A stretch of 64,000 nucleotides of DNA from an uncultured Clostridia bacterium (GTDB lineage Bacteria > Bacillota > Clostridia > Oscillospirales > Ruminococcaceae). The position numbers and the translations under genes were made by a program. Below are positions 1 to 64,000 of this stretch, piece by piece (within the stretch, counting starts at the first letter, position 1; the number at the start of each line of letters is the position of its first letter). The stretch is from assembly GCA_947631115.1 (NCBI GenBank), contig CANRKB010000006.1, positions 1 to 64,000 of the forward strand. The letters run 5' to 3'. A model generated the notes under the pieces. That model was given only the letters and a program-made list of their open reading frames with translations. It did not search any database and had not been told where the DNA came from.

Positions 1-19
1 GAAACCGCAGATAACAAAA

Positions 20-77
20 ATCCTGAATCTATGCGGATTTCAGTGAATCATTGCTGCGAACTACACGGATTCAGGAT
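20..77. repeat. inverted repeat in leader of aguA
   Basis: The ten-base arm ATCCTGAATC at 20-29 is repeated as its exact reverse complement at 68-77, with a 38-base loop. It lies upstream of the first gene. It could be a leader hairpin or the end of an element that starts left of the window; no T-run follows, so a terminator is unlikely. Confidence 0.45.
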
Positions 78-127
78 GTAAAATGATTAAGTGTAATAGT
101 TTTTTCAAAAGGTAAATTATACAGATA

Positions 128-1243
128 ATGAATGTTTTAAATTCAGTGCCGAGCGGCGACGGTTTTTATATGCCTGCAGAGTTTTCCGAGCATTACGGCT
201 GTATCATGATATTTCCCGAGCGCTCGGACAGCTGGAGCTATGGGGGATATGCCGCGAGAAAGGCTTTCTGCGAGATCTGCGAGGCAATTGCCGAAAGCGA
301 AAAACTTACGGTATGCGCCTCCGAAAAGCAGTATGAAAACGCCCGCGTTATGCTTTCGCCGAGGATAAGAGTCGTCGAAATGAGCAACAACGACGCATGG
401 GCGAGAGATTATGCTCCGACCTTTGTTGTAAACGGGAAAGGCGGTATCCGCGGTATAAATTGGAGCTTCAACGCCTGGGGCGGGCTTTACGATGGGCTTT
501 ATTTCCCCTGGGACAAGGATGATAAAATGGCGGGAAAGCTCTGCGACCTCTATGACATTGATATGTACGATTACAGCGGTTTTGTCCTCGAGGGTGGTTC
601 GGTGCATACCGACGGAGAAGGCACGGTCATAACTACCGAAGCGTGTTTATTAAGCAAGGGCAGAAACCCCGATATGACCAAAGAGGAGATTGAGGAAAAG
701 CTCAAAGGCGCGCTCGGAGCAGAAAAAGTCATTTGGCTTAAAAACGGGATAAGCGGTGATGAAACAAACGAGCATATCGACAATATGTGCGCGTTTGTAA
801 AGCCCGGAGAAGCCGTGCTTGCCTGGACGGACGACGAGAGCGACGAGCAGTATGCCTATTCAAAAAGCGCGCTTGAAACTCTTGAAAATGAGACTGACGC
901 AAAAGGTCGCAGGATAAAGGTGCATAAACTTTATCTGCCGAAGCCCGTTCTTGTGACAAAAAAAGACTGCGAGGGGCTCGACACCTGCAATTTTAAACCC
1001 GTGAGAAATGTCGGAGAACGTCTTGCGGCGTCATACGTAAATTTCTATATCTCAAACAAAGCGGTCATAATGCCGTTTTTCGGCGACGAAGCCGACGAGC
1101 CTGCGAGGCGGACTTTATCGGAGCTTTTCCCGACAAGGAAGATAGTTCCCGTATATGCCCGCGACATACTCCTCGGCGGCGGAAATATCCATTGCATTAC
1201 GCAGCAGATTCCTATTTTTATTCAGACAGATAAACAGAGGTAA
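128..1243 (+). CDS. aguA: agmatine deiminase
   Basis: Converts agmatine to N-carbamoylputrescine and ammonia (EC 3.5.3.12), the first step of the two-step arginine-decarboxylase route to putrescine in the cytoplasm. The 371 residues match the usual family length. The guanidine-modifying (pentein) fold is shown by the WARDYAP motif near residue 90, the EGGS..TDG block near 155, EHID near 217, and the C-terminal GGGNIHC with the nucleophilic Cys356. The second enzyme of the pathway, aguB, lies at 2983, separated only by a GGDEF gene 3 bases downstream. The ATG at 128 has a weak, distant AAAGG; a slightly later start is possible. Agmatine deiminase is favoured over peptidylarginine deiminase because of the aguB partner. 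Confidence 0.93.
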   Translation: MNVLNSVPSGDGFYMPAEFSEHYGCIMIFPERSDSWSYGGYAARKAFCEICEAIAESEKLTVCASEKQYENARVMLSPRIRVVEMSNNDAWARDYAPTFVVNGKGGIRGINWSFNAWGGLYDGLYFPWDKDDKMAGKLCDLYDIDMYDYSGFVLEGGSVHTDGEGTVITTEACLLSKGRNPDMTKEEIEEKLKGALGAEKVIWLKNGISGDETNEHIDNMCAFVKPGEAVLAWTDDESDEQYAYSKSALETLENETDAKGRRIKVHKLYLPKPVLVTKKDCEGLDTCNFKPVRNVGERLAASYVNFYISNKAVIMPFFGDEADEPARRTLSELFPTRKIVPVYARDILLGGGNIHCITQQIPIFIQTDKQR

Positions 1244-1246
1244 AAT

Positions 1247-2968
1247 ATGGACAATTCATCGGAAAGAATTTTTGAGTTTTCTTATAAAGTCCCGGGATAT
1301 GACTTTGTTTCGGCGAACGCCGCGCTTTATGCATTTCTCGGACCGAGGCTCTATATAACCGCCGACAGGCTGTTTACGGCAAATTCCATAGCTGTTCTCG
1401 ACAAGGCTTTTAAAGATAAGGCATACGGGCAGACGTTTGTAGTTACCGTCGAAAATACCGACGGGAGCGATATTCTTATGGCTGCCCAGCTTATCCGCAG
1501 AGAAGAGGACACGCCCCTTATAAACGTCAGAATGATAGAGCTCAACAGGCTGTTCAACGGCTATTACGAGCTTATGATAAAGGAAAAGGAATCTGACGCG
1601 CTTCTGGCTCAGAATGACTGCACATATTTTTCCTATGACAAAAAGACGGATATGGTCACGAGCTATCGCTATGACATAGGAAAGGACATTCTCGGAGTTA
1701 CCAGCGCGGACAATTGGAAAAACGAGCTTCTCGACAAACTTTCGGAAAACAGCGCGGAGGCTGTTTCAAAACTTTTGTCCGATCTAAGAAACGGCGTAAG
1801 AAGCATTGAATGTACGTTCGTTCAGAAAAACCAGACCAAAAAGCTCGTCATAACGGGCAGCGCGGTGTACGCTGACGATGTTCATATAATGACCGTCGGA
1901 AGAATGGCAGACCCGAGAGAAAATTCTTCTCACGAGCTTAATAACCGCGACCAGCTCACGGGCTTGTTTATGAAAGAAAATATCACAAACTATGCCAAAA
2001 GGCGTATAAACGACCTGCGCCAGCCTACGGCGCTGGCGATAATAGATATCGACGACTTCAAACTTGTAAACGACAATTTCGGTCATGCAAAGGGCGACGA
2101 GGTATTAAAGCGCTGCGCGGCGATAATAGAAAAACAGGTCGAAGGCTTCGGCAAAGCGGGAAGAATAGGCGGCGACGAGTTCTTCCTTGTGTTCGATAAT
2201 TTCGAGGACAAAGAGCGCCTGAAGTTCGTTCTGCGCGGAATAAAGAATATGGTATACGCGAGCTATAACGAGGCGCTGAATGGCTTTTGCGTTACGACTT
2301 CTATCGGCGTTTCGGTGTTCCCCGAGGATTACGACGGGAATTATGACACGATGTTCAAGCTCGCGGACTGCCTGTTGTACAAGGCAAAGAAAAAAGGCAA
2401 GAACCGCTATATAGTTTACGAGCCGACAAAACACGGCACCGTTGAAAAACTGCTCGAATCGGGAGTAAGAAATGAAAGTATTCTCGGCGGCAGAGCTATG
2501 GAAAAGAGCGAGGTCATTTGCCGAATTGCAAATAAGATAATTGTCGGCGAGGATTTTTCTTTCGAGCAGATTTTAAACGATATAAGAGATTATTTTGCGA
2601 TAGACAGGATAATTATTTACAACAAGACCGACCGCGAGGCGGTAATGCAGGTAGGCACCAATCTTCTCAGCAAGGAGCTTATTGAAGACACCATAGATTA
2701 TCTTTACGACAAGCGCGTTGAGCTGACTTATGAAAACGGCGTTATGCTTATAAGCAAGGTCGTTTATTTCGACATGAAAGCTTCCAAGGCGTATGACGCG
2801 TTGTGCAGACAGGGCGTTCTTTCCGTAATGCACCACGAGGTAAAGGCAAAGAGCGGAAAAACGTTTATAATAAGCTACGAGATGACTTCTTCCGACATCA
2901 CATGGAACGAGTCGGACACGGAGTATTTCCGTATTTTGGACAAGGTCTTGTTTGAACAATATCTGTAG
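1247..2968 (+). CDS. GGDEF diguanylate cyclase with C-terminal GAF-like region
   Basis: Likely makes the second messenger cyclic di-GMP from two GTP. The 573 residues have three parts: an N-terminal sensory region (about 1-230) without a membrane segment, a GGDEF domain (about 235-395; NRDQLTGLF start, DIDDFK metal site, intact GGDEF signature followed by FFLVF), and a C-terminal region (about 400-573) that looks GAF-like. No RxxD product-inhibition site is visible at the expected place before GGDEF, so feedback may be absent. The protein is predicted to be soluble. It sits 3 bases after aguA and 14 before aguB, so it is co-transcribed with putrescine synthesis. The ligand sensed is unknown; a link to agmatine or putrescine is inference from context. 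Confidence 0.9.
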   Translation: MDNSSERIFEFSYKVPGYDFVSANAALYAFLGPRLYITADRLFTANSIAVLDKAFKDKAYGQTFVVTVENTDGSDILMAAQLIRREEDTPLINVRMIELNRLFNGYYELMIKEKESDALLAQNDCTYFSYDKKTDMVTSYRYDIGKDILGVTSADNWKNELLDKLSENSAEAVSKLLSDLRNGVRSIECTFVQKNQTKKLVITGSAVYADDVHIMTVGRMADPRENSSHELNNRDQLTGLFMKENITNYAKRRINDLRQPTALAIIDIDDFKLVNDNFGHAKGDEVLKRCAAIIEKQVEGFGKAGRIGGDEFFLVFDNFEDKERLKFVLRGIKNMVYASYNEALNGFCVTTSIGVSVFPEDYDGNYDTMFKLADCLLYKAKKKGKNRYIVYEPTKHGTVEKLLESGVRNESILGGRAMEKSEVICRIANKIIVGEDFSFEQILNDIRDYFAIDRIIIYNKTDREAVMQVGTNLLSKELIEDTIDYLYDKRVELTYENGVMLISKVVYFDMKASKAYDALCRQGVLSVMHHEVKAKSGKTFIISYEMTSSDITWNESDTEYFRILDKVLFEQYL

Positions 2969-2982
2969 TGTCGGGGGTAGAA

Positions 2983-3852
2983 ATGAGAAAAGTTATTGCT
3001 GCGGCGGTACAGATGAGCGTTCCCGAAACGCGGGAGATGTCTGTTGAAAAGGCTGTTGAACTTACGAAAAAAGCCGCCGGAATGGGCGCAAACGTTGTGC
3101 TTCTTCCCGAGCTTTTTGAAACGAAATATTTTTGCCAGGAACGGCGCTATGAGAGCTACAATCTTGCTTGTGCGACAGAAGACGATCTTGCCGTAAAGCG
3201 GTTTTCGGAAGTGACAAAAGAGCTGTCTCTGGTTATGCCGATAAGCTTTTTTGAGCGCGACGGAAATGTACTGTATAACAGCATTGCCGTTTTGGACAGC
3301 GGAAAGCTGCTCGGAGTTTACAGAAAAACGCATATCCCCGACGACCATTTTTACCAGGAGAAGTTTTATTTTACTCCCGGGAACACGGGCTTTAAAGTCT
3401 GGGACACGTCATACGGGAAGATCGGCGTTGGCATCTGCTGGGATCAGTGGTTCCCCGAAGCGGCGAGGTGTATGGCGCTTATGGGCGCGGAGCTGTTAAT
3501 GTATCCTACGGCGATAGGGAGCGAGCCTATACTTGACTGCGACAGCAGCGCGCACTGGCGGCGCTGTATGCAGGGTCACGCTGCGGCGAACCTTGTTCCC
3601 GTAATTGCCGCAAACCGCATAGGCGTTGAAGAAATAACGCCCGATGTGGACAACGGATTTCAGCAAAGCGAGCTTTCGTTCTACGGTCATAGCTTTATGA
3701 CCGATGAAACGGGCGCGGTAAAGACAAGCGCCGAGCAGGAAGAAACCGTTTTGATAAGCGAATACGACCTTGACGAAATATCCGATTTCCGCCTTTCGTG
3801 GGGAGTGTACCGCGACAGACGCCCGGAGATGTACAAAAAGATCACAGAGTGA
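2983..3852 (+). CDS. aguB: N-carbamoylputrescine amidase
   Basis: Hydrolyses N-carbamoylputrescine to putrescine, CO2 and ammonia (EC 3.5.1.53). It is a carbon-nitrogen hydrolase (nitrilase superfamily). The catalytic triad is visible as Glu43 (LPELFE), Lys115 (YRKTHIPD) and Cys152 (GICWDQWFPE), and the 290-residue length is normal. The chosen ATG at 2983 has GGGGG seven bases upstream. A GTG at 2968 that overlaps the preceding stop codon would add five residues but has no ribosome site. It completes the pathway begun by aguA in the same operon. Other nitrilase-family amidases look similar, but the aguA neighbour fixes the assignment. Confidence 0.93.
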   Translation: MRKVIAAAVQMSVPETREMSVEKAVELTKKAAGMGANVVLLPELFETKYFCQERRYESYNLACATEDDLAVKRFSEVTKELSLVMPISFFERDGNVLYNSIAVLDSGKLLGVYRKTHIPDDHFYQEKFYFTPGNTGFKVWDTSYGKIGVGICWDQWFPEAARCMALMGAELLMYPTAIGSEPILDCDSSAHWRRCMQGHAAANLVPVIAANRIGVEEITPDVDNGFQQSELSFYGHSFMTDETGAVKTSAEQEETVLISEYDLDEISDFRLSWGVYRDRRPEMYKKITE

Positions 3853-3863
3853 GTTTATAATAA

Positions 3864-4060
3864 GCAAGTATACAGTGTACAGGGGACAGTATTCAGTTAA
3901 GGTATCCGCTTCGCGGATATTATTTAAATTATTATCAAACTAAAACATTTTTAAATTTACCCGTAAAGGTAGGCTCGTGTGCCTATTGATTAAAAACAAT
4001 CTAAATATTGTCCGCCGAAAGGCGGACACCGAAACTGTACACTGTCCACTGTATACTTGC
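3864..4060. repeat. MITE-like element with 27-base terminal inverted repeats
   Basis: The ends are inverted repeats: GCAAGTATACAGTG begins the left arm at 3864, and the right arm at 4034-4060 is its complement with 24 of 27 positions matching. Inside are three further small hairpins: ATCCGC/GCGGAT near 3902, TAGGC/GCCTA near 3970, and a GAAA tetraloop stem TGTCCGCC/GGCGGACA at 4009-4028. It carries no protein. Its form suggests a non-autonomous mobile element; no flanking target duplication is clear. Confidence 0.6.
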
Positions 4061-4085
4061 AAATAATAAATATAAGGAGCCGTCC

Positions 4086-5720
4086 ATGCCGATAACAGAA
4101 TTGCTTGAACAGAATGCCGAAAAGTATGGTGAAGAGGTTTGCATTGTCGAGGTAAACCCGCAGATAAAGGAAAACCGCCGTATGCTCTGGAAAGATTACG
4201 ATCTTATCCAGCCGACCTCCTCGCTGCAATACCGCAGGGAGATAACGTGGGGAGTGTTCAACGAAAAAGCTAACCGCTTCGCTCAGCTGCTTATAAGCAG
4301 GGGAGTGAGAAAAGGCGATAAAGTTGCGATACTGCTGATGAACTGTCTCGAGTGGCTGCCGATATATTTCGGTATACTTAAAACAGGGGCTTTAGCCGTG
4401 CCGATGAATTTCAGGTACAGCTCGGAGGAAATAAAATATTGCCTTGATCTTTCCGAAGCGGACGTGCTTGTGTTCGGACCCGAGTTTATAGGGCGCGTTG
4501 AAACTATTGCCGAGGAAATAAGCAAAAACCGTATTTTGTTCTATGTCGGCGGCGACTGCCCGTCGTTTGCGGAGGATTATGACAAGCTTGCCGCAAACTG
4601 TCCGAGCGTTTCTCCGAATATAACGATAACAGATGACGACGATGCGGCGATCTACTTTTCATCGGGAACAACAGGCTTTCCGAAAGCCATACTCCACGAC
4701 CACCGCTCTCTTATGCACTCCTGCAAAGTTGAGCAGAACCACCACGGTCAGACTCACGACGACATTTTCCTCTGCATACCGCCGCTTTATCACACGGGCG
4801 CGAAAATGCACTGGTTCGGAAGTCTGCTTGTCGGCGGCAAAATGGTTTTGCTAAAGGGAGTTAGTCCCGAAACGATTTTCGATACGGTGTCGCGCGAAAA
4901 ATGTACTATCGTCTGGCTGCTCGTGCCGTGGGCGTTGGATATTCTCGAAGCGCTCGACAACGGAAAGCTCAGAATATCCGATTATGATCTTAAACAATGG
5001 CGGCTTATGCATATCGGCGCGCAGCCCGTGCCTCAAAGCCTTATAATGCGCTGGAAGCAGTATTTCCCGAATCACCAGTACGACACGAACTACGGCCTTT
5101 CAGAAAGTATAGGTCCCGGTTGCGTTCATCTGGGAGTTGAAAACATACATAAGGTCGGCGCGATAGGAGTAGCAGGCTACGGCTGGGAAGTAAAGATAAT
5201 CCGCGACAACGGCGAAAATGTAGAGCAGGGCGAAGTCGGAGAGCTGGCGGTAAAAGGTCCGGGAGTTATGAAGTGCTATTATAACAATCCCGAAGCTACC
5301 GCCGAAGTCTTGCAGGACGGCTGGCTCAGAACGGGCGATATGGCGAGAATGGACGAGGACGGTTTTATTTTCCTCGTCGACCGCAAAAAGGACGTTGTAA
5401 TAAGCGGCGGAGAAAATCTCTATCCCGTTGAGATTGAAAACTTTATGGCAAAGTTCGACAAAATAAAGGACGTTGCCGTTATAGGACTTCCCGACAGACG
5501 ACTCGGAGAAATAGCCGCGGCGATAGTAGAGCTTAAAGAGGGAATAAGCTGCACGGAAGACGAGATAAACGAGTTCTGCCTCGGGATGCCGCGCTATAAG
5601 CGCCCGAAAAAGATAATCTTCGCAAAAGTTCCCAGAAACGCAACGGGAAAGATAGAAAAGCCGAAACTCAGGCAGATGTACTGCGGGGAGAATATAGTCG
5701 AAAAGGAAAATAAGAGTTGA
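4086..5720 (+). CDS. AMP-forming acyl-CoA synthetase (fatty-acid-CoA ligase type)
   Basis: Activates a carboxylic acid to an acyl-adenylate and then to its CoA thioester in the cytoplasm. The 544 residues carry the P-loop-like YFSSGTTGFPKA (near residue 196), the YGLSE motif near 344, the GWLRTGD adenylate-binding motif near 420, and the C-terminal PRNATGKIEKPKL lysine motif. These define the ANL superfamily. Closest in layout to medium/long-chain fatty acid or benzoate-type ligases; the substrate cannot be read from sequence. The ATG at 4086 is chosen because AAGGAGC lies 6 bases before it; an open frame extending 78 bases upstream runs into the repeat element and is not convincing. A hairpin follows at 5730. 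Confidence 0.88.
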   Translation: MPITELLEQNAEKYGEEVCIVEVNPQIKENRRMLWKDYDLIQPTSSLQYRREITWGVFNEKANRFAQLLISRGVRKGDKVAILLMNCLEWLPIYFGILKTGALAVPMNFRYSSEEIKYCLDLSEADVLVFGPEFIGRVETIAEEISKNRILFYVGGDCPSFAEDYDKLAANCPSVSPNITITDDDDAAIYFSSGTTGFPKAILHDHRSLMHSCKVEQNHHGQTHDDIFLCIPPLYHTGAKMHWFGSLLVGGKMVLLKGVSPETIFDTVSREKCTIVWLLVPWALDILEALDNGKLRISDYDLKQWRLMHIGAQPVPQSLIMRWKQYFPNHQYDTNYGLSESIGPGCVHLGVENIHKVGAIGVAGYGWEVKIIRDNGENVEQGEVGELAVKGPGVMKCYYNNPEATAEVLQDGWLRTGDMARMDEDGFIFLVDRKKDVVISGGENLYPVEIENFMAKFDKIKDVAVIGLPDRRLGEIAAAIVELKEGISCTEDEINEFCLGMPRYKRPKKIIFAKVPRNATGKIEKPKLRQMYCGENIVEKENKS

Positions 5721-5729
5721 CATAACAAG

Positions 5730-5760
5730 AACCGCCGTATGAACAACGGCGGTTTCTAAT
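5730..5760 (+). terminator. hairpin after acyl-CoA synthetase
   Basis: A nine-base perfect stem, AACCGCCGT with ACGGCGGTT, closes a seven-base loop and ends at 5754. It is followed by TCTAAT rather than a clean T-run, so termination may be weak. Confidence 0.5.
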
Positions 5761-5775
5761 GCAAAGGAAGAAATA

Positions 5776-6618
5776 ATGAAAACAGGTCTTGTATTAGAAG
5801 GCGGAGCGATGCGGGGAATGTTCACCGCAGGCGTTCTGGATACATTTCTGGATAACGGAATAAAGTTCGACGTTATTGTCGGCGTTTCGGCGGGAGCGCT
5901 TTTCGGGGTGAACCTGCTGTCGGAACAAAAGGGAAGAGCTCTTCGTTATAACAAGAAATATAACAGCGATAAAAACTATATGGGGCTTATCCCGCTTTTT
6001 AAAGAGGGAAATTTTTTCAGTACGGAATACGCTTACGACAGAGTTCCGAGAAAGCTCGATCCGTTTGACGATGAAAAGTTTAAACAATCGGATACCGACT
6101 TCTACGCAGTAATGACCGACGTTGAAAGCGGAATGCCCGAATATGTGAAAATACATAGCGTTTTCGAGCAGATGGACACTCTCAGAGCTTCGGGTTCGAT
6201 GCCGTTTGTATCAAAGCCCGTTGAAATAAACGGGAGAAAGTTCTTGGACGGCGGCATTTCCGACAGCATACCGTTTGAGTGGTTAAGCAGGCAGGGTTGT
6301 GAAAAGGTAGTCGTTATTCTTACGCGCGCGTCAGATTATCGAAAAAAGCCCATGAATAAGGCAATGGCAAAGCTCAGCGGTCTTAAATATCCGAAGATAG
6401 CCGAAAGAATGAAAGTTCGCCACGAGCAGTACAACAGCTCCGTTGAAAAATTAAAACAGTGGGAAAAAGACGGCAGAGCCTTTGTTATACGTCCTTCGCA
6501 TACTCCCGAAATAAGCAGGATCGAAAAAGATCCCGAAAAGCTTCAAGCTGTCTACGACCTCGGAACAAGCGACGCAAACGCCGTTATTGACGATTTGAAA
6601 CGGTATCTCGCCCGTTGA
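5776..6618 (+). CDS. patatin-like phospholipase
   Basis: Predicted serine acyl hydrolase acting on phospholipids or other lipid esters. The 280 residues show the patatin oxyanion loop (LEGGAMRGMF, residues 7-16), the nucleophile elbow GVSAG with Ser38, and the catalytic Asp158 in FLDGGISD, which together make the Ser-Asp dyad. There is no signal peptide, so it is cytosolic or membrane-peripheral, as in the YjjU/RssA-type bacterial group. AAAGGAAG precedes the ATG. Its last 35 bases overlap convergently with the 3' end of the symporter gene on the other strand. Physiological substrate unknown. Confidence 0.9.
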   Translation: MKTGLVLEGGAMRGMFTAGVLDTFLDNGIKFDVIVGVSAGALFGVNLLSEQKGRALRYNKKYNSDKNYMGLIPLFKEGNFFSTEYAYDRVPRKLDPFDDEKFKQSDTDFYAVMTDVESGMPEYVKIHSVFEQMDTLRASGSMPFVSKPVEINGRKFLDGGISDSIPFEWLSRQGCEKVVVILTRASDYRKKPMNKAMAKLSGLKYPKIAERMKVRHEQYNSSVEKLKQWEKDGRAFVIRPSHTPEISRIEKDPEKLQAVYDLGTSDANAVIDDLKRYLAR

Positions 6619-8170
6619 CTACATGTATGACTTCTTTTGAGAGAATAAGCACGGCGATAAGGTTTGGTACAGCCATAAGCCCGTTCAGGAGATCCGATAC
6701 CGCCCACGCCGCTTTAAGATCAATTACCGCGCCTACAACGGAAAACGCCGTGAACAAAACGCGAAACGGAATTACCGCGCGATTTCCGAATAAAAATGAA
6801 ACCGCTTCTCCGCCGAAACTCGACCAGCCGATAACGGTAGAAAACGCGAACATTACCGTAAGTATCGAAAGTATTCCCGAAGCGGCTTTTCCGAATGTTC
6901 CCGAAAACGCAAAATTAGCCAGACCCGCTCCCGAGACTGCGCTGATTTTCGCCGAGACGACTTTTTGCTCCGAGAATTCCGCGCTTATCTCATAGATATT
7001 TGAGTATGAAACGCCCTTTGGCGCAAAAACGTAAAACTCCTCTCCGTAAACGCTCACACACCGCAGATCTTCTTTCAGCTCAACTCCGCCGTTTATGAGC
7101 TTTTCGCTTTCTGTTATCCTGAAATAGGTTGTTCCGCTTTCAACTGAACGCAGAGCAATATCAGCCTCGGGCAGCGTGCATTTTCCCGAAAGCAGAACTA
7201 AAGCCGTCAGCGAACACATAATAACGGTATCGAAAAATACCTCAAAAACGCTCCACATTCCGCAGACCTTTGCGCTTCTGACAGAGCTTTGCGCGTGCGC
7301 AAGGACGGAAGTTCCAAGCCCCGCCTCGTTTGAAAAAGCGCCGCGTTTAAAGCCCGTCGATATTGCGTTTTTTACTGCCGCGCCGAATATTCCCCCGCCT
7401 ATCTGTGAAAGACCGAACGCATTTTCGATAATGCACATAAACGCGTCGGGAAGATCTGCTATATTTGCAATGATGATATACAGCGAGCCTATGATATAAG
7501 TTCCCGACATTATAGGCACAATTTTTGAGCAGAAAGACCATATGCGTTTCTTGCCGCCGAAAATAACGAACGCACAAATTACCGAAAGAACAACGCCCGT
7601 TATAATCGTCGGAACGCCGAAGCTTATTTTAAGAGACTGAGCCGCGGAGTTCATCTGCGCGGCGTTTCCCATTCCGAAACCCGCCAAAGTGCATAATATC
7701 GCGTAAACTGCGGCAAGAGGCTTTGCCGCTTTTCTTATCGGCTTTTTCTTTGAAAGCCCGTCGCGGATATAGTACATCGCTCCGCCGTGCCATTCGCCGT
7801 TTTTATCTTTTCTGCGGTACAAAAAGCCGAGGACGTTTTCGGCAAATCCCGTCATCATTCCCAAAACCGAACATACCCACATCCAGAATACCGCGCCCGC
7901 TCCGCCTAAACAAAGAGCCGTTCCTACGCCCGCAATATTTCCCGTGCCTAAAGTTGCCGCAAGCGCCTGGCACATCGCTTCAAAGGGAGTAGATTGCCCG
8001 TCAGAGCGGTTTTCGCGCTTTGAAAATACAGTCGACCTTAAAACTTCGGGAAACTTTCTTATCTGAAAGAACCTTGTCCTTATGCTGAAAAACGCTCCCG
8101 TAAAAACCATAAGCGAGAGCATAGGTATGCCCCAGACGATATTATCGTTCAAAAATAACAGAATGTCCAA
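6584..8170 (-). CDS. alanine/glycine:sodium symporter (AGCS family) with a large insert
   Basis: Integral membrane protein importing alanine or glycine with sodium. Family marks include the N-terminal membrane start, QALAATLGTGNIAGVGTA near residue 69, GGAMYYI near 130, and NEAGLGTSVLAHAQ near 280. It has roughly ten membrane spans. At 528 residues it is longer than the usual 450-480. The excess is a polar segment (about 335-415: RITESEKLINGG..KEDLRC..YGEEFY) between late membrane spans, probably exposed outside. The start is TTG at 8170, with AAGGTGA seven bases upstream; no nearer ATG gives the conserved N-terminus. It stands alone, convergent with the patatin gene. Confidence 0.9.
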   Translation of the reverse strand: MDILLFLNDNIVWGIPMLSLMVFTGAFFSIRTRFFQIRKFPEVLRSTVFSKRENRSDGQSTPFEAMCQALAATLGTGNIAGVGTALCLGGAGAVFWMWVCSVLGMMTGFAENVLGFLYRRKDKNGEWHGGAMYYIRDGLSKKKPIRKAAKPLAAVYAILCTLAGFGMGNAAQMNSAAQSLKISFGVPTIITGVVLSVICAFVIFGGKKRIWSFCSKIVPIMSGTYIIGSLYIIIANIADLPDAFMCIIENAFGLSQIGGGIFGAAVKNAISTGFKRGAFSNEAGLGTSVLAHAQSSVRSAKVCGMWSVFEVFFDTVIMCSLTALVLLSGKCTLPEADIALRSVESGTTYFRITESEKLINGGVELKEDLRCVSVYGEEFYVFAPKGVSYSNIYEISAEFSEQKVVSAKISAVSGAGLANFAFSGTFGKAASGILSILTVMFAFSTVIGWSSFGGEAVSFLFGNRAVIPFRVLFTAFSVVGAVIDLKAAWAVSDLLNGLMAVPNLIAVLILSKEVIHVVNGRDTVSNRQ

Positions 8171-8275
8171 AAAAAATCACCTTGTCAATTGTATTCTTGA
8201 CAAGGCTTTTTTATTCGGAATAACAGTCGGATATGCGGACCAAACCGCTTGCGGCGCAGACGGCGACGGTCCTGT

Positions 8276-8764
8276 TTACATAGGGGGTACGATTATGACC
8301 TTTTTGTTTAATTTTTTTGCGTAATCAATCGTATACTTCGTACCGCCCTTAGTGCCGTCATAGACAGCTACAAGAACGTCGCATAGATCCGCAAGCGCGC
8401 GGTCTCGCTTCAGCATACAGCTTTTCGTATAGTTTTCGCTTATGTAGATAGTTTTAAAACATTCACCGAGAATATTGTTATAAACGGCTATACTTTTTTC
8501 GTCCCATTTGTCCGTCTGGGTCCTGCAGGGAATAACTGCGGAAAGTTTTATGTATGGATATTTGTTTTTAAGTTCAAGCACTATCTGCGCGCACCATATG
8601 TCCGTGCCTCTGGCCATACCGCTGTAAAAAAAATCCGCGCCGTCGTTTATAAGCTTTTCGATCTGGACTTTAAGTCTTTCTTTCAAGTCAATGAGCATAG
8701 GGTCGTCTTCGCTGAAAAACGGCAATTTTTCAGGTCGGTGACCCGTAAAAGAAACGCTGTACAT
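8276..8764 (-). CDS. SLOG-fold protein (YpsA/DUF1273-like)
   Basis: Small cytosolic protein of 162 residues. It resembles the YpsA/DUF1273 branch of the SLOG (SMF/DprA-LOG) superfamily: SFTGHRPEKLP at the N-terminus, then SGMARGTDIWCAQIVLELK, then AVIPCRTQTDKW, and a glycine-rich GTKGGTKYTIDYAKK near the end. These proteins are thought to bind nucleotides or nucleotide-derived ligands; no reaction is established. The ATG at 8764 follows AAAGGAGAA; a longer frame starting at 8830 has no ribosome site. A second SLOG gene and an XRE regulator lie just upstream, and this gene has its own promoter at 8876-8904. Confidence 0.82.
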   Translation of the reverse strand: MYSVSFTGHRPEKLPFFSEDDPMLIDLKERLKVQIEKLINDGADFFYSGMARGTDIWCAQIVLELKNKYPYIKLSAVIPCRTQTDKWDEKSIAVYNNILGECFKTIYISENYTKSCMLKRDRALADLCDVLVAVYDGTKGGTKYTIDYAKKLNKKVIIVPPM

Positions 8765-8875
8765 AGTTTTCTCCTTTAAAAAAGTATGAGTACCAACCAA
8801 ACAAAAAGCAGAAGTACCGTATAAAGACATCGGGCTTCAATTGCCCTCGTTAAATACAGCCGTCTGCTTTTCTAT

Positions 8876-8904
8876 ATTTTAACATAAAAATAAGCTTTTG
8901 TCAA
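8876..8904 (-). promoter_or_regulatory. promoter for SLOG gene 1
   Basis: On the minus strand, TTGACA (8899-8904), a 17-base spacer and TAAAAT (8876-8881). Transcription would start about 105 bases before the ATG at 8764. Confidence 0.7.
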
Positions 8905-8966
8905 GCACTTTGTTACAGCAATTTTAAATTATGAGCATAATTTAACAATTTTTTTCGACAGCCTAC

Positions 8967-9440
8967 TTAGATCTCATTCGCTATGTTCAATATTTTCTTT
9001 CCCTGTTTTTTTGCATACTGAACTGATTTATAAGCGCCGCCGCTTTTATGACTTATACAGCATATCACAAGATCAGAGCGGTCGACCATGCTTTTATTTC
9101 GGATAAGTATAGCCGACTTTGGGTGAGCCTCGGCGGACTTTTCGCATATCTCGACGTCGTCGTAATATTCAAGAAAGCTTTCCTTATTGTCGCGAAAATA
9201 GGCTTTCATATACGGCAGTACGAGCGTGAGGTGAGTGTTGCCGTATCCGTAATCGCGTACCGCTCTCCTTATGGCGGCTGAAGCAATCATATCAAAATCT
9301 CCGTCCCGTCCTATAAGAAAATCAACATACTCTTTTTGAGTTATCAGCTCATGCAATAATCTGTCAAGTCGGCTCTCTATTTTTGCTTCTTGTTGAATAT
9401 ATCTGTGTCCGAAAAAACTTACGGTATATATTTTTATCAT
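8967..9440 (-). CDS. SLOG-fold protein, second copy
   Basis: A 157-residue relative of the SLOG gene at 8276: VSFFGHRYI at the N-terminus, LIGRDGDFDMIASAAIRRA in place of the SGMARGTD block, LTLVLPYMK, and KSGGAYKSVQYAKKQGKK at the end. The two share fold and layout but are strongly diverged, so they may bind different ligands or form a heteromer (inference). The ATG at 9440 has GAGGAAA eight bases upstream; a start at 9455 lacks one. The promoter at 9491-9519 is flanked by repeated TGTTTCAATT sites that face the divergent XRE regulator gene, so repression by that regulator is likely. Confidence 0.75.
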   Translation of the reverse strand: MIKIYTVSFFGHRYIQQEAKIESRLDRLLHELITQKEYVDFLIGRDGDFDMIASAAIRRAVRDYGYGNTHLTLVLPYMKAYFRDNKESFLEYYDDVEICEKSAEAHPKSAILIRNKSMVDRSDLVICCISHKSGGAYKSVQYAKKQGKKILNIANEI

Positions 9441-9460
9441 TATCTGTTTCCTCATTTGTC

Positions 9461-9533
9461 TGTATCAATTTAAAAAAGGTATCTGTTTCAATTATACCTA
9501 AAAATAGTTGTTAAGTCAATATAAATTGAAACA
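9461..9533. promoter_or_regulatory. promoter of SLOG gene 2 with repeated XRE-type operators
   Basis: Minus-strand promoter: TTGACT at 9514-9519, 17-base spacer, TATAAT at 9491-9496. Three similar 13-mers surround it: TGTATCAATTTAA at 9461, TGTTTCAATTATA at 9484 overlapping the -10, and TGTTTCAATTTAT on the minus strand at 9521-9533 next to the -35. Their arrangement fits binding by the XRE protein encoded at 9591. Confidence 0.65.
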
Positions 9534-9590
9534 ATGCATAGGTGAAATTTCATCTGCGTATATTATAATTGTATGTAGGTGGTGATTGGA

Positions 9591-9899
9591 ATGATAGACG
9601 CGGATTTTATTTCGGAAAGGATAGCAAAGCTCAGAACTCAAAAGAACATATCCGCAAGAGATATGAGCCTGAGCCTCGGGCAAAGTCAAAGCTACATCAA
9701 CAATATCGAAAACAAGAAAGCTATGCCGTCTATGCAGATGTTTCTTTATATATGCGAGTTTCTCGGAGTTGAACCAAAAGATTTCTTTGATGAGAGTGTG
9801 ACAAGTCCGAATAAACTTGCTGACGCTGTCGAGGCGTTAAAGCCGCTTTCCCCCAAACAGCTCGAATTGCTCACAGCGCTTGCAAAAGAGATGAAATGA
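9591..9899 (+). CDS. XRE-family helix-turn-helix regulator
   Basis: A 102-residue DNA-binding protein. A Cro/CI-type HTH occupies residues 6-60 (ISERIAKLRTQKNISARDMS, then SQSYINNIENKKAMPS), and a short helical tail (LADAVEALKPLSPKQLELL) probably dimerises. The ATG at 9591 follows GGTGGTGA; a GTG at 9579 would add four residues. It is divergent from the SLOG pair, and repeated TGTTTCAATT sites lie in the shared intergenic region, so it likely controls itself and them. Confidence 0.88.
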   Translation: MIDADFISERIAKLRTQKNISARDMSLSLGQSQSYINNIENKKAMPSMQMFLYICEFLGVEPKDFFDESVTSPNKLADAVEALKPLSPKQLELLTALAKEMK

Positions 9900-9951
9900 G
9901 GTGGTCTTTTAAATCGCCTTTTATATAACCGGATATTTTACGTTCTTCCTA

Positions 9952-9980
9952 TTGACAAACTGCTATAACTATGATATAAT
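9952..9980 (+). promoter_or_regulatory. promoter of the pantothenate/CoA operon
   Basis: TTGACA at 9952-9957, exactly 17 bases, then TATAAT at 9975-9980, a full consensus vegetative promoter. It precedes a leader of about 240 bases before panG. Confidence 0.85.
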
Positions 9981-10226
9981 AATCGCAGGGCGATTATTAT
10001 ATCGCTTATGTCCACGCACATCCGCAAAATTTTTACAAAATTTTGCTCCGTGCGGTAATGGACAATTATACCATAAATTCTTGCGAATTTATGGTATAAT
10101 AGTTGTTGAGATGAAAGTGCGGATGGTATTCCGTTTATCGGAAACTGTACCGACATATTATCGCCAACTCCCGTTTCGCAGTCGGAAACATCCCGCGCCG
10201 CCATTTAAAGGAAAGGCGGAGATGCG
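9981..10226 (+). promoter_or_regulatory. structured 5' leader of panG operon
   Basis: The expected transcript carries successive stem-loops. One is an AATCG/CGATT hairpin at the start. A second, compound stem at 10009-10065 joins GTCCA/TGGAC, CGCAC/GTGCG and a GCAAAATTTT/AAAATTTTGC tip. A third is a perfect 16-base-pair hairpin at 10065-10100 (ATTATACCATAAATTC and its complement around TTGC). A smaller TTCCG/CGGAA stem lies near 10130. The position upstream of pan genes recalls the pan RNA motif family, but I cannot confirm its conserved bulged adenosines. It could equally be a decayed inverted-repeat element. A 39-codon frame (10111-10230) overlaps the panG start and has no good ribosome site. 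Confidence 0.5.
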
Positions 10227-11087
10227 ATGAACATTGGTTTTATCGGAGCAGGAAAAGCAGGGAGCTCTTTAGGAAAATTTTTCGCGGACAGCGGCTGCTG
10301 TGTGACGGGCTATTACAGCCTGCACGAAAGCTCGGCGCGCGCGGCTTCGGAGTTTACGGGGTCTAAATGTTTCAAAAGACCCGAAGAAGTGATAAAAGAG
10401 AGCGACGCGGTTTTTTTGACTGTTCCCGACGCGGCAATAGGCTCGGTCTATGACGAGCTTAGAAATTTCGATATTGAGGGCAGGCATATATGTCATTGCA
10501 GTGGAGTGATGACGGCGGCTGAGGCGTTTCCCGATATTCGCCGACGCAAGGCTTTTGGATATTCTGTACATCCGCTATTTCCCTTTTCGGGAGCTGAAAG
10601 CTCAAAGGGAGATCTCGCGGGTGCATTTTTTTGCATTGAGGGAAGCGAAGAACATCTTTCAGAGTGGAAAAGTTTTCTCGAAAACCTCGGCTTAAATGTC
10701 CAAATAGTAAGCCCCGAAGCAAAGCCGCGCTATCACGCTGCCTGCGCAATTGCAAGCAACCTCGTGTGCGCGCTGATGGACGAGAGCGTTGAGCTTTTGA
10801 CAGAGTGCGGATTTACAAGAGAAAGCGCGCTTTCGGCGCTTACGCCGCTGATTCGGAAGAATACGGAGAACATTCTGAAATACGGTCCTGCAAAAGCGCT
10901 TTCGGGAGCTGTCGAGCGAAACGATATACAGACCGTAAAAAAACACCTCGATTGTTTTCCGACAGCCGCCGAAAAGGAAATGTACCGCGCGGTGTCCGAA
11001 AGGCTGATAAAAACAGCGCGCGCGAAAAATCCCGATACCGATTATTCCGAGCTTGAAAAACTGCTTATGGGAGGTAATCAAAAATGA
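10227..11087 (+). CDS. panG: ketopantoate reductase, PanG type (Rossmann + DUF2520)
   Basis: Probably reduces 2-dehydropantoate to pantoate with NADPH. The 286 residues have an N-terminal Rossmann domain (IGFIGAGKAGSSLGKFF, then SDAVFLTVPDAAIGSVY) and a helical DUF2520 domain from about 125 (GYSVHPLFPF, YHAACAIASNLVCALMD). This layout is that of PanG, the alternative ketopantoate reductase described in Francisella and found in clostridia and enterococci; it is unrelated in detail to classical PanE. No other ketopantoate reductase is in the operon, so it fills the missing step between PanB and PanC. GGAG lies six bases before the ATG. Its stop overlaps the panB start (ATGA). A different small-molecule oxidoreductase role is possible but less likely. 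Confidence 0.85.
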   Translation: MNIGFIGAGKAGSSLGKFFADSGCCVTGYYSLHESSARAASEFTGSKCFKRPEEVIKESDAVFLTVPDAAIGSVYDELRNFDIEGRHICHCSGVMTAAEAFPDIRRRKAFGYSVHPLFPFSGAESSKGDLAGAFFCIEGSEEHLSEWKSFLENLGLNVQIVSPEAKPRYHAACAIASNLVCALMDESVELLTECGFTRESALSALTPLIRKNTENILKYGPAKALSGAVERNDIQTVKKHLDCFPTAAEKEMYRAVSERLIKTARAKNPDTDYSELEKLLMGGNQK

Positions 11088-11947
11088 AGAAAAATACTGT
11101 AACAACTCTTGCGGAGATGAAAAAACGCGGCGAAAAAATATCGCAGATAACTTGTTATGACTATTCGACCGCACGCATTTTCGACAACGCGGGAATAAAT
11201 TCAATACTTGTCGGAGACAGCCTCGGCATGACAATGCAGGGCTATGAGGATACATTGCCCGTTACAATGGACGAGATGATCGTTTACGGCAGAAGCGTAG
11301 GACGCGCTTGTAAAAACGCGTTTGTAATTGTGGATATGCCGTTTATGAGCTATCAGGTTTCCGTAGAACAGGCGGTAACAAACGTTGGTCGCATAATGAA
11401 AGAGTGCGGCGCAAACGCGGTAAAGCTCGAGGGCGGAAGAACGGTCTGCCCGCAGATTTCCGCAATAACCGCCTGCGGCATACCCGTCTGCGCTCATGTG
11501 GGAATGACCCCGCAGTCCGTAAACAGCTTCGGCGGGTTTAAAGTCCAGGGCAAGGGCGAAGAAAACGCAAGGCGCGTTTTAGAGGACGCTCTCGCCGTAG
11601 AAAAAGCAGGCGCGTTTATGGTGGTTTTAGAGTGCGTTCCGCCGAAACTTGCCGCGCTTATTACAAAGAAAACGCATATGATAACCATAGGCATAGGCGC
11701 GAGCGCGGGCTGCGACGGTCAGGTGCTGGTATATCAGGATATGATGGGAATGTCCGATTTCACGCCGAAATTCGTAAAGCGTTTTGCGGAAATCGGCGAA
11801 CAGATGAAAGCCGCCGTTTCGGAATATGACAGAGAGGTAAAAGCGGGCGATTTCCCGTCAGCGGAACACACCTACCCGAAGAGCGACTGTTCGGACGGAT
11901 TTCTAAGCGTTTTGGACAGCGAGTATAAGAACATTGGAGAGGAGTAA
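11084..11947 (+). CDS. panB: 3-methyl-2-oxobutanoate hydroxymethyltransferase
   Basis: Transfers a hydroxymethyl group from 5,10-methylene-tetrahydrofolate to 2-oxoisovalerate, giving ketopantoate (EC 2.1.2.11). The 287 residues show SQITCYDYSTARI, VGDSLGMTMQGYEDTLPVTMDEM, the metal/substrate site VKLEGG, HVGMTPQSVN, and the closing ECVP and GIGAS..CDGQVLVYQDMMGM blocks, all typical of PanB. The TIM-barrel length is normal. It starts inside the panG stop codon (ATGA overlap) and is followed three bases later by panC, so the enzymes are translationally coupled. Confidence 0.97.
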   Translation: MKKNTVTTLAEMKKRGEKISQITCYDYSTARIFDNAGINSILVGDSLGMTMQGYEDTLPVTMDEMIVYGRSVGRACKNAFVIVDMPFMSYQVSVEQAVTNVGRIMKECGANAVKLEGGRTVCPQISAITACGIPVCAHVGMTPQSVNSFGGFKVQGKGEENARRVLEDALAVEKAGAFMVVLECVPPKLAALITKKTHMITIGIGASAGCDGQVLVYQDMMGMSDFTPKFVKRFAEIGEQMKAAVSEYDREVKAGDFPSAEHTYPKSDCSDGFLSVLDSEYKNIGEE

Positions 11948-11950
11948 AAA

Positions 11951-12805
11951 ATGATAATTGCAAAGACAATAAAAGAAGTCAGAGAATATGTAAAGAAATG
12001 GCGCGGCGAGGGGCAAAGCATAGGCTTAGTCCCGACAATGGGCTATCTTCACGAGGGTCACGCAAGCCTTGTGGATAAGGCGAGAAGCGAGTGCGGAAAG
12101 GTCGTAGTTTCGGACTTTGTAAATCCTACTCAATTTTCCCCGAACGAAGATCTTCAAAGCTATCCGCGCGATTTTGAGCATGACTGCAAGCTGCTCGAAG
12201 AACACGGCTGCGATTTGGTTTTCTATCCGTCGGTAGAAGAAATGTACGAGCCGAACGCCGCAACCTATGTCGAGATACTTGACGAAATGCCCAAACAGCT
12301 TTGCGGAAAAACGCGCCCTATCCACTTCCGCGGAGTCTGCACGGTCGTTTCTAAGCTGTTTAATATCGTAACTCCCGACAAGGCGTTTTTCGGTCAGAAA
12401 GATGCTCAGCAGCTTGCGATAATTCGCAGAATGGTAAAAGAAATGTCCTACGGGATCGAAATAATCGGCTGTCCTATAGTGCGCGAAAGCGACGGGCTTG
12501 CAAAGTCCTCGCGCAACACCTATCTTAACGCCGAAGAACGCAAAGCGGCGCTTGTGCTGTCAAAGGCGGTGTTCCGCGGCGAGGAGCTTGTAAAGACCGG
12601 AGTATGCGACAGCGAAAAGGTGCTTACCGAAATGAAAGCGATAATAACCGCCGAGCCGCTTGCAAAGATAGATTATGTTTCTGCAGTAGACGGCGTTACA
12701 ATGCAGCCCGTAACCGAAATAGCAAACGGCGTTCTGGTGGCAATGGCGGTGTATATCGGAAAAACAAGGCTTATAGATAACTTTATAGCGGGGGGATTAA
12801 AATGA
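11951..12805 (+). CDS. panC: pantoate--beta-alanine ligase (pantothenate synthetase)
   Basis: Condenses pantoate and beta-alanine with ATP to give pantothenate (EC 6.3.2.1). The 284 residues carry the [14 protein letters not shown] signature with the HIGH-like [55 protein letters not shown] and the KMSKS-like [13 protein letters not shown]. This is the complete nucleotidyltransferase fold. GGAG lies eight bases before the ATG at 11951. The panD start overlaps its stop (ATGA). Confidence 0.97.
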
Positions 12806-13191
12806 CTCTCGAAATGCTTAAAGGCAAGATCCATCGTGCCACGGTAAAACAGGCGCAGCTTGATTATGTCGGCTCGATAACCATAGACAAAGAGCTTATG
12901 AAAGCGGCGGGAATACTTGAATATGAAAAAGTTCAGGTCGTAAATGTAAACAACGGCGAGCGCTTTGAAACTTACGTTATTTCGGGTGAAGACGGAATGA
13001 TCTGCCTTAACGGCGCGGCGGCGCGCTGCGCAAGCGTAGGCGACAAGGTAATAATCATGGCGTATGCTCAGTTTACTCCCGAAGAAGCCGCAGTTCATAA
13101 ACCTACGGTCGTATTTGTGGACGAAAACAACAAGCCCACGCGTATTGCAAACTATGAAAGGCACGGGCTTCTTGAAGATATGGAGCAGTGA
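12802..13191 (+). CDS. panD: aspartate 1-decarboxylase proenzyme
   Basis: Pyruvoyl enzyme that makes beta-alanine from aspartate for PanC (EC 4.1.1.11). The self-cleavage site is Gly24-Ser25 in [10 protein letters not shown], where Ser25 becomes the pyruvoyl group. Other marks are [39 protein letters not shown] and an ending with the NERH-like NYERHG. At 129 residues the length is normal. It overlaps panC by four bases and coaBC follows after two. Confidence 0.97.
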
Positions 13192-13193
13192 AT

Positions 13194-14399
13194 ATGGAAC
13201 AAGACCTCAAAGGAAAACGCGTTCTTGTCGGCATAAGCGGGGGAATAGCCGCCTATAAAATGGCGGATACCGTAAGTATGCTCATAAAAGCGGGCGCGGA
13301 AGTCGACGTGATAATGACGAAAAACGCGACGGAGTTTATAACGCCGCTGACGTTTGAAACGCTCACCAAGAAAAGGTGCATAGTCGACACATTTGCGCGC
13401 GATTTTCAATATGACGTAGCGCATATCTCTCTCGCAAAGGCTGCGGATATAATTCTTATAGCTCCCGCGACAGCCGACGTTATCGCAAAAACGGCGCACG
13501 GAATTGCCGACGATATGTTGACTACGACTGTACTCGCGGCAAAATGCAAAAAGCTCATTGCGCCCTCTATGAACACCGCGATGTTCGAAAACCCGATAAC
13601 CCGTGATAACATCGAAACGCTGAAAAAATACGGCTTTGAGATAATCGAGCCGGACAGCGGGCGGCTTGCCTGCGGCGATTCGGGAAAGGGAAAACTTCCG
13701 ACCCCCGATATTCTCGTACAGCACGTTATGCGCCATATTGCGCGGGAGAAAACGCTTTCGGGCGTAAAAGTTACGGTTACTGCGGGCGCAACGCAGGAGG
13801 CTCTCGACCCGGTGCGCTTTCTCACAAACCATAGCAGCGGGAAAATGGGCTACGCTATCGCGCGCGAAGCAATGCTCCGCGGCGCTGACGTTACGCTTAT
13901 AAGCGGCGCGGCGCAGATAGAGCCGCCGATGTTCGTAAAAGTGAAAAAGGTCGTTTCGGCGGCGGATATGCTCAAAGCAGTTGAAGAAGTTCTTCCCGAA
14001 ACGGACATTCTCATAAAAGCCGCGGCAGTAGCTGACTATCGCCCGAAAAACGTTTCGGACAACAAGATGAAAAAACATGACGACGATCTGAATTTGCCGC
14101 TTGAACGCACCGAGGACATTTTAAAGCGCGTCAGCGAAAACCGACACGCGGGGTTATTCGTCTGCGGGTTTTCAATGGAAACGGAAAATCTTATTGAAAA
14201 CTCACGCGGAAAGCTCCTTAAAAAAGGACTCGACATGATAGCCGCGAACAGCCTTAAAACAGAGGGCGCGGGATTTGGCGTAGATACAAATGTCATAACC
14301 ATAATAACGCCCGACGGCATGAAAGAGCTTCCGCTTATGTCAAAGGCAAACGCCGCAAAAGAGCTTCTCAGCGAAATAGAAAAAAGGGTGACTGCATGA
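13194..14399 (+). CDS. coaBC: bifunctional phosphopantothenoylcysteine decarboxylase/synthase
   Basis: Joins 4'-phosphopantothenate to cysteine (CoaB, C-terminal) and decarboxylates the product to 4'-phosphopantetheine (CoaC, N-terminal, FMN enzyme). The CoaC half shows GISGGIAAYK, His77 in VAHISLAK, PSMNTAMFENP and Cys160 in GRLACGDSGKG. The CoaB half begins near 182 with VKVTVTAGATQEALDPVRF and TNHSSGKMGYAIA and includes AAAVADYRP. At 401 residues it is full length. The ATG at 13194 has GGAG eight bases upstream; a GTG two codons earlier overlaps the panD stop but is too close to that site. It overlaps coaX by four bases. Confidence 0.96.
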   Translation: MEQDLKGKRVLVGISGGIAAYKMADTVSMLIKAGAEVDVIMTKNATEFITPLTFETLTKKRCIVDTFARDFQYDVAHISLAKAADIILIAPATADVIAKTAHGIADDMLTTTVLAAKCKKLIAPSMNTAMFENPITRDNIETLKKYGFEIIEPDSGRLACGDSGKGKLPTPDILVQHVMRHIAREKTLSGVKVTVTAGATQEALDPVRFLTNHSSGKMGYAIAREAMLRGADVTLISGAAQIEPPMFVKVKKVVSAADMLKAVEEVLPETDILIKAAAVADYRPKNVSDNKMKKHDDDLNLPLERTEDILKRVSENRHAGLFVCGFSMETENLIENSRGKLLKKGLDMIAANSLKTEGAGFGVDTNVITIITPDGMKELPLMSKANAAKELLSEIEKRVTA

Positions 14400-15133
14400 T
14401 ACTTACCTTAGACGTCGGAAACACAACTATAGCCCTTGTCGGTTTTGACGGTAATAACAATGTTATATTCAGCGAGAAGATACCGTCCGACCTTAATTTT
14501 TATGAGCTGCTGAAGAAAGCCCTTAGCGGACTGACTTTAAGCTCTGCGATAATATCGTCGGTCGTTCCCGAACTTACCGAGCCGCTCGTAAAAGCAATAA
14601 ACGGGCTATACGGGATAGTTCCTACGGTTATAAACGCGAAAATGTACAGCCATATCTTAAGATTTGCAATATCCGAACCCGAAAAACTCGGACTTGACAG
14701 AATAGCCGACAGCGCGTGGGTCGCTTTAAATTATCAGCTCCCCGCAATAACGGTAGACCTCGGCACCGCGACAACAATTAACGTAATAAGCAAAGACAGC
14801 GTTTTTCTCGGCGGGATAATAGCTTCGGGAATACAAACCTCTTTAAACTCGCTCTGCGAGCATACGGCGCAGCTTCCGAAAACAAAGCTTGAAATTCCCG
14901 AAAACGTTATCGGAAAGAATACCCGCGAATGTTTGCTTTCGGGGGCGGTTATCGGCGCGGCGGCAATGATAGAAGGCATGGTTTCGCGCATTGAAGAGGA
15001 GCTTGGAGAACAGGCTTCGTGCATACTGACGGGCGGCGGTGCGGCGTTTGTAAAGCCGTTTCTTCCGGGCAGGTTTATTTACGAACCGTTCCTTGCCGCA
15101 AGGGGAATATCCTTGAGCAGTAAAACATTATAA
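14396..15133 (+). CDS. coaX: type III pantothenate kinase
   Basis: Phosphorylates pantothenate to 4'-phosphopantothenate (EC 2.7.1.33), using the ASKHA fold. Visible are the phosphate loop LTLDVGNTTIAL at the N-terminus, SSVVPELT, the central GLDRIADSAWVAL and TVDLGTATTINVI, and ILTGGGAAFV near the end. The 245 residues are normal; this type is insensitive to CoA feedback and usually needs a monovalent cation (family knowledge). It is the last gene of the pan/coa operon and is followed directly by a strong terminator. Confidence 0.95.
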   Translation: MILTLDVGNTTIALVGFDGNNNVIFSEKIPSDLNFYELLKKALSGLTLSSAIISSVVPELTEPLVKAINGLYGIVPTVINAKMYSHILRFAISEPEKLGLDRIADSAWVALNYQLPAITVDLGTATTINVISKDSVFLGGIIASGIQTSLNSLCEHTAQLPKTKLEIPENVIGKNTRECLLSGAVIGAAAMIEGMVSRIEEELGEQASCILTGGGAAFVKPFLPGRFIYEPFLAARGISLSSKTL

Positions 15134-15140
15134 AAAAGCA

Positions 15141-15173
15141 GGGCTGAACAAAACAAGTTCAGCCCCGTTTTTT
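15141..15173 (+). terminator. rho-independent terminator of pan/coa operon
   Basis: A perfect nine-base stem GGGCTGAAC / GTTCAGCCC with a seven-base loop is followed by CGTTTTTT. It ends the operon eight bases after the coaX stop. Confidence 0.9.
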
Positions 15174-15181
15174 ACAACCTG

Positions 15182-16921
15182 TCAGCCCGCGTCTTTTTGC
15201 CGTTTTAAAGTTTTTCTGCGGCGTATTATTATCGAAATTAAAACTATGAGAATAACGGACGCAAGCGAAATGAAATAGGAGATGGTTTTGATGAAAGTCG
15301 GGCGGTGTTCTACAGTTATCTTTCCTTGCGCGCCCGAAAGTTTAACCTGTAAAAGTCCTTTTTCCGTCATGGACGTTTCAAGCTGCCGCCCGTTTTCATC
15401 TACAGCCTCGTAACCCTTGTACCAGATGTACGGCAGCACGGCGCTGTCTGCGTTTTCGTTAAGAGTAAACTTTAGAGTACCGTTGTTTCTTTCGCAGCCG
15501 ATGTAATTTCCGTTGTCAAGCTGCACTCTGTTGCCCAGTTCAACAACCGCGTTTTTACCGCCGTTCTGCGCCGCCATCGGCAGCCATTCGCCGCAGCCTA
15601 CGTCCATCGTCGCGCTTACCGAAGCGTAATGGTCGTCGTAATAGGGAAGTTCCGTATGCTCTATTCCTCCCACCTGAACGCGAATAAACGCCATGAAAAC
15701 AGCCAACGCCGTCATCAGCAGCATAACCCTTTTCGGAGCTTTGGCGTATTCGGAAAGGTAGTAGATGTAAATAGTTCCCGCTGTTAAAAGCAGAATGGAC
15801 GCGGGCGCAAAAAACCTCCACGGAAACTGCATGAAATTCAGGGCATACGAAAGCACATTCCACGGGACGAGCTTTGTCGAGAAGAGCGCTAAAACAAGTC
15901 CCATTATAAGCGCGGCGTCCGCGAATACGAGAATATTTTTCCGCTTCTTTGTGTTTAAGTCCATCAAACTCTGTTGATAAACGGGAGAATTTCGGGTTAT
16001 AAATATCCTCGGAACACATATCAGAAAAACAGGAAATCCCATTCCCGCAATTTCTTCGATGGTTAACTCCTCTTTGAACAGACCGACAAACGGTATAGCG
16101 CGGTCAAAAGTATTGAAAGAAGCTCTTTTCACGGACATATCGCACGACAAAAGAAGCTCGCATAACGGAAACCAATAAAACGAAGTTACAAGGACCGTGC
16201 AGCCTGCCGTAAGCAAAAGTTTCGGGATCTTTTTGCGGTCGGAAATTATCCGCTTTATAAAAAACAACGAAAGAATTACGGCGACAATAAGAGCCAGCGC
16301 CGTAGAAATGGCGTGACTCAAAAGCATACCCGCAAAGCCTATCCCCAAAAGATAAGGCTTTTTGAATTTGCCGAAAATAAAGTCGTAAAGCCCGTATAAT
16401 ACAAGCGGCCAGAAAATATACGACAGTATTTCTCCCAGAGCGAAGCGGACGATAATGTTGTCCAAGCGGTATGTGGAAAGCACATATAATGCCGCGCCTA
16501 TCGTTGCGCAGACGGGGCTTTCGGAAATTCTTTTCAGGAACAAAAACATAAAGCTGTATGAAACAATGCCGCACAAAAATATAAACACCGCCATGCTTGC
16601 TCCGACGCTTACGCCGCATATTCTCAAAAGCGCGGGAATAAACAGAAATATATCGGGATAAGCAAATCCCGCATAGCCTCCTCCGCCGAAGTAGAGATAG
16701 TCTACTCCCGAAAAAACTTCGTTGTTTTCGATGTTGTATTTAAGAGCTTCAACGCGAAGATAGTGGTACAAATAATCGTCGCCTTTTATCGGAGCGTCAA
16801 AAGGGCACAACATAAGTAAAAGATATATTTGCGTCAGAAGAAAGCATATGAAACACAAAATATTTGTTGAGTTTTTTCGGATATATCCGAAAAACCCGCT
16901 TTCACTTTTCAAAAAGCCCAT
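15182..16921 (-). CDS. large GT-C-like integral membrane protein (PTPS-related family)
   Basis: A 579-residue membrane protein with about 11 hydrophobic spans. A first extracellular loop carries acidic and aromatic residues (PFDAPIKGDDYLYHYLRVEAL, near 45), the typical position of the catalytic Asp in GT-C glycosyltransferases. An extracytoplasmic beta-rich C-terminal region (about 420-545) precedes a last membrane span and a basic tail. The pattern resembles the YfhO-like and '6-pyruvoyl tetrahydropterin synthase related' membrane families. A role in cell-surface glycan or teichoic acid decoration is plausible, but the donor and acceptor are unknown. A GGAGG site lies 13 bases upstream, a long gap; the promoter is at 16976-17004. 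Confidence 0.7.
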   Translation of the reverse strand: MGFLKSESGFFGYIRKNSTNILCFICFLLTQIYLLLMLCPFDAPIKGDDYLYHYLRVEALKYNIENNEVFSGVDYLYFGGGGYAGFAYPDIFLFIPALLRICGVSVGASMAVFIFLCGIVSYSFMFLFLKRISESPVCATIGAALYVLSTYRLDNIIVRFALGEILSYIFWPLVLYGLYDFIFGKFKKPYLLGIGFAGMLLSHAISTALALIVAVILSLFFIKRIISDRKKIPKLLLTAGCTVLVTSFYWFPLCELLLSCDMSVKRASFNTFDRAIPFVGLFKEELTIEEIAGMGFPVFLICVPRIFITRNSPVYQQSLMDLNTKKRKNILVFADAALIMGLVLALFSTKLVPWNVLSYALNFMQFPWRFFAPASILLLTAGTIYIYYLSEYAKAPKRVMLLMTALAVFMAFIRVQVGGIEHTELPYYDDHYASVSATMDVGCGEWLPMAAQNGGKNAVVELGNRVQLDNGNYIGCERNNGTLKFTLNENADSAVLPYIWYKGYEAVDENGRQLETSMTEKGLLQVKLSGAQGKITVEHRPTFIKTISYFISLASVILIVLISIIIRRRKTLKRQKDAG

Positions 16922-16975
16922 CTTGCGTTTATAACCTCCGATGTAAACAGAATAAGGATCATTTGCACCCTTTAT

Positions 16976-17004
16976 ATTATATACTAAATCGTCTTTGATT
17001 TCAA
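16976..17004 (-). promoter_or_regulatory. promoter of the GT-C-like gene
   Basis: Minus strand: TTGAAA at 16999-17004, 17-base spacer, TATAAT at 16976-16981. Confidence 0.7.
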
Positions 17005-17075
17005 GGGGAAAATTGCGAATTTTTTTATTTGTTTCAAACGGTTTAAAAGCTTAATTATTTTTTCCGCTCTAAAGC

Positions 17076-17104
17076 TTGATTTTTTTAAGCGTTTATGATA
17101 AAAT
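17076..17104 (+). promoter_or_regulatory. promoter of small gene at 17156
   Basis: TTGATT at 17076-17081, 17 bases, TAAAAT at 17099-17104; it reads into the 67-residue gene. Confidence 0.6.
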
Positions 17105-17155
17105 TAAACAAGCGAATAAAGACTTTAAATGTCGGATATTTTGGGAGGTTATATC

Positions 17156-17359
17156 ATGGATAAGAAAACAGACGTTTTGTCTGAGCTAAAGGGAAACGAA
17201 AAGATCATTGAAAAGATTATGCGCTTGGCGGAAAAAGGAAAGTCTCCCGATGTAATAGCGGACTCCGTAAAACTCCCCGAAAACGCCGTTCGCGTGATAT
17301 TGCAGATCTACTACACCCATCCCGGGATCGACGTTCAGGGCATACTTGACAGACTGTAA
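17156..17359 (+). CDS. small helical protein of unknown function
   Basis: I do not recognise a family for these 67 residues. The sequence is charged and mainly helical (LSELKGNEKIIEKIMRLAEK, then SPDVIADSVKLPENAVRVIL), and the second half resembles a small helix-turn-helix or putative DNA-binding helix pair. The ATG at 17156 has GGGAGG nine bases upstream, so translation is likely; an upstream in-frame start has none. It has its own promoter and is followed by a GCCGTTTAAACGGC palindrome. It may act on the sensor kinase gene downstream, but nothing proves it. Confidence 0.65.
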   Translation: MDKKTDVLSELKGNEKIIEKIMRLAEKGKSPDVIADSVKLPENAVRVILQIYYTHPGIDVQGILDRL

Positions 17360-17369
17360 CTTTTTTTCG

Positions 17370-17411
17370 CCGTTTAAACGGCTTGACAAATCTTATTACG
17401 GGCTGTATAAT
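17370..17411 (+). promoter_or_regulatory. palindrome and promoter of hybrid sensor kinase
   Basis: The palindrome GCCGTTTAAACGGC (17370-17383) abuts a consensus promoter: TTGACA 17383-17388, 17 bases, TATAAT 17406-17411. The palindrome could end the preceding transcript or be an operator touching the -35. Confidence 0.7.
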
Positions 17412-17521
17412 AAAATCAGGTAATTACGGATATGCAGTTTTTTTCGCATTGTGATGTTTAATGTTTAATAAGCAAACAAGTTCCAAGGCCAAACAAAAAA
17501 TGATCGCGGAGGAAGTATTTT

Positions 17522-20500
17522 ATGAAAAGGGTATTGTGTTTAGTGCTTTGCGCGCTGCTTATGTTACCGCCGGGTAATTTTTCGGAAGTAAACGCGGAGG
17601 AAAACAGTGAAAAGCTGAAAGTTGGTTTCTTTGAATTTTCGGGGTATCACACAATAGACGAAAACGGCCGCCGCGGCGGTTACGGTTATGAATTTCTGCA
17701 AAGACTCGCCATACACGGCGGCTGGACGTATGATTATTTGGGATACGACGGTTCGTATTCAAGCGCTCTTGAAATGCTTAAAAACGGAGAAGTCGATATA
17801 GTGACTTCCGTTTCAAAGACGCCCGAACGCGAAAAGGAGTTTCTTTTCTCCGACCAGTCCATCGGCGTAAATACCACCATACTTACCGTTAAAGCGGGAA
17901 ATCAGAATATCGTCGAGGGCGATTATTCGACCTATAACGGGATAAGAATAGGTATGCTGAACGGCAATTCAAAAAACGAGAATTTCAGAGCGTTTGCCCA
18001 AGAACATTCTTTTACATATTCCCCCGTTTATTTTGACGCGCAGTCGGATCTTTCCGCCGCTTTGCAGGAGGGAAGAGTAGACGCCGCCGTCACGGGAAGC
18101 CTCAGGCTTCTCGAAAACGAGTGGATGCTCGAGTCTTTTGACGCAAGCCCTTTTTACATATGCACGAACAAGAACGACGCCGAACTTATGAGCAGAATAA
18201 ACGGCGCGATAAGCGAAATGGATCTTCACGACCCAAACTGGCGCGACACTCTCCATGACAAATATTATTCTACCGACAGCTCGGGTTCGCTTATAATGAA
18301 CGCAAGCGAACGGGCGTTCTTAGACGAACTTCATTCTTCGGGAAATACTTTAAAGCTTTTGATAAATCCCGAAATAGCGCCGTATTGTTATTTCGACAAA
18401 AGCGGAAAAGCCGTCGGGATACTCCCGTCTATTTTCGAGTCGCTCGCGGGGAAATTAGAGCTTAAATACGAATACATTCCCGTAAAGGACAGAAACGAGT
18501 ATTATTCATTGCGATCCGCGGGAGCGGCGGACATTGTGCTTGATTTCGCAGGGGATTATTATCTTGCCGAAGAAGAGGGCTATAAAATAACCGTTCCTTA
18601 TTTCCGTACTAATTTCGCCAGAATTACTATAAACGGTTTTACGGGAACTCCCAAGCGCATAGCCGTTATGGAAAGGGCGGACGCGCTGGACGAACTTATA
18701 TCTTCCCGCTACAGCGAAGACGCGATACTTAGGTATCCGACTACAGATGAATGTGTAAACGCCGTTTTGAGCGGCAAAGCCGACGCGGCTTTTCTCTATG
18801 CGTATACCGCCGAAAGATATGTCCGCGAGGACGTAAGAAACCGCCTGTCCTCCGTTGTTTTCGGCGAAACGTCTTTTGCGTTTGCCGTCGGAAACGACAT
18901 AAGCGGCGGACGCTATCTGCTCTCGCTGCTTGATAAGGGCGCCGACAGTTTTACTCAAGCGGACCTGGATCTGATAATATCGAGAGAGATAGATTCGGGA
19001 CTTGAAAATAAAAACAGCATAATTGCATTTTTCTACCGAAATCCCGTTTATATCGTAATCGGCATTCTGCTTTTACTGTTGCTTTTGTTCACTGTTGCAA
19101 TGCTTGTTGTGCGCACGAAAAACCAGAAGCGGCTAAAGAAGAAAATAGCCGTGGCTACCTCGGAGCTTGAAGAAAGAACGGTTGAGCTTACTAACGCGCT
19201 GCAGGCTGCCGACTCGGCAAACCGCGCAAAGACAACGTTCTTAAACAATATGTCCCACGACATAAGAACGCCCATGAACGCCATCATAGGCTACACCGCG
19301 CTTGCTTCTACGCATATTGACAACAAAGACCGCGCCCGCGATTATCTTTCAAAAATAGCGCAGGCGTCCGACCATCTTCTGTCGCTGATAAACGACGTGC
19401 TCGATATGAGCCGCATAGAGTCGGGAAAGGTGACTATAGTCGAGCGCCCCGAAAACCTTGCGGATATACTTCAGGGGCTTAGAAACATAGTTCAGTCGGA
19501 TATTCACGCAAAGCGGATGGAGCTGTTTATAGATACCGTAGACGTAACGGACGAGGAGGTTTTCTGCGACAAGCTTCGCCTAAATCAGATACTGTTAAAT
19601 CTTACTTCAAACGCTATAAAGTTTACTCCTGCGGGAGGAACGGTAGCCGTCCGCATAACGCAAAAGCCCTCAAATTCTCCCGACCGCGGAGCGTTTGAGT
19701 TTAAAGTCAGCGATACGGGAATAGGCATGAGTCCCGAATTTGCAAAGACGGTTTTCGATCCCTTTACGCGTGAGCAGACCTCTACCGTGAGCGGTATTCA
19801 GGGAACGGGTCTGGGAATGGCGATAACGAAAAACATCGTCGACATGATGGGCGGCACAATAAGCGTTGAGAGCGAACCCGAAAAGGGAACGACCTTTACT
19901 GTAAATCTCGAACTGAAATTGTCCTCGGCGCATAAGGAATTAGGCGCGATAGCGGAACTCAGCGGCTTCAGAGGACTTGTGGTAGACGACGATATGGTAT
20001 GCTGTCAGAGCGTTTCAAAAATGTTAAGACAGATAGGCATGCGCGCGGAATGGACGACCTCGGGAAAAGAAGCCGTTGCCCGTACAACCGAGGCAGTGGA
20101 TATGAGCGACCCGTTTGAAGTTTATATAGTTGACTGGTCGATGCCCGAGCTTAACGGAATTGAAACTGTTCGCGAGATAAGAAAGATAGTCGGCGACGAA
20201 TCACCGATAATCCTGATGTCGGCATACGATTGGACGGATATAGAACAAGAAGCGCGCATGGCGGGCGTTACGGGCTTTATCGGTAAACCGCTGTTTGCTT
20301 CGGATCTGCATAATGCGCTTGAGCGCAGTCTGGGGCGCATGACCGAAGAAAATCACGAGGAAAGAACTTCCCCGCGGAATGATACGGAATTTAATGGAAA
20401 GCGCATACTTCTTACAGAGGACAACGAGCTGAACCGAGAGATTGCGGCGGAGTTGCTCGCCGAAGCGGGATTTAAGGTAGAGTGCGCGGAAAACGGTCAG

Positions 20501-20779
20501 CAGGCGTGCGAGATGATTTCAAATAACGAGGGCGGATATTTTGATCTTGTGTTAATGGATATACAGATGCCTATTATGGATGGTTATGCGGCGACGCGCG
20601 CTATACGTTCAATGGGCGATCCCGAGCGCTCGGAGATACCGATAATAGCGATGACGGCGAACGCATTTGAAGAAGACCGCGAGCGCGCATTGCAGGCGGG
20701 AATGAACGGGCATCTTGCAAAACCCGTTGATATAGGAAAGGTATTGGAATTACTGCGGAAAATATTTAAAGAACAATAA
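17522..20779 (+). CDS. BvgS/EvgS-like hybrid sensor histidine kinase with two periplasmic-binding-protein domains
   Basis: A 1085-residue membrane sensor. Order: signal peptide (1-25); two tandem solute-binding family 3 domains (about 32-255 and 275-490) predicted outside the cell; one membrane span (about 500-525); a coiled linker; HisKA with SHDIRTPMNAIIGY; HATPase with NLTSNAIKFTP, DTGIGM and GTGLGMAI; receiver 1 (about 815-935) with VDWSMPEL; and receiver 2 (about 960-1080) with LMDIQMPIMDG. No HPt domain is present, unlike BvgS, so phosphate must leave through a separate protein. The ligand is probably an amino acid or similar small molecule. The ATG follows GCGGAGGAAG. No partner response regulator gene is adjacent. 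Confidence 0.93.
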   Translation: MKRVLCLVLCALLMLPPGNFSEVNAEENSEKLKVGFFEFSGYHTIDENGRRGGYGYEFLQRLAIHGGWTYDYLGYDGSYSSALEMLKNGEVDIVTSVSKTPEREKEFLFSDQSIGVNTTILTVKAGNQNIVEGDYSTYNGIRIGMLNGNSKNENFRAFAQEHSFTYSPVYFDAQSDLSAALQEGRVDAAVTGSLRLLENEWMLESFDASPFYICTNKNDAELMSRINGAISEMDLHDPNWRDTLHDKYYSTDSSGSLIMNASERAFLDELHSSGNTLKLLINPEIAPYCYFDKSGKAVGILPSIFESLAGKLELKYEYIPVKDRNEYYSLRSAGAADIVLDFAGDYYLAEEEGYKITVPYFRTNFARITINGFTGTPKRIAVMERADALDELISSRYSEDAILRYPTTDECVNAVLSGKADAAFLYAYTAERYVREDVRNRLSSVVFGETSFAFAVGNDISGGRYLLSLLDKGADSFTQADLDLIISREIDSGLENKNSIIAFFYRNPVYIVIGILLLLLLLFTVAMLVVRTKNQKRLKKKIAVATSELEERTVELTNALQAADSANRAKTTFLNNMSHDIRTPMNAIIGYTALASTHIDNKDRARDYLSKIAQASDHLLSLINDVLDMSRIESGKVTIVERPENLADILQGLRNIVQSDIHAKRMELFIDTVDVTDEEVFCDKLRLNQILLNLTSNAIKFTPAGGTVAVRITQKPSNSPDRGAFEFKVSDTGIGMSPEFAKTVFDPFTREQTSTVSGIQGTGLGMAITKNIVDMMGGTISVESEPEKGTTFTVNLELKLSSAHKELGAIAELSGFRGLVVDDDMVCCQSVSKMLRQIGMRAEWTTSGKEAVARTTEAVDMSDPFEVYIVDWSMPELNGIETVREIRKIVGDESPIILMSAYDWTDIEQEARMAGVTGFIGKPLFASDLHNALERSLGRMTEENHEERTSPRNDTEFNGKRILLTEDNELNREIAAELLAEAGFKVECAENGQQACEMISNNEGGYFDLVLMDIQMPIMDGYAATRAIRSMGDPERSEIPIIAMTANAFEEDRERALQAGMNGHLAKPVDIGKVLELLRKIFKEQ

Positions 20780-20845
20780 CGGGGCAGAGGACATAAAAGT
20801 ATAGAGACAGAAATAAGTTTTGATCGGCGGACAAAATTTAATTTC

Positions 20846-20889
20846 AAAAGCCGCATAACGAGCGGGCGCCGCTCGTTATGCGGCTTTTA
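20846..20889. terminator. bidirectional terminator between two convergent sensor genes
   Basis: A near-perfect long stem AAAAGCCGCATAACGAGCG / CGCTCGTTATGCGGCTTTT with a five-base loop at 20865-20869. T-rich sequence follows on both strands, so it serves the kinase at 17522 and the one at 20929. Confidence 0.85.
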
Positions 20890-20928
20890 TTTTATATGTT
20901 GTCCGACGCACGTAACTGCCTCTTGTCT

Positions 20929-21936
20929 CTAAATGCTCCCTGCCTGCTTGTATATTCTGATCTCAAATTCCGCTCCGCCGTTTTTGCCGTTTTTAACGGA
21001 CAAAGTTCCGTTCTGCGAAACGGCTATCTTTTTCGCAAACGCCAACCCTATTCCATAGCCCTTATTCGAAAATCCTTTTCCCCTGTAAAACCTCTCGAAA
21101 ACGCGCGACAGCTCTTCGTCGGGTATTCCCGCGCCCGTGTCGGAAATAATTATCTCCGTGTAGATGGTGTTTTCCTGCGCGGAGATTTTTATTGCGCCGC
21201 CCTCGGGAGTATGCTCCATACAGTTTTTGAGAATGTTCTCCAGCGCCTCGGCCATATACATCTTGTCCGCAAAAACACCGGCGCCCTCGCTTATCTCCCG
21301 CGACAAGGTTATCCCTTTAAGCTCAATCGCAATTGACAGCGGTATTATTGCGCTGTTTACAATTTCCGATACATCTGCGCGCTCCTTCTTGAATGTAACA
21401 GCTCCCGCGTCAAGCCTCGAAATATTAAGCAGCGTTTCAAGCAGCCATTGCATTTTCGACAGCAGCGTGAACATATTTGAAATATGCTCCTCGCGTTCTT
21501 TTGGCGACTGCTCCCCGCGCAAAGTTCCGAGGATAACGAGTATCGTCGTAAGCGGCGTTCTGAGTTGGTGCGAAATGTCCTCCAGCGATTCTTTTAAAAT
21601 CAGTTTCTCGGACTTTAGCGCATTGTTCTGCTCCCTGAGTTTAATCGTCATCTTGTGTATTTCCGAGGACAGTATGCCAAGCTCGCCTTCTTTAAATTCC
21701 TCTAAAGAAATTTCCTCGTTGTCGTGGAGTATCATGTCTATCTTGTCGCAAAGATCAGACAGCTTTTTCCTGCGTTTTGAAAATACTATTGTCTGCGCAA
21801 TAATCGCCGCCGCCGCGAAAATGAATAAAACTGCCGCAGACTTCAGCTCAATAAACGCGCATACGGCAATCCCACCAATGCCAAGGCAGCTCTCTAAAAT
21901 AAGAAGTTTCTTTTCGTCTGCGTATATCCTGTTCAT
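20929..21936 (-). CDS. sensor histidine kinase (BceS/VncS-like)
   Basis: Membrane sensor of 335 residues. Two closely spaced N-terminal membrane spans (about 10-50) have almost no extracellular loop, typical of intramembrane-sensing kinases. Then come a HAMP-like linker, HisKA with SHQLRTPLTTI, and HATPase with NILKNCMEHTP, DTGAGI and GYGIGLAFAK. It starts inside the stop of the response regulator gene (four-base overlap), giving a regulator-kinase operon. The divergent ABC transporter genes at 22916 and 23606 complete a module like those that sense and resist peptide antibiotics, in which the transporter itself often signals to the kinase (known for Bce systems, inferred here). Confidence 0.9.
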   Translation of the reverse strand: MNRIYADEKKLLILESCLGIGGIAVCAFIELKSAAVLFIFAAAAIIAQTIVFSKRRKKLSDLCDKIDMILHDNEEISLEEFKEGELGILSSEIHKMTIKLREQNNALKSEKLILKESLEDISHQLRTPLTTILVILGTLRGEQSPKEREEHISNMFTLLSKMQWLLETLLNISRLDAGAVTFKKERADVSEIVNSAIIPLSIAIELKGITLSREISEGAGVFADKMYMAEALENILKNCMEHTPEGGAIKISAQENTIYTEIIISDTGAGIPDEELSRVFERFYRGKGFSNKGYGIGLAFAKKIAVSQNGTLSVKNGKNGGAEFEIRIYKQAGSI

Positions 21937-22604
21937 GCGTCCACCGCCTTATATCCGAGACCCCTTACGGTTTTCAGTATCTGCGGGTTTGCGGGGTCGT
22001 CCTCTATCTTGTCGCGAAGACGTTTAATGTAGACATTGAGCGTGCTGTCGCCGACAAATTCTCCCGAAAACGTCCAAAGCTCGTCCATTATTTTCTCCCT
22101 TGAAAGCAGTATCCCCTTGTTTGTAAAGAAAAGCACGAGCAGCCTGTATTCGAGCGCGGACAGAAATATCTCGCAGTTGTTTTTTCGGCAAACTCCGCGC
22201 GAGGTGTCAATAATAACGTTCGAGCATTGTAACAGCGGCTGCGAGGCGTGCTTTCTTATTGCATTTTTTATCCTTGCGACAAGCTCCCTCGGTCTGAAAG
22301 GTTTTCCTATATAGTCGTCAGCTCCAACCTCAAATCCCATGACCGTGCAGGTCTCGTCCGCCGAAGCTGTAAGAAAGATAACGGGAGTATCGCTTTCCGA
22401 TTTTATCCTTGAGCATATTGAAAAACCGTTTCCGTCGTCAAGCGACAGATCAAGCAGAACACATTCAAAATTTTCCTTTTCAAAAAGCTCTATCCCGTCT
22501 GTCATTCCGAGCGCGTGTGCAACGGAAAATCCCTCACTCGCCAAAAATCCCGAAAGGCTTTTCGCAAGCGATATATCGTCTTCTATAAGCAATATGTTGC
22601 GCAT
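21933..22604 (-). CDS. OmpR-family response regulator
   Basis: A 223-residue DNA-binding regulator. Receiver domain 1-115 has acidic pocket IEDD, phosphorylatable Asp in VLLDLSLDDG, and Lys in GKPF. A winged-helix domain (130-222) ends with VYIKRLRDKIEDD and TVRGLGYKA. The ribosome site AAGGAG is formed partly by the end of a repeat element at 22617. It probably binds the palindrome ATTACAAAATTGTAAT upstream of the divergent ABC transporter and activates it. Confidence 0.93.
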   Translation of the reverse strand: MRNILLIEDDISLAKSLSGFLASEGFSVAHALGMTDGIELFEKENFECVLLDLSLDDGNGFSICSRIKSESDTPVIFLTASADETCTVMGFEVGADDYIGKPFRPRELVARIKNAIRKHASQPLLQCSNVIIDTSRGVCRKNNCEIFLSALEYRLLVLFFTNKGILLSREKIMDELWTFSGEFVGDSTLNVYIKRLRDKIEDDPANPQILKTVRGLGYKAVDA

Positions 22605-22616
22605 AATTAAAACTCC

Positions 22617-22755
22617 TTTCAGACTGTATATAAAGCCCCATCTGCGTTGTCAGCGTCACTGCAGCAGCCACAAAGGCTAGTTGCAGTAACGCTTCAGTGT
22701 TGTGCGCCGCAGGCGCTCAATACGAGCATACTGGGGCTTTCTCTACAGTCTGAAA
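22617..22755. repeat. 139-base palindromic intergenic repeat, copy 1
   Basis: The ends are inverted repeats of 24 bases: TTTCAGACTGTA, three variable bases, AAAGCCCCA on the left, and the complement on the right ending at 22755. Inside are hairpins ACTGCA..TGCAGT and GCGCC/GGCGC. A second copy, missing the left end, lies at 45603-45695 and a fragment at 63932. The left end reaches the ribosome site of the response regulator gene. Confidence 0.7.
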
Positions 22756-22838
22756 ATTCATTCTTTATACAGTCTACTTTTTTATTACTGTTGTTATTAT
22801 AACAAATATCATTGTCGCTTGCAATAAAAATTTCAAAT

Positions 22839-22879
22839 ATTACAAAATTGTAATGAAAAAGTAACGCAATAGTTATAAT
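22839..22879 (+). promoter_or_regulatory. operator palindrome and activated-type promoter of ABC transporter
   Basis: The perfect palindrome ATTACAAAATTGTAAT (22839-22854) overlaps the -35 position of a promoter whose -10 is TATAAT (22874-22879) but whose -35 (TAATGA) is poor. This layout fits activation by the divergent OmpR-family regulator. Besides the repeat at 22617-22755, the 311-base intergenic region holds nothing else I can name. Confidence 0.6.
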
Positions 22880-22915
22880 TATGTGTTATGATAAATAAAA
22901 AAAGGAGGAGTAAGC

Positions 22916-23593
22916 ATGGAACTTTTACAAATAGAAAATCTCTCTAAAGTCTACGGCAAAGGCGAAAACGCCGTAAAAGCACTCGACAATGTTTCGTTTT
23001 CCGTTCCCAAAGGGCAAATGCTTGCGGTCGTAGGCGCTTCGGGCTCGGGAAAATCTACGCTTTTGCACATTATCGGCGGTGTAGACAGACCGACCTCGGG
23101 AAAAGTTTTTCTCGACGGTCAGGACGTTTTTAAACAGAACAACACAAATCTCGCTATCTTCCGCAGACGTCAGGTAGGGCTTATATACCAGTTCTACAAC
23201 CTTATCCCCGTTTTAAATGCAGAGGAGAACATAACTCTCCCCATGATAATGGACGGCAGAAAGCCCGATCCCGAACACGTCAAAAAGCTCCTTACTTCGC
23301 TCGATCTTTACGAGCGCAGAAATCATCTCCCGTCACAGCTTTCGGGCGGTCAGCAGCAGCGCGTTTCCATTGCCCGAGCGCTGTTCAATTCTCCCGCGGT
23401 AATTCTAGCTGACGAGCCTACGGGCAACCTCGACAGCAAGAACAGCATGGAGATAGTCGAGCTTTTGAGAAAGTCCAACAAAGAGCTTAACCAGACCATG
23501 ATAATAATAACCCACGACGAAAAGATAGCTCTCCGCTGCGACAGGATAATCACGCTTTCCGACGGCAGGATAGTGCGCGATGTAAATAACTGA
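22916..23593 (+). CDS. ABC transporter ATP-binding protein (MacB/BceA-like)
   Basis: ATPase subunit of 225 residues. Walker A is VGASGSGKSTLLHIIGG (near 38), the Q-loop follows, the ABC signature is QLSGGQQQRVSIARAL (near 142), Walker B is VILADEPTGNLDSKNS, and the switch histidine is in IITHDEK. It belongs to the LolD/MacB/BceA group that pairs with FtsX-type permeases. AAAGGAGGAG precedes the ATG. The permease gene follows after 12 bases. Confidence 0.95.
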   Translation: MELLQIENLSKVYGKGENAVKALDNVSFSVPKGQMLAVVGASGSGKSTLLHIIGGVDRPTSGKVFLDGQDVFKQNNTNLAIFRRRQVGLIYQFYNLIPVLNAEENITLPMIMDGRKPDPEHVKKLLTSLDLYERRNHLPSQLSGGQQQRVSIARALFNSPAVILADEPTGNLDSKNSMEIVELLRKSNKELNQTMIIITHDEKIALRCDRIITLSDGRIVRDVNN

Positions 23594-23605
23594 GGAGGCG
23601 GGAAG

Positions 23606-26035
23606 ATGTTTACGGGAAAACTTGCCCTGCGATATTTAAAGGAGCAGAAGCGCCATAGCGTATTGACTATATGCAGCATAACAGCGGCAGTAATGTTTAT
23701 AACAATGCTCCTTATACTCGTCAGCAGCGCCATTGAGACCTTTTATAACTACCGCTATATTCAGACTCCCTATCATGTGAGCTTGAATGTGGAAATGGAA
23801 AGAGACGAATACAACGGGTATATAGAAAATTTTAAAAAAGAGTTCACCGAAAATTACGGCACTGTAACCGAAGAACGCGGTGAATACAGCGAAGGCTTAC
23901 CCGAACAGGTTTATCTTTACTGCTTTTTTGAAAAGCCTCTCCCGATAGGCTCGGGGGACTTGAGACTGTATATGAGAGGGCTTTTGGAAAAGGCGGGATT
24001 TACGTATGACGTAATAGCGATGAACTTCAGCGACGGAGACGTCTATATGCATACGACCCGCCTCGGAGACTTCAAGCCCATAGACGATGATGACAGAAGA
24101 CAGATGCTTGCGGCATTGGCGCTTGTATATATCGGCATAGTGCTTATTGTTATCGCGCTGAGACTTCTTATAGACACGGCTTTTGAAATATCCTCGAAGG
24201 AGCGCGAAAAGCAGTTCGGCGTTTTACAGTCTATAGGCGCAACTCCCCGCCAGATCGCAAAGATAATCACCATAGAGGGAACAACGCTTTGCGTCATAGG
24301 CGTGCCGCTCGGTTTGCTTTTGGGTACAGCGGGCGCATATATAGTTTTTAAAATAGTAGAGTTTAACAAAATAGCCGAGGCGTTTGTTTCTCCCGAAGAT
24401 GCAAAACAGACTCTGGAGTTTTGCGTAAACCCGTGGTTTATGCTTATTGCGGCAGTGACGGGATTTGTGTGGGTGTTGCTTTCGGCATACGGCACGGGCA
24501 GAAGATGTATAAAAAAATCGCCAATACAGGCTATGAACTCCCGCGGCGAAAAAGTAAATCTCCCCAAAAGGCGCGGTATTATTGATAAACTGTTTGTAAA
24601 AATATTCGGCTGGGAGGGCGAACTTGCCGCGAGAAACAACCGCCGCAGCCCAAAGCGCTTTATTATATCGATCGTTTCGCTCACTGTTTCAATAACGCTT
24701 TTTGCTTCCGTTTCAACAGCCGTTACGCTTTTAAATGACTTTACGGAAAGAACTATGTATACTATACCCGAATTTGTATTTTCGGCTATGCCGTCAGGAA
24801 TGATAGACGGCGATCCCGATGAAATATACGATCTGGGAATGTTTTCATATAAAGAAGCCGAAAAGCGCATAGAAGAAAGCGAGATATTTGAAAAACCCAT
24901 GACTTATGTGATCGGGCGAATTTATCAAAAAGACCTGACTCAAATTGCAACAAACCATATGGTATATGTTTCTTATGTGGACGAGGCAATGTACAATTAT
25001 CTGTTCGATGTCTTATACAGAGAGCAGAATGTAAACGGCGTGCATCTGGACGCGGTAGAAAAGCCTATGTCATACGAGGAGTTTACAAAATCGAATTCGT
25101 ATATTATGACATACAGCGACTATCTTGGCAACTTAGGAACTCTTTCGGAGAACAAAGATAAATATACAATGAGAAAAAACGATTATCTCATGACTTGGAA
25201 TTCCGAAAATATAAAACCCGAATATCTGGATCTTTTTGAAGAGGAAGTCGAAGAGAATAAAACCGCATACTATTATTCAAACGAGGAGGAAATAACGTTC
25301 AATATTGCAAGCGTTATAGACCACAGTCCATATATAGCCGACGCTATAATAAATGACCTTAGAAACCTCGGCGTTGAGCTTATAGGCTCGCTTGAAGCGT
25401 TTGAAAACGGGGAGTATAAGAAAGTTTATCCCGAACTTGATATTTTTAAATACGCCTCGCCCGAATCCGTTGTTGTGTGCGACCTTAAAAATCCCGTTGA
25501 TTATGCGGAGGTTCAACAGTTCTTTTCCGACAATAACGATGTATTCTTGGACTATGCCGACAATTTTGAAACTCAGCGAAGGATAAAGGCAATTTTGTCG
25601 GGAATAAATATCGGCTCGACTACGCTTATAATAACATTTGCTCTGGTGGCGCTGATAAACATGATAAACGTCCTGTCTACGGGCATTATAAACCGCCGAA
25701 GCGAAATTGCTTCGCTCCAAAGCATAGGAATGAGCGAAAAACAATTGAACAAAATGACTGTTCTTGAATGTCTGCAATATGTGTTTATTTCGGGAATTAT
25801 AGCCATAGTGCTTAGTGAAATAATTTTAGGCGGCTCGGTGGCAATATTAACGATACTGGGAGAGGGTACTGTAGAATTGCTGCTCGGGGATATTCTGGGA
25901 GCGTTCCTGCTTCCCGTTGCGAGGGTGATCCTGTCGATAATACCCGCGTTTGCGGCGGCGCTCTTCGCTTCGTTTATCCCGCTTTATCGGCTGAGGAAAC
26001 AGTCGCTTGTTGAACAAATTAGAAGTATAGAATAA
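23606..26035 (+). CDS. ABC transporter FtsX-type permease (BceB-like)
   Basis: An 809-residue integral membrane protein with two FtsX-like cores. There is one span near 20-45, a first extracellular part, three spans (about 170-320), a further span near 350, a large extracellular domain (about 380-655), and three final spans (660-800). Such permeases with a large extracytoplasmic domain handle lipid-linked or peptide substrates, and many detoxify antimicrobial peptides. It is co-transcribed with the ATPase at 22916 and divergent from its probable two-component controller. Substrate unknown. A terminator follows at 26059. Confidence 0.9.
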   Translation: MFTGKLALRYLKEQKRHSVLTICSITAAVMFITMLLILVSSAIETFYNYRYIQTPYHVSLNVEMERDEYNGYIENFKKEFTENYGTVTEERGEYSEGLPEQVYLYCFFEKPLPIGSGDLRLYMRGLLEKAGFTYDVIAMNFSDGDVYMHTTRLGDFKPIDDDDRRQMLAALALVYIGIVLIVIALRLLIDTAFEISSKEREKQFGVLQSIGATPRQIAKIITIEGTTLCVIGVPLGLLLGTAGAYIVFKIVEFNKIAEAFVSPEDAKQTLEFCVNPWFMLIAAVTGFVWVLLSAYGTGRRCIKKSPIQAMNSRGEKVNLPKRRGIIDKLFVKIFGWEGELAARNNRRSPKRFIISIVSLTVSITLFASVSTAVTLLNDFTERTMYTIPEFVFSAMPSGMIDGDPDEIYDLGMFSYKEAEKRIEESEIFEKPMTYVIGRIYQKDLTQIATNHMVYVSYVDEAMYNYLFDVLYREQNVNGVHLDAVEKPMSYEEFTKSNSYIMTYSDYLGNLGTLSENKDKYTMRKNDYLMTWNSENIKPEYLDLFEEEVEENKTAYYYSNEEEITFNIASVIDHSPYIADAIINDLRNLGVELIGSLEAFENGEYKKVYPELDIFKYASPESVVVCDLKNPVDYAEVQQFFSDNNDVFLDYADNFETQRRIKAILSGINIGSTTLIITFALVALINMINVLSTGIINRRSEIASLQSIGMSEKQLNKMTVLECLQYVFISGIIAIVLSEIILGGSVAILTILGEGTVELLLGDILGAFLLPVARVILSIIPAFAAALFASFIPLYRLRKQSLVEQIRSIE

Positions 26036-26058
26036 TATCATATATTAAAATTTATTAA

Positions 26059-26092
26059 TGCGCCCCGCAGTTTTTGAGGGGCGCACTTTTTT
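26059..26092. terminator. rho-independent terminator after ABC permease
   Basis: Stem TGCGCCCC / GGGGCGCA around an 11-base loop, followed by CTTTTTT on the plus strand. It lies between convergent genes. Confidence 0.88.
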
Positions 26093-26104
26093 GTCCTATT
26101 CAAG

Positions 26105-26719
26105 TCATCGGTCAACTCTGAACCTCTTCGCTACCTTTGAAACAAACTTGTTTCCTCCTATAAAAAACCGCCAAAAATACTCGCTGCATTCCTCCGCATA
26201 GTCAATGTTTATCCTTGGAGAAACGCGTATAAGGTCTTTCGGTATGTCCTTATAATCTTCGATATACAGTTCGCTTTCCGTAAGGTCAAGCCCATAACAG
26301 CTCTTGTCAATTGCTAGAGCCGTACATAGTTTTCCCGGACCGCTGCAAAGCTCGGAAATTTTTTCGGTGTTCCTGCGTTTTTTCATAAGCTCTATACCGT
26401 CCAAAGGCTCTATTGCCCGTATAAAAACACATTCGGGCTTGTCCTTTTCGTTTGCTGTCACGTTAAAACAGTTGTACATTCCGTAGATGGAATAGACATA
26501 CGAAAACCCGCCCTCGCCGAACATTATTTCCGTCCGCGCGGTACGTCTGTTTTTGTATGCATGAGAGCCTTTGTCGTCTGCTCCGCAGTATGCCTCGACC
26601 TCTGCGATCATTCCCGAGCAAACGCCGTCTTTAGTTTTATGCACAAGCTTTTTTCCGAGCAATTCGGGCGCAAGCACAAGCGCGCTTTTCAAATAAAATT
26701 CACGGTCGGGTCTGCTCAT
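26105..26719 (-). CDS. DNA-3-methyladenine glycosylase (AAG/MPG family)
   Basis: Base-excision repair enzyme that removes alkylated purines such as 3-methyladenine and hypoxanthine. The 204 residues carry the family blocks LAPELLGKKLVHK, the catalytic Glu in IAEVEAYCGADDKGSHAY, FGEGGFSYVYSIYGMYNCFNVT, and CSGPGKLCTALAI. Length is normal. AGGAGCG precedes the ATG. It lies between the transporter and the GH43 gene with no functional link apparent. Confidence 0.95.
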   Translation of the reverse strand: MSRPDREFYLKSALVLAPELLGKKLVHKTKDGVCSGMIAEVEAYCGADDKGSHAYKNRRTARTEIMFGEGGFSYVYSIYGMYNCFNVTANEKDKPECVFIRAIEPLDGIELMKKRRNTEKISELCSGPGKLCTALAIDKSCYGLDLTESELYIEDYKDIPKDLIRVSPRINIDYAEECSEYFWRFFIGGNKFVSKVAKRFRVDR

Positions 26720-26744
26720 TTTTCGCTCCTATTCACTTATTCAC

Positions 26745-28382
26745 TTATCCTATTTCTGCATTTTCATCTATTTGATAATCCAGAAAATCAAAATCCGCCG
26801 TTTTTTCTCTGAACATAAGATCCGCGCACCCTATCCCGACAAACGTTCCCGTATAGTTCCCGAAACCTACATAATCGTCCGACAGCTTTGTAAGGTCAAG
26901 GTCGTTTCCTATCCTGCTGTAATTTTTCCCGTCATAGCCGTATTCAAAATGAAAAGTTTTCCCTTTGAGAACGGCTCTTAAATATATCTCGCGGTTTTCC
27001 GCCCGTGTCCTTGCGTCTAAAAATTCGGTCTTTTCGCCGCGTTCGAGCTTTGTTATCCCGAGAGCAGGGGAGCTTAAAGTCTCGCTGTAATACTTTCGCA
27101 GATAGACAAAATTTTGCTCGTTGTAGTAGATAAGAAGCCCCGCCGAGTGTTTGTATATTTCCGGAGTAAAATCGAGCTTTGTCGTTACCGTTCCGCAAAC
27201 GCCCGTAAGCTTCCTTGCGATAATCGACGCGCTGTTTACCGAGCAGAACGATTCACCGCCGCGAAGCCTTAAATACCCCTTGCGCGATTTTAGGTCGGCA
27301 ATTTCCGACGGCATAACGCGCGGAGAATAAAAATGAATTCCGAGCTCCTTCTCGTCAAAATCGTCAAGCTGACGGGTCGGCATTAAAACAGTTTCTTCAA
27401 GCTCGGGTTCTTTTACAAATTCATCCGGAAGCTTCCCGCCGACTTTCCTAAGCCAGCCGTCCTCCGTCCAGTACATCTTTTCGATAGCCGTTTCACGTCC
27501 AAGCGTACAGCGAAGCTCCGGGAAGAACGGCCTTGAACATAAGTGCATAAGATAAGTTTCGCCGTTCGGCAGATCAACATAGCTCCCGTGTCCCGCTTTT
27601 TGCAGTTTTACATCGGGATTAAAGCACGAGGCAACCACATGGTCTACGCTGCGAATGAAATTTTTCGGATATGACGTTAGAATAGGGTTTTCGGGATCGG
27701 GCTCATACGGACCGAAAAGCTCGCGGCTTCTTGCCATTGTAACGCTGTGCCCGTAGCCCGTTCCGCCCTCCGCGCACATAAGATAATAAAAGCCGTTTTT
27801 CTTTGTTATGTGAGGAGCTTCAAGACAGCCGCGCTCCGTCGCGCCGTAGTAAATTCGCTTCGGAAAACCGAGCGGTTTTAATGTCTTGCTGTCGATTTCA
27901 CATATGCAGATACCTCCCGGTTTTTCATAGCCCTCGCGCGTTTCCCAGTCGATAGAGCAGACGTATTTTCTTCCGTCGTCGTCATGAAACAGCGACGCGT
28001 CAAATCCCGCAGAATGAACATAAACGGGCTTCGACCATTCGCCCGTTATTTCGTCGGCTGTCAAAATGAAATTCGAGCAGTCATGATAACGCGCGGCGGT
28101 AGAATACATACACCCGAAAAGCAGGTAGAATTTATTGTCACTTTCACAATAAGAAAGGCACGGCGCCCAGATTCCTTTTCCCGACGGCAGTTTTCTTAAG
28201 TCTATCTCAGAATAGTCGTTGATAACATTTGCTATAAGCTCCCAGTTTTTCAGATCTCTTGAATGATAAACGGGAACGGCGGGGAACCATTCAAACGACG
28301 ACACCGCACAGTAAAAGTCGTCTCCCTTTTTGCATATACAAGGGTCGGGAGCGCACCCCCTTATTACAGGATTTTTTATCAT
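26745..28382 (-). CDS. glycoside hydrolase family 43 (beta-xylosidase-like)
   Basis: Likely cleaves xylose or arabinose units from plant-derived oligosaccharides. The 545 residues form an N-terminal five-bladed propeller (about 1-310) and a C-terminal beta-sandwich (about 340-540), the two-domain layout of GH43 xylosidases. Catalytic-type acids: Asp in CAPDPCIC (near 11), Asp in GFDASLFHDDDG (near 140), and Glu in CLEAPHITKKNGFYYL (near 203). There is no signal peptide, so it acts on imported oligosaccharides. The ATG at 28382 follows CGGAG; an upstream extension runs into a palindromic repeat. The enzyme could be an arabinofuranosidase; the subfamily cannot be fixed by eye. Confidence 0.88.
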   Translation of the reverse strand: MIKNPVIRGCAPDPCICKKGDDFYCAVSSFEWFPAVPVYHSRDLKNWELIANVINDYSEIDLRKLPSGKGIWAPCLSYCESDNKFYLLFGCMYSTAARYHDCSNFILTADEITGEWSKPVYVHSAGFDASLFHDDDGRKYVCSIDWETREGYEKPGGICICEIDSKTLKPLGFPKRIYYGATERGCLEAPHITKKNGFYYLMCAEGGTGYGHSVTMARSRELFGPYEPDPENPILTSYPKNFIRSVDHVVASCFNPDVKLQKAGHGSYVDLPNGETYLMHLCSRPFFPELRCTLGRETAIEKMYWTEDGWLRKVGGKLPDEFVKEPELEETVLMPTRQLDDFDEKELGIHFYSPRVMPSEIADLKSRKGYLRLRGGESFCSVNSASIIARKLTGVCGTVTTKLDFTPEIYKHSAGLLIYYNEQNFVYLRKYYSETLSSPALGITKLERGEKTEFLDARTRAENREIYLRAVLKGKTFHFEYGYDGKNYSRIGNDLDLTKLSDDYVGFGNYTGTFVGIGCADLMFREKTADFDFLDYQIDENAEIG

Positions 28383-28454
28383 ATAAACATCTCCGTTTCG
28401 CTTCAAACGTTCTCTTATGCCGACGGCACGGCAACATTCTCCGTCCAAACCCTC

Positions 28455-28604
28455 TTTCCCCCAAACCGCGCTCCGAAGCGGCGAAACCATTGCCAAAGCA
28501 ATGAAGCGAGTCTGCAAAAAGGCTTTCAGCCTTTTGGCAGACTCGCCTTAAGCTTCGCTTGTTTCGCCGCTTCGGAGCGGTGCGCGGGGAAAGGTGGTTT
28601 GGGA
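28455..28604. repeat. 150-base imperfect palindrome
   Basis: The outer arms share CGCTCCGAAGCGGCGAAAC and its complement (28480-28498 and 28560-28579) and extend outward imperfectly through CCAAACC and TTTCCCC. The inner arms GCGAGTCTGC..AAAAGGCT and AGCCTTTT..GCAGACTCGC pair with one mismatch around TTC. No T-run follows, so it looks more like a REP/MITE-type element than a terminator. It lies between dapL and the GH43 gene. Confidence 0.6.
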
Positions 28605-28615
28605 TATTGCAGCGC

Positions 28616-29827
28616 TTATTTCTTGAGAAGTGCCTTTAAGCGCTCCATAGCCTCGGCGGTCTTTTCGTGAGTGCTGAAAGCCGTCAGCCTGAACCAGTTC
28701 GCGCCGTTTTTCCCGAAGCCCGCGCCGGGAGTTCCGACCACTTGAATTTCATTAAGCAGCATATCGAAGAAATCCCAGCTGTCCATTCCGTTCGGACATT
28801 TAAGCCAGGTGTACGGGGAATTCACGCCGCCCGTGTATTTAATTCCGAGTTCGTCGCAGGTGCTTCCGATAATGCGCGCGTTCTCTTGATAGTATTTTAT
28901 GTTCTCGCGGCATTGCTTCTGACCCTCGGGAGTGAATACCGCCTCTGCTGCGCGCTGTACGGGATAGGATACGCCGTTGAACTTGCTGCCCTGCCTGCGT
29001 CCCCAAATCTCGCAAAGCCTTACGTCGTCGCCCTTGCTGTCCTTTTGAATAAGGTCGTTGGGAACGACTGTATATCCGCAGCGCGTTCCCGTAAAGCTCG
29101 CCGTTTTTGAGAGCGAGCATATTTCTATGGCGCACTTTTTCGCGTTCTCAATGCAGAAAATCGATCGCGGAACATTGTCCTCGGTTATAAACGCTTCGTA
29201 TGCAGCGTCATATATAATAACGGCATTGTTTTCAAGCGCGTAGTCAACCCATTCTTTGAGCTGCTCGGCGGTGTAGACGGAACCCGTGGGATTGTTCGGA
29301 GAACAGAGGTAGATAAGGTCTGCATGAACGCTCTTGTCGGGCATTGCCGCAAAACCGTTCTCCTCGGTCGAATCCGCAAATATAACGCTGTTTCCGTTCA
29401 TTATGTTCGAGTCGACATAAACTGGATAAGCGGGGTCGGTGACGAGAACAACATTTCCGCTTCCGAAAATGTCGATTATGTTTCCGCAGTCAGACTTTGC
29501 GCCGTCCGAAATGCGTATCTCGTCGGGAGAAACGTCTGCGCCGAAGCTCTTGTAATATCCCGAAACCGCCTCTCGCAGGAAGTCGTATCCCGCGCCGCTG
29601 TCCTCATAGCCTCTGAACGTTTCTTTAACGCCCATTTCGCGACTCGCCTTAACCATAGCCTCAACGACAACGGGCGCCAGCGGGAGCGTAACGTCGCCAA
29701 TGCCCATTCTTATGAGCCTTTTTGCCTTTTCGGGATTTTGCTCGGAATACGCTTTTATGCGCTTTGCAATTTCAATAAACAGATAGTTCTTTTTGAGATT
29801 GCCGAAATTTTCATTTAGCTTTGCCAT
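28616..29827 (-). CDS. dapL: LL-diaminopimelate aminotransferase
   Basis: Converts tetrahydrodipicolinate directly to LL-diaminopimelate with glutamate (EC 2.6.1.83), the short route to lysine and cell-wall DAP used by clostridia, chlamydiae and plants. The 403 residues show MGIGDVTLPLAP, FRGYEDSGAGYDFLREA, ISDGAKSDCGNI, SPNNPTGS and the PLP lysine in CSLSKTASFTGTRCGY. The start at 29827 has AAGGAAGA nine bases before it; a 41-residue upstream extension lacks a site. It has a promoter at 29865-29893. Confidence 0.95.
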   Translation of the reverse strand: MAKLNENFGNLKKNYLFIEIAKRIKAYSEQNPEKAKRLIRMGIGDVTLPLAPVVVEAMVKASREMGVKETFRGYEDSGAGYDFLREAVSGYYKSFGADVSPDEIRISDGAKSDCGNIIDIFGSGNVVLVTDPAYPVYVDSNIMNGNSVIFADSTEENGFAAMPDKSVHADLIYLCSPNNPTGSVYTAEQLKEWVDYALENNAVIIYDAAYEAFITEDNVPRSIFCIENAKKCAIEICSLSKTASFTGTRCGYTVVPNDLIQKDSKGDDVRLCEIWGRRQGSKFNGVSYPVQRAAEAVFTPEGQKQCRENIKYYQENARIIGSTCDELGIKYTGGVNSPYTWLKCPNGMDSWDFFDMLLNEIQVVGTPGAGFGKNGANWFRLTAFSTHEKTAEAMERLKALLKK

Positions 29828-29864
29828 TTTTGTTCTTCCTTTCAGAATAATTATTTCCATTATT

Positions 29865-29893
29865 ATTAAATCACATTTTCGCCGATTTGTCAA
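29865..29893 (-). promoter_or_regulatory. promoter of dapL
   Basis: Minus strand: TTGACA at 29888-29893, 17 bases, TTTAAT at 29865-29870, about 40 bases before the start codon. Confidence 0.7.
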
Positions 29894-30093
29894 GATTAAC
29901 GCACTAATTTTTCGCAAATAATATATTTCGACAATTAATCCTAAATTCATTCACAAAATAATTCGAATTGAGAATTATTGGGAATAAAATAGTTAATGAA
30001 CAAAACAAAGAAAAAATTGCACTGAATTATTCTCAAAAACTGGTTAAAATATACAAAAAATATTATTATTACCTTACTTTTTTAAAATTTCCC
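29894..30093. other. AT-rich gene-free stretch between dapL and murA
   Basis: The 427-base gap between the divergent genes dapL and murA holds a promoter at each side. The centre is very AT-rich, with short A and T runs, and I see no reading frame, repeat or RNA in it. The murA transcript would have an untranslated leader of about 125 bases. Confidence 0.5.
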
Positions 30094-30123
30094 TTGTAAA
30101 ATATTCATGGATTATGATATAAT
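30094..30123 (+). promoter_or_regulatory. promoter of murA
   Basis: TTGTAA at 30094-30099, 18 bases, TATAAT at 30118-30123, reading toward murA. Confidence 0.55.
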
Positions 30124-30254
30124 ACAAACGTATGAGTGTGCCATGCGACTCATATGAATTAATTACGAATTTTATACATAAAGATATATTCTTTTTTTAT
30201 ATATTATTTAGATATAAAAGTCATGCCTTTAAAAGAGGCAGGGGGAAGTTTATT

Positions 30255-31547
30255 TTGGAAAAATATATTATAAAGGGCGGAAAGAAACTTTCGGGGGAAG
30301 TTGTGATAAGCGGCGCGAAGAATGCCGTAGTTGCCATTCTTCCTGCGGTAATTCTTTCGGACGAGCCTTGTGTTATAGAAAATATACCGGGAATAAGCGA
30401 CGTTTCCATTACATTGCAGATAATGTCGGAAATGGGCGCAAAGATCCGTATGATAAATAAAACGTCGGTTGAGATAGACCCTCGCGGAATTATGAACGTT
30501 CCGATCCCTTATGAAAAAGCGAAGCGCATGCGCGCGACGACTTATTTCCTCGGAACGCTTCTCGGGCGCTTCCATAGCGCGCATGTTTCGATGCCGGGCG
30601 GCTGTAATCTCGGCGACAGACCAATAGACCAGCATCTGAAGTGCTTTGCCGCTCTCGGGACAAAATGCGAGCTTGACGGCGGAATGATACATCTTTCTGC
30701 GGACAGGCTTGTAGGAAATCAGATATTCTTCGACAAAAACTCGGTCGGCGCTACCATAAACGGAATTATGGCGGCGGTAAAGGCCGAGGGTCTTACCATA
30801 ATAGAAAACGCCGCAAAAGAACCGCACGTTGTAGACCTGGCTAACTGCCTGAACTCTATGGGCGCGGACATTATCGGAGCAGGAACCGACGTTATAAAGA
30901 TACGCGGAGTTAAATCTCTCCACGGAACGACCTACAGCGTCATTCCCGACCAGATAGAAGCGGGTACGTTTATGGCGGTCGCTGCCGCGACAAAGAGCGA
31001 TATTATAATCAGAAACGTTATACCCAAGCACCTTGAGCCTATCACAAACAAGCTGATAAAAATAGGCGTTCAGGTAGAACAGTTTGACGATTACGTAAGA
31101 GTAATAGGCGGGGACAATTATGTCGGAACGAGCATAAAGACCCACCCTCATCCCGGTTTCCCGACGGATATGCAGCCGCAGATTTCTACGGTGCTGACGC
31201 GTGCGAGCGGTACTTCTATGATAACCGAAAGCATTTTCGACAACCGTTTCCGTTATGTTGACGAGCTGCGCAGAATGGGCGCGAATATCTCGGTCGAGGG
31301 AAGAGTTGCGGTCATAGAGGGCGTTGAAAAGCTTAAGGGTGCGCCTGTCAGAGCGACGGACCTTAGAGCGGGAGCGGCGCTTATAATTGCGGCTCTCAGT
31401 GCGGAGGGTACGTCTGAAATTTACGACATTTATCATATTGAGCGCGGATATGAAAACATGGAAATTAAACTCCGCGAGCTTGGCGCAGATATTAAAAAGA
31501 TAGACGAGCCCGATGTTCCCGAAACGGAAGCTAAACAGGCTATTTAA
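30255..31547 (+). CDS. murA: UDP-N-acetylglucosamine 1-carboxyvinyltransferase
   Basis: First committed step of peptidoglycan synthesis: transfers enolpyruvate from PEP to UDP-GlcNAc (EC 2.5.1.7). The 430 residues form the two-domain inside-out barrel. SGAKNAVVAILPA is near 19; the catalytic and fosfomycin-reactive Cys117 lies in MPGGCNLGDRPID; FPTDMQPQ and the closing blocks RVAVIEGVEKLKGAPV, DLRAGAALIIAAL and IYHIERGYE are intact. The start is TTG at 30255, with GGGGGAAG seven bases upstream; homologues begin at this point (MEKYIIKGG). The gene heads an operon with a metallo-hydrolase and a membrane protein. Confidence 0.95.
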   Translation: MEKYIIKGGKKLSGEVVISGAKNAVVAILPAVILSDEPCVIENIPGISDVSITLQIMSEMGAKIRMINKTSVEIDPRGIMNVPIPYEKAKRMRATTYFLGTLLGRFHSAHVSMPGGCNLGDRPIDQHLKCFAALGTKCELDGGMIHLSADRLVGNQIFFDKNSVGATINGIMAAVKAEGLTIIENAAKEPHVVDLANCLNSMGADIIGAGTDVIKIRGVKSLHGTTYSVIPDQIEAGTFMAVAAATKSDIIIRNVIPKHLEPITNKLIKIGVQVEQFDDYVRVIGGDNYVGTSIKTHPHPGFPTDMQPQISTVLTRASGTSMITESIFDNRFRYVDELRRMGANISVEGRVAVIEGVEKLKGAPVRATDLRAGAALIIAALSAEGTSEIYDIYHIERGYENMEIKLRELGADIKKIDEPDVPETEAKQAI

Positions 31548-31558
31548 AGGGAGAATTT

Positions 31559-32344
31559 ATGTCAAGAATATATCCTATCTGCTCTTCGAGCGGTGGAAAC
31601 TCAACATTTATCGGTACCCGCGGACACGGCATAATAGTGGACGCGGGCTGTTCTTTCAGAGCGATGAAAAACGCGCTCTCGCTTATAGGCACGAGCCTTG
31701 ACGAAAGCGGGGTAGAGGCGGTCTTTATTACGCACGAGCATATAGACCACATAAAGGGCGTGGAACAGCTGATAAAGCAGACGAAGATACCTATTTTCGC
31801 TTCGGCGGGAACGATAAAGGCTTTGTTCCCGAACGGCACGGACGCAAGAGTTTTTGACGCAAGCGAGGGCTATCGCAGCGCGGATTTCGAGGTAAGCGCG
31901 TTTCGCACTTCCCATGACTGCGCGATGAGCGTAGGCTACAGGATACGTTTCGGAGAGGACACTTTCGGCGTCTGCACTGATACGGGATATGTGACGTCAG
32001 AAGCGGAAAAAGCGCTTTCGGGCTGTAAGACCGTCCTGCTTGAAAGCAATTATGACGAAGAAATGCTGAGGAAAAATCTGAATTATCCTCCCGACCTGAA
32101 ACGGAGGATTTCGGGAGAGTTCGGACATCTGTCAAACAAAGACTGCGCGGAGTTTGCATTAAGGCTTGTGAAAAGCGGAACAAAGCATATTGTTCTCGGT
32201 CATCTGTCCCGCGAAAACAACACTCCCAACACCGCAAAGTCTTGCGTAGAAAATTATCTTTTGGAAAACGGCTTTAAAGCCGAGCGAGATTATACGCTTT
32301 TTGTCGCTCCCGTAACTACCGCGGGAGAATACATAGCTGTATGA
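31559..32344 (+). CDS. MBL-fold metallohydrolase (WalJ/YycJ-like)
   Basis: A 261-residue metallo-beta-lactamase-fold protein. The N-terminus CSSSGGNSTFIGTRGHGIIVDAGCS and the metal site THEHIDHIKGVEQL (HxHxDH) match the YycJ/WalJ group, a putative nuclease or phosphodiesterase linked to cell-wall control and DNA replication in other Firmicutes. Further metal ligands are in FRTSHDCAMSVGY, GVCTDTGYV and LGHLSREN. AAAGGGAG precedes the ATG. It is 11 bases behind murA and ten bases ahead of the next gene, so it is co-transcribed with cell-wall synthesis. Exact substrate unknown. Confidence 0.88.
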   Translation: MSRIYPICSSSGGNSTFIGTRGHGIIVDAGCSFRAMKNALSLIGTSLDESGVEAVFITHEHIDHIKGVEQLIKQTKIPIFASAGTIKALFPNGTDARVFDASEGYRSADFEVSAFRTSHDCAMSVGYRIRFGEDTFGVCTDTGYVTSEAEKALSGCKTVLLESNYDEEMLRKNLNYPPDLKRRISGEFGHLSNKDCAEFALRLVKSGTKHIVLGHLSRENNTPNTAKSCVENYLLENGFKAERDYTLFVAPVTTAGEYIAV

Positions 32345-32354
32345 GGTGATTTTT

Positions 32355-33125
32355 ATGGCTGAAGAGAAAACGAGGATTTCCGATGTCGTGAAGATGTGGT
32401 TTCTGTTTTTGTATTTTATAATACTGACAGTTGAAAGAGCGATAAGCCTTATAGCGGTTTTCATGGGCGATTTTTCGACATATGACGCGCTTGACTGGTA
32501 TATGACGGCGCTTACGTTGTTCGCGATATTCGGAGCATATATTTTTATGATAACGCGCTGCGAGCTGTTTGTAAAGCGTTATACTCACGGAAAAGTTGCC
32601 GCTTCGCCTATTGTTTCGGGGAAGAATTTCGGCAGGCTGTCAATTGCCGCGGGAATACTTCTGCTCGGAGGAATGGTGCATACAAACGGCACTATCCCGC
32701 CGATACAGTTTGCGAGCTACGGAATGATACTTGTTTCAATGGCGATACATACCGCGCAGCAGGTAAAAGCGCACGGCGGTGCTCTTATGAAATGGCTTTC
32801 GTTTGCGTACATTGTCGCGTTTTCAATGGCGATACCCGTTGTTTATCATTCGGCGATAGAACTTTCGTGGCTGTTTATCCCGCTTGAGTGCGTGGTGTCG
32901 GCGGGACTTGTGATATTGTTCACGATAATGCTCAAAAACTTTTACGAGGGCGACGGAGAATACGGCTTTTCGGTAGTTACATTTCTGATGATGTTTATAG
33001 GAGACGCGGCGGTAGTTATACTCAGGTGGAATGAAGAGATAAATTCCTTTGTGCTGATATTTGCAAGCGTTGCGACGGTATTGTGGATAATAGGACGGGT
33101 ATTGAAAGTTAAAAAAGCAAAGTAA
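32355..33125 (+). CDS. multi-pass membrane protein of unknown function
   Basis: 256 residues with about seven hydrophobic spans (starting near 12, 42, 80, 105, 138, 160, 205 and a last near 225) and little loop sequence. I recognise no family. The ATG at 32355 follows GAGGTGA, which overlaps the end of the preceding gene. It is the last gene of the murA operon, and a terminator follows. A role at the envelope is only a contextual guess. Confidence 0.75.
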   Translation: MAEEKTRISDVVKMWFLFLYFIILTVERAISLIAVFMGDFSTYDALDWYMTALTLFAIFGAYIFMITRCELFVKRYTHGKVAASPIVSGKNFGRLSIAAGILLLGGMVHTNGTIPPIQFASYGMILVSMAIHTAQQVKAHGGALMKWLSFAYIVAFSMAIPVVYHSAIELSWLFIPLECVVSAGLVILFTIMLKNFYEGDGEYGFSVVTFLMMFIGDAAVVILRWNEEINSFVLIFASVATVLWIIGRVLKVKKAK

Positions 33126-33141
33126 AATATAAGCGAAAATT

Positions 33142-33181
33142 TTAAGCGCGGGAAAAATGATATTTCCGCGCTTAATTTTTT
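33142..33181 (+). terminator. terminator of murA operon
   Basis: Stem TTAAGCGCGG..AAA / TTTCCGCGCTTAA with a short loop, followed by TTTTTT. Confidence 0.88.
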
Positions 33182-33219
33182 GGTCAAAAATTTTGTGCGG
33201 AAAAATTTAATGTTAAAGG

Positions 33220-33248
33220 TTGACAGAAAGTATAATTTGTGTTACAAT
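33220..33248 (+). promoter_or_regulatory. promoter of zinc-ribbon/LRR gene
   Basis: TTGACA at 33220-33225, 17 bases, TACAAT at 33243-33248; the start codon is 54 bases further. Confidence 0.75.
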
Positions 33249-33301
33249 CTAAATGAAGTGATTAGAACCGAGTTCCGTTTTGTTATAAAGGAGGAACTGA
33301 T

Positions 33302-34237
33302 ATGAGGAGGTTTGTTATGGTTTGCGGAAAATGCGGCGCGTCTATGCCCGATGACGCTGTATATTGCATGAAGTGCGGAGAGAAACTCGAAGATGAAAGA
33401 AAATGTCCTAACTGCGGAAACGCTGTTCCCGACGGTGCAAAATTCTGCTTTATGTGCGGAAAGAAACTTTCGCTTGCGTTTGAGGTATCTCCGGTGACAG
33501 ATTTTGAATACAGAAAAAACGACAGCGGAGTAGTTACTATCAGAAAGTATAAGGGAAATTCTGAACACGTTGTTGTTCCCGAACTTATTGAAAACGCGCC
33601 TGTTACAAAGATCGGCGTGGATACGTTCAACGGCTGCGGGAGGATAGTGACGATAAATCTTCCGAAGAGCGTGCTTGAAATAGGAAATTCATTCTGTTCG
33701 GGGTGCGTGAGCCTTACGAGCATAAATATTCCCGACGGCGTTATGGAGATAGGGGATTATGCGTTTTACGAGTGTACAAGACTTGCGAGCATAATCATTC
33801 CCGACACGGCGGCGAAGATAGGAAACAAGGCGTTTTATAACTGCAGAGATCTGACGAGTGTTGTTCTTCCGAAAGGGCTTACGGAGATAGGAAATGACGC
33901 GTTTAACGGCTGCGGGAGGATAACGAGCCTAAGGCTTCCCGAGAGCGTGGAGAAGATAGGCACGCGGGCGTTCAGCGGTTGTGCAAAACTGGAGAACATA
34001 ATAATCCCCGACGGCGTTAGCGAGATAGGCGTAGGCACATTTGCGGATTGCAGGTCGCTTAGGTTTGTGCTTATACCCGACAGCGTAAAGAAGATATTCG
34101 GTGGCGACCTTTCGCAGAGCGCGGCGTTCAGGGGCTGCGAGAATATTTCAGCGGAGTATAAGGGAAATATCTACGATTATGAGCATATATACGATCTTTA
34201 TAACGCGGTAAATACTTCCGAAGAAAGTGCGGAATAA
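33302..34237 (+). CDS. double zinc-ribbon protein with BspA-type leucine-rich repeats
   Basis: 311 residues. The N-terminus holds two zinc ribbons with CxxC pairs (CGKCG..CMKCG and CPNCG..CFMCG, residues 8-53). Residues 65-300 are about eight BspA/LRR_5 repeats of the form SIxIPDxVxEIGxxAFxxCxxL. There is no signal peptide or membrane span, so it is probably cytosolic, unlike secreted BspA surface proteins. Such proteins are common and often multi-copy in gut clostridia; the function is usually unknown, with protein binding most likely. Both ATG 33302 (AAAGGAGG upstream) and ATG 33317 (GAGGAGG upstream) are well placed; the longer form is given. Confidence 0.85.
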   Translation: MRRFVMVCGKCGASMPDDAVYCMKCGEKLEDERKCPNCGNAVPDGAKFCFMCGKKLSLAFEVSPVTDFEYRKNDSGVVTIRKYKGNSEHVVVPELIENAPVTKIGVDTFNGCGRIVTINLPKSVLEIGNSFCSGCVSLTSINIPDGVMEIGDYAFYECTRLASIIIPDTAAKIGNKAFYNCRDLTSVVLPKGLTEIGNDAFNGCGRITSLRLPESVEKIGTRAFSGCAKLENIIIPDGVSEIGVGTFADCRSLRFVLIPDSVKKIFGGDLSQSAAFRGCENISAEYKGNIYDYEHIYDLYNAVNTSEESAE

Positions 34238-34332
34238 CTGACGCGGGCTGATAATTACAAGCAATGTTCGGTTTATAGTTATCGGCATTGCAGAAACAGT
34301 TGATGGCATATCTCTGAAATAATATTTATATT

Positions 34333-34368
34333 AAATAAGCACGAACCACACTTCGTGCTTATTTTTTT
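34333..34368 (+). terminator. terminator of zinc-ribbon/LRR gene
   Basis: Perfect 13-base stem AAATAAGCACGAA and its complement around CCACAC or a shorter loop, followed by a T-run. Confidence 0.85.
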
Positions 34369-34404
34369 CAGACTGAATATCATTTGTGGTACTTTTCAAA
34401 CAAA

Positions 34405-34690
34405 GGGAAAATTTCTTTCCCGCTCTGAGGAGGTTTCAATTTTGGGACTGTTTCCCGCTCAAAACATCTTTTTAGGATTGCCTTTTCAAAGCATGGCTTT
34501 GAAAAGGCAATGTGGGGAAAACTCTTGTTTTCCCCACACCCTTTAGCGCTGTTTAATCGTTATTGAGGGAAAACTTTTTTGAAAAAAGTTTTCCCTCAAA
34601 CTCCTTTTCAAAAAACTTTCGTGCGCCCGATCGTTTGATGTTTTGAAAATAAAACGTTCTTCGCCGCTCAAAATATCTTATTGCCTTTTA
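34405..34690. repeat. cluster of perfect hairpins in a 630-base gene-free stretch
   Basis: Four palindromes lie in a row: GGGAAA/TTTCCC at 34405-34421; a 16-base-pair perfect stem at 34477-34511 (ATTGCCTTTTCAAAGC, loop ATG); an 11-base-pair stem at 34512-34537 (GTGGGGAAAAC); and an 18-base-pair stem at 34563-34599 (TTGAGGGAAAACTTTTTT). The block beginning CGCTCAAAACATCTT near 34456 recurs in altered form near 34666 (CGCTCAAAATATCTT). No protein is encoded. This resembles a REP-like or decayed mobile repeat rather than a set of terminators. Confidence 0.6.
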
Positions 34691-34762
34691 ACACCGAATG
34701 AAAAAGCTTTTTCGTCAAAATGCCCATAAAACAGTTTGAAATTTTGTTTGATTATTTTCCTC

Positions 34763-34810
34763 GGGAAACGCTTACGGGGTCTTGTAATTATGAAGATAAT
34801 GGAGTATAAT
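34763..34810 (+). promoter_or_regulatory. promoter of cellobiose phosphorylase with LacI/cre-like operator
   Basis: The promoter is TTGTAA (34782-34787), 17 bases, TATAAT (34805-34810). Just upstream, GGGAAACGCTTACG (34763-34776) resembles a LacI-family or CcpA (cre) operator, with about three departures from the cre consensus. It would fit control by sugar supply. Confidence 0.55.
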
Positions 34811-34868
34811 TTAAGTTAGGGTATTGTTGTTATGACGATACAAATAACAATGAAAGGGAATGAAATTT

Positions 34869-37391
34869 ATGAAATTCGGACATTTCGATGACGCCGCAAA
34901 GGAATACGTCATCACCTCTCCCCGCACTCCCTATCCGTGGATAAACTACCTCGGAACTCAGGGCTTCTTCTCGCTTATTTCCAATACAGCAGGAGGCTAC
35001 AGCTTCTATAAGGATGCAAGGCTCCGCAGAATTACCCGCTACCGTTACAATAATGTACCCGTAGATATGGGCGGAAGATATTTCTACATCAAAGACGGCG
35101 ATACCGTTTGGAACCCCGGCTGGAGTCCCGTTAAAACCGAACTCGACAGCTATGAGTGCCGCCACGGCTTGGGATATACCATAATCACGGGCAAGAAAAA
35201 CGGCGTAAAGGCTTCCGTAAAATTCTTTGTTCCCCAGGATTTCAACGGCGAAGTTCAGAAAGTTACCATAACAAACGAAAGCGCAGAAAAGAAATCTCTC
35301 AAGCTTACGAGCTTTCTCGAGTGGTGCCTCTGGGACGCAAACGACGATACAACAAACTTCCAGAGAAACTTTAATACGGGCGAAGTCGAGATACAAGGCT
35401 CTACTATCTATCATAAGACCGAGTATAAAGAGCGCCGCGACCATTTCGCTTTCTATACCGTAAACGTTCCCGTACAAGGCTTTGATACCGATCGCGAGAG
35501 CTTCCTCGGCTTGTATAACGGTTTTGAGCGCCCTGACGCTGTTTTCGAGGGCAAGCCGAGAAATTCAGTTGCCGAGGGCTGGAGTCCGATTGCTTCGCAT
35601 TATATCGAGCTTGAACTTGAACCGAACGAAACCAAAGAGCTTGTGTTCTGCTTAGGTTACGTTGAAATGCCCGCAGATGAAAAATTCGACAAGAGCGGAA
35701 ATTACGACGGAATTATCGCAAGCTACACCACCGACGGCGTTGGCAATAAAAAGCCGCTTTATAATGTTATCAACAAGAAAAAGGCTCTCGAAATGATAGA
35801 GCTTTGCAATACCCCCGAAAAGGCGGACAAGCTCTTTGAGAGCCTTCAGGAATACTGGAGCAAGCTGCTTACGCAGTACAGCGTATCTTCTCCCGACGAA
35901 AAGGTAAACCGCATGGTAAATATCTGGAATCAGTATCAGTGTATGGTAACCTTTAATATGTCGCGCTCGGCTTCTTATTTTGAAAGCGGCATAGGCAGAG
36001 GAATGGGCTTCCGCGACAGCAACCAAGACCTTTTGGGCTTTGTTCATCAGATACCCGAAAGAGCAAGAGAGCGCCTTATGGATCTTGCTGCGACAATGCT
36101 CGAAGACGGCGGCGCTTATCACCAGTACCAGCCGCTCACTAAAATGGGCAACCACGAGCTTGGCTCTAACTTCAACGACGATCCGCTCTGGATGATACTT
36201 GCCGTTGCACAGTATATAAAAGAAACGGGCGACGTTTCCATTCTCGATGAAAAAGTTCCTTATGAAAACAAGGCGGAGCTTGCCGACACAATGCTCGACC
36301 ACTGCAAGAGAGCGTTCGACCATGTCTGCCGCAAGATAGGTCCTCACGGACTGCCGCTTTCGGGAAGAGCCGACTGGAACGACTGCCTGAACCTTTCGTG
36401 CTTCTCCGATAAGCCCGGCGAGAGCTTCCAGACCTATAACAACAAGGATATTTTCCCCGACCCGCCTTATTATTCACAAAAAGCAGAGAGCGTAATGATA
36501 GCGGGAATGTTCTGCTTTATCGGTCCCGAATATCCCGCAATGTGCAGATTAAAGGGCGATGAAGCCGAAGCGCAGCGCGCTGAAGCCGAGATTGAAAAAA
36601 TGCGCAAGAATACCGTTGATTTCGGATATGACGGAGAATGGTTCCTGCGTGCATACGATCACAACGGAAACAAGGTCGGCTCTCACGAAAACGACGAGGG
36701 CAAGATATTTATCGAGCCGCAGGGCTGGTGCGTTCTTGCGGGACTTGGAAAAGAACAGGGCTTCGATATAAAGACGCTCGAAAGCGTAGACAAGTATCTT
36801 AATTCGGAGCACGGACTTGTCCTCAACAATCCCGCGTTTACGACCTATAAGATAGAATATGGCGAGATCTCTACTTATCCGGGCGGTTACAAGGAAAACG
36901 CAGGCGTTTTCTGTCATAACAACGCTTGGATAATCTGCGCCGAAGCAGCCGTAGGACACGGCGACAAGGCGTTCGAGTATTACTCAAAAATTGCTCCCGC
37001 ATTCCGCGAGGAAAAGAGCGATCTTCATAGAACGGAGCCGTATGTATACGCGCAGATGATCGCGGGCAAGGACGGTATGCGCCACGGCGAAGCAAAGAAC
37101 TCCTGGCTTACGGGAACGGCGGCTTGGAACTTTGTTGCAATATCGCAGTATATTCTCGGCGTAAAGCCGCAGTATGACGGACTTAAAATTGACCCGTCTA
37201 TACCTCACGAGTGGGAAGGCTTTAAGATCTCCCGTCAGTTCAGAGGAGCAACGTATAACATCGAGGTACAAAACCCGAACCGCGTTTGCTCTGGCGTTAA
37301 GTCCGTGACAGTCGACGGACAAGAGATAAGCGGAAACGTAATCCCCGCGCAGAACGGCGGCGTTCATGAAGTAAAGGTAGTTCTCGGTTAA
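34869..37391 (+). CDS. cellobiose phosphorylase (GH94)
   Basis: Splits cellobiose with phosphate into glucose 1-phosphate and glucose (EC 2.4.1.20), an energy-saving step in cytoplasmic cellulose-oligosaccharide use. The 840 residues show the N-terminal [27 protein letters not shown], the sandwich domain, and the (alpha/alpha)6 barrel with [27 protein letters not shown] and the catalytic Asp505 in [10 protein letters not shown]. This matches cellobiose phosphorylases better than cellodextrin or chitobiose enzymes, which differ in length and in the barrel loops. The ATG at 34869 has AAAGGGA nine bases upstream; an ATG at 34860 touches that site and is rejected. No signal peptide. A transporter for cellobiose is not in the window. 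Confidence 0.93.
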
Positions 37392-37404
37392 ATAATAACA
37401 TTCG

Positions 37405-37437
37405 GAGCGGTTGAATTTTCAGCCGCTCTATCTTTTG
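37405..37437 (+). terminator. terminator of cellobiose phosphorylase
   Basis: Stem GAGCGG..TGAA / TTCA..CCGCTC followed by TATCTTTT. Confidence 0.75.
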
Positions 37438-37459
37438 GAAAATTTCATTTTTTTAACAG

Positions 37460-37488
37460 TTGACAACATATAAAAACTCTGTTATAAT
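37460..37488 (+). promoter_or_regulatory. promoter of CAP-domain lipoprotein
   Basis: TTGACA at 37460-37465, 17 bases, TATAAT at 37483-37488, a full consensus. Confidence 0.8.
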
Positions 37489-37523
37489 GAAAAGAGATGT
37501 ATTTTGATCGGAGGTGTTTTGGT

Positions 37524-38330
37524 GTGAAAATTCGCAAAAAGGCGTTGTTGGCGGTCTTGTGTGCGGCATTGCTTTGCACGGGTTGCAAGCGCCATTTTGA
37601 AAATCTCGGAGCTCCTCCGTTTGCAGAAGAGAATACATTCGGCGATAACAGCAGCTCATCGGACTTTAGCTCTGCGGGGTATTCCGATAGTTCATCTTTG
37701 GAAGATACGGGTTTTTCTTCCGATGATACAACTTCGTCTGATGAGGACTCAACCTCGTCTAACAAGGACTCAACCCCGCCTTATGATGACCGAGCTCCGT
37801 CTAACGAAGACCAAACTCCGTCTTACGAAGACCAAATTCCGTCCAACGAAAATTCATCCCCCGAAGATACAACTTCGCCGAGTGAACCTATTGCTTTAGG
37901 GCCGTATAACCAACGCGCCATGACCGCGACGGAAAAGGCTTATTGCAACGAAGTGTTCAACCTCATAAACAATATACGCAGGGAAAACGGACTTCCCGAA
38001 TTCAAGACGCTTGATAAGCTGGACGAAGTAGCGGCTCTTCGTGCGTGGGAGAATACTGTTCAGTACGGGCATACACGCCCCGACGGAAGAAGTTGCTTTA
38101 CCGCGCTTGATGAGGGCGGTCTGAATTATAGGCACTGCGCGGAAAACGTCGCGGCAGGCTACAAAACTCCCGCAGATGTTGTAAACGGCTGGATGAACAG
38201 CGACGGACACCGTAAAAATATTCTCAATCCCGATCTTGAATATCTTGGAGTAGGATGTTATCTGGAAAAAGGCGACAGAGGATTTAGCAGCTATTGGGCG
38301 CAGATGTTCTATACGCCGCGTAATTGGTAA
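37524..38330 (+). CDS. CAP/SCP-domain lipoprotein with acidic Ser/Thr-rich linker
   Basis: A 268-residue exported protein. The N-terminal signal (KIRKKALLAVLCAALLCTGC) ends in a likely lipidated Cys near 21. Residues 35-128 are a low-complexity Ser/Asp/Glu/Pro linker that includes five seven-residue repeats (EDSTSSN, KDSTPPY, DDRAPSN, EDQTPSY, EDQIPSN). The CAP domain (about 130-268) has the expected HTRPDGRSCFTAL, CAENVAAGY and SDGHRKNILNPDLEYLGVG blocks. Bacterial CAP proteins are extracellular and of uncertain activity. The start is GTG at 37524, with GGAGGTG eight bases upstream. It has its own promoter and terminator. Confidence 0.88.
   Translation: MKIRKKALLAVLCAALLCTGCKRHFENLGAPPFAEENTFGDNSSSSDFSSAGYSDSSSLEDTGFSSDDTTSSDEDSTSSNKDSTPPYDDRAPSNEDQTPSYEDQIPSNENSSPEDTTSPSEPIALGPYNQRAMTATEKAYCNEVFNLINNIRRENGLPEFKTLDKLDEVAALRAWENTVQYGHTRPDGRSCFTALDEGGLNYRHCAENVAAGYKTPADVVNGWMNSDGHRKNILNPDLEYLGVGCYLEKGDRGFSSYWAQMFYTPRNW
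37743..37847 (+). repeat. five tandem 21-base repeats in the CAP protein linker
   Basis: Units such as GAAGACCAAACTCCGTCTTA repeat every 21 bases five times in frame, encoding a seven-residue acidic spacer. Copy number could vary between strains. Confidence 0.75.
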
Positions 38331-38337
38331 ATAAAAT

Positions 38338-38375
38338 AAGCTGTCGGTAAAAATGCCGACAGCTTTGTTTTATTT
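38338..38375. terminator. terminator between CAP gene and SdpI-like gene
   Basis: Perfect stem AAGCTGTCGG / CCGACAGCTT with an eight-base loop, then TGTTTTATTT. It overlaps the end of the convergent minus-strand gene. Confidence 0.85.
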
Positions 38376-38750
38376 GTTCCCGATAAATTTTTTCAGCTTA
38401 TGTTCGGTGCTGAGAATATTCACTAAAATCCCGCAAGTCTGTAATATTGCAACTCCCGTCACCGTCCAAGCGAACACGTTTTCTTCTAATCTTAGCAGAA
38501 TGCCCGCAGCGCTTATTCCCGCCGACAAAACGAGTATAACGACATGAGTAAAAAACGTAGTCTTTCCGAAATAAAACTGTGCGAACGCCCAGCTTTCGGG
38601 CGATTTTTGCGCCAGCTTTGATTTATAGGAAACTCCCATGTCCATATAATTCGGAGGCAATCTCCAGATAAGCCCCGCTATTATCATTACGGTTATAGGC
38701 TCTAGCAGCATACAAACCCCGCAAATTATATATTCGCCGATTTCATTCAT
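38370..38750 (-). CDS. SdpI-like small membrane protein
   Basis: 126 residues with three to four membrane spans. The central motif [20 protein letters not shown], between the first and second spans, resembles the SdpI/YhfL family, in which a similar arginine- or lysine-containing loop follows the first span. SdpI of Bacillus is the immunity protein against the SdpC toxin and also a signal receptor, but most members have no known job. The ATG at 38750 is preferred to a GTG at 38759; it overlaps the upstream gene by eight bases. Last gene of the SPFH operon. Confidence 0.6.
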
Positions 38751-38934
38751 CTTTCCCACTCTTCTTTCTGTGCTTTACGCACTCCGTCAGCAGATATTCT
38801 ATCTGCCCGTTTATAGAGCGGAAATCGTCCTCAGCCCACCTCGCAAGCTCCGCATAGAGAGTAGGCGAGAGCCTGAGCGGTACTTGTTTTTTCTGCTCTT
38901 TTTCGGGCGTTTTATTTTCGTTCAAGCTCCCCAT
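38743..38934 (-). CDS. ribbon-helix-helix (Arc-type) DNA-binding protein
   Basis: 63 residues. The core [35 protein letters not shown] (residues 19-53) has the beta-strand, helix A and helix B pattern of Arc/MetJ dimers, and both tails are highly charged. It probably autoregulates the operon, perhaps through the AATATCA..TGATATT palindrome next to the promoter at 40827. It overlaps the SdpI-like gene and could be translationally coupled to it. Confidence 0.78.
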
Positions 38935-38978
38935 TCCCCTTACATTTTGTTATAGTTTTGACAACGCGATCTTTGTTG

Positions 38979-39773
38979 TCATTCGCTTTGTTTTTCATTC
39001 CCGCGCTTTTTCCTGCAAAGAAATACCGCAAACAGTATCAACATTACGTCAATTGCCGCCATTATTGCATAGACGACAGCTATTGACTTAATTATTCCGA
39101 CCTGATACATCGCCGCTCCCGTGTCAATCAGCGCGTGAAGTATTATTGCGGCAGGGAAGAGCAAGGGCTTTTTCGCGCTGACGCTTTTTGCAACAATGAC
39201 CGATAAACAAACGTGCGCAGTCATTGCTAAGAGCCGCTCAAACAGCGAAAGCGCTCCGAGAGAAGGCGTTATTCCCGCAATTGCAGTAAGCTGGGCGGCA
39301 AGCTGTTCTTTAATGTCAATTCCCGCGCCCGAAAGCTCAACGAACTTGTCAAAACCCATTGAATTTACGGTCACTGCGATAGTAACATACGAAATATAGT
39401 TAAGCCCTATAAGTATCGCACATTCCGCGCCGCCGTGACCTAATCCCCCTAAAATCGCCGTCTGAGTGTTCAGCTTTTTCTTAAACAAAAGGCAGGCGAG
39501 AAACCGCCCTGTTTCCTCAAAAATTCCCGCCGCTAACGCGCCGTATATCACATAACCGACCGTTGATTTTCCGACTATCGGCAGCATGACCGCGTGCAGG
39601 AGCTGTTCAAGAATTAAGGCAAACAGCACGAACACTCCCGCTCCAACCGCCGCAGACGGCCTCCATGCCGCCTTAAATTTTATACAGCCAATAACGATAA
39701 GCGCCGCGGGAAGTATTATCCCGACCGCCCCGCATACCGCGAGCGTTATAATTACTTCATTTGAAAAGAACAT
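38979..39773 (-). CDS. YhfC-family intramembrane protease-like protein
   Basis: 264 residues with about seven to eight membrane spans. EETGRF (near 86) and GLGHGGAE (near 111) are the paired motifs of YhfC/PrsW-type glutamic or metal-dependent intramembrane proteases of the CPBP/PrsW kind, and a third conserved His lies in LHALIDTG. The function of YhfC itself is not established. It sits 17 bases behind the SPFH gene, so a role in membrane protein turnover or stress is plausible (inference). Confidence 0.75.
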   Translation of the reverse strand: MFFSNEVIITLAVCGAVGIILPAALIVIGCIKFKAAWRPSAAVGAGVFVLFALILEQLLHAVMLPIVGKSTVGYVIYGALAAGIFEETGRFLACLLFKKKLNTQTAILGGLGHGGAECAILIGLNYISYVTIAVTVNSMGFDKFVELSGAGIDIKEQLAAQLTAIAGITPSLGALSLFERLLAMTAHVCLSVIVAKSVSAKKPLLFPAAIILHALIDTGAAMYQVGIIKSIAVVYAIMAAIDVMLILFAVFLCRKKRGNEKQSE

Positions 39774-39790
39774 TTTTAGAACCTCGGTTA

Positions 39791-40771
39791 TCAGTAAATC
39801 GAACCGCTGTTTACTATCGGCTGTGCGTCCTTGTTTCCGCAGAGGACAACAAGCAGGTTGCTCACCATTTGCGCCTTGCGTTCTTCGTCAAGCTCGCAGA
39901 CGTTGCTTTCCGAGAGCTTTTGCAGAGCCATTTCTACCATTCCTACTGCACCGTCTACTATCTTCTGGCGCGCCTCGATAATTGCCGTAGCCTGCTGGCG
40001 CTGGAGCATTGCCGCGGCTATTTCCTGAGCGTAAGCGAGGTGCGTTATTCTCGCTTCGATTATCTCCAGTCCCGCTACTTCAACGCGCTCCTGAAGCAGC
40101 GTTTTCAGCTTTTCGGAAACCTCCGTAGACGAGCCGCGGAGCGTTTTCTCGTCGGTGTCGGTGCTGTCATAGGGGTACAGCCTTGCGACGTCGCGAAGCG
40201 TAGAATCCGCCTGAATAGACAGGAATGATATAAAGTTATCGACATTGAAAACAGCCTTTGCGGTATTTACTACGCGCCATGTGACCACTATCCCCACTTC
40301 AATGGGATTTCCCAAAAGGTCGTTTATCTTCTGCTTTTTGTTGTCATGGGTCATGGTTTTGAGCGAGATCTTTCTGTTGAACTGCTGATTGTAAATCATT
40401 CCGTTTGCAATTACAGGCGCGTCTCCCGTGGCTTTCGGAGCAACGGGCACGGCGAAGATGTTCACAAAATAAAAGCCCTCTTTTTTTATAGTGCCTATAT
40501 ACTTTCCGAAAAGCGTAAACACAAGCGCCTCATTCGGGCGGATTATTTTAAGCCCCAAAAACAGCGCCCAGCCAAACGCAAGCCAGATAATGCACACCGT
40601 CATAATAAAACAACCCAAAACGCTCTCGCCGCCTGAACTGTCGAGCAGCATTGCCGCGAATATCACACCGCCTATCGCACACAAATACAGCAGTATCGTA
40701 AGTATCAACACCGCCCAGCCGCTTTTTGCTTTAAGCTCTTTTTCCTCGTAGATCATAGTTTTCTTTTCCAT
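39791..40771 (-). CDS. SPFH/band 7 domain membrane protein
   Basis: 326 residues: two N-terminal membrane spans (about 20-45 and 52-75), then an SPFH domain (about 80-260; [50 protein letters not shown]) and a helical tail ([20 protein letters not shown]..) typical of flotillin/stomatin oligomers. Such proteins scaffold membrane microdomains and often associate with membrane proteases, matching the YhfC-type gene downstream. GAGGGTGA precedes the ATG. First gene of a four-gene operon. Confidence 0.9.
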
Positions 40772-40801
40772 AAGATCACCCTCTTACCTCTCTTTCAAAA
40801 T

Positions 40802-40855
40802 AATATCATTTTGATATTACAATAATATTATATCATCCTTTCATAAATTTGTCAA
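40802..40855 (-). promoter_or_regulatory. promoter and palindromic operator of SPFH operon
   Basis: Minus strand: TTGACA 40850-40855, 17 bases, TATAAT 40827-40832. The perfect palindrome AATATCATTTTGATATT at 40802-40818 lies about 10 bases after the -10, where a repressor would block initiation. The ribbon-helix-helix protein of the operon is the obvious candidate. Confidence 0.65.
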
Positions 40856-40887
40856 GAGCTTTTAAAATTTTTCTGAGATGTAAGAAG

Positions 40888-40927
40888 TAAGAGGTAAGAG
40901 TTTGTCCCCCTTACCTCTTATTTTTTT
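40888..40927 (+). terminator. hairpin with T-run between SPFH operon and ABC genes
   Basis: A perfect 11-base stem TAAGAGGTAAG / CTTACCTCTTA is followed by seven T on the plus strand, yet both neighbouring genes run on the minus strand. On the minus strand no T-run follows. It may block antisense transcription or be a repeat remnant. Confidence 0.5.
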
Positions 40928-40956
40928 ATAACAAACTTACATTAAAGAGAAAACTT

Positions 40957-41613
40957 TTAGTCCAAACTCCCGCCCTTTATTTCTTCAAGCTTACCTTTGC
41001 CGATCGAGCAGACGCTGTCGCACAAAATGTTTATATCATCGGAGTTGTGTGATGTGAGGATAATGGTTTTGCCTTCTTTTTTCAGCGACAGCAACAGCTC
41101 TCTTATCTCACTTACGCCGTCGTCATCAAGGGTGTTCATAGGCTCGTCGAGGATAAGCAGATCCGGCTCCTCCATTATTGCCTGAGCAAGTCTCAGCCGC
41201 TGTTTCATACCCAGCGAATAGGTAGAAACACGTTTTTTCATCGCATTTTCAAGACCGAGCTCTCTAAGAACTTCTATTATTTTTTCTTTGCTGATTTTCT
41301 TTCTTATATCAGCGAGGTAGAGCAGATTATTAAGCCCCGACATACTGTTTATAAATTCGGGCGAGTTTATGATAACTCCCGCGTCGTCAACGAAATCAAT
41401 GTCCTTTTTCAGTTGCTTGCCGCGTATGGTTATATTGCCGCTGTCGGGATAAGCAAAGCCTGCGATTAGCTTTAACAGAACGCTTTTCCCGCTGCCGTTT
41501 CTTCCGATAATTCCATAGCATTTCCCTTTTTCAAAGGCGAAATCAAAATTCTCTAAAATCTTTCTGTCCTTGTATTTTTTGCTTACATTTTCAAGTGTGA
41601 TGATGTTTTCCAT
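40957..41613 (-). CDS. ABC transporter ATP-binding protein of peptide/lantibiotic-exporter type
   Basis: 218 residues. Walker A is GRNGSGKSVLLKLIAG (near 36), the signature is YSLGMKQRLRLAQAI (near 132), Walker B is LLILDEPMNTLDD, and the switch His is in LTSHNSDD. It is in the group that powers ABC-2-type exporters and lantibiotic immunity pumps. The start follows AGGAG. It is the last gene of a three-gene operon with two membrane subunits, driven by a LytTR-type promoter at 43307-43391. Confidence 0.93.
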   Translation of the reverse strand: MENIITLENVSKKYKDRKILENFDFAFEKGKCYGIIGRNGSGKSVLLKLIAGFAYPDSGNITIRGKQLKKDIDFVDDAGVIINSPEFINSMSGLNNLLYLADIRKKISKEKIIEVLRELGLENAMKKRVSTYSLGMKQRLRLAQAIMEEPDLLILDEPMNTLDDDGVSEIRELLLSLKKEGKTIILTSHNSDDINILCDSVCSIGKGKLEEIKGGSLD

Positions 41614-41625
41614 ATTATTCTCCTG

Positions 41626-42357
41626 TCAAATTGATTTTGGTTCACGTCTGAATACAAAATAAAGTACTAAATATAACGCAATGTAAACGCCTGTCGCTAC
41701 AAGCTGATTTACAATGTTTCCCATAGTTACAGCTCCCGTTTTCAAAAGGCTGTCGGCAAATACTATAACAGCCGATGCCGCAGCCATTATCGAAAGAGAG
41801 AACTGATAGTCGCGCTTTCGTATCATTTCCAGAAAAACAAGCTCAATAAGCGTCAAAAGCACGAATGTCTTTACTAAAAATATCGCTGTGTTAAAAATGT
41901 TTTCTGCTAACAACTCGCCTATGACCGAATCAAAATTTGTCAGTGCTTTTGAGTTTACAAATACTATACTCAGCGGCAGGAGCGCGGTCATTAAGACAAA
42001 TTCCAGAGCGTTCAGTGCGTTTTTGAGGTTGCAGTAAAAGAAATATTTTTCATATTTTCCATAACGGATAAGCTCCATTTGGTTCATTCCCGCACAATAG
42101 TTCCTTGCAGAGGACGAACAGTAAATAACTCCGAAAAACAACAGCAGAAAAAAGTGCATTGCGCTTATGATATTCCAGTTTATGTTATATTGAGAGAACT
42201 TTTCCGAATTGAAAAATAATATGTTCAGATAGTCAAAGAAACCCGCGTCGGTAAATTGCAGGATCCCCGAACCGTTGAGCAAAAAGACCGAAACCGCGCA
42301 AAGAAGTATATACAGTATTATCAAGGTAAGCATATTCTTTGTTTTCCTTTTTATCAA
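41626..42357 (-). CDS. ABC transporter membrane subunit
   Basis: 243 residues with six predicted spans (first at 8-28, last near 215-235). It is not a close match to any family I can name, but size and position fit a BcrB/LanE-like ABC-2 permease that pairs with the ATPase 12 bases downstream. It is 24 bases behind another membrane gene of similar build, so the exporter is likely a heterodimer. Confidence 0.75.
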   Translation of the reverse strand: MIKRKTKNMLTLIILYILLCAVSVFLLNGSGILQFTDAGFFDYLNILFFNSEKFSQYNINWNIISAMHFFLLLFFGVIYCSSSARNYCAGMNQMELIRYGKYEKYFFYCNLKNALNALEFVLMTALLPLSIVFVNSKALTNFDSVIGELLAENIFNTAIFLVKTFVLLTLIELVFLEMIRKRDYQFSLSIMAAASAVIVFADSLLKTGAVTMGNIVNQLVATGVYIALYLVLYFVFRREPKSI

Positions 42358-42381
42358 AGCAATAAACTTCCGCCGAAATGA

Positions 42382-43239
42382 TTAAACGGCATAGACGTCA
42401 TTTCGTTTTTGCTTTACAGCAAATTCCCTGTAGAGCGTAAACAGGCTGAATATCAGCGGCGGCAGCAGCGGGATAATGACCTGCGGGATAGACACCCAAT
42501 TGCGCGACCCCGACATTATAGGATAGCTCGGGGCAAATAGAGCAAGATCAATAGTCATTCCGCCAAAAAGTTTTATTTCTCCTATGCCCGAAAGAATTAT
42601 ATTGAAGACAAGATAATAAACGGTCGGGATTATAAGGCACAAAAAGTCTTTCTTTGTGTAAAAAGATATACAAATTGAAAACAGTCCATACACAAAGCAG
42701 AATACAAAATATTTCCAGAACCCGTCTACCACAAAGAACATAAACATATTATCATGTGCAAAATCACTTCCGAATATCTCCGGCATAAACACACGACCGC
42801 CTGATGATTCGGGATTTATTCCCCAGACAAGACCTGCAGTCAGAAATACCATATAGCCGAGAAACAATAACGTACAGCCTATAATAAGCTGTCTCAGCAT
42901 CGGCTTTAAAACGGCTTTCTTATAGCTTTCCTCTCGTGCGTATGAGAAATTGAACATTCTTTTTTCACGCAGAAAAGGAAGAGTAATAAACGATGACAAA
43001 AGCGGTATCAAGATCTGCATGAAAGAAAATCCCCAAACGGCATAAGAAAACAAACCCGTAACGGACCTGATATATTCCCAGGCGGGTATTCCCCGATATT
43101 CTTCCATTATTTTTGAAAACTCTAAAATGTTAAATAGGTCGCAAGTGAGCGCCCAGCTAAAAAAGCTTACAATAGGGACAAACAAAAAAGCTATAATGTT
43201 GTACTTGTTGAGTATTGCTTGTTTAAATGTAATGTTCAT
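42382..43239 (-). CDS. ABC transporter membrane subunit
   Basis: 285 residues with six to seven spans (first at about 12-32; others near 60, 115, 155, 180, 200 and 245). A polar extracellular patch (SSGGRVFMPEIFGSDFAHDN, near 152) separates the middle spans. It is the first gene of the exporter operon, with AAAGGAAAA before the ATG. Family assignment is by context (two membrane genes plus an ATPase, as in lantibiotic immunity ABC systems). Confidence 0.72.
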   Translation of the reverse strand: MNITFKQAILNKYNIIAFLFVPIVSFFSWALTCDLFNILEFSKIMEEYRGIPAWEYIRSVTGLFSYAVWGFSFMQILIPLLSSFITLPFLREKRMFNFSYAREESYKKAVLKPMLRQLIIGCTLLFLGYMVFLTAGLVWGINPESSGGRVFMPEIFGSDFAHDNMFMFFVVDGFWKYFVFCFVYGLFSICISFYTKKDFLCLIIPTVYYLVFNIILSGIGEIKLFGGMTIDLALFAPSYPIMSGSRNWVSIPQVIIPLLPPLIFSLFTLYREFAVKQKRNDVYAV

Positions 43240-43306
43240 TATTTTTTCCTTTCATAGAGCAGGAGAATTTCAACCGAGTTTTTAATTAAAGCTCTTTTTT
43301 ACAACG

Positions 43307-43391
43307 ATTATAGCATCGGGGAAACTCTTTGTCAATAAGTTTGAAGAGCTTAACGGGAAAAAGTGAAGTTTAACAGAAAAAAGTGAAGTTT
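43307..43391 (-). promoter_or_regulatory. LytTR-type operators and promoter of exporter operon
   Basis: On the minus strand AAACTTCAC occurs at 43391-43383 and again exactly 20 bases on at 43371-43363. A degenerate third copy, AAGCTCTTC, follows at 43351-43343, again 20 bases on. Then AAACTTA abuts the promoter: TTGACA (43335-43330), 17 bases, TATAAT (43312-43307). Direct repeats at two helical turns are the signature of LytTR response regulators. The promoter at 48441 has the same spacing. Confidence 0.75.
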
Positions 43392-43426
43392 GACAGTATT
43401 AAATCCTTTAAAAATCAATAATGCAC

Positions 43427-43455
43427 TTTACATTTTCAAAAAAATAATGTATAAT
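43427..43455 (+). promoter_or_regulatory. promoter of two-component system 1
   Basis: TTTACA at 43427-43432, 17 bases, TATAAT at 43450-43455. The LytTR repeats lie about 36 bases upstream, so autoregulation is possible. Confidence 0.7.
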
Positions 43456-43521
43456 GAATTGACAAGAAAAAGAGTTTTACCCGACAGCATGCAATTATAG
43501 TTTTTGGAGGAGACAGAACAA

Positions 43522-44244
43522 ATGAGGTTCGCGGTTTGTGATGACAATAAAATCATGCTTGACTTTATTTTAGGTAAAGTTGATGAAAAACTGTCGAAGC
43601 TCGGTATTGATTATGAGATAAGCGGGTTTGAGTATGGCATGGATTTAATAGCGCAGCATGAAAAGACGCCTTTTGACGTAATGTTTCTTGACATTAAGCT
43701 TACGGACATTGACGGATTTGAAGCTGCAAAACTTGCCAAAAAGATTTTTGAAAAAACGCATATTATATTTATCACTACCGAAAGCGATCTGGTATACGAC
43801 AGTTTCGATTATCATCCGTATTATTTTATCCCAAAGAGTAAGCCCGAATTTCTGGCGCGAAAAATAGGGAGCGTTATTGAAAAACTTGTCGATAAATTAA
43901 ATGAGAAACAGACGATTTTCTTTGATCTTCCGCATAATGAGAAAAAATATGTCGACTCCGACAAAATCATTTACATTGCAAGCAAATCAAATTATGTAGA
44001 TGTTGTATGTCGGGAAGAAACGATCCATATCCGCTTTAAATTGGACGATATGTTTATTAAACTGCCTGCGAAGTCTTTTGCGCGTATTCATAACAGATAT
44101 ATACTCAACATGCATTATTTGGGAAGAATAGACAGCGGCAGATATAAAGCCGTTTTGTATGACGGTACCGAATTGAATATAAGCCGCGCATATAAGGCGG
44201 ATCTTATAAATAAATACACTGTCTTTCTAAGAAATTTTTCATGA
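43522..44244 (+). CDS. LytTR (AgrA-like) response regulator 1
   Basis: 240 residues. The receiver domain (1-125) has VCDDN, the phosphorylatable Asp in MFLDIKLTDIDGFEAA, and ITTES. The LytTR DNA-binding domain (140-240) has KKYVDSDKIIYIASKSNYVDVV and FARIHNRYILNMHYL. The ATG at 43522 follows GGAGGAG; a longer frame from 43504 has no site. It pairs with the kinase 13 bases downstream and probably binds the AAACTTCAC repeats upstream and at 48405. It is paralogous to the regulator at 47061. Confidence 0.92.
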   Translation: MRFAVCDDNKIMLDFILGKVDEKLSKLGIDYEISGFEYGMDLIAQHEKTPFDVMFLDIKLTDIDGFEAAKLAKKIFEKTHIIFITTESDLVYDSFDYHPYYFIPKSKPEFLARKIGSVIEKLVDKLNEKQTIFFDLPHNEKKYVDSDKIIYIASKSNYVDVVCREETIHIRFKLDDMFIKLPAKSFARIHNRYILNMHYLGRIDSGRYKAVLYDGTELNISRAYKADLINKYTVFLRNFS

Positions 44245-44257
44245 GCGGAGAACAACT

Positions 44258-45574
44258 ATGGAGGATATTTTTTGGTGTTTGTTTGAAATATCGGTTAACT
44301 TAGCCGAAGAGCTTATTGTCTTTTATTTCATCTGTAGCTTTTTAAACCATGACCTTAAGACCGTAAAAGGGAAGATAGTTTATTATCTTGGCGCGGCTCT
44401 TGGAACGATTTATGCTGTTTGTGTAAGCTATAATGTAACATTTGCTTGGTGGCGAAGCATTTTTTATGTTTTATATTGGTTCGCTTTTGCTTTTGCTTTT
44501 TTAAAGGGAAAAGTTTTAAGAAAACTGTCTGCAACGATAATAGCCTGCGCTGTTCTGTTGGTCACAAGCAGTTTTACCACGGGAATTTTATCATTTGCTT
44601 TCAATACGGATACTGCCGAATTTTATACTACGCATGAGTGGCACGAAGTTTTGGGACTTCTGATTTGCCAGGTATTGAATTTATTATTGTATAACCTTAT
44701 ACTTAAGTTAATAAACAGAGATCTTTCAATGTTAAGCAAGAAAGAATGGTCATTGATAATTTCCTTATTATTGATCTCGCTTCTGTCGGTCGGAATGATA
44801 CGTTTAGCTTTAGGTGAATCAAGCCTCAGTCAAACAACTTCGCTTATGCTGATAATGTGGCAAACAGGATTGTTTGCGCTGAATATACTATGTCTAAATA
44901 TCGTAGTTTCGCTAAATAAAAGCAACCGCATTGCCGAAGAATTAAAACTCAGCGATCAGCAGTTCAAGCAGGATATAAAATACGCAGAGTCCGTACAAAA
45001 ACAATATCGGGAGATCAGATGCATGAGGCATGATATAAAACAGCATCTTGCGACGGTAAGCGGGCTGCAGCTTGAAGGAAAATACGACGAGGCGCAAAAA
45101 TATATTTCGGAAGTTTCAAATAATATTGAGAAAGTCGAAATGTTCGTGGATGTGGGAAACGATTTTGTCAACGCTATTCTGAATTCTAAACTGAGCCTTG
45201 GCAAGTCAAAGGGAATAAATGTCTTGTGTAATTCTACAAGCAAAATTGAGGGTATAAACGAGTACGACTTATGCGGCCTTATCGGAAATATGCTCGACAA
45301 TGCGATCGAGGCTGCTGAAAAGGTAAAAGAAAATGCGGTAATAGAAGCGTCTATAATGTCGGATAATTACAAACTTATCATAACGGTTTCAAATACCGTT
45401 TCCGAATCGGTCCTCGGCAAAAACCCGGATCTCAAATCGACTAAAGACCTTTCGGAAATGCACGGATTCGGAGTAAAGTCAATTCGCTCTGTCGCCAAAA
45501 AATATGACGGGATAGTTGACTTTTATGAAGAAGAACTTATGTTTATCTGCCGAGTCGTTTTGTGTAAAAAATAA
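44258..45574 (+). CDS. AgrC-like sensor histidine kinase 1 (GHKL)
   Basis: 438 residues: six to seven N-terminal membrane spans (1-225), a coiled linker with the phosphoacceptor His in RCMRHDIKQHLA (near 265), and a GHKL ATPase (about 330-435) with GNMLDNAIEAAE and HGFGVKSIR. The polytopic sensor is typical of kinases that detect peptide pheromones or peptide antibiotics. No AgrB or cyclic-peptide precursor lies beside it, so its ligand may come from elsewhere in the window or genome. A hairpin follows directly at the stop codon. Confidence 0.92.
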   Translation: MEDIFWCLFEISVNLAEELIVFYFICSFLNHDLKTVKGKIVYYLGAALGTIYAVCVSYNVTFAWWRSIFYVLYWFAFAFAFLKGKVLRKLSATIIACAVLLVTSSFTTGILSFAFNTDTAEFYTTHEWHEVLGLLICQVLNLLLYNLILKLINRDLSMLSKKEWSLIISLLLISLLSVGMIRLALGESSLSQTTSLMLIMWQTGLFALNILCLNIVVSLNKSNRIAEELKLSDQQFKQDIKYAESVQKQYREIRCMRHDIKQHLATVSGLQLEGKYDEAQKYISEVSNNIEKVEMFVDVGNDFVNAILNSKLSLGKSKGINVLCNSTSKIEGINEYDLCGLIGNMLDNAIEAAEKVKENAVIEASIMSDNYKLIITVSNTVSESVLGKNPDLKSTKDLSEMHGFGVKSIRSVAKKYDGIVDFYEEELMFICRVVLCKK

Positions 45575-45598
45575 TGCCGTGCTTTATTGGCACGGCAT
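45574..45598 (+). terminator. hairpin after kinase 1
   Basis: Perfect nine-base stem ATGCCGTGC / GCACGGCAT with a seven-base loop, overlapping the stop codon; only CTT follows, so termination is weak. Confidence 0.5.
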
Positions 45599-45602
45599 CT
45601 TG

Positions 45603-45695
45603 GATAAAGCCCCATCCGCTTAAGACCAACGCTTATTCCGCGCTTTTCGCAAAGCGCGTAATGCGAGTATACGGGGACTTTCTTTACAGTCTGAA
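45603..45695. repeat. palindromic intergenic repeat, copy 2
   Basis: Shares with the element at 22617 the left block ATAAAGCCCCAT, the right block GCGAGTATAC..GGG..CTTTCTTTACAGTCTGAA, and an inner hairpin GCGCTTTTCGCAAAGCGC. The leftmost TTTCAGACTGTA arm is missing. Confidence 0.65.
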
Positions 45696-45724
45696 GCAGG
45701 ACTTTTTATACAGCCTGCGATTTT

Positions 45725-47050
45725 TTATTCCGTTATCAGTTGCCTGTAAATTTCAATTCGGCTGATGAAAAAACCTCCTTCTTCGTAAAAATCAGTCGAA
45801 CCGTTATATTTTTCAGAAATAAATTTTATTGTTTTTATGCCGAATCCATGTTCGGATCTGTCGGATTTTGTCGTGGTCAACTTTGGGTTTTCTTTAAGTA
45901 CAGAACGGCTTATACTGTTTCGGACAGTAATATTCATTCGGCTTCCCGATGTAGAAATATTTAATTCGATAGAACGTTTTTCAGGCTCGCAGAGTTGAGC
46001 AGCTTCAATCGCGTTATCCAGAAGATTTCCGATAAGACTGCATAAGTCGGCGCTTTCTATGCCCGACAAGTCTTTTTCGGTGCTGCATATTACATCTATT
46101 CCCAGGGATTTGGTAAGAGTAAGTTTTGAATTCAATATTGCATTTATCAAGTCGTTTCCAACATCAATTACTACCTCTGATTGGGAAATGGTCTTATAAT
46201 TCTCGGAAATGAGCTCCCTTGCCTCGTCATATTTCTTGTCGGAGATCAATCTGTCCAACACTGCATTATACTGTTTCATATCATGACGCAATCTGCGAGT
46301 TTGCTCATATTGTTCTTTTACAGTTTGCGCATATTTTTGACTGTATTCATTTTGCTTGTTTAATGCAATTAGTTCTTCTTTCGCTTTGTTTGACTTGCTG
46401 AGACTAATTGTAATATACCAGCAAACAACATTGATGAGAATGATCCCGAGTTCAGCCGTCAATAGCAGAATACTGCTTGTTAAATCACTTGTAAGCGCTG
46501 CAATGTGTATCACTAAGAATGTTATGAATGATATTCCGAAAATTGATATAATAAGTCCCCACTCTTTTGCTTTAAGAGAATTCACCTTGTCCTTTGTAAA
46601 ATGAAGTAAAACCAAAAACAAATAAGTAAGCACTACCTGTACTATAGCTATTGTAAGCAGTCTGGCAACAGAATTTGTATTGTAAATACTATCCATGCTG
46701 CCTTTTAATACTACAGATACAAAGCTTGGGACAGCAGAGCTTATTCCGGCAATACATAGATTTGTAAAAATTGAAATAAATAGTTTTTTCAATACGGAAC
46801 CTTTTAAGAACAATAAGGAAAAGCTAAAAAAATATATTGAATAAATTATTCCGAGCAATCCCTCGTATGATGTGATCTCATTAAGGACAGTCAAAAGCAG
46901 CGCATTTATCAAACTTCCAAAAACAAAGATCATCTTTCCGTTTGAAAATCGAAAATCATTATTGAATGAGGAACAAATAAAGTGCATGACAAGAAAGGAT
47001 TGATAGATATTAGTTATTATTTCCAACACCGTCCAAAAAGGTTCATTCAT
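45725..47050 (-). CDS. AgrC-like sensor histidine kinase 2 (GHKL)
   Basis: 441 residues with the same build as kinase 1: six to seven membrane spans, phosphoacceptor His in RRLRHDMKQYNAVL, and a GHKL domain with GNLLDNAIEAAQ and EHGFGIKTIKF. The ATG at 47050 follows AAGGAGAG; a longer frame from 47101 overlaps the regulator gene and has no site. It is paralogous to kinase 1, and the two systems are convergent, with a repeat between them. Confidence 0.9.
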   Translation of the reverse strand: MNEPFWTVLEIITNIYQSFLVMHFICSSFNNDFRFSNGKMIFVFGSLINALLLTVLNEITSYEGLLGIIYSIYFFSFSLLFLKGSVLKKLFISIFTNLCIAGISSAVPSFVSVVLKGSMDSIYNTNSVARLLTIAIVQVVLTYLFLVLLHFTKDKVNSLKAKEWGLIISIFGISFITFLVIHIAALTSDLTSSILLLTAELGIILINVVCWYITISLSKSNKAKEELIALNKQNEYSQKYAQTVKEQYEQTRRLRHDMKQYNAVLDRLISDKKYDEARELISENYKTISQSEVVIDVGNDLINAILNSKLTLTKSLGIDVICSTEKDLSGIESADLCSLIGNLLDNAIEAAQLCEPEKRSIELNISTSGSRMNITVRNSISRSVLKENPKLTTTKSDRSEHGFGIKTIKFISEKYNGSTDFYEEGGFFISRIEIYRQLITE

Positions 47051-47060
47051 AATGCTCTCC

Positions 47061-47789
47061 TTAAGAAAACGAACGCATAAACATGATATAATTTTTTTCA
47101 AACTCTTTTTTGCAGTTCCTGCTGATAGGAATAATTTCCCGATTATAAAGCATGATTTGCATATTAGGGTAGTCTACCTGTTCAATATGTTTCATATTTA
47201 CTACAAACCGATTATGTGTTTTGGTAAAAATGTTATTATTCAAAGTCGCAAAAAGATTGGAGAGTTTATTTCTGATTTGCATGGTTTCGCCATTGGTAAA
47301 ATGAAAAATTACTTGATTTGAACTGCTTTTAATGTATAAAATATCGCTTGGCGAAACGTATCTCTTATTGTTATATGCACCGTCGATCAGGATCTTCTTA
47401 TTTGCGGCGATATGTACTTTTAGTTTTCCTACGACATGGCGCAATCTTTCTTCTACAACCTGCGGCTTTCCTTTCGGAATAAAGTAAAAAGGCTGAAAAT
47501 CAAAGCTCTCATATACAAGGCTGCTTTCGGTGGTAATAAAAATTATATATGTACCCGAAGAAATTTTGCGCATTTGTTTTGCTGCTTCAAATCCGTCTAT
47601 TTCGGGCATAACAATATCCAAAAAAACAACATCAAACGGTTCTTCTTCGTGCCTTTTAAGAAACTCTGCTCCCGACAGAAAAGTGTGCAATTTGAAATTT
47701 AGTTCGTTTTCTGTAAAAATGTCATTGATTATATTTTTCAGAAAATTCAACATTGCATCATTATCGTCACATATCGCAACATTGATCAT
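47061..47789 (-). CDS. LytTR (AgrA-like) response regulator 2
   Basis: 242 residues, paralogue of regulator 1: ICDDND, VVFLDIVMPEIDGFEAA, IFITTESSLVYESFD, then LytTR with KRYVSPSDILYIKSSSNQV and FTKTHNRFVVNMKHIEQ. The ATG at 47789 follows AAAGGAAAA. Promoter at 47814-47842. Both regulators may recognise the same AAACTTCAC repeats, as their DNA-binding regions are alike; this is inference. Confidence 0.9.
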   Translation of the reverse strand: MINVAICDDNDAMLNFLKNIINDIFTENELNFKLHTFLSGAEFLKRHEEEPFDVVFLDIVMPEIDGFEAAKQMRKISSGTYIIFITTESSLVYESFDFQPFYFIPKGKPQVVEERLRHVVGKLKVHIAANKKILIDGAYNNKRYVSPSDILYIKSSSNQVIFHFTNGETMQIRNKLSNLFATLNNNIFTKTHNRFVVNMKHIEQVDYPNMQIMLYNREIIPISRNCKKEFEKNYIMFMRSFS

Positions 47790-47813
47790 AGATATGTATT
47801 TTCCTTTCACATA

Positions 47814-47842
47814 AGTGTAATGCCTTTGTGACTAATTGTAAA
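47814..47842 (-). promoter_or_regulatory. promoter of two-component system 2
   Basis: Minus strand: TTTACA 47837-47842, 17 bases, TACACT 47814-47819. Confidence 0.55.
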
Positions 47843-47942
47843 TAAATTGAATTAAAATCGCATTATTAGTATATTTATGTATATTTTATGTGCTAAACCA
47901 AGTATAATAAATGTAGTATAATTCATAATTTGGGGCGATAAT

Positions 47943-48296
47943 ATGGTTTTTTCGGAAACATTGAAAATGTTACGTGAGAAACACGGTTACACTCAGCAAC
48001 GACTTGCCGATGTACTTCATGTTACTAAAAATTCGATCTCCCACTACGAACGAAATATCAGTATGCCGGGTTTAGATGTATTATGTGCCATAGCGGATGT
48101 TTTTGATGTTTCGTTGGATTATCTTTTAGGACGAAGCGATTTTAATATTCCGAATCATGCATTGAAAAAGAAGATCGGTAAAAAAATCTCTGTCGGCAAT
48201 TTGATCGAGACGGTCATTGAACTCGATAATGAACATAGCGTGGATCTTTTAAGAATATTGCATTATATAGCAATAGATAATAACAATGTGAAATGA
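47943..48296 (+). CDS. XRE-family helix-turn-helix regulator
   Basis: 117 residues. Cro/CI HTH at 4-60 (LKMLREKHGYTQQRLADVLH, KNSISHYERNISMPG, DYLLGRS), then a helical tail (KKKIGKKISVGNLIETVIEL) ending in an acidic/hydrophobic stretch. It is divergent from two-component system 2. A weak TATAAT lies at 47918. A consensus promoter on the opposite strand just past its stop (48311-48339) would transcribe it in antisense. Confidence 0.88.
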   Translation: MVFSETLKMLREKHGYTQQRLADVLHVTKNSISHYERNISMPGLDVLCAIADVFDVSLDYLLGRSDFNIPNHALKKKIGKKISVGNLIETVIELDNEHSVDLLRILHYIAIDNNNVK

Positions 48297-48310
48297 TTAT
48301 AGCCTTTTTC

Positions 48311-48339
48311 ATAATAGCATAACACAAAATTATTGTCAA
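48311..48339 (-). promoter_or_regulatory. orphan promoter antisense to XRE gene
   Basis: Minus strand: TTGACA 48334-48339, 17 bases, TATTAT 48311-48316. The only thing downstream is the antisense strand of the XRE regulator gene. Confidence 0.5.
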
Positions 48340-48404
48340 GTGTTTTTGAGCTCATACTTTTCTTTTTTGGGGGAGGTATGGGCTTTTTTTGATTTTTGAT
48401 CGCC

Positions 48405-48469
48405 AAACTTCACAACATCGTGCTAAACTTAACAAACTTATTGACAAATGGTTTTTCATTCTGTATACT
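48405..48469 (+). promoter_or_regulatory. LytTR-type operators and promoter of peptide operon
   Basis: AAACTTCAC at 48405 and AAACTTAAC at 48425 are 20 bases apart; AAACTTA at 48434 runs into TTGACA (48441-48446), 17 bases, TATACT (48464-48469). The distances (20, then 9 to AAACTTA) are identical to those at the exporter promoter on the minus strand near 43330. Upstream, 48340-48404 holds nothing else recognisable. Confidence 0.75.
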
Positions 48470-48573
48470 GTAAAAGATGGCGAATGTAAAATGATAAAAC
48501 CGGTTTTCATCGCAGATTTTTCCTTACGTATACAATAAAGTTCAAATTAATAATAACTAAAGGAGCTTTTAAT

Positions 48574-48648
48574 ATGTATGAAATTGAAAACGCTCAGAGA
48601 GAGCTTTGCGAGTTTCTGATTTTAAAGAACAGGAGTTTTTATGAATAA
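48574..48648 (+). CDS. 24-residue peptide under LytTR promoter
   Basis: A short frame of 24 codons: starts MYEIENAQRELCEF and ends KNRSFYE, with one Cys at position 12. AAAGGAG lies seven bases before the ATG. Its stop overlaps the start of the next gene by eight bases in another frame, which suggests translational coupling. The LytTR promoter at 48405-48469 drives it. It may be a secreted signal, a bacteriocin-like peptide, or only a coupling leader. It lacks a double-glycine leader and an AgrD-like charged tail, so none of the known pheromone classes fits. Confidence 0.5.
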   Translation: MYEIENAQRELCEFLILKNRSFYE

Positions 48649-49168
48649 TAACAACAATAATTTAAGACAAAGTAAACTTTTGGCAGAAAAAACAGCTTTC
48701 AAATATTCTAAAGAAGATATGTCCGACGTTAGCTTTGAGATCGGCAAAAGCAGTTATACCGCTAAAGTATTCGGCATGATGGTTTTATTTGCCCTCTTTT
48801 TCGGAGGGAGATTCTTGATAAGAAAGTTTGTCGGAAACACGAATAATAATTTATCTGTAGTTGACATTATATTCTGGGGCATTATAGCGTTGATAGGCAT
48901 ACTTGTTGTTGTAACCGTGATACGCGAAAAGAACAAGCCGACAATTTTTGTTAAGGGTAAAAAATTATTCTACAACGGAGACCAATGGACAAGCGGCGAG
49001 ATCGCATTAGTCAGGTGTACAAAGTGGCTTGAACGAATTGAGGTTTACTCGCATGGCAGGAAGATATTAAATTTCTCATGGGAAATGGATAATGCCGAGC
49101 TTTTTATTGCCTGGGTCAACAAGTGCGGAATAGCATTTGAAGATAATCGTATGACTGCTTTTCAATAA
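48641..49168 (+). CDS. two-span membrane protein with PH-like C-terminal domain
   Basis: 175 residues: an Asn-rich start, two membrane spans (about 42-62 and 74-96), and a C-terminal cytosolic part (100-175; IFVKGKKLFYNGDQWTSGEI, VYSHGRKILNFSWEMDNAEL) that looks like a bacterial PH-like/YcxB-type fold. AGGAG is five bases before the ATG. It is co-transcribed with the 24-residue peptide and controlled by the same promoter as the exporter, so immunity or sensing of that peptide is a reasonable guess. I do not recognise a named family. Confidence 0.7.
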   Translation: MNNNNNNLRQSKLLAEKTAFKYSKEDMSDVSFEIGKSSYTAKVFGMMVLFALFFGGRFLIRKFVGNTNNNLSVVDIIFWGIIALIGILVVVTVIREKNKPTIFVKGKKLFYNGDQWTSGEIALVRCTKWLERIEVYSHGRKILNFSWEMDNAELFIAWVNKCGIAFEDNRMTAFQ

Positions 49169-49429
49169 TCTGAAGCCGTTTAGCGTAATTGTTTCAAGTC
49201 CTTATAGTGGCGCATATCATTTGTTTAGGAAGTCGTTAACTTTGGAGCATTTCGGGGTAACAAACTTTATCATAACGATATACAAAGTCTTTAGTGCCGC
49301 TCCCGCAGCAGACGTGGCTTTATCTACAGTTTGTACCCTCGGCAAAAGCCAAGAGCATTTTTTCTAATCTATATATCAAAACCACTTTTCGGGGAGTGCG
49401 CATATTTACGGTTTTGCTTCATAAAAATC
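49169..49429. other. gene-free stretch with a decayed repeat
   Basis: Most of this 348-base gap holds no frame or RNA I can support. GGCTTTATCTACAGTTTG at 49316-49333 resembles the right end of the repeat at 22617 (GGGCTTTCTCTACAGTCTG), so it may be a decayed copy. Confidence 0.4.
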
Positions 49430-49483
49430 TAACAAATAAAAAGAATAAGAGGTCAGAACTAAAAATTCCGGCCTCTTATTTCA
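49430..49483 (-). terminator. terminator of TSCPD gene
   Basis: Stem AATAAGAGG / CCTCTTATT with inner pairing TTCC..GAA; on the minus strand CTTTTTATTTG follows. Confidence 0.7.
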
Positions 49484-49516
49484 ACAACCTAACTAAATGA
49501 ATTGTAAAACGCGTTT

Positions 49517-49768
49517 TCATTTCGGCAAATTTTGCTCAATAGCTATCGCAAGCTGATTTGGGCAGGAGTTATCTCCTTTACACGGAATACCCTTCAGTTT
49601 TCTCACAAGCTCTTCCGCGCTACCGCCCTCGGCAAGCGCGCTAAGCCCCGCCGTGTTTCCTTTGCATCCGCCTTGGAACACCACGTTATGAACGACTCCG
49701 TCAATAATGTCAAATTCTATTTTGCGGGAGCACACGCCTTGTGTTTTATATTTTATATGCTTTTTCAT
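49517..49768 (-). CDS. TSCPD domain protein (TIGR03905-like)
   Basis: 83 residues with GVCSRKIEFDI, VVFQGGCKGNTAGLSALAEG and GDNSCPNQLAIAI. This Cys-rich pattern matches the small stand-alone TSCPD family, whose function is unknown; related segments end some ribonucleotide reductases. GAGGT lies before the ATG. Conserved Cys at 13, 35, 63 and 69 suggest metal binding or redox activity. It is the last gene of the leftward sulfur-linked set, separated from the gene upstream by a hairpin. Confidence 0.85.
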   Translation of the reverse strand: MKKHIKYKTQGVCSRKIEFDIIDGVVHNVVFQGGCKGNTAGLSALAEGGSAEELVRKLKGIPCKGDNSCPNQLAIAIEQNLPK

Positions 49769-49782
49769 AATTTTTACCTCTT

Positions 49783-49832
49783 AAAATAAATAGGGCAGCA
49801 GCCGAATATTTATTTTGTACGCTGCCGCCCTA
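49783..49832 (-). terminator. hairpin after double-thioredoxin gene
   Basis: Stem AGGGC.GCAGC / GCTGC.GCCCT; on the minus strand ATTTATTTTAAG follows. Moderate terminator. Confidence 0.6.
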
Positions 49833-49859
49833 AAATTATACGTTATTTAAATTTGCCTA

Positions 49860-51575
49860 TTAGCAGCATCCGTTATTATCATCGCCGTGACCCGATTTTT
49901 TCTTCTTTACTGCAACGAATATCACAACGCCTGCTATTATAACTGCGCCTGCTGCCGCAGCTATTATCTTCGGCAGGAGGTTATCGTCCTGAGTTTCGGT
50001 TTCGGTCTGCGCGTTGATGTCGGAAGAACTGTCTGTTGAAGAAGCTGTATCGTTGGAATTTGTATTGTCGGAATTTGTGCCGGCACTTACGATTTCTCCA
50101 GGAGCAGCGCCCGATGTTTTATAGCTGTTTATAACGCTTTCAGTTGCCGTTGTATAATCCTCATGATTCTTGTCGCTTCCTATGTAATCTTCGCTTGTTT
50201 CATCAAGCACATACATTTTCTCGACATATCCGAGAATGGGAGCGTCATGCCCGTTATCGTCAACAATGTCCTTGTTGTATGCGAAGAAATACGGAACTTG
50301 GAGCTTGTTTGCAATCTTCTTTGTATCTTCATTGGCGGGATCGGTCTGATAGAAGATGTAGTTTTCGCTTTCGACAGTGTATTCGGTTTCAATATTGCCA
50401 AGATACTCGTTGACAAGGTCAACGTACAAATTTGCGAAAACATTTTCGCTGTCGCGGATATGAACGTCGCCCGCATAACCCCAGAATTTCTTTGCATACC
50501 CGCTATCCAGCTTGGTATCAAAATTATAAACGGTAACATTGTTTTCTACAGCGTAATCATTGATAAGGTCAATAACCGCCTGCGTATTCCCGCACCATGA
50601 GCCGCCGAACAAGATGAGATAGTCCCCGCTTTGATTTAAAAGCCATTGAAGCTGTTTATAAGTAAGTGTCTGAATATTTATTTTATCACCCACGGCAAAC
50701 AAGGTCTTGCCCGATTTTTCATTGTACGCAAGACGTATATAATCGGCGTCGGTAAACGAGGACAGCTGAACTTTGTCGCTGCTTGTTCCGATGTGGCTGA
50801 AGATCGCATTGTTGAGCTGCTCTGCATAATCCGTCACACGGGTAGTGTCGTCCTGAGTTTTGCTGCTTGTAAACAGATCCTTGCCGCCGTTTGCGTCACG
50901 ATAGAGCATTTTTTCAAAGCCGTATACTATCGGATATTTTTCGCCCTCTACGCTTTCTCCCGCATTATTGACGGTGTTGTCCTTGTTATAGAGGAAAAGG
51001 AACGGCACTTGGACCTTCGGAACAGTAACATCCTTGCCCTCGGAATTTGTATAGGTAAGCGCGCTTTCGCTGTCAGCCTTATACTCTACCCAGTCGTTTA
51101 AATTTGTAAGATAGCGCGTTACTAATTCGCCGTAAAGGTAATTGTAAGCCGCGCCGCTTTTGTCCGAACCGTTGGTTTCGCGGATATGCGTGTCGCTGTT
51201 CGTGCCGTCAAGACGGAAATCAAGATTGTATATAGTATCAACGCCCGACGCTTTAGCCGCGTCGTTTATGTAATCAATTACCGCCGTTGTGTTAGGGCAC
51301 CAGGAGCCGCCGAACAGTATAAGATAGTTGCCCTCCTGTTGGAAAAGGTAGACGGCTTCTTCCCATGTAATGCTTTGGAAAACCGAATTTTCATCGCCGA
51401 GATTAGCATAATCGGCGTTGTAATAGGCTTTGCCCGCATTGTAATCTGCACTTGACGAGCCGTCAGCCACTGCAGAAACAAGCGGGAACGCTGCGGCAAG
51501 CACCAGCGCCGCTATTGCCCAAAACAGTACCTCAAGCCGTGCTGCGGACTGTTTAAGTGATTTAATTTTTGACAT
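49860..51575 (-). CDS. exported membrane-anchored protein with two thioredoxin-like domains
   Basis: 571 residues. Signal or anchor at 10-36; thioredoxin-like domain 1 (about 65-280) with LILFGGSWCPNT (Cys93); thioredoxin-like domain 2 (about 310-490) with LILFGGSWCGNT; a Ser/Thr/Asn-rich linker; a C-terminal membrane span (about 535-557); a basic patch; and a cytosolic tail ending in GCC. Each domain has one Cys in a WCxN motif instead of the usual CxxC, so it may bind or transfer thiols rather than act as a classic dithiol reductase. The ATG at 51575 follows GGAGG. It is encoded behind a TcyP-like cystine symporter, which suggests a job in capturing or handling extracellular cystine. Family not recognised. 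Confidence 0.75.
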   Translation of the reverse strand: MSKIKSLKQSAARLEVLFWAIAALVLAAAFPLVSAVADGSSSADYNAGKAYYNADYANLGDENSVFQSITWEEAVYLFQQEGNYLILFGGSWCPNTTAVIDYINDAAKASGVDTIYNLDFRLDGTNSDTHIRETNGSDKSGAAYNYLYGELVTRYLTNLNDWVEYKADSESALTYTNSEGKDVTVPKVQVPFLFLYNKDNTVNNAGESVEGEKYPIVYGFEKMLYRDANGGKDLFTSSKTQDDTTRVTDYAEQLNNAIFSHIGTSSDKVQLSSFTDADYIRLAYNEKSGKTLFAVGDKINIQTLTYKQLQWLLNQSGDYLILFGGSWCGNTQAVIDLINDYAVENNVTVYNFDTKLDSGYAKKFWGYAGDVHIRDSENVFANLYVDLVNEYLGNIETEYTVESENYIFYQTDPANEDTKKIANKLQVPYFFAYNKDIVDDNGHDAPILGYVEKMYVLDETSEDYIGSDKNHEDYTTATESVINSYKTSGAAPGEIVSAGTNSDNTNSNDTASSTDSSSDINAQTETETQDDNLLPKIIAAAAGAVIIAGVVIFVAVKKKKSGHGDDNNGCC

Positions 51576-51604
51576 TGTAATTCCTCCAAAATAATTTTTA
51601 TCTG

Positions 51605-52123
51605 TCAGCAAAGCTCTATTTCTTCTGCGGGTTCGGGACTGCCTGTATTCTGCGAGGCGTCCGCGCCGCCGTCTGAATATTTACTTTCAAGAGACGTCAG
51701 ATCATCGTAATTGCTGACGTTTTTACATTTGCCCGTAGAACAGTATTCGTCAAAGCTTTTACGGGCAAGTTCGATATATTCTTTTATCGTTGCCTCGTCA
51801 CCACCGTTTTTGTCGGCAAGATAAGCGTTTTTGATGGCAAGCCGAACGTACTCAAATTTTGCAGCGGTAAGTTCATCGGCGTTTGTGACCTTGCTTTGCA
51901 GGGAAAGATTAGTGTCAAGCTCCCCGTAATATTTCAGCGCAAGGTCTATCTTTCCTTTGCTGTCGTTGGAAAATTCGACTGTGCCTATAGTGTCGATAGC
52001 ATTTACCGTTCTGCTCACTGAAAGATTTGCGGAAACAATGCTCAGCACTAAAAATACAACCGCCAAGATCAACAATATTATCGTGAATTTTATTGCTGTA
52101 CTTGTTTTTGTTTTGTCTGCCAT
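51605..52123 (-). CDS. single-span extracytoplasmic protein ending in Cys
   Basis: 172 residues: a charged start, one membrane span (about 11-33), then an extracellular helical domain (40-125) with two Cys in YCSTGKCKNV (near 128-132) and an acidic tail ending in EIELC. No family recognised. The start follows GAGGAGG and overlaps the symporter gene by 34 bases. With a transporter upstream and a thioredoxin-like protein 29 bases downstream, it may be an accessory subunit that exchanges disulfides at the cell surface (inference). Confidence 0.65.
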   Translation of the reverse strand: MADKTKTSTAIKFTIILLILAVVFLVLSIVSANLSVSRTVNAIDTIGTVEFSNDSKGKIDLALKYYGELDTNLSLQSKVTNADELTAAKFEYVRLAIKNAYLADKNGGDEATIKEYIELARKSFDEYCSTGKCKNVSNYDDLTSLESKYSDGGADASQNTGSPEPAEEIELC

Positions 52124-53490
52124 GTCTTATTTTCCTCCTCTTGATTAAACACGCTGTCGTCTAGCTGCCCCTCCTTGCGGGCTACAATTGCCGCCGATAC
52201 TGCCGCGCAGGTCGCGTTGTTGAGCGTTCTCGCCATATCCGATATAGTGTTTATTGGGATAAGCAGAACGACCGCCGCAATCGGCAGATCCAACGCGCTG
52301 AACACGGCTACGGATGAAACGATAGCAATTCCGGGAACTCCTGCGCTTCCGAGCGACAGCACAAGCGTTACTACTGCGAGCAAAATGTAATTGCTTACTC
52401 CCCAGTCAAGCCCCGTTGCGTTTACAAAGAACATAACGAGCAGAACAGGCCATACGCAGGTACAGCCGGGCATACCTATCGTAGTGCCGAGCGGGGCGGT
52501 GAAGTTCGCTACTTCCTCGCTTACGCCGACTTTGTTTTCCAGCGCGTCAATTGTAACGGGGAGCGTTCCTATACTGCTTTGAGTTGTAAACGCCGTCGCC
52601 TGAGCGCTGAAGATTTTCTTGAAGAATTTAACGGGATTCAGCTTCGCTGCAAATTTAATAAGCACGCCGTTAAATATATACGCGTGGAAAAATGCTACCG
52701 CATAGATGATACCGACTAAAAGCAATAATTGCAAAATCGTGTCAATATCCGAGAAGATCGCTGCGGCGCTTGACGCTATCAGGCAGAGAACCGCATAAGG
52801 CGTAAAGTCAATAATAACTTTAAGTATTTTGAAAATAATCTTCTTTGTCGTCTCTACAAGATTTTTGAACGAAACGACCTTTTCTTCTCCCTCGCTTGAA
52901 GATACCCCGATATAAGCCAAGGCAATTGCCGCTGCGATTATGATTATCGCGACGATATTGTTGTTTGCTATATCGCTTATGATGTTCGACGGGAACAAAC
53001 CGAGCAAGGTTTCGTCAAACGATTGTTTCAGATCGCCGTATGCCTCAACCGTAGAATCGCTTACAGACGCTATTCCGTCAAACACCGTCGATTTCTCCCA
53101 AAGTCCGAATACCGATCCTGCCGCAAGGCTCAGAACAATTGCTCCCGCCGCTGACGCTAACAGCCAGAACACGGAGCGCGTTCCTATTGATCTGACGGCT
53201 TGTTTGCTTTTGAGCGACACAAAGCTTGAAATTATAGAAACTATGATTATCGGCGCGGCAAGCGCGGTTATCACGTTTACATAAATATCGCCTATAAGCC
53301 CTACCCATACAAGATATGAATTGTTTTCGGACGCGAAAACTATCCCGACTATTGCGCCGAACACAAGAGCAATAAGCGTTGTGATCGTGCGGTTCGTTTT
53401 CTTTGAAAGAAGATGCAGCAGCACAAACAACAGACTTACTATTGAAAGCGCAAACAGCGCTATCCAGTTGATGCTTAATAAAAAATCCAT
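52090..53490 (-). CDS. cation:dicarboxylate/amino acid symporter, TcyP-like (cystine)
   Basis: 466 residues of the DAACS family with eight spans and two re-entrant hairpins. Typical motifs: TTQSSIGTLPVTIDAL, ANFTAPLGTTIGMPGCTCVWP, GVPGIAIVSSVAVFSAL and NTISDMARTLNNATCAA. The GTLPVT..LGTTIGMPGC combination is like TcyP, the L-cystine symporter of Bacillus, more than glutamate or C4-dicarboxylate members. Its promoter shares TGTATTAGACAA with that of the sulfur operon, which supports a sulfur-source role. Confidence 0.82.
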   Translation of the reverse strand: MDFLLSINWIALFALSIVSLLFVLLHLLSKKTNRTITTLIALVFGAIVGIVFASENNSYLVWVGLIGDIYVNVITALAAPIIIVSIISSFVSLKSKQAVRSIGTRSVFWLLASAAGAIVLSLAAGSVFGLWEKSTVFDGIASVSDSTVEAYGDLKQSFDETLLGLFPSNIISDIANNNIVAIIIIAAAIALAYIGVSSSEGEEKVVSFKNLVETTKKIIFKILKVIIDFTPYAVLCLIASSAAAIFSDIDTILQLLLLVGIIYAVAFFHAYIFNGVLIKFAAKLNPVKFFKKIFSAQATAFTTQSSIGTLPVTIDALENKVGVSEEVANFTAPLGTTIGMPGCTCVWPVLLVMFFVNATGLDWGVSNYILLAVVTLVLSLGSAGVPGIAIVSSVAVFSALDLPIAAVVLLIPINTISDMARTLNNATCAAVSAAIVARKEGQLDDSVFNQEEENKTWQTKQKQVQQ

Positions 53491-53649
53491 TTTTGAAAAG
53501 TCACTCCCTTTTTATATAGTTTGAGATTTGATTTTTTAAACAGATCCGATATTTAATTCAACATCGCCCAAATCTGAAATTAGATCTTATGAGCATTTCA
53601 AAGTAATTTCTTAATTTCAATATTTGTCATCTTCCTTTCCTGCAAAATT

Positions 53650-53683
53650 ATTATACCGCGTTTTGTGTTATTTGTCTAATACA
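53650..53683 (-). promoter_or_regulatory. promoter of cystine symporter operon
   Basis: Minus strand: TAGACA 53673-53678, 17 bases, TATAAT 53650-53655. It is embedded in TGTATTAGACAA, identical over 12 bases to the yezD promoter. The rest of the 273-base gap (53491-53763) holds only the terminator at 53718. Confidence 0.7.
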
Positions 53684-53717
53684 AAACTTATATATTGAGT
53701 TATAGTTTTTTTGTATA

Positions 53718-53748
53718 AATAAAAGCGGCATTGCTTGCGCAATACCGC
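53718..53748 (-). terminator. terminator of sulfur island operon
   Basis: Stem GCGGTATTGC / GCAATGCCGC on the minus strand with a four-base loop, followed by TTTTATTT. Confidence 0.82.
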
Positions 53749-53763
53749 CGTTTTTAAATCCTG

Positions 53764-54666
53764 CTATGAATTTTCTTTCAGATATTCCGCCGCTGAAACT
53801 GCCGCATTTGCTCCGTCTGACGCTGCCGTTATTACTTGCCTCAGCTTTTTTGTTCTTACGTCTCCCGCGCAAAACAATCCTGCCGCTTTCGTTATTCCTG
53901 TTTCATCTGCTTTGATATAGCCGTTTTCATCTAAATCGACAATATTCCGCACTAAATCGGACGCGGGCGACATACCGATCGCTATAAAAACTCCGTCGAG
54001 AATAATCTCCCGCCCATTATCGAGTTTTATTGAACTTACGCGGTTTTCTCCAATGATTTCCGTGACGTTCGCGGGAGTTATTATCTCAATGTTTTCGCGC
54101 GATCTTATTTTGAGAACGCTTTTATCTGAGCCCCTAAATTCATTTCGCCTATGAATTAAATACACCTTTTTTGCCATATCGGATAAATACAGCGCGTCGT
54201 CAAGAGCCGTGTCGCCGCCGCCGATAACAGCTGCGGTTTTGCCGCGGTACAAAGCACCATCGCATATGGCGCAATACGATACGCCCTTACCGATAAATTT
54301 TTCTTCGCCGCTTACATTCAGACGCTTGTGAGACGCTCCCGAGGCATAGATAACGGCTTTTGCCTCTATGACATCTCCGCTTTGGAGCGTGATTATCCAC
54401 ACGCCGTTTTTCTGTTCAAGGCTCACCGCCTCGCCCTCGAGAAACTCCGTACCAAAGTGTTCTGCATCAGCCCTGAATTTTTCTCCGAGGTCAAAACCGC
54501 TTATACCGCAAAGTCCCAAGTAATTATCCACCTGTGCGCTTTCGGCGATCTGCCCCGTACCGAGAAATTCCTTTTCTATAACGACAACATCAAGGTTTGC
54601 TCTTTTTGCGTACAAAGCCGCAGACAGCCCCGCAGGACCGCTGCCTATTATCGCAAGATCTTTCAT
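53764..54666 (-). CDS. trxB: thioredoxin-disulfide reductase-like flavoprotein
   Basis: 300 residues: FAD-binding GSGPAGLSAALYAKRA at the start, the redox pair in CAICDG (near 132), NADPH-binding GGGDTALDDALYL, and the C-terminal GLFCAGDVR..QVITAASDGANAA. It would pass electrons from NADPH to the thioredoxin-like protein of the same operon (56117). The ATG at 54666 has AAAGGA nine bases upstream; an ATG three codons earlier touches that site. It is the last gene of the sulfur operon before a terminator. Confidence 0.92.
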   Translation of the reverse strand: MKDLAIIGSGPAGLSAALYAKRANLDVVVIEKEFLGTGQIAESAQVDNYLGLCGISGFDLGEKFRADAEHFGTEFLEGEAVSLEQKNGVWIITLQSGDVIEAKAVIYASGASHKRLNVSGEEKFIGKGVSYCAICDGALYRGKTAAVIGGGDTALDDALYLSDMAKKVYLIHRRNEFRGSDKSVLKIRSRENIEIITPANVTEIIGENRVSSIKLDNGREIILDGVFIAIGMSPASDLVRNIVDLDENGYIKADETGITKAAGLFCAGDVRTKKLRQVITAASDGANAAVSAAEYLKENS

Positions 54667-54671
54667 AGCTT

Positions 54672-55085
54672 TCATTCCTTTATAACTAATTCCTCGAGCT
54701 CTGCTTTATCGCCGTCAATGTGAAAAGAATTAAGCACCGGCTTATCCTTATCCATAAGCGACAATATAAGATAACTCGCCGTTTTGTCATAAGCCAGGCG
54801 CTTGTCCTCTTCGGACGGTCTTGACGGGGAAGAGGGGTGAGAATGCCAGTTTCCAAGCGGCGAAAGCCCCTGTTCGCGCATATCACGAACGGCGGCTAAT
54901 TGCTCCTTCGGGTCGAGCGAAAAATGCTCGTTAGATTTATCAATATTGTTGAGCAAGTACACTTTTTCGATGATCTTGTTATTTTCCTCGATTCTGCCCG
55001 CGATAAGCCCGCAAGCCTCGTTTGGGAGTTCGGACAGAGCGCGGTCTACTATTTTATAAAAATCGTCCTTTGATATTATTATCAT
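54672..55085 (-). CDS. JAMM/MPN+ metalloprotease 1
   Basis: 137 residues, zinc peptidase of the JAMM fold. All site residues are present: Glu23 in LPNEACG, His81 and His83 in WHSHP, Asp94 in SRPSEED, plus the Ser at HSHPSSPSRPS. Stand-alone bacterial members (Mec+, HcyD) trim ubiquitin-like sulfur carriers at the Gly-Gly end or release the amino acid product. Here the likely substrate is the ThiS-like protein of the same operon, which has extra residues after its glycines. GAGGAAAA precedes the ATG. It lies nine bases behind the E1-like gene. Confidence 0.9.
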   Translation of the reverse strand: MIIISKDDFYKIVDRALSELPNEACGLIAGRIEENNKIIEKVYLLNNIDKSNEHFSLDPKEQLAAVRDMREQGLSPLGNWHSHPSSPSRPSEEDKRLAYDKTASYLILSLMDKDKPVLNSFHIDGDKAELEELVIKE

Positions 55086-55094
55086 AAGTTTTCC

Positions 55095-55901
55095 TCACAC
55101 GCCGTTACATTCCGCTTGCTCGTAATCTACAAGCTCGGTTATCGTAGGTTCGTCGCCGCACACCGCGCATTTTCCGTTCGGTTTGGGGAGTTTTATCTTG
55201 CGGAACTCCATTTTTAGCGCGTTAAACGTCAGCAAATATCCCGTAAGCAATTCGCCCGTACCCGTTATGTACTTTATTGCTTCCATTGCCTGAAGACTGC
55301 CGATAATGCCGCCCATAGCGCCGATAACTCCCGCCTGCTTGCAGGTAGGCACAGCGTCCTTTGGCGGAGGCTCTTTGAACACGCATCTATAGCAGGGATC
55401 TTGTCCCGGAACGTAGGTCATAAGCTGCCCTTGAAAGCGGATTATTCCCGCATGGCAAAACGGTTTCTTTGCCATAACGCACGCGTCGTTTATCAAAAAT
55501 TTCGCGGGGAAATTATCCGTGCCGTCTATAATGAAATCATAGTCGCGGATTATTTCCATTATGTTTTCCGAGGACACAAACTCGTGATAGGTATTGACCG
55601 TAACGTCGGGGTTCATTTTGTTTATCGTTTCCTTTGCTGACTGCACCTTGGGCTTTCCGACGTCCTCTGTAGCGTGAATGATCTGCCGCTGTAAGTTTGA
55701 TAAATCAACCTCGTCTGCGTCCGCAATTCCTATCGTTCCTACGCCTGCGGCAGCGAGATACATAGCGCAGGGCGCGCCCAGACCGCCAGCCCCGATTATC
55801 AGCACTTTCGCGTTAAGGAGCTTTTTCTGTCCTTTAACGCCTACTTCCTTTAAGATGATGTGCCGCGAATACCGTTCCAACTGTTCGTTAGAGAATGTCA
55901 T
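55095..55901 (-). CDS. ThiF/MoeB-type E1-like sulfur-carrier activating enzyme
   Basis: 268 residues. LERYSRHIILKEVGVKGQKKL, then the nucleotide-binding IIGAGGLGAPCAMYLAAAGVG, DLSNLQRQIIH, IDGTDNFPAKFLINDAC, and zinc-binding pairs PCYRC and KCAVCG. A Cys in VPTCKQAG is at the ThiF/MoeB loop. It should adenylate the C-terminal glycine of the ThiS-like carrier. The ATG at 55901 lies inside the carrier gene (14-base overlap), and its ribosome site is the GGAGGAGGC that also encodes the carrier's glycines. Whether it is ThiF-, MoeB- or HcyF-like is best decided by the MetY/JAMM context, which favours HcyF-like. Confidence 0.92.
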   Translation of the reverse strand: MTFSNEQLERYSRHIILKEVGVKGQKKLLNAKVLIIGAGGLGAPCAMYLAAAGVGTIGIADADEVDLSNLQRQIIHATEDVGKPKVQSAKETINKMNPDVTVNTYHEFVSSENIMEIIRDYDFIIDGTDNFPAKFLINDACVMAKKPFCHAGIIRFQGQLMTYVPGQDPCYRCVFKEPPPKDAVPTCKQAGVIGAMGGIIGSLQAMEAIKYITGTGELLTGYLLTFNALKMEFRKIKLPKPNGKCAVCGDEPTITELVDYEQAECNGV

Positions 55902-56106
55902 AGCTGCCTCCTCCCATAAAATACAAAAATTCCACGACATCTCCATCGTGCAATTCAATTGATGAAAAGTTTTCGTTATCCGCAAATTCGTCATTTACCG
56001 ATACCGTGATATAGTCGGGATTTTCGACGTTTTCCTGTTTAATGAGTTCGGCTATAGTCAAGCCCTCGTTAAAATCCTTTGTTTCGCCCGCAACTGTTAT
56101 TTTCAT
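55888..56106 (-). CDS. ThiS/MoaD-like sulfur carrier with C-terminal extension
   Basis: 72 residues with the beta-grasp pattern MKITVAGETKDF, TIAELI, YITVSVND and LHDGDVVEFL. The end is MGGGSYDIL: the glycines at 65-67 are followed by five extra residues, so the conserved Gly-Gly is not free. In the Wolinella HcyS and related carriers, extra terminal residues are removed by a JAMM protease before activation; a JAMM gene lies two genes on. AGGAGGT precedes the ATG at 56106. The start of the E1 gene overlaps the end of this gene. Confidence 0.88.
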   Translation of the reverse strand: MKITVAGETKDFNEGLTIAELIKQENVENPDYITVSVNDEFADNENFSSIELHDGDVVEFLYFMGGGSYDIL

Positions 56107-56116
56107 CTCATACCTC

Positions 56117-56434
56117 CTATTTGTTTTCTTCAATAATGCGCTCGAGTTCTTCCTTTTTTCGCGCGCCTATAAACCGTCCGACCTCCGTGCCGTTTTTAAA
56201 CAGCAAAAACGTCGGTGTGGCGGCAATGTCGTATTCTTCGCAAAGTTCGGGTTCATACACCGCATTTACTTTCGCGATGAAAACTTCGTCAGCGTACTGC
56301 TCGCTGAGTTCGGACAGTATCGGCGACATTCGCTTGCAGGGAACGCAGGTATCTGTGTAAAATTCCACAACGGAAAGCCCCGAAAACTTTAAGACCTTTT
56401 CAGAGAAATCGTCGTTTCCTATTCTTTCCGCCAA
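56117..56434 (-). CDS. thioredoxin
   Basis: 105 residues of the thioredoxin fold with active site TDTCVPCKRM (CVPC, near 26-31), a cis-Pro in IAATPTFLLFKNG, and normal length. CVPC differs from the common CGPC, as in several clostridial thioredoxins. Start: TTG at 56434 with GGTGA five bases upstream is chosen; a GTG three codons earlier overlaps the tusA stop and is too close to its site. It is probably reduced by the TrxB-like protein of the same operon and could recycle persulfides or disulfides in sulfur transfer. Confidence 0.88.
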   Translation of the reverse strand: MAERIGNDDFSEKVLKFSGLSVVEFYTDTCVPCKRMSPILSELSEQYADEVFIAKVNAVYEPELCEEYDIAATPTFLLFKNGTEVGRFIGARKKEELERIIEENK

Positions 56435-56435
56435 G

Positions 56436-56681
56436 CTAATCACCTACCTTTCTGACCAAAAGATCGTATGTTCCGTCATCGTTTTGGGTAAAATCAAGGA
56501 TCTCGTGACCTTCTTCCTTAAGACTTCTCGGTACGTTTTGCGCGGGTTCGCCGCTGTTCATATGGACTTTCAGAATATCTCCCTCGTCGAGTTCGTCCAG
56601 AGCTACCTTTGTCTTTACAAACGTGACGGGGCAGTTTACATCGGTTATATCTATCGTGTCGGTTATTACGTATTCGGACAT
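56436..56681 (-). CDS. TusA-family sulfur transferase
   Basis: 81 residues. The TusA fold is shown by DITDVNCPVTFVKTKVAL, with the sulfur-accepting Cys in the CP motif near 17, LDELDEGDILKVH, and the closing ILDFTQNDDGTYDLLVRK. Such proteins accept persulfide from a cysteine desulfurase and pass it on; the encapsulated desulfurase at 57941 is the natural donor. The ATG at 56681 has AAGGA nine bases upstream, which sits on an earlier ATG codon. It is between metY and the thioredoxin gene with almost no spacing. Confidence 0.9.
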   Translation of the reverse strand: MSEYVITDTIDITDVNCPVTFVKTKVALDELDEGDILKVHMNSGEPAQNVPRSLKEEGHEILDFTQNDDGTYDLLVRKVGD

Positions 56682-56686
56682 TTTTA

Positions 56687-57925
56687 TCATTCCTTTCCGT
56701 TTACTTTTTCTATCGCTTGGGTAAAATCTTCGATAATGTCGCGGGCGTCTTCAATTCCCACGCTTATGCGGATAGTATCGTCATACACGCCCGCGTTTAT
56801 TCTCTGTTCTTCGGTGCTGTTAAGATAAATGGTTGACGCAGGGTGAATGACGAGAGTTTTTGTATCCCCGATATTTGTCGCATTCAGCGCGTATTTAAGA
56901 GCGTTCATAAGCGCATAGGCTTTCTCCTTTGAACCCGCTCTCAGTGTCACTATCCCGCCGCCCTTTCCGCCGAATTGCTTTTGGACTAAGGGATAATACG
57001 GATTGTTTGGAAGAGCAGGGTAGTTTACCTTTACACCGTTTGTTTTCTCCAGTGCATTTGCAAGCGCCAGAGCGTTTTCGCAGATACGTTCCACTCTTAG
57101 CGCAAGCGTTTCAATGCCTAATAAATTCAGATATGCATTCATCGGAGAAAGACAGCCGCCGATATTTCGCCATGTGTCGTTTTTGAGCCGAGCAGTAAAC
57201 GCAAGTCTACCATATTTTTTATACGGCGCGAGTACGGGATATTTATCAAAATCCCACTTGAAATTCCCGCTGTCTGTGATTATTCCGCTTATTGAGTTTC
57301 CGTTTCCGTTTATGTATTTTGACGAGGAATGTATAACAATGTCCGCGCCGTATTCAATGGAGCGGATAAGATACGGCGTGGCGGTGGTAGCGTCTACGAA
57401 AAGGGGGATATTATTTTCGTGTGCAAGCTCCGATACGCTGCGAATATCCATAACGTCAAGCCCCGGATTTCCGATTATCTCGCCGAATATGACCTTTGTT
57501 TTGTAGGTGATGTGCTTTTTTATCTCGTCAATAGTCATATGCGTTACAAACTTAGTTGTAATGCCGTATTCTTTAAGGTTGCGGAACAGATCTACCGTTC
57601 CGCCGAACAGCCCCGCGCCTGCAATTATCTCGTCGCCCGTGCCTAAGATATTCAAAAGCGCCGAAGATATAGCCGCCATTCCCGATGAACAGGCGGTCGC
57701 GGCGCGTCCGCCCTCAAGTTCGCAAATTCGCCTTTCAAAAGCGTCTACCGTAGGATTTGAGATCCTTGTATAGGCAAAGCCCGCCGCTTTCCCCGCGAAC
57801 ACCTTTTCGAGTTCCTCCGCGCTCTCATATGAGAACGCGCAGACCTGGCTTATCGGCGGGAGAGTTGCGCCGTTTTGAAATCTCCCTGCCGATTTGTCGT
57901 GCAATAATTTTGTACAAAATTCCAT
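56687..57925 (-). CDS. metY: O-acetylhomoserine sulfhydrylase (MetY type)
   Basis: 412 residues of the Cys/Met-metabolism PLP family: LPPISQVCAFSYESAEELEKVFAG, FAYTRISNPTVDAFERRI, GGRAATACSSGMAAIS, and the PLP lysine in IHSSSKYINGNGNSISG. It would make homocysteine from O-acetylhomoserine and sulfide or a protein thiocarboxylate. In Wolinella a MetY uses the thiocarboxylated HcyS carrier; the same gene set (MetY, ThiS-like, E1, JAMM) is here. A cystathionine-type activity cannot be ruled out by eye. It follows the desulfurase gene by 15 bases. Confidence 0.9.
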   Translation of the reverse strand: MEFCTKLLHDKSAGRFQNGATLPPISQVCAFSYESAEELEKVFAGKAAGFAYTRISNPTVDAFERRICELEGGRAATACSSGMAAISSALLNILGTGDEIIAGAGLFGGTVDLFRNLKEYGITTKFVTHMTIDEIKKHITYKTKVIFGEIIGNPGLDVMDIRSVSELAHENNIPLFVDATTATPYLIRSIEYGADIVIHSSSKYINGNGNSISGIITDSGNFKWDFDKYPVLAPYKKYGRLAFTARLKNDTWRNIGGCLSPMNAYLNLLGIETLALRVERICENALALANALEKTNGVKVNYPALPNNPYYPLVQKQFGGKGGGIVTLRAGSKEKAYALMNALKYALNATNIGDTKTLVIHPASTIYLNSTEEQRINAGVYDDTIRISVGIEDARDIIEDFTQAIEKVNGKE

Positions 57926-57940
57926 ATCAAGTACCGTCTG

Positions 57941-59680
57941 TTATATTGATCTTAACACTCTTGCCAAAGTATCAATATCTTCAAAAGTGTTATACAGTGC
58001 CAAAGTAGGGCGCACAACGCCCTCAAGCCCGTAGTGACGCAGAATAGGCTGTGCGCAGTGATGCCCCACGCGCACGGCAATTCCGTTCTGATCGAGAATT
58101 TGCCCTACGGTATCATTTGATACGCCGTCTATCACGAAAGAAAGTGCGCTTGATTTAGAAGGAGCAGTGCCGACAAGATGAAGTCCGTTTATCTTTGCGA
58201 GTTCTTTCATTCCGTAGCTTACAAGCTCGTGTTCATATGCGCTGACGGCGGGCATACCGATCGAGCTAAGATATTCAAGCGCCGCGCCTAAACCCACCGC
58301 GTCGCCTATGCTGCCAGTTCCTGCCTCGAATTTATTCGGCGCGGGATTATATATCGTTCTTTCAAACGTAACGTCCTTTATCATATTTCCGCCGCCGTGA
58401 TATGGCTTTGCGGCTTCGAGGACGTCCTTTTTGCCGTAGAGCGCGCCTATTCCCGTGGGAGCGTAAATTTTATGCCCGGAAAACACGAAAAAGTCAGCGT
58501 CAAGCGCGGAAATGTTCACGGGAATATGCGCCACAGACTGCGCACCGTCTATCATTATCCTTACGCCGTGCCTGTGCGCGATTGCAACAAGCTCGGCTAC
58601 GGGCGTTATCGTGCCTAATACGTTTGAAACGTGCGTTACGGACACAAACTTTGTGCGTTTGGTAAACAGCTTTTCGTATTCGGAAAGTTTAAGCTGCCCC
58701 GAATCGTCAACGGGAATTACCTTTATTACCGCGCCCGTTTCCTGCGCTACTAATTGCCACGGAACGATATTCGCGTGATGCTCCAAAAGCGAAACAATTA
58801 TCTCATCGCCCGGCTCCAAAAGCGGTTTTACATAAGCCTGCGCCACGAGATTTATACCCTCGGTCGTGCCTCTTACAAATATGATGTTATCCTTTGACGG
58901 CGCTCCGATGAAATCCGCGACGATCTGACGAGCCTTTTCATACGCGTCCGTCGACTTTGCCGCCAATGTATGCGCTCCTCTGTGGACGTTTGAGTTTTCA
59001 TGCTCGTAATAATAACTAAGCCTGTCGATAACGGCTTTCGGGCGCTGGGTAGTAGCGCCGTTGTCGAGCCAAATAAGCGGATTTCCGTTTACCTTTTCGC
59101 GAAGAATAGGGAAGTCCTCGCGTATTTGTTCGAGCGTTTTCGTCCCGACAACTATCCTCGTGTTGTTTTTCTGACCGCCCACGGTCTCAAAACTCACGCC
59201 TTTGTTGTCCTTTTGCGGGATAACGTTGTTGTCATTCGCCGTTGTGCGGACGTTTATGCTGTTGTTTTCATCAGCCTGCGCCTGCGATACAACTTTTGGA
59301 GAAAACCCCGCGTTATCCGCGTCTTTGCTTGTATGATCTGCGGTCAAATCTTCAAGTTCGCGAAAAGCTCCGCCTATGTCGTTGAAAGCGGGGAACTCGC
59401 TGCTTACACCCGAAAGGCTGTCGAAATTCAGCTCATTGCCGAGTTGTCCGAGAATATTCTCATAATCGCTTGCTCCAAGCACGGAGACGGCTTTGTCCGC
59501 GGCGGTATTGATAATTCCCGTATCGCCCGCAGTAACGAGTTTTTGAATACCGTCGGCGCATACATCGGGTTCAAAAATGCTGCCGCCCAAATCGCCGAAA
59601 AGGTCGTTTGCAAGCGTTTGCAGCTCATATTCCGAAGGCAGTCCCGAATAATCGAAAACATCAAAATTATTCGTAGTCAT
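57941..59680 (-). CDS. encapsulin cargo: SufS-type cysteine desulfurase with disordered N-terminal domain
   Basis: 579 residues. The C-terminal 400 form a complete type II cysteine desulfurase: LDNGATTQRPKAVIDRL, HRGAHTLA, PLP Lys404 in FSGHKIYAPTG, and catalytic Cys542 in RVGHHCAQP. The first 180 residues are acidic, low in complexity and contain repeated short motifs (LANDLFGDLGG near 23, ILGQLGNELNF near 76). This added domain is the mark of the cargo of Family 2A (SrpI) encapsulins, where it directs the enzyme into the shell. The ATG at 59680 overlaps the shell gene by 14 bases, and the ribosome site GAGGTGG lies within that gene. The enzyme turns cysteine into alanine plus enzyme-bound persulfide. 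Confidence 0.93.
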   Translation of the reverse strand: MTTNNFDVFDYSGLPSEYELQTLANDLFGDLGGSIFEPDVCADGIQKLVTAGDTGIINTAADKAVSVLGASDYENILGQLGNELNFDSLSGVSSEFPAFNDIGGAFRELEDLTADHTSKDADNAGFSPKVVSQAQADENNSINVRTTANDNNVIPQKDNKGVSFETVGGQKNNTRIVVGTKTLEQIREDFPILREKVNGNPLIWLDNGATTQRPKAVIDRLSYYYEHENSNVHRGAHTLAAKSTDAYEKARQIVADFIGAPSKDNIIFVRGTTEGINLVAQAYVKPLLEPGDEIIVSLLEHHANIVPWQLVAQETGAVIKVIPVDDSGQLKLSEYEKLFTKRTKFVSVTHVSNVLGTITPVAELVAIAHRHGVRIMIDGAQSVAHIPVNISALDADFFVFSGHKIYAPTGIGALYGKKDVLEAAKPYHGGGNMIKDVTFERTIYNPAPNKFEAGTGSIGDAVGLGAALEYLSSIGMPAVSAYEHELVSYGMKELAKINGLHLVGTAPSKSSALSFVIDGVSNDTVGQILDQNGIAVRVGHHCAQPILRHYGLEGVVRPTLALYNTFEDIDTLARVLRSI

Positions 59681-60620
59681 GATACTCGCCCACCTCAACA
59701 TCTTCCAATACCGCAATGGCGTCGTCCGCTAAGATCGCCGCAGAGCAGTAAAGGCTCAGCAGATAGGACGCCACGCCTTTGTCGTCAATGCCCCTGAAAC
59801 GCACCGACAGACCTCTCGACTGTTCGTTTTTCATACCCGCCTGATAAAGTCCTATAACTCCGCGCTTTGCCTCTCCCGTGCGCAGCAGAAGAATGTTGGT
59901 CTTTCCGCTTTGGCTCTTGGGATTTTTAAGTCCGTCTACAAGGAGCTTATCGGTAGGGATTATCGGTATTCCTCTCCAGACTACAAACGTGCCGCCCGCT
60001 ATGTTTGTTGTTACGGGAGGAACGCCGCGTTTTGTACATTCTCTTTCAAACGCTGCTATAGCGCGCGGATGAGCGAGGAAGAAGGACGGCTCTTTCCATA
60101 CCTTTGTGATAAGCTCGTCAAGGTCGTCGGGAGTGGGCGCACCGTTGCTCTGAACGGGCTGTATTCTCTGCGAATCTGCAACATTTTTGAGCAAGCCGTA
60201 ATCATCGTTATTGATAAGCTGGCTCTCCTGACGCTCGCGCAGGCTCTCAATGCCGAGTGCAAGCTGTTCTTTTACCTGGTCGTAGGGCGCGCTGTAAACG
60301 TCCTCTATGGCGGTATTAACGTTAATGATCGTTGAAATGGAATTTAAACGGTATTCGCGCGGTTCTTCCTCGTATTTTATGTAGCCGTCGGGGATAATGT
60401 CGGACTTCTTTGTCTGACTGCACAAAACGTCAAGCGGAGTATCTCCCTCAACGACCTTGTTCACACGGTAAATTCCCGTCGGCAAGCCCTTAAATTCCAA
60501 CAGCTTTGTCAGCCATTTCGGGGTAATTGCACCATACTGCGGTTTGGTTTTGTTTACATCAGCCAGATTGTAGGCGGCGCGTGCGCCTAATGCCTTGATT
60601 GCTTGTTCTTCATTTGCCAT
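59667..60620 (-). CDS. Family 2A encapsulin shell protein (SrpI-like)
   Basis: 317 residues with the HK97-type shell fold of Family 2A. Recognisable blocks: LGARAAYNLADVNKTKPQYGAI, GIYRVNKV, EEPREYRLNSISTIINVNT, RQESQLINNDDYGLL, NGAPTPDDLDELITKVWKEP, HPRAIAAFERECTKRGVPP, FVVWRGIPIIPTDKL and AVLEDVEVGEYHDYE. It should self-assemble into a T=1 nanocompartment of 60 subunits (family knowledge) that holds the cysteine desulfurase encoded directly after it. AAGGAG precedes the ATG. There is no cyclic-nucleotide-binding insertion, which separates it from Family 2B. Confidence 0.93.
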   Translation of the reverse strand: MANEEQAIKALGARAAYNLADVNKTKPQYGAITPKWLTKLLEFKGLPTGIYRVNKVVEGDTPLDVLCSQTKKSDIIPDGYIKYEEEPREYRLNSISTIINVNTAIEDVYSAPYDQVKEQLALGIESLRERQESQLINNDDYGLLKNVADSQRIQPVQSNGAPTPDDLDELITKVWKEPSFFLAHPRAIAAFERECTKRGVPPVTTNIAGGTFVVWRGIPIIPTDKLLVDGLKNPKSQSGKTNILLLRTGEAKRGVIGLYQAGMKNEQSRGLSVRFRGIDDKGVASYLLSLYCSAAILADDAIAVLEDVEVGEYHDYE

Positions 60621-60660
60621 TGTTTTATTCTCCTTAAATTATAATTTTATTATTTGAAAG

Positions 60661-62106
60661 CTATGCTTTCTCATTTGCAAAAAATATTTCCTTTGCGGCA
60701 TTCACGCCGCCGCTCAGACTTAACATTCGCCCCGTATATCCCGCGTCTTTCAGCGTATTTATAGCCAGGATACTGCGCTTACCCTCTGTGCAGATGAAAA
60801 CGGTATCTATGTTTGCGTCAAGTTCCTTTTGCCGCCTTACAAGCTGTCCTATCGGAATAACAACAGCGTTCGGGAAACGGCGTATTGCTCGTTCGTGAGG
60901 TTCTCTGATGTCAACGATAGTTAAGGGTTCTCCGCCGTCCATCCGCGCCTTGAGTTCCGCGGGGTCGATAGTTTCTACGGAGTTTTCTTCTTCACACGGC
61001 TTCAAGTCGCAGAAATCTTCATAGTCAAATTCGGTTATTTCCGTAATTGTCGGATTTTTCCCGCAGACGGGGCAATTTTCGTCCTTGCATATTTTTAAGA
61101 CCGACGTGCGAAAATTCCAAGTGTCCATGACAAACAGCTTTCCCGCCAGAGTTTCTCCGCCGCCTATAAGGAGTTTAAGGACTTCGTTTGCCTGTATACT
61201 GCCGATAATTCCCGAAAGAGGGCTTATCGTCCCGCCCGCCGAGCAAGTAGGAACTAATCCCGCGGGCGGCGGAGCAGGGAACTGACACCGAAAACACGGA
61301 CTTCCGTTTTGCACATCGAAAACGCTTACCTGTCCCTCAAATTGATAAATCGCCCCGAACACTATCGGCTTTTTACAAAGTACGCACGCGTCGTTAATAA
61401 GATAGCGCGACTGATAATTGTCCGTACAGTCGACTATTACATCATATCCGTCTATTATCCCTGCTATGTTATCGGCGGTTATGCGCTCATTTATCGTTTC
61501 GATCTTGACGTTAGGATTTATGGCTTTTATCTTATCCCTTGCGGACGCAGTTTTTGGCCGGTTCACGTCTTTCGTTGTGTGTATAACTTGACTTTGCAGA
61601 TTGCCAAGCGAAACCTCGTCAAAGTCGGCTATGCCGAGCATTCCCACTCCCGCCGCGGCCAGATACTGCACGACGGGAGTGCCGAGCGCCCCCAATCCTA
61701 AAATGAGAACTTTCGCTGCTTTAATGCGCTTTTGCCCTTTTACTCCGATATCCCGCAGCATAAGGTGTTTGTTATAGCGTTCAATTTCCTTGTCGTCAAG
61801 CGTCACCGCCTTGCGCCGTTCGTCGGAGATAACGCTCACTGCGGGCGCGCCGCCCGCAATCACGGGCAGCAGTAAAATGCTGTCGCCCTCTTTCAAGTCC
61901 GCATCGTTATGTACTCGCCTGTCGTTTACGAAAACACTGACAAACGGCTTAATATTGCCGTTATCCTCAAAAATTTTCTCACATTCTGGATATTTTTCGC
62001 GCAAGTCGCTAAGCGCCTCGCGGACGGTATTTCCCTCTACTTCGACTTCGGCTTTATGCTCTGCGAAAATGCGCAGAGTTGCCGAAATATACAACGTGTT
62101 CTTCAT
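60661..62106 (-). CDS. MoaD-MoeB-rhodanese triple fusion
   Basis: 481 residues with three parts. Residues 1-88: a MoaD/ThiS-type beta-grasp domain (LYISATLRIFAEH, VREALSDL, FVSVFVNDRR, LKEGDSILLLPVIAGG) with Gly-Gly at 85-86, where a free carrier would end. Residues 105-370: E1-like MoeB/ThiF enzyme (ERYNKHLMLRDIGVKGQKRI, GLGALGTPVVQYLAAAGVG, SLGNLQSQVIH, zinc pairs CFRC and CPVC). Residues 385-478: rhodanese with active Cys in VFICTEGKRS. The carrier would need cutting after Gly86 before activation, and the JAMM gene overlapping its start by 53 bases is the candidate. The rhodanese would supply persulfide sulfur. MoeB-rhodanese fusions are common; the added N-terminal carrier is unusual. Confidence 0.9.
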   Translation of the reverse strand: MKNTLYISATLRIFAEHKAEVEVEGNTVREALSDLREKYPECEKIFEDNGNIKPFVSVFVNDRRVHNDADLKEGDSILLLPVIAGGAPAVSVISDERRKAVTLDDKEIERYNKHLMLRDIGVKGQKRIKAAKVLILGLGALGTPVVQYLAAAGVGMLGIADFDEVSLGNLQSQVIHTTKDVNRPKTASARDKIKAINPNVKIETINERITADNIAGIIDGYDVIVDCTDNYQSRYLINDACVLCKKPIVFGAIYQFEGQVSVFDVQNGSPCFRCQFPAPPPAGLVPTCSAGGTISPLSGIIGSIQANEVLKLLIGGGETLAGKLFVMDTWNFRTSVLKICKDENCPVCGKNPTITEITEFDYEDFCDLKPCEEENSVETIDPAELKARMDGGEPLTIVDIREPHERAIRRFPNAVVIPIGQLVRRQKELDANIDTVFICTEGKRSILAINTLKDAGYTGRMLSLSGGVNAAKEIFFANEKA

Positions 62107-62545
62107 GCTGTTTCTCGCTTTCTGTTATGAGATATTCTTCCCTACAGATATTTGTACCGATAATTTTTTCAAAGCTCGCTATCTTAAAATACAGCCCGTC
62201 TGCTCCCTCGTTTGCCGAAACAATGGGATATGAATGATCGTAAAGCATATACCGCTCGTCAGTTTTTGAGAGGACTGCGGCGCAGTCTGGATGCGAATGA
62301 TAAAAACCTACTATCATAAGGTCATGAGCAAAAGCAAAAAGTTCTATCTTATGGATAACAAGCGGATCTAAAGCAAAATACGCCGACTTATCCCGTGCGC
62401 TTTTATTTTCCAAACGCAGTGCTTGTTCTGCAAAGCGCTTATTGCTTATTTGCTTTCCGAGCAAAACGCCGCAGCATTCGTTCGGGTATTCACACTCCGC
62501 ATGAGCTAAAAGCTCTCTTGTTACTTCATCATTAAGTACGAGCAT
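62054..62545 (-). CDS. JAMM/MPN+ metalloprotease 2
   Basis: 163 residues. Zinc site complete: Glu23 in YPNECCG, His83 and His85 in YHSHP, Asp96 in LSKTDER. The C-terminal 18 residues are encoded in a 53-base overlap with the fusion gene. It is larger than JAMM 1 by a C-terminal extension. By position it should process the MoaD part of the fusion. The ATG at 62545 follows CAGGTAA; a strong terminator-like hairpin lies just before it (62560-62612). Confidence 0.88.
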   Translation of the reverse strand: MLVLNDEVTRELLAHAECEYPNECCGVLLGKQISNKRFAEQALRLENKSARDKSAYFALDPLVIHKIELFAFAHDLMIVGFYHSHPDCAAVLSKTDERYMLYDHSYPIVSANEGADGLYFKIASFEKIIGTNICREEYLITESEKQHEEHVVYFGNSAHFRRA

Positions 62546-62559
62546 AAAAAATTACCTGT

Positions 62560-62612
62560 AAAAATAAAAAAGCCCGAGTTTTCTACAGAACACGTTCTGT
62601 AAAAACCTCCGG
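62560..62612 (-). terminator. strong hairpin with T-run between yezD and JAMM 2
   Basis: On the minus strand a stem of about 19 positions, 17 paired (CCGGAGGTTTTTACAGAAC with its partner), ends at 62573 and is followed by CTTTTTTATTTTT. An overlapping CCGGAAAACCGG hairpin (62609-62620) excludes its outer pairs. It could limit read-through from the yezD promoter into the sulfur operon. Confidence 0.75.
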
Positions 62613-62620
62613 TTTTCCGG

Positions 62621-62770
62621 TCAGTTTAATCTGATTTTGTCTGTTTTTTCTACTTGAATAACCTTGCCGTCTTGAATTATAGCCGTCACGGTCCCGTATT
62701 TCGTTTCCCGTATCAGCCTGTCTATAATTTCAAGATAGTTATCTTTTTTCACATCATCATTTTTTGACAC
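62621..62770 (-). CDS. yezD: YezD-family small protein (DUF2292)
   Basis: 49 residues: KDNYLEIIDRLIRETKYGTVTAIIQDGKVIQVEKTDKIRLN matches in pattern the YezD/DUF2292 family, small proteins often found beside sulfur-assimilation genes; function unknown. The start is GTG at 62770, with GAGGGGG about ten bases upstream. It is the first gene after the LysR-type promoter at 62806-62847. (Longer sequence than quoted motifs: key parts are YGTVTAIIQDGKV at 25-37 and the EKTDKIRL end.). Confidence 0.8.
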   Translation of the reverse strand: MSKNDDVKKDNYLEIIDRLIRETKYGTVTAIIQDGKVIQVEKTDKIRLN

Positions 62771-62805
62771 AATATCTGCACCCCCTCGGCTTTTGTTATG
62801 TTTAT

Positions 62806-62847
62806 AGTATAACATAGTCCGGAGTGATTGTCTAATACATAATAGGT
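62806..62847 (-). promoter_or_regulatory. promoter and LysR-type site of sulfur operon
   Basis: Minus strand: ACCTATTATGT (62847-62837) followed by TAGACA (62834-62829), 17 bases, TATACT (62811-62806). The 12-mer TGTATTAGACAA is shared with the cystine symporter promoter, and ACCTATTATGT with the lysR promoter. Confidence 0.7.
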
Positions 62848-62888
62848 ATTCCGAGATATAGATTAAATTTATAACTCCGAGAGTGTTT

Positions 62889-63827
62889 TTAGCCCTTGTC
62901 GATAGCCTTATATTTTTCAAGATAACCCCGTATTTCCTCAATATAAAGCCTTCCCATTGCGCTTATAGGCATATTTTTCCTTGTGATATAGCCTATAACC
63001 ATTCTGTCGGCGTCGTCGGGCGTTTCGTATTCAAACGGGACGGCGACAAAATCCGTGCCGTTCAATTCCTCGCAGATTATCCCCGAACATAATGTATAGC
63101 CGTTCAGTCCTATCATGAGATTTAACATAGTGGCTCGGTCGTTGGCTTTTATCGTCCTTGCATAATCCTTTGTGCCTAAGATCTCCTCCGCAAAATAGAA
63201 CGACCCGTTGTCGCCCTGTTCAAATGACAGGCAAGGATATTCGTTAAGCTCCTCAAACCGTATTGAACTCTTTTTTGCGAGCGGGTGTTCCCGCCATAGA
63301 TATACATACGCGTCGCAGACAGCAAGCTCGTGAAATTCAAGATCCTTTGTATGCAAAAGTTTCATGATAACCGCGCGGTTGAAGTCACTGAGATAAATAA
63401 TTCCGATCTCGCTTTTGCCGGTATTTACGTCGTGTATTACCTCCTTTGTCTTGGTTTCTCTGATCGCAAAATCGTATTCTGCGGTATTGAATTTCTTTGC
63501 TACCTCTACGAAACTTTTTACTGCAAACGAATAATGCTGAGTTGAAATGCCGAATTTCTTCTTGAGGTTTCCAATTTTTCCGTACTTCTGGAGGATTTCT
63601 TCATATTGCTGATACAACTGCCTTGCGTACAGCAAAAACTCCATACCCTCGTTTGTAGGTGTAACGCCTCTGCCGCTGCGGTAAAAAATCGTTATCCCAA
63701 GCTCCTTTTCAAGTTCCTTTACAGAGCTTGTAAGCGACGGCTGCGACACATACAAGATTTCCGAAGCCTTATTGAGAGAACCCGTTTCGGAGATCGTAAT
63801 AATGTAGTGCAGTTGTTGTAAAGTCAT
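62889..63827 (-). CDS. LysR-family regulator of the sulfur island
   Basis: 312 residues. N-terminal winged HTH (TLQQLHYIITISETGSLNKA, SQPSLTSSVKELEKELGI, FYRSGRGVTPTNEG) and a C-terminal effector-binding domain (about 92-300), with length normal for the family. It is encoded directly upstream of yezD in the same direction but with its own promoter. Shared motifs in the lysR and yezD promoters suggest autoregulation and control of sulfur uptake and transfer. The ligand is probably a cysteine precursor such as O-acetylserine, by analogy with CysB/CysL; this is inference. Confidence 0.92.
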   Translation of the reverse strand: MTLQQLHYIITISETGSLNKASEILYVSQPSLTSSVKELEKELGITIFYRSGRGVTPTNEGMEFLLYARQLYQQYEEILQKYGKIGNLKKKFGISTQHYSFAVKSFVEVAKKFNTAEYDFAIRETKTKEVIHDVNTGKSEIGIIYLSDFNRAVIMKLLHTKDLEFHELAVCDAYVYLWREHPLAKKSSIRFEELNEYPCLSFEQGDNGSFYFAEEILGTKDYARTIKANDRATMLNLMIGLNGYTLCSGIICEELNGTDFVAVPFEYETPDDADRMVIGYITRKNMPISAMGRLYIEEIRGYLEKYKAIDKG

Positions 63828-63858
63828 AACATCCCTCCTTTTTAAACTGCCATAAATT

Positions 63859-63891
63859 ATTATAATACTATTTACCTATTATGTCAATAGG
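63859..63891 (-). promoter_or_regulatory. promoter and operator of lysR
   Basis: Minus strand: TTGACA 63887-63882, 17 bases, TATAAT 63864-63859. The -35 lies inside the dyad CCTATTGACATAATAGG (63875-63891), suited to autorepression. Confidence 0.72.
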
Positions 63892-63931
63892 ATTTATGGT
63901 TTTTTTAAAAATTTATTTTTGAGAATTAAGG

Positions 63932-63980
63932 TTCAGACTGTATAAAAAGTCAAATCTCAGGCTGTGTATAAAGCCTGAGA
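63932..63980. repeat. fragment of palindromic repeat family, copy 3
   Basis: TTCAGACTGTATA at 63932 matches the left end of the repeat at 22617; CTCAGGCT..AAGCCTGAG nearby forms a hairpin. The copy runs toward the window edge. Confidence 0.5.
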
Positions 63981-64000
63981 ATCCAATATCCCGTTATAAA

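Follow-up and report, generated by a model that had tools for sequence, protein, structure and literature searches.

Where does the sulfur released by an encapsulated cysteine desulfurase go? Family 2A encapsulins with such a cargo are represented by SrpI/CyD of Synechococcus elongatus (PMC8049743) and surveyed in a census (PMC8346489), and the available text of the former proposes that the role of the family may emerge from the fate of the sulfur, offering NifU or SufE carriers, or polysulfide storage. We analysed a stretch of 64,000 nucleotides from an uncultured Clostridia bacterium of the Ruminococcaceae (contig CANRKB010000006.1; hereafter the window), in which a shell locus with parts conserved in relatives suggests a destination for the shell's sulfur. 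An earlier note on this DNA had placed a Family 2A shell and its cysteine desulfurase between two carrier/E1/JAMM modules, and both coordinates and family matches confirmed this arrangement. The parts that it named all form a compact series of minus-strand genes, and each matches its own family in profile searches, with some specific models under cutoff. From right to left, the run and its borders comprise:

62889..63827, minus strand, LysR-type regulator upstream of the run (PF00126, 63.6 bits; PF03466, 39.4 bits)
62621..62770, minus strand, DUF2292 small protein, first gene of the run (PF10055, 49.3 bits; probable GTG start at 62770)
62556..62625, minus strand, conserved terminator- or attenuator-like hairpin between DUF2292 and JAMM2 (RNA z-score, alignment of seven sequences)
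62054..62545, minus strand, JAMM2 protease, 163 aa (PF14464, Prok-JAB, 63 bits, cutoff 25; PF01398, 33 bits)
60661..62106, minus strand, MoaD-E1-rhodanese fusion with an internal AGG at residues 84-86 (PF02597, PF00899, PF00581)
59667..60620, minus strand, Family 2A encapsulin shell (SrpI-like), 317 aa (PF19307, 307 bits; NF041162, 475 bits, cutoff 380)
57941..59680, minus strand, SufS-type cysteine desulfurase with N-terminal cargo extension (TIGR01979, 545 bits, over cutoff)
56687..57925, minus strand, MetY-like sulfhydrylase (PF01053, Cys_Met_Meta_PP, 364 bits, over cutoff)
56436..56690, minus strand, TusA-like sulfurtransferase (PF01206, 71 bits)
56117..56443, minus strand, thioredoxin, GTG start (PF00085, 91 bits)
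55888..56106, minus strand, ThiS-like carrier, 72 aa, ending MGGG-SYDIL (TIGR01683, 58.7 bits, over cutoff; ATG at 56106)
55095..55901, minus strand, E1-like adenylyltransferase without rhodanese, 268 aa (PF00899, ThiF, 300 bits; ATG at 55901)
54672..55085, minus strand, JAMM1 protease, 137 aa (PF14464, Prok-JAB, 85.7 bits)
53764..54675, minus strand, thioredoxin reductase-like flavoprotein, TrxB (TIGR01292, 328.8 bits, cutoff 343)
53724..53749, minus strand, terminator-like hairpin just after TrxB (11 pairs, 6 of them G-C, T-rich tail; consensus scan only)

Intergenic gaps from DUF2292 to TrxB range from -53 to +75 bp and are followed by one of 273 bp, a spacing that fits a single transcription unit, possibly under the control of the upstream LysR-type regulator. 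The right end drawn in the earlier note, 62770, is a GTG and the probable start of the DUF2292 gene, which its reasoning had left unnamed; the DUF2292 protein matched the OscA sulfur-starvation model weakly (20.8 bits, cutoff 85). A consensus scan placed a promoter-like site, as weak evidence, just upstream of this gene (62834-62806). The hairpin at 53749-53724 was the longest minus-strand terminator-like hairpin of its scan, which returned 21 sites against 17.9 in shuffles, so that this hairpin alone is weak evidence. For the hairpin between DUF2292 and JAMM2, the RNA z-scores were -3.6 (62560-62628) and -3.0 (62550-62640), and the inner helix was paired in 70 of 70 cells across the seven sequences; two pairs were changed on both sides, a number reached in 83 of 500 shuffles. 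It had no Rfam match over the gathering score, its core was absent from the viral contigs searched, and no known riboswitch or T-box in the window exceeded the gathering score. A search of seven relatives gave one TwoAYGGAY match, distant from the genes discussed here. Downstream of the run lie SDF-family transporter and thioredoxin-like genes, including a thioredoxin-like protein at 49860-51578; cystine transport by the symporter is unsupported, the best models being DctA and GltP, both under cutoff.

The shell is SrpI-like without a cNMP domain, as in Family 2A, and scored 364 bits against the family 2B model, under the cutoff of 400. The adjoining desulfurase has about 180 additional N-terminal residues, in which motifs are conserved (79 rows), and reached 770 bits against the family 2A cargo model NF041166, 30 under the cutoff of 800; GHHCA was present in 79/79 rows and an LxxLANxxF-like motif in most. 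Homology thus identifies a Family 2A shell and a predicted cargo-type cysteine desulfurase. As in SrpI/CyD, the two families are adjacent and the extension motif resembles LARLANEFFS (PMC8049743). Serine acetyltransferase and rhodanese genes are, according to the portions of PMC8346489 available, the most enriched accessory genes near Family 2A shells; unlike in SrpI/CyD, however, the rhodanese here shares one polypeptide with a carrier and an E1, and JAMM proteases, TusA and MetY are present. MoeB is not mentioned in the main texts of PMC8049743 and PMC8346489.

For comparison, loci were taken by shell similarity as the closest 80 of 494 shells, so that the counts favour this branch, and 39 of the 80, with at least 7 kb on both sides, form a well-flanked set; further short stretches, which came from genome searches, served only to check module presence and strong Prok-JAB matches. 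In all 39 well-flanked loci, the fusion, shell and desulfurase genes were consecutive. JAMM2 was present in 32 of them and, wherever it occurred, stood directly before the fusion (58/58 loci), and ThiS, E1 and JAMM1 were found together in 29/39. The set therefore recurs in relatives and is not unique to one genome. Among 295 genomes of the order, the three-domain fusion occurred in three, all with a shell, and in none of the 290 shell-less genomes, one of which (G091) has adjacent E1 and rhodanese frames. The ThiS/E1/JAMM1 module was less tied to the shell, lying outside the shell-flanking stretch in 13 of 15 genomes; JAMM1, when absent from that stretch, was elsewhere in 19 of the 21 genomes searched, and the module was not found in two fusion-bearing genomes (L056 and L014). 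Strong Prok-JAB matches (at least 50 bits, a line drawn after seeing the list; 29/295 genomes pass the Pfam cutoff of 25) occurred in 5/290 shell-less genomes, three with ThiS, E1 and JAMM1 together and two with part of the module. Thus, the proviso in the earlier note, that the carrier modules might be conserved independently of the shell, holds partly for ThiS/E1/JAMM1, whereas the fusion, in this sample, was seen only with the shell. In addition, the samples of the order and of the phylum contributed six shell loci (L125, L127-L130 and L132) in which no E1 or JAMM was seen within 11-20 kb and two had only a weak rhodanese match, indicating that a relay of this kind would not be general to Family 2A.

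These distributions bear on whether the neighbourhood is merely a sulfur regulon, in which three units (the shell with its desulfurase, a CysO-like module and an HcyS-like module) have no biochemical connection and respond in common only to sulfur status. The loose attachment of the JAMM1 module and its occurrence without a shell agree with this, as do the other sulfur genes among the 39 loci (an Rrf2 regulator in 16, cysteine synthase in 12, at any position, and sulfite reductase in 4), but the constant adjacency of fusion and shell, the lack of the fusion in shell-less genomes and the gap of only 15 bp between desulfurase and MetY in the window do not, and we regard such a regulon as doubtful, though worth a hearing.

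In the fusion, the ThiS, ThiF and rhodanese domains scored 40.6, 263.1 and 45 bits, all over cutoff, and the rhodanese cysteine was invariant. The internal AGG was kept in 85/85 fusions, the window included, whereas the linker behind it varied in length and letters (the linker alignment omitted the short or repeated stretches L001 and L082-L086; the tree and the AGG, tail and proline counts omitted L123 and L126, which repeat L003 and L063). AlphaFold2 confidence dropped below 50 over residues 85-118, beginning at the GG, and the His-x-His, Ser and Asp of the JAMM2 motif were invariant (59/59 rows). Among the solved structures that the carrier domain matched are 3dwg_C and 4n6e_B, which we take to be CysO proteins. 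One relative, L124, is unfused, with a 93-aa MoaD ending AGG-CL in the order cysteine synthase-JAMM2, MoaD, E1-rhodanese-shell-desulfurase-serine acetyltransferase. Its reading as the ancestral state is unsupported, as it forms a long, weakly supported branch within the fused forms on the tree, and it may represent a secondary split. A clade of 60 rows, the window among them, has lost the NLQRQ arginine of the fusion E1, as have 61/79 rows overall, a loss that could weaken adenylation.

That arginine loss would suit a fusion that is never cut, its AGG retained for docking and its MoaD domain forming a permanent regulatory lid over the E1 of the same protein. Such a lid is, however, quite unlikely, given the variable sequence behind AGG, the AGG-CL end of L124 beside a JAMM gene and the precedent of Deinococcus, where, in the available text of PMC8832034, a MoaD-MoaE fusion is cut by the JAMM protease DR0402. 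There, as predicted here, release of MoaD from a fused partner exposes a C-terminal Gly; here, in contrast, the partner is E1-rhodanese, and a molybdopterin role is rejected because no MoaE was found in either genome searched (G000, 96% complete, and G249; the control search was positive in 11/14). Proline followed the cut site in 53 rows and another residue in 6 where JAMM2 was present, against 0 and 21 where it was absent (five more rows could not be assigned, L124 was unscored, and the Fisher value of 3e-14 ignores kinship). On the tree, with five JAMM2 changes and three well-supported independent pairs, the median sign-test p was 0.5; the link is not significant there, and the proline is a lead only, not proof of JAMM2 specificity.

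The carrier of the second module also looks blocked: in 62 of 63 sequences a tail of 1-6 residues follows the GGG (MGGG plus tail in 56/56 rows); the exception and single control, the thiamine ThiS of L131, ends MGGG beside ThiG. Neither a terminal Gly nor a ThiG gene is found in the window run. The catalytic motifs are likewise retained: His-x-His, Ser and Asp of JAMM1 in 54/54 rows, the NLQRQ arginine in 60/60 E1 rows (including a small number of TcdA-like E1 proteins), Cys-Pro of TusA in 51/51 and both redox cysteines of thioredoxin in 26/26. The window MetY scored 409 bits against the OAH/OAS sulfhydrylase model TIGR01326, under the cutoff of 495, and is 37-38% identical to two further MetY-like proteins of the same genome; among solved structures, compared by sequence only, 3ri6, presumably the Wolinella enzyme, came third (312.6 bits), with 8sf5 ahead (351.9 bits). 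The modules are separate, as the earlier note held, and the local identities (JAMM 32%, E1 47%, carrier 28%) rule out recent duplication of one into two. Its view that both carriers look protease-matured also agrees with the glycine and tail counts.

Ubiquitin-like conjugation, with the carriers modifying proteins and the JAMM enzymes removing them, is very improbable. Against the archaeal SAMP1 model (cutoff 60), the carrier domains scored 44.3 bits in the window and 54.5 in L124, and the JAMMs scored 62.9 and 74.9 bits against the desampylase model (cutoff 130), but none of these scores reaches its cutoff, the neighbouring genes of the run mostly encode sulfur or thiol enzymes, and rhodanese and TusA are by family sulfur donors.

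The earlier note had led both carriers to MetY, a routing that the relatives suggest correcting. Serine acetyltransferase occurred in 32/39 loci at any position, directly after the desulfurase in 22, and cysteine synthase stood directly before JAMM2 or the fusion in 10/80. Since the fusion/JAMM2 module travels with the former and sometimes the latter, a CysO-like, cysteine-side role would fit it better, and MetY fits the ThiS/TusA module, as in HcyS systems. The window run has neither gene (genome G000 carries PALP-family genes on C3, C5 and C40), and MetY is the sole such acceptor enzyme there.

Comparable systems are the actinobacterial cysteine system CysO-Mec-CysM with MoeZ and the HcyS/HcyD/HcyF/MetY system of Wolinella, in which the HcyS carrier end is blocked, as is ThiS here. 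Both module types are already in print (Iyer et al. 2006, PMC1779556, Table 1, rows 4b-4e). The fusion module resembles the CysO system and rows 4b and 4c in combining a MoaD-type carrier, E1-rhodanese and JAMM, and in some relatives also in its cysteine synthase and serine acetyltransferase, but differs in that the carrier is fused to its own E1-rhodanese and is directly followed by shell and desulfurase. The second module unites a blocked ThiS-like carrier, JAMM, a rhodanese-less E1, TusA/SirA and a sulfhydrylase, like the ThiS/MoaD-JAB-E1-SirA-O-acetylhomoserine sulfhydrylase operons of row 4e; unlike these and the Wolinella system, the window run contains no sulfate-assimilation genes and encodes a shell with a predicted desulfurase load. 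In agreement with the earlier note, no described system joining all the parts was found in the literature searched, the module types and the shell with rhodanese and serine acetyltransferase having been published separately; the combination is a new variant in one shell branch.

We propose, as a reading that stands evenly balanced, that the locus specifies a sulfur relay tied to the compartment, in which two ubiquitin-fold carriers are activated by proteolysis. It is well supported that both carriers are predicted blocked precursors, ThiS by its tail after GGG and MoaD by E1-rhodanese after AGG, so that a JAMM cut after the glycines would be needed before E1 adenylation. The fusion is most likely the substrate of JAMM2, and ThiS that of JAMM1; of 16 genomes searched, 12 had exactly one strong Prok-JAB, each of the JAMM1 type beside E1, two had both types and two fragmentary genomes had none, and where only JAMM1 was found it would have to cut both carriers. 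TusA and the fusion's rhodanese domain would receive sulfane sulfur from the desulfurase and load the carriers as thiocarboxylates; the MoaD carrier may then serve cysteine synthase, and the ThiS carrier MetY for homocysteine. Thioredoxin and its reductase probably supply electrons for sulfur release or disulfide recycling.

Cysteine made from cysteine-derived sulfur would be futile without storage in the shell. In the proposed relay the shell would buffer sulfur, taking it up when cysteine is abundant and releasing it for cysteine and methionine synthesis when they are needed, and so avoid the cycle. We also count against the relay the module without a shell, L056 and L014, G091, the E1 arginine loss, the rank of 3ri6 and the non-significant link between JAMM2 and the proline on the tree. 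Storage only, with thioredoxin and TrxB freeing sulfide for cysteine synthase and MetY and the carriers serving another source such as sulfite reduction, is unlikely. Encapsulated cysteine desulfurases are linked to sulfur storage in the available text of PMC12407261, thioredoxin and TrxB lie within the run, and carrier genes adjoin sulfite reductase in several loci (e.g. L011, L016 and L131), but the constant place of the fusion beside the shell is left unexplained.

More specifically, and more tentatively, the encapsulated desulfurase may feed a JAMM-split carrier-E1-rhodanese polyprotein, and two parallel carriers, for cysteine and homocysteine, may form a switchable store. If this is true, it would be, to our knowledge, the first case in which a protein organelle is shown to hand on what it makes by way of a ubiquitin-like relay. 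The locus offers a ubiquitin-fold carrier made fused to its own activating enzyme, with the unfused L124 as a natural relative for comparison, and gives concrete acceptors that travel with a Family 2A shell, testable with a few purified proteins.

An earlier note, made from the sequence of the window, had described an encapsulin shell and its desulfurase between two modules, each with a sulfur carrier, an E1 and a JAMM protease, and all of the named parts were found between 62770 and 53764 on the minus strand, in the following order.

62770 to 53764, minus strand: sulfur gene run, beginning with DUF2292, JAMM2 (the first protease), a MoaD-E1-rhodanese fusion, the Family 2A shell, cysteine desulfurase and MetY (sulfhydrylase)
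ending at 53764, minus strand: the run continued, with TusA (sulfurtransferase), thioredoxin, ThiS, E1, JAMM1 (the second protease) and thioredoxin reductase

Genes in the run are spaced by -53 to +75 bp, then 273 bp. A consensus scan placed a promoter-like site 5' of DUF2292, a terminator-like hairpin 3' of the thioredoxin reductase gene, and a perfect TTGACA-17-TATAAT before a LysR gene; the scan counts, however, barely exceed those in shuffles (32 sites versus 22.6, and 21 terminator-like ones versus 17.9), so these sites are weak evidence.

To assess conservation, the shell protein was scanned against species genomes, which yielded 494 relatives; the analysis used the best 80 loci, a sampling biased to close shells. 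These loci come from 77 assemblies, three of which contribute two loci each, and by their titles are mostly from gut and rumen Clostridia; three MAGs titled Fibrobacter and one titled Treponema are also included. Named genomes of Pseudobutyrivibrio and Ruminococcus flavefaciens are among those with the parts (L040, L051, L059 and L066). Of the 80 loci, 78 carry the fusion; in the other two (L031 and L041) the examined stretch starts at the shell gene, at its edge. In the 39 of these 80 loci that have at least 7 kb on each side, fusion, shell and desulfurase are consecutive without exception (39/39), JAMM2 is found in 32, the ThiS, E1 and JAMM1 module in 29, and this module plus TusA and MetY in 25 (24 if a strong MetY match is demanded). 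The 39 loci fall into 27 clusters at 80% fusion identity, and all members carry the ThiS module in 18 clusters and JAMM2 in 24. Wherever JAMM2 occurs among the best 80 loci, it lies directly before the fusion (58/58). Serine acetyltransferase is present in 32 of the 39 well-flanked loci, directly after the desulfurase in 22 and directly before the fusion in 5; cysteine synthase is present in 12 of the 39, and in 10 of the best 80 it is immediately upstream of JAMM2 or the fusion. As for the window's genome, a search for the long serine acetyltransferase did not find it, the one match being partial and CysE-like, on contig C9; a cysteine synthase-like gene adjoins a MetY-like gene on contig C3, and the genome has two MetY-like enzymes in all besides that of the run, which is thus a third, divergent one. 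Two side observations concern binning. The Fibrobacter-binned contigs (L024, L079 and L080; the Treponema MAG is L056) bear the locus within a Lachnospiraceae-rich part of the fusion tree, reflecting either inter-phylum transfer or mis-binning, and one assembly (JAEEKC01; L035 and L049) has two fusion-JAMM2-shell sets on different contigs with one JAMM1, pointing to either a duplicate set or a bin of mixed origin.

In less biased samples, the shell was found in 5 of 295 genomes of the order, and the full three-domain fusion in 3, every one shell-bearing (matches listed to E 1e-60, up to five candidates per genome scored). This association gives a Fisher p of 2e-6, ignoring kinship, two of the three being of one genus. 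The fourth genome with a shell (G180, 83% complete) encodes the parts separately, and in the fifth (G242) neither an E1 nor a JAMM lies close to the shell. Prok-JAB matches of at least 50 bits occur in 4 of the 5 shell genomes versus 5 of the 290 others. The shell also occurs in 7 of 189 genomes sampled from another family; the fusion adjoins it in six, and the seventh shell is on a 7 kb contig. Among 398 genomes of the phylum, the shell occurs in 7, with the fusion in the window's genome and in G629, which is also in that other family, and absent from 5. These counts indicate that the link between fusion and shell is a feature of a single branch within the Family 2A shells rather than of the family at large.

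JAMM1 is not in the examined stretch in 27 of the best 80 loci, many of them on short contigs, and whole-genome searches covered 21 (15 + 6) of these. A second full-length Prok-JAB was found elsewhere in 13 of the 15, with ThiS, E1 and JAMM1 at all 13 places; in L040 and L051 the module shares a contig with JAMM2, at a distance of only ~14.6 kb, and most others are on contigs other than that of the shell. None was found in the remaining two genomes, those of L056 and L014. In the six further genomes, JAMM1 is beside E1 in 6/6. The search that included these six covered 16 genomes in all and gave exactly one strong Prok-JAB match in 12, each time of JAMM1 type beside E1, both types in 2 (L017 and L035) and none in 2 fragmentary assemblies (G764 and G816). 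As most of these genomes are MAGs, JAMM2 may have been missed in some. A proline two residues after the GG of the fusion is found in 0 of 21 loci without JAMM2 versus 53 of 59 with it, an association with too few independent changes on the tree to prove a link.

Both types of carrier are blocked at the C-terminus. In all 79 aligned fusions, including that of the window, the MoaD fold ends in Ala/Val-Gly-Gly followed by a variable linker, and the GG is also present in 6 fusions from the other family (85/85 in total). Adenylation of a carrier requires a free C-terminal glycine, and the invariant internal GG therefore points to cutting. An AlphaFold2 prediction for the fusion, made with 22 sequences, has a mean pLDDT of 79.5 but falls below 50 over residues 85-118, a segment that begins at the GG. 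The carrier of G180 is a separate protein of 93 residues ending in AGG-CL, with the gene order cysteine synthase, JAMM2, carrier, E1-rhodanese, shell, desulfurase and serine acetyltransferase; judged by tree position, this unfused state may be a secondary split. Similarly, 62 of 63 ThiS carriers have MGGG plus 1-6 residues at the C-terminus. The sole tail-less one (L131), a single thiamine control, neighbours ThiG and stops precisely at MGGG, with a JAMM1 module ~4 kb further on. In this locus the blocked ThiS/E1/JAMM1 module is immediately preceded by a thiamine operon (24-3379) that encodes ThiS, ThiG and a ThiH-like radical SAM protein, which places two ThiS types with differing ends ~3 kb apart.

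Residues assigned as catalytic from knowledge of the families are retained. Specifically, the aligned rows show no change in the JAMM-motif His, Ser and Asp of either protease, in the TusA Cys, in the thioredoxin Cys pair or, within the fusion, in the Cys residues of the rhodanese and E1 domains and the zinc cysteines, and the desulfurase has GHHCA in 79 of 79. An oddity is that 61 of 79 fusions have another residue in place of the arginine aligned to that of MoeB NLQRQ, an ATP contact of MoeB, versus its presence in 60 of 60 rows of the other E1. Loss of this arginine is essentially confined to a supported clade of 60 rows, the window among them. Ser, Asn or Thr takes its place in this clade; the other clade, including Ruminococcus loci without JAMM2, keeps Arg, except for one Cys.

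A hairpin at 62556-62625 (minus strand) begins at the DUF2292 stop codon, ends in a T run and faces competition from a CCGG-AAAA-CCGG hairpin. The window and 8 of the 80 relatives (L002-L005, L007, L008, L018 and L027) share an identical 21-base core of the T-run hairpin, its inner helix is fully paired in 7 sequences with two covarying pairs, and 3 of 500 shuffles reach the covariation score. No match was found in Rfam. It is possibly an attenuator before JAMM2. In L003 and L005, the sequence upstream of the intact hairpin is unlike that of sister loci and resembles an inserted element. Elsewhere in the window, 49860-51611 (minus strand) encodes a protein of ~572 aa whose N-terminus is signal-like, whose two repeats bear WCPN/WCGN motifs and whose C-terminal segment is hydrophobic, and the adjoining 51605-52123 (minus strand) encodes one of 172 aa; neither has a match in Pfam or NCBIfam. 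Both genes come after an SDF symporter in L002-L004 and L006, and L027 has a partial match to the 172-aa protein at the locus edge.

The HcyS and CysO pathways are known, and sulfur storage has reportedly been studied in Acinetobacter. Table 1 of Iyer et al. (2006; PMC1779556) lists cysteine synthase in ThiS/MoaD-JAB-E1-rhodanese operons (4c) and O-acetylhomoserine sulfhydrylase alongside ThiS/MoaD-JAB-E1-SirA (4e). Andreas and Giessen (2021; PMC8346489) found serine acetyltransferases and rhodaneses to be the most enriched genes near desulfurase shells and suggested a dedicated rhodanese acceptor, and Nichols et al. (2021; PMC8049743) left the fate of the desulfurase sulfur open. The earlier note knew of no described system joining these parts, and in open-licence main texts we likewise found none linking an encapsulin to ThiF, a sulfur carrier or ubiquitin-like proteins; a supplementary neighbourhood table may list one. 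The sulfur island claimed there is confirmed and can now be stated more specifically: the locus is real, recurs in relatives as a conserved feature of a single Family 2A shell branch, and brings together, in a new combination, three types of system that were known before. The sequences establish the gene content, its conservation and the blocked carriers, and from these the cutting, the transfer of sulfur and its users are inferred. In the most likely route, the desulfurase housed in the shell would pass sulfur to the rhodanese and TusA as acceptors, both carriers would be matured by the JAMM proteases, and cysteine synthase and MetY may be the users of the carrier sulfur.
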